Shown here piece by piece: positions 1-23,382 of a stretch of 23,382 bases of DNA. Position 1 is the stretch's first letter. Each line of letters starts with the position of its first letter. A program made the position numbers and the translations under genes. Under the pieces are notes generated by a model. The model was not told where the DNA came from, searched no databases, and was given only the letters and a program-made list of their open reading frames with translations. This stretch comes from a virus, in IMG/VR virus record IMGVR_UViG_3300025070_003546, positions 1 to 23,382 of that record. One strand, written 5' to 3'.

Positions 1-16
1 CAGTAGCTTTTAACCT

Positions 17-322
17 TTAGAGATTTAAGCCAGTTTCGTCTTGAGCATTCTCTATGCCTAAGACAGCAGTAGCCACGTTTGACCAATAAGCCATATCGTA
101 TCGCTCATCGTTCATAGCTGTAAGTTGAGCTAAAACGTCAATAGCTTGTGAGATGGATTCTTGTGGTTGTCTGCTCATGGCGTTAACCAATTCGCTGACT
201 GTGTAAGCACCCTCAACAGTTTCACCTGTTGTGAATGATTTGTTTTCAACGTTGAAAACCATAGTCATTGTTACTGGTGCAGTAGTCATATAAGTTTCGA
301 CGGCTTGGGCTAAGTTAGTCAT
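17..322 (-). CDS. Unknown 101-residue protein, left-arm copy
   Basis: Identical left copy of the gene at 23061-23366. It is the outermost gene, ending 16 bases from the end of the sequence. An in-frame upstream ATG would extend it to 355. Confidence 0.8.
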   Translation of the reverse strand: MTNLAQAVETYMTTAPVTMTMVFNVENKSFTTGETVEGAYTVSELVNAMSRQPQESISQAIDVLAQLTAMNDERYDMAYWSNVATAVLGIENAQDETGLNL

Positions 323-362
323 TTTATCTTCTTTCTTTAATTTGTTTTCGTTCATATATAAT

Positions 363-390
363 ATACTAGTGGCAAGTTTTTATTTGTCAA
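363..390 (-). promoter_or_regulatory. Promoter, left copy
   Basis: Mirror of 22993-23020: TTGACA, 16 bp, TAGTAT, reading leftwards into the outermost gene. Confidence 0.6.
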
Positions 391-401
391 GCATATTTTG
401 G

Positions 402-449
402 AAAAAACTTTGTAGGAATACCCACCTCACTGGATGGGTTTAATTCCTA
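402..449 (-). terminator. Rho-independent terminator, left copy
   Basis: Mirror of 22934-22981. The hairpin has TAGGAAT/ATTCCTA and ACCCA/TGGGT stems followed by a six-T run on the minus strand. Confidence 0.8.
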
Positions 450-504
450 CTAAATCTTGGGGGCACGGCAAAACAAAAACAAAATCCTTACCCCCGGATG
501 TTAA

Positions 505-852
505 TTACTTATATTCGAATCCCGGTCTCTTCTCGAAAGGGATATCTTTGTATCCATTCAAGTAGTAGGACTTATTCTTGTCGATAGTATTCTTTTTAGA
601 ATAACGTCTCCACTCTTTAGCCTTGGACTCTTTATACCATTTAGTTATCTTTGTAAGGTCTTTATTTACAAATGTCTGTAGGTATTCGTCCCTTAAATCT
701 TTAGGGACTGTATTAACAGCATTACGCACTGTATGCCTAAACAATCCATAACCTATGTTATGTGGACTTACGTATCCACTTTTATTCCTGTTCTTATCCA
801 CTAGGTCGCTTAGTTCATAAGCATCCCAGTATCTTTGTAATTCTTTATTCAT
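505..852 (-). CDS. Unknown basic protein of 115 residues, left copy
   Basis: Identical to the right-arm gene at 22531-22878; see that entry. The ATG preceded by AGAGGAAA is chosen over an upstream TTG at 885. Confidence 0.8.
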   Translation of the reverse strand: MNKELQRYWDAYELSDLVDKNRNKSGYVSPHNIGYGLFRHTVRNAVNTVPKDLRDEYLQTFVNKDLTKITKWYKESKAKEWRRYSKKNTIDKNKSYYLNGYKDIPFEKRPGFEYK

Positions 853-877
853 TGTTTTCCTCTTGTTTCCGTTGCCG

Positions 878-1108
878 CTAAGCAACCATATTTTTCAGTT
901 CTTGTTTAATCTCCCTAGCAACTTCCCCTTTCCAAGAGGTAGCGTTAGCGAGAAAATATCTAATAACACTTTTTGCACTATCAAATATATATTTGTCTTC
1001 GATTGAGTAAAGGTCGTCCATAGCCTCCAAATAAGGCAGAGCATATGGATTCGCATTCGTCCAATCTTTCCTAATGTCCTTTGCGATTTCAAATATCGGT
1101 CTGTTCAT
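878..1108 (-). CDS. Unknown 76-residue protein, left copy
   Basis: Identical to the right-arm gene at 22275-22505; see that entry. Start is the ATG at 1106-1108, downstream of its own promoter. Confidence 0.8.
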   Translation of the reverse strand: MNRPIFEIAKDIRKDWTNANPYALPYLEAMDDLYSIEDKYIFDSAKSVIRYFLANATSWKGEVAREIKQELKNMVA

Positions 1109-1139
1109 TTTCGTCCTACTTTCTGTTTGTCTTGATACC

Positions 1140-1168
1140 AATCTAGCAAAGTATGTTTACTTTGTCAA
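1140..1168 (-). promoter_or_regulatory. Promoter, left copy
   Basis: Mirror of 22215-22243: TTGACA, 17 bp, TAGATT. It overlaps the 3' end of the small membrane-protein gene upstream. Confidence 0.75.
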
Positions 1169-1297
1169 ATAACTTTTATACTTTCTTTCAGCTCGGCTAA
1201 TCCACTTCTCAGCCCAACCTTGAAAATCCCAAACAAACTTTGTAGCCATAATGGATATAAAGATTGTTCCTATAAGGTCGTAGTTTATGTTATCCAC
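1157..1297 (-). CDS. Small single-span membrane protein, left copy
   Basis: GTG-started 46-codon reading frame, mirror of 22086-22226, overlapping the end of the DUF2958 gene. Confidence 0.55.
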   Translation of the reverse strand: MDNINYDLIGTIFISIMATKFVWDFQGWAEKWISRAERKYKSYLTK

Positions 1298-1604
1298 GTG
1301 CTTCCCTTTCCATCTTCTCTACTTCGCTTAGTGCTGTTGGTGTCCAGTAAAGGTCTCTCTCTACTTTCATTCCAAATGGTCCTGTTACTATTTCAAAGCT
1401 CTCAAGGTCAAAGTATCCTAATTCAACTTCGGCTCCTGCTACAAGTCCGTAGAAGATTCCCTCTTCCTTATCAAACTCTGTTGCATACCAAGTCCAATTA
1501 TTCCACGGGCAAAAGTATTTCGCCTGCACTATTGGGTCCTCTTGTCTTTGTGTCTCATATATTTCGGGGAACTTGTTTTCAAGTTCTTTGGTTACTAATT
1601 TCAT
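1290..1604 (-). CDS. DUF2958 family protein, left copy
   Basis: Identical to the right-arm gene at 21779-22093; see that entry for family evidence. Confidence 0.88.
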   Translation of the reverse strand: MKLVTKELENKFPEIYETQRQEDPIVQAKYFCPWNNWTWYATEFDKEEGIFYGLVAGAEVELGYFDLESFEIVTGPFGMKVERDLYWTPTALSEVEKMEREARG

Positions 1605-1632
1605 CGTATCTCCTTTTGTTTTGTTAACCTTG

Positions 1633-1766
1633 ATTAACCTGCTAGGTCCTTATACCTTTGACTTACTCCTCGGGTGATTAAGAGGTTTATAAGTTATGGT
1701 TTCCCACCTCTCCCGAAACTTTCAGTCTCTAGTCCTAAGATTTTTACTCCTAGCTTGTCGGTTAAT
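1633..1766 (-). ncRNA. Structured 5' leader of the DUF2958 gene, left copy
   Basis: Mirror of 21617-21750, with the same closing and inner stems; see the right-arm entry. Confidence 0.55.
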
Positions 1767-1772
1767 ACTTTA

Positions 1773-1801
1773 ACCCTAACAAATAATCTTCTACTTGTCA
1801 A
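1773..1801 (-). promoter_or_regulatory. Promoter, left copy
   Basis: Mirror of 21582-21610: TTGACA, 17 bp, TAGGGT, firing into the structured leader. Confidence 0.75.
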
Positions 1802-1810
1802 GGATTAAAT

Positions 1811-1851
1811 AAAAAAATATTTGGAGCTGTTTTCTGTTGACAGGTAACAGC
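1811..1851 (-). terminator. Terminator after the zinc-ribbon gene, left copy
   Basis: Mirror of 21532-21572: GCTGTT/AACAGC stem followed by a seven-T run on the minus strand. Confidence 0.6.
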
Positions 1852-1875
1852 GAACCCCGTTCAAAGCAAATGGAC

Positions 1876-2121
1876 CTATTCGCGCAAAGCGTCTAGTAAA
1901 TAACCCGCCTCTTCGAAGTCGGATTGCAAACTATAGCTATTGTCGAAGTTGCCGTTATTTGTTAATAACAGAGTTGTATTATCTGTATTTTCAAAGAACA
2001 TACTCTTGAGCAAAGCTCTTGAGCTAACAACTTTATGACCATTGTTACAGTAACCGTTAGATTTAGTTACCATGGAACATTTTTTACAAACGAAACGTTT
2101 GTCTATTGTTTGTTCGGACAT
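1876..2121 (-). CDS. Small zinc-ribbon protein, left copy (Glu71 variant)
   Basis: Left copy of the gene at 21262-21507. It differs at one base (1909), giving Glu at residue 71 where the right copy has Asp. This is the only coding difference between the two arms. An upstream in-frame ATG at 2163 lies at the predicted transcription start. Confidence 0.82.
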   Translation of the reverse strand: MSEQTIDKRFVCKKCSMVTKSNGYCNNGHKVVSSRALLKSMFFENTDNTTLLLTNNGNFDNSYSLQSDFEEAGYLLDALRE

Positions 2122-2169
2122 TTTCACACCCCCTTTTTGTTTTATAGTTTTTTTAATATTCATACTCTT

Positions 2170-2197
2170 ACTTTAATCTTTCTGTAATCTTTGTCAA
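2170..2197 (-). promoter_or_regulatory. Promoter, left copy
   Basis: Mirror of 21186-21213: TTGACA, 16 bp, TAAAGT. Confidence 0.72.
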
Positions 2198-2300
2198 CTC
2201 TTATTGAAAATTTTTTTCATCGTGTGTGGATTCTGTTGAAAGGCTCCACACTGCCCCACGTCTCTAGGACCTTACGTCTTTAGAGAACATAAGCTTGAGG

Positions 2301-2335
2301 AAAAAAAGAAAGAGGAGTCTTCAGCTCCCCTCTCT
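2301..2335 (-). terminator. Strong terminator, left copy
   Basis: Mirror of 21048-21082: 11-bp stem, 7-nt loop and a T run on the minus strand. Confidence 0.85.
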
Positions 2336-2464
2336 AAAAAGACTAGCCCTCAAAATCTACACCTCGCAAGTGAGAAAGGGGGTATGTCTTATGAAACCTA
2401 GTTTAGCACTTATTGAAGACAATTCACTTTATTTCAGATTTATTTTATATCCTTGTGAAAAAAT

Positions 2465-2707
2465 TCACAAAGTAGGATTAAAGGGAATCCAAAGCTCCGA
2501 CACTATTTCCCTTACGGGGAACCGCACAGTCGTGTGTCCTTCACGGTTCCGTTTTTGTAGAGCTACACAGCAACACACACGATTGGCTTTCCACCTCATT
2601 GCTATGTCATCACTCTTTAATTCTATGGTTACCCGTTTATATTCGATTGCTCGAATGTTTCTACGTGGCTCATCTTCCTCATCTATCTGACTACTCCAGT
2701 CCCCCAA
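2465..2707 (-). CDS. Uncertain 80-codon reading frame, left copy
   Basis: Mirror of 20676-20918; it may be coding or part of a structured RNA. See the right-arm entry. Confidence 0.35.
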   Translation of the reverse strand: MGDWSSQIDEEDEPRRNIRAIEYKRVTIELKSDDIAMRWKANRVCCCVALQKRNREGHTTVRFPVREIVSELWIPFNPTL

Positions 2708-2768
2708 GGTTTGAACCTTGCAAGGTTTTCTAGATGGGTTTCAACCTACATCCTAGGATGCGTCTCCA

Positions 2769-2933
2769 CTAATTTTTCTTAGTAACCAAAACTTTACAGA
2801 AAATTCTTGTGAGAGCATACCGGTATTTATCGCCTTTACGTTTGCGTGCTCCACTATTAAAATGTTTTACTGCGTAATCAGTAGCAAGTGCGACTCGCTC
2901 ATTCCCTCGTGTTAGCAATCCAAATATGCTCAC
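2769..2933 (-). CDS. Small basic protein candidate, left copy
   Basis: GTG-started 54-residue frame, mirror of 20450-20614. Confidence 0.4.
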   Translation of the reverse strand: MSIFGLLTRGNERVALATDYAVKHFNSGARKRKGDKYRYALTRIFCKVLVTKKN

Positions 2934-2949
2934 AACAATCTTCTGTCAA
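2921..2949 (-). promoter_or_regulatory. Promoter candidate, left copy
   Basis: Mirror of 20434-20462: TTGACA, 17 bp, TATTTG. Confidence 0.45.
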
Positions 2950-2952
2950 TCA

Positions 2953-3087
2953 AACCTTAGTAAGACAATCTTAGAGCTGTTTAGTTGCAACTGGGGCGTT
3001 AACCCCTTACTCTGTGCAGGTAGTTTCCGATAAGCTCACTATGAACAACAGGGGCTGACAGGGACCTCCAGTGTCGTTGAGATATCA
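2953..3087 (-). ncRNA. Hairpin-rich transcript candidate, left copy
   Basis: Mirror of 20296-20430; see that entry. Confidence 0.35.
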
Positions 3088-3093
3088 CCTAGG

Positions 3094-3122
3094 ATAATCT
3101 TCACCGTCTTTGTGTGTGTCAA
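3094..3122 (-). promoter_or_regulatory. Promoter candidate, left copy
   Basis: Mirror of 20261-20289: TTGACA, 17 bp, GATTAT. Confidence 0.45.
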
Positions 3123-3282
3123 GCATATTGCAAGAAGTTTCTTTTCGAGACTTTGGACACTTTACGAGCCAACTCTTAAAATCATCTTACTAAAGTTTGA
3201 TTTAAATATTCTTTTGTCAAAAAGCCAAATTTTCTTAATATTCTCAGAACGACTATTTCACATTCGTATTGAATATATATCC

Positions 3283-3311
3283 AAGTTAGCAGGTTTTGAA
3301 TAACTTGTCAA
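3283..3311 (-). promoter_or_regulatory. Promoter, left copy
   Basis: Mirror of 20072-20100: TTGACA, 17 bp, TAACTT. Confidence 0.65.
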
Positions 3312-3322
3312 ATTCTGTAACT

Positions 3323-3880
3323 TAATTTCTTTTTGCAGCTGAATCCAGTCTCCAGTTAGATTCCAGCCTCCAGTATCTGACCATTACCTCACTTAAGAGG
3401 GTCCGGACCGTTTTATTGATACCGTGGAGTTATCACTTGAGTTATATTCAGATGAACCCGTTACTTTCACCCTCCAACTCTTTTTACACAGAATGAGACC
3501 TATACGGTTTACACAAACATTTCCATTTTCGGAAACTCGCAGATTTAGTGGGGCGGTCCCATAACATTCTCTCTCTTACCTAATGGCTTAATCTCAGCCG
3601 ACCTCAGTTACCCAAGGTGTCCTGCAACTTCCAAGTCATCTACAGAATGTTAACAAAGTCAATTCTTTGTCTCTTTTTACTGGCTAGGTGCTCCGGTTCT
3701 CCACCCCGCAAGGTGCCGGCTCCTCCGTCACTTCCCGTGAGTCTCGGTCTCACCCGAGCAAGAAGCATATTCCCCTAGTAATTCTCCCTAGTTTGTCTCT
3801 CACATAACCACATTTCCCAGTCGCCGAATGTATCCATTCAGAAGAAATGTTGCCGTGCGTGATAACTTCACGCTATCAAT
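3323..3880 (-). ncRNA. Large structured RNA candidate, left copy
   Basis: Mirror of 19503-20060. Includes the tandem 18-nt repeat (3339-3374) and the GGTCCGGACC palindrome (3400-3409). Confidence 0.45.
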
Positions 3881-3886
3881 ATAATC

Positions 3887-3915
3887 ACTCTAGCATAGTC
3901 TTGCCACTATGTCAA
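3887..3915 (-). promoter_or_regulatory. Promoter, left copy
   Basis: Mirror of 19468-19496: TTGACA, 17 bp, TAGAGT. Confidence 0.75.
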
Positions 3916-3925
3916 GTTCTTAAAT

Positions 3926-4011
3926 AAATAGCTTGTAACACACAATGTTCGTTTGGTTTCTCTATTTCCCTTGCAAGGTTTCCTCGTCTAACTATGTGCT
4001 ACAAGCTACTT
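3926..4011 (-). ncRNA. 17-bp-stem RNA module 2, left copy
   Basis: Mirror of 19372-19457; arms identical to module 1. Confidence 0.5.
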
Positions 4012-4074
4012 ACAGACTTTGAATGTCTAGTTTCCTAGAAATTTTATCACCCTAAGGTTCCTCTCGTCCTACAT

Positions 4075-4180
4075 AAATAGCTTGTAACACACTTACTTAT
4101 AAGCGTTTTCCACGCCCTACTTATAATTCGAACTCGCTATTGTGGTGCGAACTAATCTATAAATGTGCTACAAGCTACTT
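4075..4180 (-). ncRNA. 17-bp-stem RNA module 1, left copy
   Basis: Mirror of 19203-19308. Confidence 0.5.
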
Positions 4181-4223
4181 ACTTATACAATAACAACAAT
4201 GTTGTTAACAGAGTAAGTAACTT
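4172..4223 (-). ncRNA. Leader hairpin competing with module 1, left copy
   Basis: Mirror of 19160-19211: a 12-bp outer stem and 7-bp inner stem that share bases with module 1. Confidence 0.45.
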
Positions 4224-4232
4224 ATATAATCC

Positions 4233-4260
4233 ACCTTAGCAGATTATAAGTCTTTGTCAA
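4233..4260 (-). promoter_or_regulatory. Promoter, left copy
   Basis: Mirror of 19123-19150: TTGACA, 16 bp, TAAGGT, overlapping the end of the 41-codon gene. Confidence 0.7.
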
Positions 4261-4369
4261 GCTCTTTAGAAAGTTTTTTTTCAGCTGAACTTCTTAAGTC
4301 GTAGAAGTCTCTTTTAACTTCGTTACCGAATATATCCTCCCAAACAACTTCTGTTAAATGTTCTTTCAC
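4244..4369 (-). CDS. Small charged 41-residue protein, left copy
   Basis: GTG-started frame, mirror of 19014-19139. Confidence 0.6.
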   Translation of the reverse strand: MKEHLTEVVWEDIFGNEVKRDFYDLRSSAEKKLSKELDKDL

Positions 4370-4370
4370 T

Positions 4371-4511
4371 TTACCCTCCGTTCTCGTCGAACTCTATATC
4401 AATACCATTGTCGTCGCACCACTCGTAAAAAGTCTCTAAGAACCCATTTTCTAAATGGCTCTTATCAAAATATACTTCTTTACAAGCGTCGTTGTCTAAA
4501 AATATTTTCAC
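4371..4511 (-). CDS. Small acidic 46-residue protein, left copy
   Basis: GTG-started frame, mirror of 18872-19012, with a GGAGG ribosome site. Confidence 0.65.
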   Translation of the reverse strand: MKIFLDNDACKEVYFDKSHLENGFLETFYEWCDDNGIDIEFDENGG

Positions 4512-4519
4512 TTTTCCTC

Positions 4520-4792
4520 CTATACAGTTATATATTGGTTAACAATTTCAAGATGGTTAGAACTGATAGGTTTTTTACTTACCACCCTAACTAACTTCTC
4601 GTTACCTGCTACCCAGTAATATGGATTATCTTTGTAGTGTCCGTCAAAATCATCGACAGAATCTATTTCAAACCACATTTCTTCTACAAGTTCTTGGCTT
4701 GTCTTTTTATCGGCACCTTTAACTGCTAGATATGAGAACTCTTCGAATCCTGCCATCCTTTCTTCAAAGGTTATAATATATACTTTATCCAT
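4520..4792 (-). CDS. Unknown 90-residue protein, left copy
   Basis: Identical to 18591-18863; see that entry. Confidence 0.82.
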   Translation of the reverse strand: MDKVYIITFEERMAGFEEFSYLAVKGADKKTSQELVEEMWFEIDSVDDFDGHYKDNPYYWVAGNEKLVRVVSKKPISSNHLEIVNQYITV

Positions 4793-4857
4793 TATTCCTC
4801 GTTTTCCTTTTCTTCACTTTGCTGTCCGTCTATTATCGCTAATAACAATCTAATCAA
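4792..4857 (-). CDS. Possible 21-residue TTG-started peptide, left copy
   Basis: Mirror of 18526-18591. Its stop overlaps the start of the 90-residue gene. Confidence 0.3.
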   Translation of the reverse strand: MIRLLLAIIDGQQSEEKENEE

Positions 4858-4869
4858 TTTCTACCTTTC

Positions 4870-5052
4870 TTAGTTATGTCTTCTATTAATGGCATCTAGT
4901 GTCTCAAAGTTTTCCCGGCATACACTACTTGTCTTAATAGTGAACTCTTTGATACCTCTAGTAGACCAATCAAAAGATGGAACCATAGTGGCGTTAATAA
5001 AGATATCTTTGCTTTGATACTTTTTATTAAGTTCAGCCAATGTGTATTTCAT
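4870..5052 (-). CDS. Unknown 60-residue protein, left copy
   Basis: Identical to 18331-18513; see that entry. Confidence 0.78.
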   Translation of the reverse strand: MKYTLAELNKKYQSKDIFINATMVPSFDWSTRGIKEFTIKTSSVCRENFETLDAINRRHN

Positions 5053-5084
5053 TTTTTAACCTTTCTGTTTTAGCTTGTATTAAT

Positions 5085-5113
5085 AACTTAACAGAAAGTA
5101 GAACACTTGTCAA
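5085..5113 (-). promoter_or_regulatory. Promoter, left copy
   Basis: Mirror of 18270-18298: TTGACA, 17 bp, TAAGTT. Confidence 0.75.
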
Positions 5114-5382
5114 ATCAATACAATAAATTTCTTTTCTGAGTTAAATCCTATACTCCACGGAACTCCCGGAGCTTTTACCAAAATTTACCAACTCCAAAAT
5201 CTAGATGTAAAGTTTAGGTTTAGATTCCCATTTGCATTAAGATTCCCAATATTGTCCGGAACCTTTTGAATCCATTGGGCATTAGTGACTAGAAAATAGT
5301 CCGGACCTATATCTAAAGTATAGATTTAGATTTTTGAAATTTAAAATTTGGACGACTTTGGAATTCAGATTTTTTTTGATTG
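5114..5382. other. AT-rich gene-free stretch with short repeats, left copy
   Basis: Mirror of 18001-18269. I see no reading frame in it; repeats are described in the right-arm entry. Confidence 0.5.
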
Positions 5383-5387
5383 GAAAA

Positions 5388-5523
5388 TAAAAACGGACCC
5401 CTCCCCTATTGTCCCTAGACTCCTCTCCACAGGATTGGACCCGATGGAGCAGGGGATGCTTTCTCTTCTTTGGAAGAAATCACGAACGGTCTTACCCTTT
5501 TGAACTAGCCGTTCAGCCTTATA
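5388..5523 (-). ncRNA. Promoter-driven small RNA candidate, left copy
   Basis: Mirror of 17860-17995. Confidence 0.5.
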
Positions 5524-5529
5524 GTAATA

Positions 5530-5558
5530 ACTATAACATACCTTGCATACTTTGTCAA
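5530..5558 (-). promoter_or_regulatory. Strong promoter, left copy
   Basis: Mirror of 17825-17853: TTGACA, 17 bp, TATAGT. Here it lies about 130 bp downstream of the nuclease-like gene and reads in the same direction. Confidence 0.8.
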
Positions 5559-5560
5559 CT

Positions 5561-5580
5561 CATAAATAAAAAAATTTATG
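5561..5580. terminator. AT-rich hairpin, possible terminator, left copy
   Basis: Mirror of 17803-17822. CATAAAT and ATTTATG pair around a six-base loop. Here it lies between the nuclease-like gene and the first arm promoter. Confidence 0.4.
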
Positions 5581-5684
5581 TGCAGACTAGGTAGGGGGCT
5601 TATTTAGATTCGGGCTATGAACATTTAATACACCCCCCACTCATCTTACGTTTGCAATATAATTATGTTATACATATACATCGC

Positions 5685-6494
5685 TTAGTAATCTTCTACA
5701 CTTCTTTGTCCCCAAGCTCCTAGCATTGCATCTCTTCTTGGTTTCCAAGTTTGTCTGTTGGCGTGAGCAACAGCTACACTTATAATCTTTTCAAATTCTG
5801 CAGGCAGGTTCTGCTGTAGTTTAGCAAGATATTCACCCCAGTGGTAGAATTTGCTAGCCCCTTGGTAATTCATATACTCCCATTTTTTTTCACTAAAGTT
5901 ATACATATCACGGTAAAGTAGGGGCTCTCTTGCGTGATAAACATCATTGTCATACTCTTGTCTGTTGTATGTCATAAACTTATACGGCACAAGATAGCTT
6001 AAGCTCATATAGTTGCCTTTATTTTCTGCAACAACGTGCCTAAAAGTATCTTGAACGTCTTCAAAGTTGCGCTCATAGGTATACTTTGTTTGCCAATACC
6101 ATAACAAATACTTCAATGTGTTTGGTTTCCAAACTGATACGCCGATACCCGGCATAACGTAAACAACAAATTGTGCTTCGTGCTGTGGGTTTATCAATGC
6201 ACCCGGTGTTGGTGGCTTTAATTGACCACCGCTAAATTTAAATTCTGCAACTTCTAAAGCTACATTACCAGTTTCACAAGCTCTTGCATCTAGCTTTACT
6301 TGTATAGAAGTATCGCCAATAAAAGCATCTATGCCTTTTACTCTGTCTAATGTATCACCTTTAAGAGTTGACTTATACTCGCCATCCATCATACCCATAG
6401 AGCACATTGTATCTATTACAGCTTCACCTAAGTCGCCTAAGACAAGTGATTTGTAGAACTCGTGCAGTGGTTTTCCAGTTTCTTCATTTTCCAT
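5685..6494 (-). CDS. PD-(D/E)XK nuclease-like protein
   Basis: A 269-residue protein, probably a nuclease of the PD-(D/E)XK fold. In the sequence: Glu24 in GDLGEAVID, Asp56 in VKGIDAFIG, then Gln65-Val-Lys67 in the following strand. This is the order and spacing of the family's E, D and (E/Q)xK metal-binding residues; the rest of the protein is not recognisable. The start is ATG 6494, seven bases below a TAAAGT -10 box, so the message is probably leaderless; a longer frame to 6569 would run into the divergent gene. Its last seven codons and stop lie in the left inverted-repeat arm, whereas the same bases on the right arm are non-coding. A role in recombination, end processing or host DNA attack is inference. 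Confidence 0.8.
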   Translation of the reverse strand: MENEETGKPLHEFYKSLVLGDLGEAVIDTMCSMGMMDGEYKSTLKGDTLDRVKGIDAFIGDTSIQVKLDARACETGNVALEVAEFKFSGGQLKPPTPGALINPQHEAQFVVYVMPGIGVSVWKPNTLKYLLWYWQTKYTYERNFEDVQDTFRHVVAENKGNYMSLSYLVPYKFMTYNRQEYDNDVYHAREPLLYRDMYNFSEKKWEYMNYQGASKFYHWGEYLAKLQQNLPAEFEKIISVAVAHANRQTWKPRRDAMLGAWGQRSVEDY

Positions 6495-6501
6495 AATATT
6501 T

Positions 6502-6530
6502 ACTTTAGCACACATTACAAAAAAAATCAA
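6502..6530 (-). promoter_or_regulatory. Promoter of the nuclease-like gene
   Basis: On the minus strand, TTGATT, 17 bp, TAAAGT, with seven bases between the -10 box and ATG. It overlaps the divergent promoter region of the glycosyltransferase gene, so the two genes share one control region of about 50 bp. Confidence 0.65.
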
Positions 6531-6531
6531 G

Positions 6532-6537
6532 TATAGT
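6532..6537 (+). promoter_or_regulatory. -10 box of the GT81-like gene
   Basis: TATAGT seven bases before the ATG at 6545, predicting a leaderless message. I see no good -35 box. Confidence 0.5.
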
Positions 6538-6544
6538 AATAAAT

Positions 6545-7291
6545 ATGAATGTAGCAGTAGTAATACCAACTCTTAACGAAGAACTAAATATAAGAAATAC
6601 AATCAAGATGATGCCCGACTTGGTCGATGAGATTATTGTTATAGATAGTGGCTCTAAAGATAGAACACAAGCAATATGTGAAGACATCGGTGTGCAGTTT
6701 TACTTTGCAAAAGATATAGAACCAAGTCAAGGTCATTACTTAGGCAAGGGTGAGAACTTATGGAAATCACAATTTGTTACTGACTGTGAGATTATCTGTT
6801 ACCTTGATGCTGATTTGTTTACAATAACACCATCATATGTCGAGAGCTTAGTAAGTTCTTTAACACTCAAACCAAATACAAAGTTTGTCAAAAGTTACTT
6901 TGATAGAAGTCATACGCCTTATGGTGGTCGAGTCACTGAGCTGACTGCAAAGCCATTGCTTAAAATCTTTTACCCGGAGCTAACATCTATTCATCAACCA
7001 TTGAGTGGTCAAGTTGCAACTTACAAAGATGTTTTAGAGAATCTTGAATACCCGGTAGATTATGGTGTAGAAATATCACACTTGATTGATATCTATAATA
7101 CGTATGGCATTGATGCCATTGAGCAAGTCTTCTTAGGCAAGGTAGGTCATAGAAACAGAAACTTAGAGAGCTTGATACCTACAGCAGAAAGCGTGACAAA
7201 CATTATTATGGATAAAGCTTTTAGTAATGGTTTACTTAAAAGAAGATTTGTTACTGACATAATCTATAGAAGTCCTTACATAAACATTTAA
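6545..7291 (+). CDS. GT81-like glycosyltransferase (glucosyl-3-phosphoglycerate synthase family)
   Basis: A 248-residue GT-A glycosyltransferase. Motifs in order: PTLNEE (8-13), DSGSKDRT (34-41, sugar-nucleotide site), GKGENLW (67-73), the metal-binding DxD as DAD (88-90), GGRVTEL (127-133), QPLSG (151-155), YGVEI (173-177) and GHRNR (201-205). The last five are hallmarks of glucosyl-3-phosphoglycerate synthase (GpgS) of mycobacteria and relatives. There the GGRVTEL loop contacts the phosphoglycerate acceptor and the His of HRNR helps bind the metal. GpgS transfers glucose from a nucleotide sugar to 3-phosphoglycerate, for glucosylglycerate and methylglucose lipopolysaccharides. This copy is shorter than the roughly 320-residue mycobacterial enzyme, lacking N-terminal residues and a loop before GGRVTEL. 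It stands alone, divergent from a nuclease-like gene, with no other pathway gene nearby. The acceptor here could therefore be different, for example DNA or another phage-modified molecule (inference). Confidence 0.85.
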   Translation: MNVAVVIPTLNEELNIRNTIKMMPDLVDEIIVIDSGSKDRTQAICEDIGVQFYFAKDIEPSQGHYLGKGENLWKSQFVTDCEIICYLDADLFTITPSYVESLVSSLTLKPNTKFVKSYFDRSHTPYGGRVTELTAKPLLKIFYPELTSIHQPLSGQVATYKDVLENLEYPVDYGVEISHLIDIYNTYGIDAIEQVFLGKVGHRNRNLESLIPTAESVTNIIMDKAFSNGLLKRRFVTDIIYRSPYINI

Positions 7292-7339
7292 CATTCTGTT
7301 AACAAACTTGGCGTTTCAATATGCTACAGTTAAGAACTT

Positions 7340-7498
7340 ATGAATTATTTAGAAATGATAGCGTATGGAACAGCCAGTAATAAAGCTATAGAAAAAATTA
7401 CTTATGGCAAACCTAAGAGGTCGAAGAATCTTCGTAGTTTCGAACCCTTGAAATTGGAAGAACCTTTGTTTCATCTAACCGTAGACGACTTACCCTAA
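7340..7498 (+). CDS. Possible 52-residue protein
   Basis: ATG frame encoding a mostly basic N-terminal half with an acidic C-terminus. A TACAGT -10-like box ends nine bases before the ATG, and there is no ribosome site, so it would be nearly leaderless. It overlaps the 3' end of the minus-strand gene at 7413-8003 tail to tail by 86 bases, so one of the two ends may be wrong. No homologue is recognised. Confidence 0.3.
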   Translation: MNYLEMIAYGTASNKAIEKITYGKPKRSKNLRSFEPLKLEEPLFHLTVDDLP

Positions 7499-8003
7499 AC
7501 TTATAAATTCTTCTAGCTTTATCTGCAATCGTTTTATTTAACTTGTATGTGTTTTTAAAAGCGATTGATTCATCATCTTTAGGAATAAGTAACCCAGTTG
7601 ATTGAGTTTGCTTTCTTGCTGCAGGCAATTCTTTCCAGTCGCCTTTAGTATATTGATGCTCAATAGTTTCTCTGAGCAAAGGTAAATCAAATAGATGGAC
7701 TTCATCGGCATTGACATCTACAAACAAAACAAAATCTGCAATAGAAGTCATCAACCTAGATTCTTCATCGTCTTCTATCAGTGGTAAGAATATCTTATCG
7801 TGTGGTTCCGGGTTACCAAGAACCAAACAGTAATAAGGAATATTTTGTTTGTTCAATATAAATAAGTCCACCCCATCGTCGACTAACTTTGCATTAGAAC
7901 CATAATCATAAGTTTCATAACCAACTTGATATTTAAAAAATAGAAAACCTATCTCTGATAGCCAGTATTTATTTTTTCTTACTAAGAGTTCTGAATTTTC
8001 CAT
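7413..8003 (-). CDS. Unknown 196-residue protein
   Basis: Second gene of a two-gene minus-strand unit; its start overlaps the end of the preceding gene by 22 bases, implying translational coupling. The ATG at 8003 is chosen; a TTG at 8039 would give an implausibly long overlap. The first 60 residues alternate hydrophobic strands with a Tyr-rich stretch, and a central segment (about 95-105) is strongly hydrophobic but too short and charged at its ends for a membrane span. The C-terminal third is basic, with many Arg and Lys. A degenerate nuclease fold would fit the strand pattern and basic tail, but I see no complete catalytic motif. No family is assigned. Confidence 0.72.
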   Translation of the reverse strand: MENSELLVRKNKYWLSEIGFLFFKYQVGYETYDYGSNAKLVDDGVDLFILNKQNIPYYCLVLGNPEPHDKIFLPLIEDDEESRLMTSIADFVLFVDVNADEVHLFDLPLLRETIEHQYTKGDWKELPAARKQTQSTGLLIPKDDESIAFKNTYKLNKTIADKARRIYKFRVSRLRLDETKVLPISRVRNYEDSSTS

Positions 8004-8488
8004 CCACAAGATGATACCGCAGAAACGAAGTCTTGCCAAGTATCATCAGAATCATCTTCTTTTTGTGGCTGACCAAATTCAATCCATATTGCAAATAGGT
8101 CATCATACTCACTTGGGTTAAGTAAGAAACCTATAACATCTTCTATGTCTTGTAAAACATCTGTGTCTCTGAGAGCTACAACAAAAGAAGTAAGTTCTGT
8201 GTATCTGTTTAAGACTTCTTCAAACTTTCCCATCAAAGATTTTTGAGCCCACTTTTTTTGCTGTGATAAAACTGCATCGATAGCAAGAAAGATTTGTTGA
8301 CCAATAATATACGAGGCTTCTTCGACTGGTGTTGTTTCATCTACGAATTGTTCTTCTAAGATTGTGTAGTAGTTTGATGGGTCAATAAAGTTCATTGGAC
8401 ACTCTGATTGATGCTTAGACACAGCTAAGTTTACTGTGCAGAACTCGCACATTTGGTCGGGGCTAAATAACTCTTCCGGGTTAAACAT
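7982..8488 (-). CDS. Unknown protein with an N-terminal zinc-binding motif
   Basis: 168 residues. The N-terminus carries Cys14-x2-Cys17-x8-His26-x3-Cys30, a plausible CCHC zinc site. The remainder is acidic and predicted mostly helical, with no other motif I recognise. It is the first gene of the minus-strand pair and is divergent from the main operon. A TATACT box ends six bases before the ATG, so translation is probably leaderless. The leaderless start and divergent position next to the main operon promoter would suit a regulator, but that is only inference from position. Confidence 0.8.
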   Translation of the reverse strand: MFNPEELFSPDQMCEFCTVNLAVSKHQSECPMNFIDPSNYYTILEEQFVDETTPVEEASYIIGQQIFLAIDAVLSQQKKWAQKSLMGKFEEVLNRYTELTSFVVALRDTDVLQDIEDVIGFLLNPSEYDDLFAIWIEFGQPQKEDDSDDTWQDFVSAVSSCGWKIQNS

Positions 8489-8494
8489 AGTCTA

Positions 8495-8500
8495 AGTATA
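8495..8500 (-). promoter_or_regulatory. -10 box of the minus-strand pair
   Basis: TATACT on the minus strand, six bases before the ATG at 8488; no clear -35 at 16-18 bp. It lies about 25 bp from the -35 of the opposing operon promoter, so the two could interfere. Confidence 0.5.
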
Positions 8501-8523
8501 ATCGAAAAAATAATACATAACAT

Positions 8524-8552
8524 TTGACAAAAAATAAATCTTGTATTAGAGT
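8524..8552 (+). promoter_or_regulatory. Main operon promoter
   Basis: TTGACA (8524-8529), 17 bp, TAGAGT (8547-8552). The first gene follows with a near-perfect AAAGGAGG ribosome site before GTG 8583. This is the only strong promoter seen ahead of the closely packed genes that run to about 16403. Confidence 0.85.
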
Positions 8553-8582
8553 AGTAATAACTACAATAAAAGGAGGTATCCC

Positions 8583-8918
8583 GTGGATGCTAATTTCGTG
8601 CCCCATAGGGTCGAACGATTACCCGAGAAAACTCGAGTAAAACCATCGTCTGCTGTCTTTACTGCTGACGTTGTAAATATGATGCAACAAAGTCCAAGTG
8701 ATTGGTTCTGTGTATCAAAAATAGAAGTGCCTAAAGATATAACTCGTAAAGAGATGAATAATCTCAGAGCAGGTCTATATTCAAAAGCACAGTATAGAAA
8801 AATACGTTATAACCCATTAATGGAATATACCGTAAGACTAGCTGAAGAAGAAAATGCAAATTATCTATCTTTGTTTGTCCGACTTCAAGGAAATGAATTC
8901 GATTTCCGTGGAAATTAA
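8583..8918 (+). CDS. Unknown 111-residue protein, first gene of the main operon
   Basis: GTG start, fixed by AAAGGAGG six bases upstream. The protein is basic in its N-terminal half (HRVERLPEKTRVK at 8-20) and mixes helices and strands, with SPSDWF and a Lys/Arg-rich middle (KDITRKEMNNLR). It overlaps the next gene by 26 bases. I recognise no family. Its place directly before the annealing-protein genes suggests a DNA-binding accessory or regulatory role, which is inference. Confidence 0.8.
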   Translation: MDANFVPHRVERLPEKTRVKPSSAVFTADVVNMMQQSPSDWFCVSKIEVPKDITRKEMNNLRAGLYSKAQYRKIRYNPLMEYTVRLAEEENANYLSLFVRLQGNEFDFRGN

Positions 8919-9426
8919 TAGAGACAAGTTAGTTGAATTACTTCTACTTGCTAAGAATCAGAGAATTCAATATGGCGAGGAAGAAGAACTTGACCTTGAC
9001 GAGTATGGAGGGATGACAGCTGAGGAATTAGTTTTGCTCAGAGATGAAATCGATTTACTCACAAAAGATGCAAGAACATTAAAAAGATGGATTGATGATA
9101 GAATCAGAGGTCTCCTTACCAATAAAGTTATGAGATTTGGTGAGAGAGTTTTCAGAGGTAGGAATGCTTCTAAACTTGTGCCTTATGATGATGATAAGAT
9201 AATCGACTTCCTCGGTGACGATTGGAAGAAGGCTGTCCGTCCAGCTTTTAGAGTTACAGCAATAAAAGCAATTGCTGAAGAAAGAGGATTAGATTCAAAA
9301 GTTATAGTAGAATCTTTATTTGATAGAGTTGAGACTGAAAACTTAGAAGTCAATCCTCTAAACAGGAGTCCGAAGTTTATACAAGAAAAACTGTCAGACT
9401 CAGATAATACAATAGTAGACATATAA
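8893..9426 (+). CDS. Unknown 177-residue protein upstream of the annealing protein
   Basis: Begins inside the preceding gene. ATG 8893, with AAGGAA just before it, is preferred to the upstream ATG 8854. Residues about 12-70 are rich in Leu, Glu and Lys and should form a helical hairpin or coiled coil, with an acidic patch (EEEELDLDEYGG). A basic segment (RTLKRWIDDRIRGLL) and a C-terminal helical domain follow. Its place immediately before the Rad52/Erf-like gene resembles phage recombination cassettes in which a nuclease or accessory protein precedes the annealase, but no nuclease motif is visible. Confidence 0.82.
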   Translation: MNSISVEINRDKLVELLLLAKNQRIQYGEEEELDLDEYGGMTAEELVLLRDEIDLLTKDARTLKRWIDDRIRGLLTNKVMRFGERVFRGRNASKLVPYDDDKIIDFLGDDWKKAVRPAFRVTAIKAIAEERGLDSKVIVESLFDRVETENLEVNPLNRSPKFIQEKLSDSDNTIVDI

Positions 9427-9438
9427 ATAGGAGATAAT

Positions 9439-9873
9439 ATGAGTAAAGAGACAAAAGTCACTAGCTTGTTGAGACTTGCTAAGCAATTCCCACCACAGTT
9501 AGTGTCTACAATCAAAAAAGGCAACAGAGAAGAAGACTATATTAATCACTCTGTTATCGCTCAAAGATTGCTACAAGTCGTCGGTCCATATGACTGGGAC
9601 TTTACTGTAATCTACCAAGGTGATAACCCTATCGCTGTTAAAGGAACGCTTACTGTCGATATAGACGGCAAGACAGTTTCTATTGCAGGGGCAGGAACGC
9701 CACAAAACAATAAAGAAGATATCGGTGAACAAATTAAAAAAATGGAATCTGATGCTTTTAAAAGAGCGGCTTCAAAAATTGGTGCAGGTCTACACTTGTG
9801 GGCTCAAGACCAATACTTCCTCTTCGCCAATCTACTCAACGAGTTAGAATTGAGCAAAGACGAGGTTAACTAA
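9439..9873 (+). CDS. Rad52/Erf-like single-strand annealing protein
   Basis: A 144-residue protein. The segment from about 30 to 130 matches phage Rad52/Erf-type annealases: GPYDWDF (49-55), a beta strand LTVDIDGK, the SIAGAGTPQ turn, then SDAFKRAASKIGAGLHLW (104-121), the conserved helix seen as DALKRA...GIGLYLW in the family. Such proteins bind single-stranded DNA, anneal complementary strands and promote recombination without RecA. Ribosome site AGGAGATA precedes the ATG. It sits in one transcription unit with SSB, its usual partner. In an element with 5.7-kb inverted repeats this protein could drive repeat homogenisation or inversion of the centre (inference). Confidence 0.85.
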   Translation: MSKETKVTSLLRLAKQFPPQLVSTIKKGNREEDYINHSVIAQRLLQVVGPYDWDFTVIYQGDNPIAVKGTLTVDIDGKTVSIAGAGTPQNNKEDIGEQIKKMESDAFKRAASKIGAGLHLWAQDQYFLFANLLNELELSKDEVN

Positions 9874-10577
9874 TGGACGACCTCGAAGAAAGTTTTGAGG
9901 TTAAAACAGGGTTTAGGTTTATGGTTGTTCCCAAATGGATTCTCGAAAGAGATTCTAAAGGGAACGCCCTAGGCTCTTCTGCAGTTCACGTTTACACAGC
10001 TTTAGTTAGTTACGCTAACAAAGACTTAAATTGTTTTCCAAGTCATTCAACATTGGCTGATTTGGTAGGCAAGAGTGTGAGCTCAGTAAGAAGAGCTTTA
10101 GACGAACTTAAAGGTTTCGGTGCCATTCAGTGGAAAGGTAGAGGAGATGGAGAACAACAGAGTTCTAATCTTTATTACTTGCCACACGAACGTGGTGCAG
10201 AGTTTGAAGCCCCAGTAGAAGACTATCAACAAGCTGAGACAGGTGATGGCTTTATGATACCGGAAGGTGTTCAGAAGAATCACAAAGATGAAGCATATGT
10301 TTTTGCTTTAGGTGAATTGTTTGGGCAACCCAAGACAAGCAAGCAGTGGGCAAGATACAGAAATGTAGCAAAAGAAATTGCACCACACGCAGTAACACCT
10401 AAAGATGTCAAGATAGCCTATGACAAGTATCCGAAGTTTATGCCAAAGGGAACAACTAGAACGTTGGAAGCTTTAGGTAAACACTTCCAAACTTTGATGC
10501 AGGTTGAAACTGACAAAACAGTTGACACTCTCAATAGACTTGAATCTTTAAAGTCAGAGAATATTGTGGAGTTTTAA
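9873..10577 (+). CDS. Winged-helix DNA-binding protein, likely replication-associated
   Basis: 234 residues; the start overlaps the previous stop as TAATG. Residues about 16-105 form a helix-turn-helix_36-type domain: VPKWILERD, SAVHVYTALVSYAN, the recognition region FPSHSTLADLVGKSVSSVRRALDELKG, then a wing with GRGDG. This architecture is common at the N-terminus of phage and plasmid replication initiators and helicase-loader-like proteins. The C-terminal 120 residues contain a Lys-rich helical domain without an ATPase motif. It is the best candidate for recognising a replication origin on this element; a transcriptional regulator is the alternative. Confidence 0.78.
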   Translation: MDDLEESFEVKTGFRFMVVPKWILERDSKGNALGSSAVHVYTALVSYANKDLNCFPSHSTLADLVGKSVSSVRRALDELKGFGAIQWKGRGDGEQQSSNLYYLPHERGAEFEAPVEDYQQAETGDGFMIPEGVQKNHKDEAYVFALGELFGQPKTSKQWARYRNVAKEIAPHAVTPKDVKIAYDKYPKFMPKGTTRTLEALGKHFQTLMQVETDKTVDTLNRLESLKSENIVEF

Positions 10578-10598
10578 AGATGTCATCTCAAATTATGG

Positions 10599-10604
10599 TA
10601 TAAT
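10599..10604 (+). promoter_or_regulatory. Internal -10 box
   Basis: Perfect TATAAT eight bases before the ATG at 10613, in the only gap of over 30 bp in this part of the operon. No good -35 is visible, and no ribosome site precedes the ATG, so a (near-)leaderless internal transcript is likely. Confidence 0.45.
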
Positions 10605-10612
10605 TGTAAAAG

Positions 10613-11161
10613 ATGGCAGGACAAATCACACCAAAAAATAATAACGCGTGGGACCCCGAAAATGAATCTTGGGACGAATACAAGGTTCGTAGAAGTGAGG
10701 GTCAGATGGGAACAGGTCAACCAAATTCTCAGAAAAACGCTCGTGGATTATGTCCAAATACAGACAAGCCTAAACGTGGTTGCGATTGTAGGACTTGTAT
10801 AAATAGACGGAATAGGTCTAAGGGACGACGAAAGCAGAATATGGTTCGTAAAAAATTAGGTATTCCGGATAGAAAATTCCACGGTGCAGATGCACACGAG
10901 GAAAATTGGAGGTCTGCAGTTCGCATAGAAGTGAAAGCAGGTCAACAAGTAGGACCTATATCAACCCGGTTCAAGAAAGCAGAAGCCCAGTCTTGGGAAA
11001 ATGTTAAGAACATAGAGGGTGGTAAAGGTAAACCATTTATGATGGTGGCTATGCCCGACGGAGAGACTGACGGTATAGTTCTATTTCGACTTTCACAGTT
11101 GAAGGAAGTCGTTTTAGGTATATTAGAAAATTGGGAAAATCCCGAGGAAGATAAATATTAG
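10613..11161 (+). CDS. Cys-rich protein with an EVK nuclease-like motif
   Basis: 182 residues in two parts. The first has a putative zinc site, Cys47-x9-Cys57-x-Cys59-x2-Cys62, embedded in a very basic stretch (RRNRSKGRRKQN). The second has helix KLGIPDRK, Glu96/Glu97, then VRIEVKAGQQVGP with Glu106-Val-Lys108, followed by a mixed alpha/beta region ending FRLSQLKEV. ExK on a strand after an upstream acidic residue is compatible with a PD-(D/E)XK-type fold such as a Holliday-junction resolvase, but the middle Asp is not clear. It resembles hypothetical proteins I associate with actinobacteriophages. It lies between the winged-helix and SSB genes, which fits a DNA-processing role. Confidence 0.78.
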   Translation: MAGQITPKNNNAWDPENESWDEYKVRRSEGQMGTGQPNSQKNARGLCPNTDKPKRGCDCRTCINRRNRSKGRRKQNMVRKKLGIPDRKFHGADAHEENWRSAVRIEVKAGQQVGPISTRFKKAEAQSWENVKNIEGGKGKPFMMVAMPDGETDGIVLFRLSQLKEVVLGILENWENPEEDKY

Positions 11162-11169
11162 GAGATAAA

Positions 11170-11685
11170 ATGCCAGTAAGCGTAGTAACACTACAAGGAA
11201 ATCTAACAAATGTCGAAATGACAACAGGAAACACAGGTTCAGCTTTCACTAAAGCATCTTTAGCCGTAAGCGGTGGTAAAGATATGAATGGTGAAGACAA
11301 AGAAACATTGTGGTTTAATGTAAAGGCTTGGGGAGACTTAGCAGAAAATATTGCTGAGACTTTTCAAAATGCTCAAAACCAAGGTGAAAAATCCTTTAGA
11401 GCAATAGTAACAGGGAAAATTGTTCCCGAACAATGGGAAGATGCAAACGGTAATAAGAGAACAACTACAACTGTATTTGTAGAAGATATAGGTGTATCTC
11501 TTAAGTATTCTAAAGTTGGTAGCATAAACAAATCTACTAACCCAATGAATAGTGCCAAGAATTCTGCCGCTTTTTCACAGATGAAAAAAGGTAGCGATAT
11601 TCCGGCACCGGCACCTAAAGCTGAAGCAACTGCTGATGCTGCTCCCAAAGCAAACGAAGACGGAGGAAGTGAGGTTCCATTTTAA
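11170..11685 (+). CDS. ssb: Single-stranded DNA-binding protein
   Basis: 171 residues with an OB-fold SSB domain over residues 1-110: LQGNLTNVEMTTGNTG, ASLAVSGGK, TLWFNVKAWGDLAENIAE (the classic W-x-x-V-x-x-W/F-G strand) and VTGKIVPEQWEDANG. The flexible middle is rich in Ala, Pro and Ser. The tail ends in an acidic, hydrophobic tip (DGGSEVPF), like the DDDIPF tip by which bacterial SSBs recruit partner proteins. It protects single-stranded DNA in replication and works with annealing proteins like the one upstream. AGGAGATAAA precedes the ATG; the stop overlaps the next start as TAATG. Confidence 0.93.
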   Translation: MPVSVVTLQGNLTNVEMTTGNTGSAFTKASLAVSGGKDMNGEDKETLWFNVKAWGDLAENIAETFQNAQNQGEKSFRAIVTGKIVPEQWEDANGNKRTTTTVFVEDIGVSLKYSKVGSINKSTNPMNSAKNSAAFSQMKKGSDIPAPAPKAEATADAAPKANEDGGSEVPF

Positions 11686-11915
11686 TGGGATGGTTTAGAA
11701 AATTAGGTAAAGCAAACGATGCCCCAAAGCTAACTGCAATTGAGCAGGCTTGTGCTGATAAAGGTATTGATTTGAATAAGTTAATTAAGAAAAGCAAAGT
11801 TTCTGAGAACACTGTAAACAAATACAATGTTATGGATGCAAAGATTCCAACAGGAACGTTGAACAAGTTAGAAAAAGTGTTAGGAAAAGGTTCTTTAAGT
11901 AGTGCCTCAAAGTAA
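11685..11915 (+). CDS. Small HTH protein
   Basis: 76 residues with a basic N-terminus. Residues about 15-70 read as a lambda-repressor/Xre-like helix-turn-helix: TAIEQACADKGIDLNKLIKK, SKVSENTVNKY, PTGTLNKLEKVLGKG. Translation is coupled to SSB through TAATG. Probably a DNA-binding regulator or accessory factor. It overlaps the following HTH gene by 14 bases. Confidence 0.78.
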   Translation: MGWFRKLGKANDAPKLTAIEQACADKGIDLNKLIKKSKVSENTVNKYNVMDAKIPTGTLNKLEKVLGKGSLSSASK

Positions 11916-12147
11916 TATCACTTTAGATGATTTGATGGGTGTCAATGAAGTGGCTACCTTTTTACAAGTAACGCCTAATTTGGTGTCAGCTTGGATTAAA
12001 AGAAATGTTATGCCACTTCCCGACACTACTTTAAATGCAGGGAGAACTCTAATTTGGACTAGACAAACAGTAGAAGACTGGGCAACAGCTACTGGTAAGA
12101 TGCCTATGAGCAGAACACCAGTTTGGGTGAAGCCAAAGAAGGGATAA
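11902..12147 (+). CDS. MerR/excisionase-like HTH protein
   Basis: 81 residues from a GTG inside the end of the preceding gene; the ATG at 11935 is the alternative but has no ribosome site. VNEVATFLQVTPNLVSAWIKRNVMPLPD followed by TLIWTRQTVEDWATATG is the helix-turn-helix_17 / MerR-type pattern of excisionases and phage regulators: recognition helix, small wing, then a helix beginning with W. With no integrase in the window, it may serve as a transcriptional or replication factor rather than a recombination directionality factor. Confidence 0.8.
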   Translation: MPQSNITLDDLMGVNEVATFLQVTPNLVSAWIKRNVMPLPDTTLNAGRTLIWTRQTVEDWATATGKMPMSRTPVWVKPKKG

Positions 12148-12148
12148 A

Positions 12149-12643
12149 GTGGAGAAACGAACAATTATTAACCCCGGAGCTTATTCAATCTTCATCAGAC
12201 AGATGGTAAGAGACGATGGATTATCAATTGCTGAAATAAATAGAGGTATAGGTTGGAAAGATTATTATGCCAACACACTTCTAAAAGACAACAAGATGCC
12301 TACATTTAACAACTGTCTTATGGCAGAGGCGTATTTTAAAGAATACTTTATGAGAAGTAACAGATTTAAAAGACATCTAAGAAAAACTATAGAAGTTTAT
12401 GAACCAATTGATGTTATTGATTGGCTCGAATCAGAATGTGACGACCAAGACTTATGGCTAGCAGGTATGAGTCAAGACAAAAGCAACTTTCTTAAATCAG
12501 ATATGGCATCTCTCGAAACAGGAGAGATTCTTTTTAAGAAGTTAATGCTATTTACAATAAATATAGATAGATATGAAGATTCACCAATAGGTGATTACAT
12601 TGGATTATCAATGGATGAATATGAAAGAGGTGAAGTAGGATGA
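12149..12643 (+). CDS. Unknown 164-residue protein
   Basis: GTG start with GGGATAAA just upstream, one base after the preceding stop. Residues 13-60 (IFIRQMVRDDGLSIAEINRGIGWKDYYANTLLKDNKMP) could form another helix-turn-helix of the Xre type. The rest is acidic and helical. It ends in an ATGA overlap with the ParB-like gene, implying coupled expression. No family is recognised. Confidence 0.78.
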   Translation: MEKRTIINPGAYSIFIRQMVRDDGLSIAEINRGIGWKDYYANTLLKDNKMPTFNNCLMAEAYFKEYFMRSNRFKRHLRKTIEVYEPIDVIDWLESECDDQDLWLAGMSQDKSNFLKSDMASLETGEILFKKLMLFTINIDRYEDSPIGDYIGLSMDEYERGEVG

Positions 12644-13284
12644 GCGAAGACAAAGTAGGCATTCAATTTACAAAACTTTCTGAGATTGCTGAGGCAGATG
12701 TAAATCCAAAAGACCACGACATAGGTGCCATACACGAATCTATGAACAGGTTTGGTTTTACCTCACCACTACTTATGAATGAAGCTACAGGGAAACTTGT
12801 TGCAGGTCACGGTAGAGTGGAAGCCTTAACTCAGAAAAAACAATTTAACGAAGACCCACCAGCAAATATAAATGTTGATGAAGACGGAGACTGGTTGATA
12901 CCAATTATCCGTGGTGTCTCATTCAAAGATGAGAACGAAGCTCAAGCATACTTGTTAGCAGATAACAGATTAGTAGAGCTTGGTGGTTGGAATACAAATG
13001 TTCTTTTAGAAGAACTTGAAAAATTAGCAGAGGCAACTGACTTGAGTGGAACTGGTTTCGACCAAGCTGACATTCAACAAATGTATGACGATATGGAAGC
13101 GTCAATAGACGAAGGTGAAGATAAAGGGTTACCAATGGGTAAACCATCTTATGAGATAGTGTTTGATGATGAAACTCAACAAGCACAGTTCTATTCTTTC
13201 GTTAGATGGCTTCAAGATAATTATGATGGTGAAACAATCGGAGAAAGATTTTTTCAGCATATAGAAATGTGTATGGGGGAATAA
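12640..13284 (+). CDS. ParB/Srx-like nuclease-domain protein
   Basis: 214 residues. The N-terminal 110 hold a ParB-like domain: KLSEI....VNPKDHD, the helix AIHESMNRFGFTSPLLMN, then LVAGHGRVEAL (53-63), whose GHGR corresponds to the nucleotide-binding G-x-x-R loop of ParB and IbrB-type proteins. NEAQAYLLADNRL follows, as in phage ParB-like proteins linked to DNA methylases. The C-terminus (from about 170) contains YEIVFDDETQQAQFYSFVRWLQ, an extra domain frequent in that group. The gene lies next to a PP-loop reductase-like gene, a pairing known from IbrA/IbrB. It probably binds or modifies nucleic acid rather than acting in segregation, since no ParA is present. Confidence 0.87.
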   Translation: MSEDKVGIQFTKLSEIAEADVNPKDHDIGAIHESMNRFGFTSPLLMNEATGKLVAGHGRVEALTQKKQFNEDPPANINVDEDGDWLIPIIRGVSFKDENEAQAYLLADNRLVELGGWNTNVLLEELEKLAEATDLSGTGFDQADIQQMYDDMEASIDEGEDKGLPMGKPSYEIVFDDETQQAQFYSFVRWLQDNYDGETIGERFFQHIEMCMGE

Positions 13285-13508
13285 TGAGTGATTTTGAATA
13301 TCAACTATTAGATAAAGAGAAAAAAATAGAAATCTTAGACAGACAACTTCTAGAGATGGAAGTGCAAAGATTCAGTCTTGAAATGTCTGAACCTAGTAGA
13401 TTACAAGGTGAACCACAGCAATATACCCAATGGCAAGCAGCAATGTTGCAGTTTGATACAGGTATAGATAAGTTACGTAAAGCTAAGTTCAAAACGGAAA
13501 ATGGCTAG
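13284..13508 (+). CDS. Small coiled-coil protein
   Basis: 74 residues from ATG 13284 (TAATG overlap, GGGGGA ribosome site). Residues 5-35 have heptad-like spacing (YQLLDKEKKIEILDRQLLEME), predicting a coiled coil. It lies between the ParB-like and PP-loop genes, overlapping the latter by 8 bases, so it may be a small partner of one of them. No family is recognised. Confidence 0.75.
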   Translation: MSDFEYQLLDKEKKIEILDRQLLEMEVQRFSLEMSEPSRLQGEPQQYTQWQAAMLQFDTGIDKLRKAKFKTENG

Positions 13509-14628
13509 ACAAAAAGGTTTCATTGAGGAGAACGTATATGAAGAAGCTAAAAAACGTATTCATCATATTTATGACACTCACGACAATGTTAACATTGCTT
13601 ACAGCGGTGGCAAAGATTCTACCGTCATCCTTAACCTTGTTTGGGAAGTCGCTCAAGAAAGAGGACTAAAATCAATCGATGCTCATCATAGAGATGAGGA
13701 GTTGAACCCGGGACTCATACTTGATAATGTAAAGTATTACTTTGACCAACCTTGGTGCAATATGACGTGGTATGCACTACCAAAGAATGGTTCTTTCTTC
13801 TGTTTAGGTGTAACTAAGCAGATAACTTACTGGGACCCAAGCGGAGAAAGAGAATGGCTAAGACCTAAACCCGAATGGGCAGAGACTCTAAACGATAGAA
13901 CAGAAGTCTTAGGTCGACACGGCTATGACCAAATCATTACTGATACTTATCCTAAAGGTAAGGTAGCAATAATAAATGGTATCAGAGCTGAAGAAAGTTT
14001 AGTTCGTTACCGTTCAGTAGTAAATAAGATTACTGATAACTATATTGTAAGCTCTAGTTTAGATAGAACTAGATTAGCTAAACCAATATACGACTGGATG
14101 GAAAATGATGTATTCAAATACTTCCACGATAATAACTTAAGATACTCAGCTTGGTATGAACAACAATTATGGAGTGGCGATGGACTTAGAGTTGCACCAC
14201 CATTAATTGCAGAATCTATGAAGACCATAGACAAGTGGGCACAGATGGACCCGGAGTTTTATAACAGGTTAACTGAGATATTCCCCGAGGTAAGAGCACA
14301 CGAAAGATACAAGGGCACGATAAGCGACGCACACATTTATAAAGAATACGGTAAAGATATGGAAGGTGTCAAGCAATGGATTGAAGCCAATGTTGACCCG
14401 GAAGATTCTGTTTACCCAAGAATGCTACAGAAATGGAAAGCTGTAAAGCGTTTAACTGAAACACAACCGGAGAGATATTTACCGGGAGGCACAGCAGAGT
14501 GGGTGTTAAAGCACTTTGTTACTGGCAAAATTATACATGGTGATATTTATCCAATGACTACACAAGAAATACGACAAAAATACGGTAGAAAGAAACCGAA
14601 AATTAATAAGAACAGGAGAAAAAAATGA
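13501..14628 (+). CDS. PAPS-reductase-like PP-loop protein (IbrA-like)
   Basis: 375 residues of the phosphoadenosine-phosphosulfate reductase / N-type PP-loop ATPase family. Ser35-Gly-Gly-Lys-Asp-Ser-Thr41 is the ATP-binding PP loop, followed by HHRDEELNPG (62-71), NGIRAEESLVRYRS (159-172) and KPIYDWMENDVFKYF (194-208), all typical of the family. The long C-terminus (APPLIAESMKTIDKW...) recalls IbrA-type, DUF3440-containing members. Such enzymes activate a substrate with ATP; DndC uses the same fold in DNA phosphorothioation, while true PAPS reductases reduce sulfate. No desulfurase, DndD or DndE partner is visible. Two ParB-like genes flank it (12640 and 15476), suggesting a dedicated nucleic-acid modification or regulatory module (inference). 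Confidence 0.9.
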   Translation: MARQKGFIEENVYEEAKKRIHHIYDTHDNVNIAYSGGKDSTVILNLVWEVAQERGLKSIDAHHRDEELNPGLILDNVKYYFDQPWCNMTWYALPKNGSFFCLGVTKQITYWDPSGEREWLRPKPEWAETLNDRTEVLGRHGYDQIITDTYPKGKVAIINGIRAEESLVRYRSVVNKITDNYIVSSSLDRTRLAKPIYDWMENDVFKYFHDNNLRYSAWYEQQLWSGDGLRVAPPLIAESMKTIDKWAQMDPEFYNRLTEIFPEVRAHERYKGTISDAHIYKEYGKDMEGVKQWIEANVDPEDSVYPRMLQKWKAVKRLTETQPERYLPGGTAEWVLKHFVTGKIIHGDIYPMTTQEIRQKYGRKKPKINKNRRKK

Positions 14629-14858
14629 TGGGTTTGTTTTTCAAATCAAAATCTAAACAGGCATACAGACTTACTATGGTCAAGCAAGAATACCTTGACT
14701 ACCTAAATGGATGGATTAGTAAGCTCGAAACTAAAATATATAAGATGGAATCACGTAAGCACAATACAGATGAAGTCAAAGCTCTTAGAAACAATCTAAG
14801 GATTCTAAAGACTTGTGCTAAAACGTTTAAAGGAATAAGTTCTAGTTATGAGCAATAA
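14625..14858 (+). CDS. Small basic helical protein
   Basis: 77 residues; the ATG overlaps the reductase-like stop (ATGA) and AGGAG lies six bases upstream. The N-terminus FFKSKSKQAYRL is basic, and the rest is predicted helical with a possible coiled coil (YLNGWISKLETKIYKME). It overlaps the next gene by 11 bases. No family is recognised. Confidence 0.78.
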   Translation: MMGLFFKSKSKQAYRLTMVKQEYLDYLNGWISKLETKIYKMESRKHNTDEVKALRNNLRILKTCAKTFKGISSSYEQ

Positions 14859-15030
14859 GTATCTATTTCATTCGTTAGAGTTTGTGAAGACAGATGAAGT
14901 CTCTGTGTTCTCTATTCTCAATGGGGAATCTCTAATAGTTAGTATTGGTAGCGAGGGATTAGAAGTAGAGTTCAATGACCAAAGAGTTCATAAAATGAGT
15001 TGGGAGGAGTTAGATACAAATGGCAGTTAA
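14848..15030 (+). CDS. Unknown 60-residue protein
   Basis: Short beta-rich protein (SVFSILNGESLIVSIGSEGLEVEF), acidic overall. It overlaps both neighbours by 11 bases, so it is probably translated by coupling; its own ribosome site is weak. No family is recognised. Confidence 0.68.
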   Translation: MSNKYLFHSLEFVKTDEVSVFSILNGESLIVSIGSEGLEVEFNDQRVHKMSWEELDTNGS

Positions 15031-15388
15031 TGATTATTATTGGGAACTTGCAGAACTAAACCCCGATGCAGTTGTTTATGAAGAATTCGAATCAGCTTAT
15101 ATGGGTATTGCTAAAAGGGTAGGTTTGAAGCCAGTTGCTATGTATGACACTGAAACAATCATCAATGCTATTGGTTATAACTTAATGCAAGACAAAGAGT
15201 TTATGGAAAATCTTAATAAAGAGCATACAGAGGAACAAGATAAGATAGATGCACTTTACGACGAGGCTAGCTCACACTTTGACTTTAACATTGCAGGTGG
15301 TATCTTTGGCGACAATAACGAGAATGGACCTATATTCTTGCAAATGCCCGACGTAAACTTTGATGAAAGGATAGAAGAAGATGAGTAG
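15020..15388 (+). CDS. Unknown acidic 122-residue protein
   Basis: GGAGGAG nine bases before ATG 15020 decides the start. The N-terminus ELAELNPDAVVYEEFESAYMGIA with a following GLKPVAMYD resembles small phage proteins of unknown role. The C-terminus is strongly acidic (FDERIEEDE), which can indicate a nucleic-acid mimic or protein-binding tail. Member of the coupled gene run. Confidence 0.78.
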   Translation: MAVNDYYWELAELNPDAVVYEEFESAYMGIAKRVGLKPVAMYDTETIINAIGYNLMQDKEFMENLNKEHTEEQDKIDALYDEASSHFDFNIAGGIFGDNNENGPIFLQMPDVNFDERIEEDE

Positions 15389-15479
15389 AAGATTCAGAAA
15401 AGAGTTACACGAGTGGACTCACGAGATAAATTGGAATACCTCTTTACCTAAATATGGCGAGGGTAAAAAGAAAAAATGA
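15381..15479 (+). CDS. Tiny basic 32-residue protein
   Basis: ATG frame beginning inside the end of the preceding gene and ending in an ATGA overlap with the ParB-like gene. AAGGATAGAAGA precedes the ATG. The peptide is basic at both ends (MSRRFRK and GKKKK) with two Trp residues between. The exact double overlap is typical of this operon and supports it as a real gene, though its function is unknown. Confidence 0.6.
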   Translation: MSRRFRKELHEWTHEINWNTSLPKYGEGKKKK

Positions 15480-16021
15480 GTGTATTTGAGGAGCAGCCAA
15501 TAAGTAATGTAGTTTGGAAACTAGCTAGTGAGTTAGACCCTAACGATTACAATCCAAACAGAGTTCTTACAGATGAGTTTAGAATATTAGCTTTGAACAT
15601 TCAAAGGTTTGGATGGATACAGCCAATACTTATAAACAAGAACAACATCATCATTGATGGTTTTCATAGATGGAAACTTGCTCAAGACAGTAAAGAACTC
15701 TATAAAATGTTCAGTGGCAGAGTGCCTTGCGTTGTTATGGACTTAGATGACAGAGAAGCAATGCTACTTACTATCAGAATAAACAGAGCTAAGGGCGTTC
15801 ACGAGGCTAGTTCTATGGCAAAGATTGCAAAGAAACTAGTAAATGAGTTTGGAATGACACCAGCTAACCTACAAGAAGAGCTTGGTATGGGAAGCAGAGA
15901 GGTCGAATTGTTACTTGCTGACACTGTATTCGTCATAAAAGAAATAGACAAATGGCAATACTCTAAAGCTTGGTATCCATATGAAGACAAAAAGAAGTAT
16001 GGCAACAGTGACGTTAACTAA
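15476..16021 (+). CDS. Second ParB-like protein (IbrB-like)
   Basis: 181 residues. LDPNDYNPNRV, the helix FRILALNIQRFGWIQPILINKN and IIIDGFHRW (58-66) form a ParB-like nuclease/CTPase-type domain, DGFHRW being the G-x-x-R nucleotide loop. From about 113 a helix-turn-helix follows (MAKIAKKLVNEFGMTPANLQEELGMGSREVELLL), matching IbrB and other stand-alone ParB proteins. It is one of two ParB-like genes around the PP-loop gene; IbrA/IbrB in E. coli is the best-known pair of this kind and acts in gene regulation. It has no long C-terminal dimerisation domain and no parA neighbour, so chromosome partition is unlikely. Confidence 0.87.
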   Translation: MSVFEEQPISNVVWKLASELDPNDYNPNRVLTDEFRILALNIQRFGWIQPILINKNNIIIDGFHRWKLAQDSKELYKMFSGRVPCVVMDLDDREAMLLTIRINRAKGVHEASSMAKIAKKLVNEFGMTPANLQEELGMGSREVELLLADTVFVIKEIDKWQYSKAWYPYEDKKKYGNSDVN

Positions 16022-16403
16022 ACAGCAGATACTTAAGATGCTTAAACGCAAGGTAGACAGCCACAATAAAAGGTTTGAGTTTATCTCGGGTAAGAAAGCA
16101 GACTTCTACACACTAAGAATTGTATTTTCACGTGGGTATGAAGCAGAAGAAATGTTTGGTGAAGACAATGAGAACAAAAAAATTAAAGCAGGCTTTAGAA
16201 GAGTAAAGTATTTCTTGTATCTAATGAGAAATGGTTACCCGGCAATGAATTCTGAGTTAAGTGCAGAAGAAGATTTCCACATACTACCTAAAGGTCACAG
16301 AATGAAAGCAGACTGGGAGACTTTTCATAGACCCGAGTTTGATTACTTTGTTGATACAGAGACTTCATTCGGCAACTATATGAACATATTCGAAGAAGAG
16401 TAA
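15999..16403 (+). CDS. Unknown 134-residue protein, end of the main operon
   Basis: Overlaps the ParB-like gene. Two in-frame ATGs (15981 and 15999) lack a clear ribosome site; the one giving the smaller overlap is listed. The N-terminus is very basic and helical (KQQILKMLKRKVDSHNKRF), then a mixed region with Tyr, Phe and Arg (FRRVKYFLYLMRNGYP) and an acidic end. It may bind nucleic acid. No family is recognised. It is the last gene before a 95-bp gap. Confidence 0.75.
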   Translation: MATVTLTKQQILKMLKRKVDSHNKRFEFISGKKADFYTLRIVFSRGYEAEEMFGEDNENKKIKAGFRRVKYFLYLMRNGYPAMNSELSAEEDFHILPKGHRMKADWETFHRPEFDYFVDTETSFGNYMNIFEEE

Positions 16404-16498
16404 ACCTCTATGTCTTCGGATTTGTGATTTAGTATATAGAATACGGAGGGTTCGTTCCTACCCGTGACTTATAATGACAATAAGACAAGAGGAGAATA
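16404..16498 (+). promoter_or_regulatory. Gap with -10 box before the second nuclease-like gene
   Basis: TATAAT at 16470-16475 with no convincing -35. Ribosome site AGAGGAGAAT lies before ATG 16499. I see no classical terminator for the main operon. Confidence 0.4.
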
Positions 16499-17095
16499 AT
16501 GCAAAGAATAGAAGTAAGCGAAGAAATAATACTCAGTGCATCAATTGCTGCTGAGGAAGCAAAAAAAACTCATAACAATAAAGAATTATCGATTACTGAC
16601 CACGAAGGTTTATTTGCTGGTTATGTTGGTGAGTTTGTTTTTAATGATATAACTGGTGCTAAACCAGTAAACGGTAGTAGATACCACGACACTACAATTG
16701 GTGATTTTAAAATAGAAGTTAAGACAAAGCAAAGCACAGCAGAACCATTTTTATATGACCACAATAAAAACCCAGTATGGGAAGGGACAGTGCCTTGTTA
16801 TCTCGATAGCATTCATCAGAACCCGGAAACAAGACCGGATTGTTTTGTATTCTTTAACGTTAAATATAAAACAGCAAACAAAGAGGGGAAAATTTATAAA
16901 TACGAAGTTAATGATTTAGAGTGTATTTATTATGGTGGTTATATGCTTTTTGAAGATTATATAGATAAAAGACGCTTTATACCAGCCAAGCAACAATATT
17001 CAACTAACAGTAGATTAGTTCATACTGACCAGTGGAACATATACTGGAGTGAATTGACTTACAAAGAATTACTTCAATATAGCTTGACAAACTAA
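16499..17095 (+). CDS. Second PD-(D/E)XK nuclease-like protein
   Basis: 198 residues. Glu45 in GYVGEFVFND, Asp64 in SRYHDTTIGDF (or Asp69) and Glu73-Val-Lys75 in IEVKTK give the ordered E...D...ExK residues of the fold. This pattern is shared with phage and bacterial endonucleases and with Holliday-junction or restriction-type enzymes. The C-terminal half is rich in aromatic residues and has a segment (RPDCFVFFNVKY) typical of the second half of this fold. The ATG follows AGGAG. The promoter of the next gene overlaps its last codons. Whether it acts on host DNA, invading phage or recombination intermediates cannot be read from the sequence. Confidence 0.82.
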   Translation: MQRIEVSEEIILSASIAAEEAKKTHNNKELSITDHEGLFAGYVGEFVFNDITGAKPVNGSRYHDTTIGDFKIEVKTKQSTAEPFLYDHNKNPVWEGTVPCYLDSIHQNPETRPDCFVFFNVKYKTANKEGKIYKYEVNDLECIYYGGYMLFEDYIDKRRFIPAKQQYSTNSRLVHTDQWNIYWSELTYKELLQYSLTN

Positions 17096-17111
17096 AAAAT
17101 CGTGGTATCGT
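17084..17111 (+). promoter_or_regulatory. Promoter of the junction-adjacent gene
   Basis: TTGACA (17084-17089), 16 bp, TATCGT (17106-17111). The -35 box is built into the last codons of the upstream nuclease-like gene. Confidence 0.7.
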
Positions 17112-17140
17112 GATAGAGACAATAGTAAAAGGGAGACAAT

Positions 17141-17674
17141 ATGCAATCTGTAAAGGTTGACGTTAAAGAAGATACAGTAAACATAAGAGACACTTGGCTT
17201 GAGAATGCCAAAAAAGCTAAAGAATTTGGTGGTAAAAGATTTCTTGGGTTTACAGAAAAAGGCGCTGAAGTATGGGTTTCATATCTTTTAGATTTAGAAA
17301 CTGGTTCTTTGACTGCCAAGTCATCACACGATTTTAGTGCATTGATGTATGAAGACGCACAACTTGCGACAGCAAGAGTTACCGTTCCTAGAAACAGGGT
17401 TCAAAGAACCTCGACAGAGAGAATGGTTAGAGCTAATGCTAAAAACGCAGGTGGTAAAGTAACACTATTTACTTTGAGTTACATTCAAAGATTATTAGAT
17501 ATGATAGATGGTAAGAACCCTAGGGCATTCGTCAAAGGTAAACCAACTAGCCTATTTATGAGTTACCTAGCAGGTGCTATCTATGAGGGTGACCTAGATG
17601 AAGAAAATGGTTTTACTTTCAGACAAGCTACAACTGTAGCAAAGTTACCTATGGGTGAATACTTTATAGTCTAA
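17141..17674 (+). CDS. Unknown 177-residue protein ending exactly at the repeat junction
   Basis: AAAGGGAGA precedes the ATG; the gene has its own promoter 30 bp upstream. N-terminal half: a short acidic-basic stretch, a Lys-rich helix (LENAKKAKEFGGKRF) and beta-like LGFTEKGAEVWVSYLLDLETG. The centre is basic (RVTVPRNRVQRTSTERMVRANAKNAGGK), fitting a nucleic-acid contact. The stop TAA uses bases 17672-17674, the last of which is the first base of the right arm. The C-terminus may therefore be truncated by the event that placed the repeat here, or the repeat may have been joined precisely behind an intact gene. No family is recognised. Confidence 0.8.
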   Translation: MQSVKVDVKEDTVNIRDTWLENAKKAKEFGGKRFLGFTEKGAEVWVSYLLDLETGSLTAKSSHDFSALMYEDAQLATARVTVPRNRVQRTSTERMVRANAKNAGGKVTLFTLSYIQRLLDMIDGKNPRAFVKGKPTSLFMSYLAGAIYEGDLDEENGFTFRQATTVAKLPMGEYFIV

Positions 17675-17802
17675 CAAAGAAGTGTAGAAGATTACTAAGC
17701 GATGTATATGTATAACATAATTATATTGCAAACGTAAGATGAGTGGGGGGTGTATTAAATGTTCATAGCCCGAATCTAAATAAGCCCCCTACCTAGTCTG
17801 CA

Positions 17803-17822
17803 CATAAATTTTTTTATTTATG
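17803..17822. terminator. AT-rich hairpin, possible terminator
   Basis: CATAAAT, six T, ATTTATG: a 7-bp perfect dyad just upstream of the first arm promoter. It could end transcription of the gene at 17141, though the T run is in the loop rather than after the stem. Confidence 0.4.
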
Positions 17823-17824
17823 AG

Positions 17825-17853
17825 TTGACAAAGTATGCAAGGTATGTTATAGT
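17825..17853 (+). promoter_or_regulatory. Strong promoter at the inner edge of the arm
   Basis: TTGACA (17825-17830), 17 bp, TATAGT (17848-17853). It is the closest match to consensus in the window, and no reading frame follows within 470 bp, so its product should be an RNA. Confidence 0.82.
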
Positions 17854-17859
17854 TATTAC

Positions 17860-17995
17860 TATAAGGCTGAACGGCTAGTTCAAAAGGGTAAGACCGTTCG
17901 TGATTTCTTCCAAAGAAGAGAAAGCATCCCCTGCTCCATCGGGTCCAATCCTGTGGAGAGGAGTCTAGGGACAATAGGGGAGGGGTCCGTTTTTA
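17860..17995 (+). ncRNA. Promoter-driven small structured RNA candidate
   Basis: Predicted to start about 17860 and end at a T-rich run (17990-18000). GAACGG (17869-17874) pairs with CCGTTC (17894-17899). Further on, TCCCCT (17927-17932) pairs with AGGGGA (17976-17981). That stem encloses GTCC/GGAC and then TCCT/AGGA, giving one long irregular hairpin. It contains no plausible reading frame. It might be a regulatory RNA or a 6S-like rod, but I recognise no known family. Confidence 0.5.
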
Positions 17996-18000
17996 TTTTC

Positions 18001-18269
18001 CAATCAAAAAAAATCTGAATTCCAAAGTCGTCCAAATTTTAAATTTCAAAAATCTAAATCTATACTTTAGATATAGGTCCGGACTATTTTCTAGTCACTA
18101 ATGCCCAATGGATTCAAAAGGTTCCGGACAATATTGGGAATCTTAATGCAAATGGGAATCTAAACCTAAACTTTACATCTAGATTTTGGAGTTGGTAAAT
18201 TTTGGTAAAAGCTCCGGGAGTTCCGTGGAGTATAGGATTTAACTCAGAAAAGAAATTTATTGTATTGAT
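18001..18269. other. AT-rich gene-free stretch with short repeats
   Basis: No reading frame seen. Contains TGGGAATCT twice with an 18-bp period, two TTGGTAAA-like units, CCCAAT pairing with ATTGGG around GGTTCCGGAC, and a GTCCGGAC palindrome (18077-18084). This could be an operator or origin-like region, or just spacer. Confidence 0.45.
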
Positions 18270-18298
18270 TTGACAAGTGTTCTACTTTCTGTTAAGTT
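18270..18298 (+). promoter_or_regulatory. Promoter of the small-gene cluster
   Basis: TTGACA, 17 bp, TAAGTT; start predicted about 18305, 26 bp before the first ATG. It should drive the five small reading frames up to 19139. Confidence 0.78.
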
Positions 18299-18330
18299 AT
18301 TAATACAAGCTAAAACAGAAAGGTTAAAAA

Positions 18331-18513
18331 ATGAAATACACATTGGCTGAACTTAATAAAAAGTATCAAAGCAAAGATATCTTTATTAACGCCACTATGG
18401 TTCCATCTTTTGATTGGTCTACTAGAGGTATCAAAGAGTTCACTATTAAGACAAGTAGTGTATGCCGGGAAAACTTTGAGACACTAGATGCCATTAATAG
18501 AAGACATAACTAA
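18331..18513 (+). CDS. Unknown 60-residue protein
   Basis: AGAAAGG ribosome site eight bases before the ATG. Basic protein with an N-terminal helix (YTLAELNKKYQSKD) and a Thr/Ser-rich middle (KEFTIKTSSV). The first gene of a cluster of small genes in the arm. No family is recognised. Confidence 0.8.
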   Translation: MKYTLAELNKKYQSKDIFINATMVPSFDWSTRGIKEFTIKTSSVCRENFETLDAINRRHN

Positions 18514-18525
18514 GAAAGGTAGAAA

Positions 18526-18591
18526 TTGATTAGATTGTTATTAGCGATAATAGACGGACAGCAAAGTGAAGAAAAGGAAAACGAGGAATAA
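18526..18591 (+). CDS. Possible 21-residue TTG-started peptide
   Basis: Reads hydrophobic then acidic (IRLLLAIIDG, then an EEKENEE tail). AGAAAGG lies upstream of the TTG, and its TAA overlaps the next ATG by one base, as in other coupled genes here. It could instead be a leader peptide or simply the ribosome-binding region of the next gene. Confidence 0.32.
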   Translation: MIRLLLAIIDGQQSEEKENEE

Positions 18592-18863
18592 TGGATAAAG
18601 TATATATTATAACCTTTGAAGAAAGGATGGCAGGATTCGAAGAGTTCTCATATCTAGCAGTTAAAGGTGCCGATAAAAAGACAAGCCAAGAACTTGTAGA
18701 AGAAATGTGGTTTGAAATAGATTCTGTCGATGATTTTGACGGACACTACAAAGATAATCCATATTACTGGGTAGCAGGTAACGAGAAGTTAGTTAGGGTG
18801 GTAAGTAAAAAACCTATCAGTTCTAACCATCTTGAAATTGTTAACCAATATATAACTGTATAG
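18591..18863 (+). CDS. Unknown 90-residue protein
   Basis: ACGAGGAATA precedes the ATG. Alternating strands and helices: VYIITFEERMAGFEEFSYLAVKGAD, then KTSQELVEEMWFEIDSVDDF and a C-terminal KLVRVVSKKP strand. Acidic overall, small and compact, suggesting a single alpha/beta domain. No family is recognised. The next gene starts eight bases after its stop behind GGAGG. Confidence 0.82.
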   Translation: MDKVYIITFEERMAGFEEFSYLAVKGADKKTSQELVEEMWFEIDSVDDFDGHYKDNPYYWVAGNEKLVRVVSKKPISSNHLEIVNQYITV

Positions 18864-18871
18864 GAGGAAAA

Positions 18872-19012
18872 GTGAAAATATTTTTAGACAACGACGCTTG
18901 TAAAGAAGTATATTTTGATAAGAGCCATTTAGAAAATGGGTTCTTAGAGACTTTTTACGAGTGGTGCGACGACAATGGTATTGATATAGAGTTCGACGAG
19001 AACGGAGGGTAA
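18872..19012 (+). CDS. Small acidic 46-residue protein (GTG start)
   Basis: GGAGG six bases before the GTG. Acidic, with two Cys and several aromatic residues (FLETFYEWCDDNG) and a DEN-rich end. Spaced between two coupled genes with almost no gap, which supports it being real despite its length. Confidence 0.68.
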   Translation: MKIFLDNDACKEVYFDKSHLENGFLETFYEWCDDNGIDIEFDENGG

Positions 19013-19013
19013 A

Positions 19014-19139
19014 GTGAAAGAACATTTAACAGAAGTTGTTTGGGAGGATATATTCGGTAACGAAGTTAAAAGAGACTTCTACGACTTAAGAAGTTCAGCT
19101 GAAAAAAAACTTTCTAAAGAGCTTGACAAAGACTTATAA
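19014..19139 (+). CDS. Small charged 41-residue protein (GTG start)
   Basis: Starts one base after the previous stop; GGAGGG within the previous gene's last codons is its ribosome site. Highly charged and helical (KRDFYDLRSSAEKKLSKELDKD). Its final codons contain the -35 box of the next promoter. Confidence 0.62.
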   Translation: MKEHLTEVVWEDIFGNEVKRDFYDLRSSAEKKLSKELDKDL

Positions 19140-19150
19140 TCTGCTAAGGT
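19123..19150 (+). promoter_or_regulatory. Promoter of the hairpin-RNA region
   Basis: TTGACA (19123-19128), 16 bp, TAAGGT (19145-19150), overlapping the 41-codon gene. The predicted start is immediately upstream of the first hairpin. Confidence 0.72.
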
Positions 19151-19159
19151 GGATTATAT

Positions 19160-19211
19160 AAGTTACTTACTCTGTTAACAACATTGTTGTTATTGTATAA
19201 GTAAGTAGCTT
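19160..19211 (+). ncRNA. Leader hairpin competing with module 1
   Basis: AAGTTACTTACT (19160-19171) pairs with AGTAAGTAGCTT (19200-19211), one T-G pair. Inside, TAACAAC and GTTGTTA pair (19176-19192). Bases 19203-19211 are also the 5' end of the 17-bp stem of module 1, so the two folds exclude each other. Confidence 0.48.
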
Positions 19212-19308
19212 GTAGCACATTTATAGATTAGTTCGCACCACAATAGCGAGTTCGAATTATAAGTAGGGCGTGGAAAACGCTTATAAGTAAGTGTGTTACA
19301 AGCTATTT
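19203..19308 (+). ncRNA. 17-bp-stem RNA module 1
   Basis: AAGTAGCTTGTAGCACA (19203-19219) pairs along all 17 bases (two G-T pairs) with TGTGTTACAAGCTATTT (19292-19308). The loop includes a further hairpin, TTATAA...GCGT GGAAA ACGC...TTATAA. Driven by the promoter at 19123. No known family is recognised; GTTCGAAT in the loop is not in a tRNA context. Confidence 0.55.
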
Positions 19309-19371
19309 ATGTAGGACGAGAGGAACCTTAGGGTGATAAAATTTCTAGGAAACTAGACATTCAAAGTCTGT

Positions 19372-19457
19372 AAGTAGCTTGTAGCACATAGTTAGACGAG
19401 GAAACCTTGCAAGGGAAATAGAGAAACCAAACGAACATTGTGTGTTACAAGCTATTT
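19372..19457 (+). ncRNA. 17-bp-stem RNA module 2
   Basis: The same two 17-base arms as module 1 (19372-19388 and 19441-19457) enclose a different, shorter interior with CCTTGCAAGG (19405-19414). Between the modules TCTAG-GAAA-CTAGA makes a GNRA-capped hairpin. Shared arms with divergent loops suggest a duplicated RNA family. Confidence 0.55.
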
Positions 19458-19467
19458 ATTTAAGAAC

Positions 19468-19496
19468 TTGACATAGTGGCAAGACTATGCTAGAGT
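19468..19496 (+). promoter_or_regulatory. Promoter of the large structured region
   Basis: TTGACA (19468-19473), 17 bp, TAGAGT (19491-19496), ten bases after module 2. Start predicted about 19503. Confidence 0.77.
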
Positions 19497-19502
19497 GATT
19501 AT

Positions 19503-20060
19503 ATTGATAGCGTGAAGTTATCACGCACGGCAACATTTCTTCTGAATGGATACATTCGGCGACTGGGAAATGTGGTTATGTGAGAGACAAACTAGGGAGA
19601 ATTACTAGGGGAATATGCTTCTTGCTCGGGTGAGACCGAGACTCACGGGAAGTGACGGAGGAGCCGGCACCTTGCGGGGTGGAGAACCGGAGCACCTAGC
19701 CAGTAAAAAGAGACAAAGAATTGACTTTGTTAACATTCTGTAGATGACTTGGAAGTTGCAGGACACCTTGGGTAACTGAGGTCGGCTGAGATTAAGCCAT
19801 TAGGTAAGAGAGAGAATGTTATGGGACCGCCCCACTAAATCTGCGAGTTTCCGAAAATGGAAATGTTTGTGTAAACCGTATAGGTCTCATTCTGTGTAAA
19901 AAGAGTTGGAGGGTGAAAGTAACGGGTTCATCTGAATATAACTCAAGTGATAACTCCACGGTATCAATAAAACGGTCCGGACCCTCTTAAGTGAGGTAAT
20001 GGTCAGATACTGGAGGCTGGAATCTAACTGGAGACTGGATTCAGCTGCAAAAAGAAATTA
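19503..20060 (+). ncRNA. Large ornate structured RNA candidate
   Basis: About 560 nt with no reading frame of note, locally more GC-rich than its surroundings. Hairpins: GCGTGA/TCACGC (19510-19526); ACATTTC/GAAATGT (19533-19573) enclosing CTGAATG-GATA-CATTCGG; CTCGG/CCGAG (19625-19640); CACC/GGTG within a CCGG-flanked block (about 19663-19690); ACAAAG/CTTTGT; TTTCC/GGAAA; and CCTC/GAGG. Also a GGTCCGGACC palindrome (19974-19983) and an 18-nt tandem repeat (20009-20044). The size and style recall large phage RNAs of the GOLLD/ROOL kind, but I cannot match a sequence motif. The 3' end is not defined. Confidence 0.48.
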
Positions 20061-20071
20061 AGTTACAGAAT

Positions 20072-20100
20072 TTGACAAGTTATTCAAAACCTGCTAACTT
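20072..20100 (+). promoter_or_regulatory. Promoter
   Basis: TTGACA, 17 bp, TAACTT. No gene follows for over 300 bp; the downstream 20107-20260 is AT-rich and holds no reading frame that I trust. Confidence 0.65.
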
Positions 20101-20260
20101 GGATATATATTCAATACGAATGTGAAATAGTCGTTCTGAGAATATTAAGAAAATTTGGCTTTTTGACAAAAGAATATTTAAATCAAACTTTAGTAAGATG
20201 ATTTTAAGAGTTGGCTCGTAAAGTGTCCAAAGTCTCGAAAAGAAACTTCTTGCAATATGC

Positions 20261-20289
20261 TTGACACACACAAAGACGGTGAAGATTAT
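20261..20289 (+). promoter_or_regulatory. Promoter candidate
   Basis: TTGACA, 17 bp, GATTAT. The first -10 base differs from TANNNT. Confidence 0.45.
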
Positions 20290-20295
20290 CCTAGG

Positions 20296-20430
20296 TGATA
20301 TCTCAACGACACTGGAGGTCCCTGTCAGCCCCTGTTGTTCATAGTGAGCTTATCGGAAACTACCTGCACAGAGTAAGGGGTTAACGCCCCAGTTGCAACT
20401 AAACAGCTCTAAGATTGTCTTACTAAGGTT
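20296..20430 (+). ncRNA. Hairpin-rich transcript candidate
   Basis: Contains GGGG-TTAACG-CCCC (20377-20390), then the AGTTGCAACT palindrome (20391-20400), plus nested CTGT/ACAG and TAGT/ACTA pairings upstream. Could be a small RNA or the leader of the 54-residue frame that follows. Confidence 0.35.
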
Positions 20431-20433
20431 TGA

Positions 20434-20462
20434 TTGACAGAAGATTGTTGTGAGCATATTTG
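20434..20462 (+). promoter_or_regulatory. Promoter candidate
   Basis: TTGACA, 17 bp, TATTTG. It overlaps the start of the 54-residue frame; if used, that frame would have to start further down or the RNA would be non-coding. Confidence 0.45.
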
Positions 20463-20614
20463 GATTGCTAACACGAGGGAATGAGCGAGTCGCACTTGCT
20501 ACTGATTACGCAGTAAAACATTTTAATAGTGGAGCACGCAAACGTAAAGGCGATAAATACCGGTATGCTCTCACAAGAATTTTCTGTAAAGTTTTGGTTA
20601 CTAAGAAAAATTAG
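20450..20614 (+). CDS. Small basic 54-residue protein candidate (GTG start)
   Basis: The frame reads like a folded basic protein: NERVALATDYAVKHF, then SGARKRKGDKYRYALTRIF. AGAAG lies seven bases before the GTG. An overlapping promoter-like sequence (20434-20462) argues against it, and it lies among RNA-like sequences, so it is only moderately supported. Confidence 0.42.
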   Translation: MSIFGLLTRGNERVALATDYAVKHFNSGARKRKGDKYRYALTRIFCKVLVTKKN

Positions 20615-20675
20615 TGGAGACGCATCCTAGGATGTAGGTTGAAACCCATCTAGAAAACCTTGCAAGGTTCAAACC

Positions 20676-20918
20676 TTGGGGGACTGGAGTAGTCAGATAG
20701 ATGAGGAAGATGAGCCACGTAGAAACATTCGAGCAATCGAATATAAACGGGTAACCATAGAATTAAAGAGTGATGACATAGCAATGAGGTGGAAAGCCAA
20801 TCGTGTGTGTTGCTGTGTAGCTCTACAAAAACGGAACCGTGAAGGACACACGACTGTGCGGTTCCCCGTAAGGGAAATAGTGTCGGAGCTTTGGATTCCC
20901 TTTAATCCTACTTTGTGA
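20676..20918 (+). CDS. Uncertain 80-codon frame (TTG start)
   Basis: TTG with AAGG upstream. The first 45 residues look protein-like (IDEEDEPRRNIRAIEYKRVTIELKSDDIA). The second half has an odd run of Cys (RVCCCVALQKRN) that corresponds to strong hairpins: GGAACCG/CGGTTCC with an inner CACA/TGTG, and CCC-GTAA-GGG. It ends at a dyad (20911-20932) right on the stop. Either a real small protein or part of a structured RNA. Confidence 0.38.
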   Translation: MGDWSSQIDEEDEPRRNIRAIEYKRVTIELKSDDIAMRWKANRVCCCVALQKRNREGHTTVRFPVREIVSELWIPFNPTL

Positions 20919-20932
20919 ATTTTTTCACAAGG
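20911..20932. terminator. Dyad at the end of the 80-codon frame
   Basis: CTTTGTGAA and TTCACAAGG pair (9 bp, one T-G) around four T. No T run follows, so terminator activity is uncertain. Confidence 0.35.
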
Positions 20933-21047
20933 ATATAAAATAAATCTGAAATAAAGTGAATTGTCTTCAATAAGTGCTAAACTAGGTTTCATAAGACATA
21001 CCCCCTTTCTCACTTGCGAGGTGTAGATTTTGAGGGCTAGTCTTTTT
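20933..21047. other. Gene-free stretch before the strong terminator
   Basis: AT-rich; no reading frame, promoter or strong hairpin seen. Together with 21083-21185, which holds GTGTGGA/TCCACAC (21132-21159) and CTCTA/TAGAG pairings, it separates the RNA region from the zinc-ribbon gene. Confidence 0.4.
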
Positions 21048-21082
21048 AGAGAGGGGAGCTGAAGACTCCTCTTTCTTTTTTT
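21048..21082 (+). terminator. Strong Rho-independent terminator
   Basis: AGAGAGGGGAG (21048-21058) pairs along all 11 bases (two G-T) with CTCCTCTTTCT (21066-21076) around CTGAAGA, followed by seven T. It closes the outward transcription of the RNA region. Confidence 0.88.
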
Positions 21083-21185
21083 CCTCAAGCTTATGTTCTC
21101 TAAAGACGTAAGGTCCTAGAGACGTGGGGCAGTGTGGAGCCTTTCAACAGAATCCACACACGATGAAAAAAATTTTCAATAAGAG

Positions 21186-21213
21186 TTGACAAAGATTACA
21201 GAAAGATTAAAGT
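21186..21213 (+). promoter_or_regulatory. Promoter of the zinc-ribbon gene
   Basis: TTGACA, 16 bp, TAAAGT (21208-21213); predicted start about 21220, at an in-frame ATG. Confidence 0.75.
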
Positions 21214-21261
21214 AAGAGTATGAATATTAAAAAAACTATAAAACAAAAAGGGGGTGTGAAA

Positions 21262-21507
21262 ATGTCCGAACAAACAATAGACAAACGTTTCGTTTGTAAA
21301 AAATGTTCCATGGTAACTAAATCTAACGGTTACTGTAACAATGGTCATAAAGTTGTTAGCTCAAGAGCTTTGCTCAAGAGTATGTTCTTTGAAAATACAG
21401 ATAATACAACTCTGTTATTAACAAATAACGGCAACTTCGACAATAGCTATAGTTTGCAATCCGACTTCGAAGATGCGGGTTATTTACTAGACGCTTTGCG
21501 CGAATAG
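21262..21507 (+). CDS. Small zinc-ribbon protein
   Basis: 81 residues. Cys12-x2-Cys15-x9-Cys25-x3-His29 forms a likely zinc site at the N-terminus; the rest is acidic and Asn-rich (TDNTTLLLTNNGNFDN). AAAGGGGGTGTGAAA before ATG 21262 decides this start. An upstream in-frame ATG (21220) sits at the predicted transcription start and would add 14 basic residues by leaderless initiation. Asp71 here is Glu71 in the left copy. The zinc site and size suit a transcriptional or DNA-binding cofactor; not identified further. Confidence 0.84.
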   Translation: MSEQTIDKRFVCKKCSMVTKSNGYCNNGHKVVSSRALLKSMFFENTDNTTLLLTNNGNFDNSYSLQSDFEDAGYLLDALRE

Positions 21508-21531
21508 GTCCATTTGCTTTGAACGGGGTTC

Positions 21532-21572
21532 GCTGTTACCTGTCAACAGAAAACAGCTCCAAATATTTTTTT
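21532..21572 (+). terminator. Terminator after the zinc-ribbon gene
   Basis: GCTGTT (21532-21537) pairs with AACAGC (21552-21557) around a 14-nt loop, followed after eight bases by seven T (21566-21572). Confidence 0.62.
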
Positions 21573-21581
21573 ATTTAATCC

Positions 21582-21610
21582 TTGACAAGTAGAAGATTAT
21601 TTGTTAGGGT
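21582..21610 (+). promoter_or_regulatory. Promoter of the structured leader and DUF2958 gene
   Basis: TTGACA, 17 bp, TAGGGT (21605-21610); predicted start about 21617, the first base of the leader's closing stem. Confidence 0.78.
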
Positions 21611-21616
21611 TAAAGT

Positions 21617-21750
21617 ATTAACCGACAAGCTAGGAGTAAAAATCTTAGGACTAGAGACTGAAAGTTTCGGGAGAGGTGGGAAACCATAACTTATAAACCT
21701 CTTAATCACCCGAGGAGTAAGTCAAAGGTATAAGGACCTAGCAGGTTAAT
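21617..21750 (+). ncRNA. Structured 5' leader (riboswitch-like) of the DUF2958 gene
   Basis: Closing stem in two parts: ATTAACC (21617-21623) with GGTTAAT (21744-21750), and GCTAGG (21629-21634) with CCTAGC (21737-21742). Inside is a long hairpin: TTCGGG (21666-21671) with CCCGAG (21709-21714, one T-G), directly stacked on AGAGGT (21672-21677) with ACCTCT (21697-21702). A GACT/AGTC helix may add a third arm. The ribosome site (AAGGAGA) lies outside it. The fold looks like a ligand- or protein-sensing leader; I do not recognise a known class. Confidence 0.62.
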
Positions 21751-21778
21751 CAAGGTTAACAAAACAAAAGGAGATACG

Positions 21779-22093
21779 ATGAAATTAGTAACCAAAGAAC
21801 TTGAAAACAAGTTCCCCGAAATATATGAGACACAAAGACAAGAGGACCCAATAGTGCAGGCGAAATACTTTTGCCCGTGGAATAATTGGACTTGGTATGC
21901 AACAGAGTTTGATAAGGAAGAGGGAATCTTCTACGGACTTGTAGCAGGAGCCGAAGTTGAATTAGGATACTTTGACCTTGAGAGCTTTGAAATAGTAACA
22001 GGACCATTTGGAATGAAAGTAGAGAGAGACCTTTACTGGACACCAACAGCACTAAGCGAAGTAGAGAAGATGGAAAGGGAAGCACGTGGATAA
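21779..22093 (+). CDS. DUF2958 family protein
   Basis: 104 residues, full length for DUF2958: MKLVTKELENKFP, DPIVQAKYFCPWNNWTWYATEFD, IFYGLVAGAEVELGYFDL and GPFGMKVERDLYW, the family's conserved blocks in the usual order. The biochemical role of DUF2958 is unknown; members are common on plasmids, phages and integrative elements. AAGGAGATACG precedes the ATG. It is the only gene here with a long, folded leader, so its expression is probably controlled after transcription starts. Its last codons overlap the next small gene. Confidence 0.9.
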   Translation: MKLVTKELENKFPEIYETQRQEDPIVQAKYFCPWNNWTWYATEFDKEEGIFYGLVAGAEVELGYFDLESFEIVTGPFGMKVERDLYWTPTALSEVEKMEREARG

Positions 22094-22226
22094 CATAAAC
22101 TACGACCTTATAGGAACAATCTTTATATCCATTATGGCTACAAAGTTTGTTTGGGATTTTCAAGGTTGGGCTGAGAAGTGGATTAGCCGAGCTGAAAGAA
22201 AGTATAAAAGTTATTTGACAAAGTAA
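22086..22226 (+). CDS. Small single-span membrane protein (GTG start)
   Basis: 46 residues starting inside the last codons of the DUF2958 gene; GGGAAG lies before the GTG. Residues about 7-25 (DLIGTIFISIMATKFVWDF) are long and hydrophobic enough for one membrane span, followed by a basic tail (KWISRAERKYK). Tight coupling suggests it works with, or is regulated together with, DUF2958. Its end overlaps the next promoter. Confidence 0.58.
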   Translation: MDNINYDLIGTIFISIMATKFVWDFQGWAEKWISRAERKYKSYLTK

Positions 22227-22243
22227 ACATACTTTGCTAGATT
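22215..22243 (+). promoter_or_regulatory. Promoter
   Basis: TTGACA (22215-22220), 17 bp, TAGATT (22238-22243), overlapping the end of the small membrane-protein gene and driving the next two genes. Confidence 0.78.
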
Positions 22244-22274
22244 GGTATCAAGACAAACAGAAAGTAGGACGAAA

Positions 22275-22505
22275 ATGAACAGACCGATATTTGAAATCGC
22301 AAAGGACATTAGGAAAGATTGGACGAATGCGAATCCATATGCTCTGCCTTATTTGGAGGCTATGGACGACCTTTACTCAATCGAAGACAAATATATATTT
22401 GATAGTGCAAAAAGTGTTATTAGATATTTTCTCGCTAACGCTACCTCTTGGAAAGGGGAAGTTGCTAGGGAGATTAAACAAGAACTGAAAAATATGGTTG
22501 CTTAG
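22275..22505 (+). CDS. Unknown 76-residue protein
   Basis: ATG 22275 behind TAGGACGA is chosen; the upstream TTG at 22242 overlaps the -10 box and cannot be the start. Mixed helical protein with FEIAKDIRKDW, an aromatic centre (YALPYLEAMDDLYSIEDKY) and a basic C-terminal helix (KGEVAREIKQELKNM). No family is recognised. Confidence 0.82.
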   Translation: MNRPIFEIAKDIRKDWTNANPYALPYLEAMDDLYSIEDKYIFDSAKSVIRYFLANATSWKGEVAREIKQELKNMVA

Positions 22506-22530
22506 CGGCAACGGAAACAAGAGGAAAACA

Positions 22531-22878
22531 ATGAATAAAGAATTACAAAGATACTGGGATGCTTATGAACTAAGCGACCTAGTGGATAAGAACAGGAATA
22601 AAAGTGGATACGTAAGTCCACATAACATAGGTTATGGATTGTTTAGGCATACAGTGCGTAATGCTGTTAATACAGTCCCTAAAGATTTAAGGGACGAATA
22701 CCTACAGACATTTGTAAATAAAGACCTTACAAAGATAACTAAATGGTATAAAGAGTCCAAGGCTAAAGAGTGGAGACGTTATTCTAAAAAGAATACTATC
22801 GACAAGAATAAGTCCTACTACTTGAATGGATACAAAGATATCCCTTTCGAGAAGAGACCGGGATTCGAATATAAGTAA
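22531..22878 (+). CDS. Unknown basic protein of 115 residues
   Basis: AGAGGAAAA precedes the ATG. Very rich in Lys, Tyr and Asn. YWDAYELSDLVDKNRNKSGY and NIGYGLFRHTVRNAVNTVP suggest a helical core; KITKWYKESKAKEWRRYSKK is strongly basic, so nucleic-acid binding is plausible. A strong terminator follows. No family is recognised. Confidence 0.82.
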   Translation: MNKELQRYWDAYELSDLVDKNRNKSGYVSPHNIGYGLFRHTVRNAVNTVPKDLRDEYLQTFVNKDLTKITKWYKESKAKEWRRYSKKNTIDKNKSYYLNGYKDIPFEKRPGFEYK

Positions 22879-22933
22879 TTAACATCCGGGGGTAAGGATT
22901 TTGTTTTTGTTTTGCCGTGCCCCCAAGATTTAG

Positions 22934-22981
22934 TAGGAATTAAACCCATCCAGTGAGGTGGGTATTCCTACAAAGTTTTTT
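22934..22981 (+). terminator. Rho-independent terminator
   Basis: TAGGAAT/ATTCCTA (7 bp) and ACCCA/TGGGT (5 bp), then CC/GG around AGTGA, followed by CAAAG and six T. A GGGGG/CCCCC pairing with a T-rich loop lies just upstream (22886-22925) and may assist. Confidence 0.85.
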
Positions 22982-22992
22982 CCAAAATATGC

Positions 22993-23020
22993 TTGACAAA
23001 TAAAAACTTGCCACTAGTAT
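22993..23020 (+). promoter_or_regulatory. Promoter of the outermost gene
   Basis: TTGACA (22993-22998), 16 bp, TAGTAT (23015-23020). The predicted start falls at the ATG at 23028. Confidence 0.65.
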
Positions 23021-23060
23021 ATTATATATGAACGAAAACAAATTAAAGAAAGAAGATAAA

Positions 23061-23366
23061 ATGACTAACTTAGCCCAAGCCGTCGAAACTTATATGACTA
23101 CTGCACCAGTAACAATGACTATGGTTTTCAACGTTGAAAACAAATCATTCACAACAGGTGAAACTGTTGAGGGTGCTTACACAGTCAGCGAATTGGTTAA
23201 CGCCATGAGCAGACAACCACAAGAATCCATCTCACAAGCTATTGACGTTTTAGCTCAACTTACAGCTATGAACGATGAGCGATACGATATGGCTTATTGG
23301 TCAAACGTGGCTACTGCTGTCTTAGGCATAGAGAATGCTCAAGACGAAACTGGCTTAAATCTCTAA
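23061..23366 (+). CDS. Unknown 101-residue protein, outermost gene
   Basis: The ATG at 23061 follows AAAGAAAGAAGATAAA; the alternative ATG at 23028 lies at the predicted transcription start and would add 11 mostly charged residues by leaderless initiation. Thr-rich N-terminal strands (TYMTTAPVTMTMVFNVENKSFTTGE) are followed by helices (VSELVNAMSRQ, SISQAIDVLAQLTAM). The beta-then-alpha pattern suggests one compact domain; no family is recognised. The sequence ends 16 bases after the stop. Confidence 0.82.
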   Translation: MTNLAQAVETYMTTAPVTMTMVFNVENKSFTTGETVEGAYTVSELVNAMSRQPQESISQAIDVLAQLTAMNDERYDMAYWSNVATAVLGIENAQDETGLNL

Positions 23367-23382
23367 AGGTTAAAAGCTACTG

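Follow-up and report, generated by a model that had tools for sequence, protein, structure and literature searches.

The gene for a DUF2958 protein in this uncultured phage is preceded by a non-coding stretch of 134 nt (21617-21750) with a predicted, stem-closed fold and low divergence, which was not found outside one near-identical pair of related contigs. We tentatively favour reading it as a lineage-specific structured 5′ UTR of a phage mRNA rather than as a switch tied to DUF2958, with constitutive protection of the 5′ end as the likeliest function. Positions refer to the window, i.e. the entire stretch of 23,382 nt that was analysed, unless a related contig is named.

Promoter, fold and duplication of the leader

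The promoter upstream of the leader combines a perfect -35 element with an extended (TGT before TAGGGT) but weak -10 element (3/6), and because of this weakness it is missing from the computed promoter list. Transcription would start at about 21617, the A of ATTAACC, judging from the promoter sequence. The two-part 13-bp closing stem that the original prediction had placed at this start was confirmed as 7 + 6 bp (ATTAACC/GGTTAAT and GCTAGG/CCTAGC) with a 5x1 internal loop between the halves. The inner arm carries two symmetric 3x3 internal loops and the enclosed hairpin, which was likewise recovered with its asymmetric bulge: it has 13 pairs (P4 TTTCGGG/CCCGAGG, P5 AGAGGT/ACCTCT) and a one-sided bulge of 6 nt (TAATCA, 21703-21708). 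Pairing ends 28 nt short of the ATG (21779), as had been proposed. In the linker (Table 1), the Shine-Dalgarno sequence has a mean unpaired probability of 0.96 in the window and 0.91 in contig G001.

Table 1 Features of the leader, its gene and the associated repeats (window coordinates unless a contig is named).
Feature	Position	Strand	Details and basis
Promoter	21582-21610	+	TTGACA (21582-21587), 17-nt spacer, TGT TAGGGT (-10 at 21605-21610); sequence
P1a, 5′ strand	21617-21623	+	ATTAACC, opening with the predicted transcription start; 7 bp, fully complementary to 21744-21750
P1b, 5′ strand	21629-21634	+	GCTAGG, partner 21737-21742; 6 bp, predicted fold
P2, P3a, P3b, 5′ strands	21643-21659	+	21643-21646, 21650-21652, 21656-21659; MFE fold
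Bulged hairpin	21665-21715	+	P4 21665-21671/21709-21715, P5 21672-21677/21697-21702; fold, pair probability mostly ~0.8
P3b, P3a, P2, 3′ strands	21720-21736	+	21720-21723, 21727-21729, 21733-21736; MFE fold
Closing stem, 3′ strand	21737-21750	+	CCTAGC (21737-21742), A, GGTTAAT (21744-21750); sequence, fold
Linker, unstructured, A-rich	21751-21778	+	Shine-Dalgarno AAGGAG (21768-21773); unpaired probability
DUF2958 gene, 104 aa	21779-22093	+	PF11171, E 1.3e-13, 51.7 bits versus a cut-off of 21
Second leader domain copy, identical	1633-1766	-	Within the inverted duplication
Multi-copy inverted arms	19198-19465; G007 16718-16791, 17913-18481; G008 11448-11733

The domain folds at -34.4 kcal/mol compared with a mean of -25.8 for dinucleotide shuffles (z -2.4; 3/300 shuffles as good), the full 162-nt interval reaches z -2.7 (4/300 as good) and a 169-nt stretch z -2.2, while the inner part by itself does not fold significantly better than its shuffles (z -1.1). 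The leader thus folds better than about 99% of the shuffles, which gives its structure moderate support; a z of about -2.4 is reached by many real leaders and also by some accidents. A closing stem of at least 7 bp placed at the start occurred in 2.5% of the shuffles and in 0.01% when a nested stem of at least 6 bp was added, a figure whose significance is overstated because the nested-stem test was framed after the structure had been seen. Pair probabilities for P2, P3a and P3b range from 0.3 to 0.8. P1b competes with an alternative hairpin (21630-21635/21643-21648), and the fold with this hairpin in place of the inner closing stem lies just 0.7-0.8 kcal/mol above the best one in both the window and G001. 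Once 52 nt of the coding region are included, a different structure is preferred for G001. According to these models the pairing is not unique and the internal fold is ambiguous.

The impression that no known RNA class fits the leader was borne out, with no Rfam model recognising it: the window had no match in Rfam 15 at the gathering threshold, a relaxed search of the leader returned an unrelated snoRNA model as the best hit (14.9 bits, E 9), and the tRNA/tmRNA search found none. A coding function of the leader was considered and rejected, as the domain contains no ATG and no plus-strand ORF of at least 60 aa. Also rejected was a second GGTTAA (21754-21759) as an alternative closing strand, which is broken in G001 by a change at 21755.

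The leader is present twice (21617-21778, plus strand; 1605-1766, minus strand) because the ends of the window form a 5,709-bp inverted duplication (1-5709 and 17674-23382) around a 12-kb unique core. Its single mismatch (1909/21474) leads to a D/E difference between the two copies of a small cysteine-rich protein. Because the same junction recurs in G001 (with an inverted start of 87 bp) and in G006 (where each end carries 118 bp in inverted form), the genome probably does possess this long inverted repeat, rather than one assembly having produced it as an artefact.

Conservation and association with DUF2958

The only other carriers of the leader that we found are the contigs G001 and G002 (near-identical, 97% identical), of which G001 is about 88-96% identical to the window over the shared parts and 99.9% identical to G002. 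Between the window and G001, the domain differs at 2/134 positions (21706 and 21707), both in the hairpin bulge, and all 39 of the 39 predicted pairs are unchanged, in a comparison confined to near-identical sequences. At fourfold-degenerate sites of nearby genes, 15/117 positions (12.8%) differ versus 1.5% in the leader (Fisher p 0.0006). Because the leader diverges far less than these sites, something in its region is likely under selection, as far as sequence comparison can tell. The RNA fold cannot be singled out as its target, since the promoter stretch 21508-21616 diverges just as little (1/109 positions differ, with one substitution, at 21595, in the promoter itself), and recent exchange might be the source of the low divergence.

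Searches with exact 21-mers, scans of related phage genomes by nhmmer and by a covariance model, and blastn against phages and plasmids recovered no leader beyond G001 and G002; a gapped loop-motif pattern matched 86 loci, the real ones of which were the known kin only. On this sequence evidence the leader appears restricted to one phage lineage.

The original prediction had linked the leader to DUF2958 and had proposed collecting the upstream regions of this gene from other contigs. In this screen the link was not supported: none of 48 non-kin DUF2958 loci was credibly matched by the leader's covariance model, which was built from two near-identical sequences and could therefore miss highly diverged copies. 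In 31 of the 36 other DUF2958 loci where the distance was measurable, an ORF lies within 90 nt upstream, leaving no room for the leader; this result holds regardless of the covariance model, on which the spacing does not depend. As some of the loci are near-duplicates, the independent cases are fewer than 48 and 36. The structure model of the DUF2958 protein, computed from 31 sequences, is confident (pLDDT 95.7), and no PDB structure matched its fold significantly (lowest E 0.71), so that an RNA-binding fold is not indicated and was rejected as a candidate. In the literature searched, DUF2958 came up in two papers, with a single mention in each. The leader offers no route yet to the function of DUF2958, because elsewhere the gene occurs without it.

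An RNA-rich region next to the leader

The region 19013-21219 contains almost no plausible gene and consists of sites resembling promoters with long structured stretches behind them, which gave no match in an Rfam search. A recombination protein encoded at 9439-9870 is common to four relatives, one with 100% aa identity and three distant phages with 56-61%. Comparison with these four relatives indicates that some of the neighbouring stretches are genuine.

An 85-nt RNA domain absent from Rfam is located at 19297-19382 in the window, 13082-13167 in G001 and 15401-15490 in G009. Its core GTAGGACGAGAGGAACCTTnGGGTGATAAAATTTC...GACATTCAAAGTCT is near-invariant in G009, where the recombination protein is only 56% identical, and its closing stem and hairpin consist of other bases there, with the pairing restored. 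Within IMG/VR, the pattern of this domain matched the two near-kin contigs and G009 only. Directly before it in G009 (about 15328-15405) lies a tRNA-like sequence, GGGGGCAAATGG...GGGTTCGATTCCCGATGCCTCCA, for which ARAGORN makes no call.

The window, G001, G007 and G008 all contain repeats of the arms TAGCTTGTAGCACA / TGTGTTACAAGCTA. The multi-copy inverted arms GTAGCTTGTAGCACA / TGTGTTACAAGCTAT occur in fixed alternating orientation and enclose variable inserts of 50-110 nt; the window arm copy 19154-19470 folds at -96 kcal/mol. Two further long structured non-coding stretches span 19500-20060 and 20115-20440. Shortly downstream of a promoter, the former (z -3.2) contains complementary arms that lie far apart (19499-19524/19947-19972). 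The latter is matched by a homologous stretch of G008 (E 1.6e-10) and contains a hairpin in which GGGG-CCCC in the window is replaced by GAGA-TCTC in G001, a compensated change. In the intergenic gaps of G007, many genes have their own promoter-like GTAACC-N14-22-GTCTAAGTA, with a spacer that often holds an inverted repeat. No sequence kinship was detectable between the leader and the neighbouring RNAs or those of the relatives.

Closing stems lie close after other promoters as well, at ~19157 and 19499-19524/19947-19972 in the window, at 16531, 17775 and 22594 in G007 and on the minus strand of G008, in a survey of the observed sequences alone. These cases favour the reading of the leader as a structured 5′ UTR. 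One of them, G007 22594-22655, is a short closed domain directly before the Shine-Dalgarno sequence and ATG of an ORF. The leader could belong to the products of a so far undescribed, RNA-rich programme of this uncultured phage group serving a shared purpose, an idea that we regard as doubtful. With equal doubt, the suite of such a programme might comprise the tandem long-stem units, the conserved 85-nt domain and RNAs of 300-500 nt, several of which have a closing stem close to their individual promoters. Taken alone, the leader is one more unclassified phage 5′ UTR, and the surrounding RNAs that match no Rfam model are the better lead. If their expression were shown, at least one RNA, which distant phages share despite rebuilt stems, would constitute a tractable new RNA family.

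Possible functions and comparison with known systems

We infer that transcription starts at the base of the closing stem, that the RNA folds in vivo and that the 5′ end, sealed in this helix, has a protective role. If transcription does start at the predicted 21617, no more than a few nt would separate the stem from the first base of the transcript; the folded end would protect the transcript from 5′-end-dependent decay, constitutively, while the ribosome site downstream would stay free and open on the A-rich linker. By analogy with known leaders, a stabilising sealed 5′ end would be the most economical mechanism. The strongest challenge to this reading is that any stretch of 160 bases folds somehow and that the fold is functionless, the DNA being kept as a promoter or by recent exchange. 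The z of only about -2.4, the lack of significance of the inner part, the two near-isoenergetic folds and the equally conserved upstream DNA all fit this explanation, yet shuffles rarely produce this closing-stem architecture at the predicted start, and none of the 39 pairs is hit by a substitution; we consider it unlikely. Slightly less likely still is an operator bound by DUF2958 or another phage protein that regulates its own synthesis. The leader is positioned directly 5′ of one gene, and an irregular helix with a bulged hairpin, as found here, is a common protein-binding shape; however, the bulge is the very part in which G001 departs from the window, the leader is missing from homologous DUF2958 genes, and the confident DUF2958 model resembles no PDB structure significantly.

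The structured RNAs with closing stems in the adjacent 19150-20440 raise the alternative that the leader is itself an independent small RNA of this region, with the gene expressed by read-through. No terminator follows the domain, a Shine-Dalgarno sequence and ATG lie within 28 nt downstream, and the lack of similarity to the other RNAs also speaks against this reading, which we judge as improbable as the operator. The original prediction of a ligand-binding riboswitch controlling translation or transcription of the DUF2958 gene fares worst and is very improbable. A compact 5′ domain with two folds of near-equal energy, low divergence and no match to a known class would suit it. However, no terminator was called in the leader and anti-Shine-Dalgarno pairing is absent from both candidate folds, so neither form of expression platform is present; the stems are invariant in the carriers found, giving no covariation evidence in either direction; and riboswitch classes normally recur, whereas this leader was found neither upstream of DUF2958 or related genes elsewhere nor in the other genomes searched. 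The existence of a fold is the sole positive support for the riboswitch reading, because the homologue, linkage and mechanism tests added none. Riboswitch control and autoregulation are improbable and unsupported, and the constitutively protected 5′ UTR is the explanation that we carry into the following comparison.

The large ornate phage RNAs ROOL and GOLLD, whose function is unknown (PMC12286853), share with the leader that they are structured non-coding RNAs in phage genomes, and the neighbouring stretch 19500-20060 is similar to them in general look. Unlike these RNAs, the leader is short (134 nt) and belongs to a 5′ UTR, and neither the leader nor its neighbours match Rfam models. Structured candidate 5′ leaders, among them phage elements such as manA and wcaG, were found by comparative genomics (PMC2864571). 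Like them, the leader is a structured element that would occupy the 5′ UTR of a gene carried by an uncultured phage, but whereas they were defined by comparison of homologues, it is known from two near-identical lineages only and has no Rfam match. Closest to the function that we propose are the stabilising 5′ stem-loops established in bacteria, e.g., those of recA in Acinetobacter and vacA in Helicobacter (PMC7509114), which likewise place a stem in the 5′ UTR near the transcript start and need no switch. The phage leader differs in being larger and irregular and in preceding a phage gene, and its stabilising effect would follow by analogy; downstream of its stem it presents an open, strong Shine-Dalgarno sequence.
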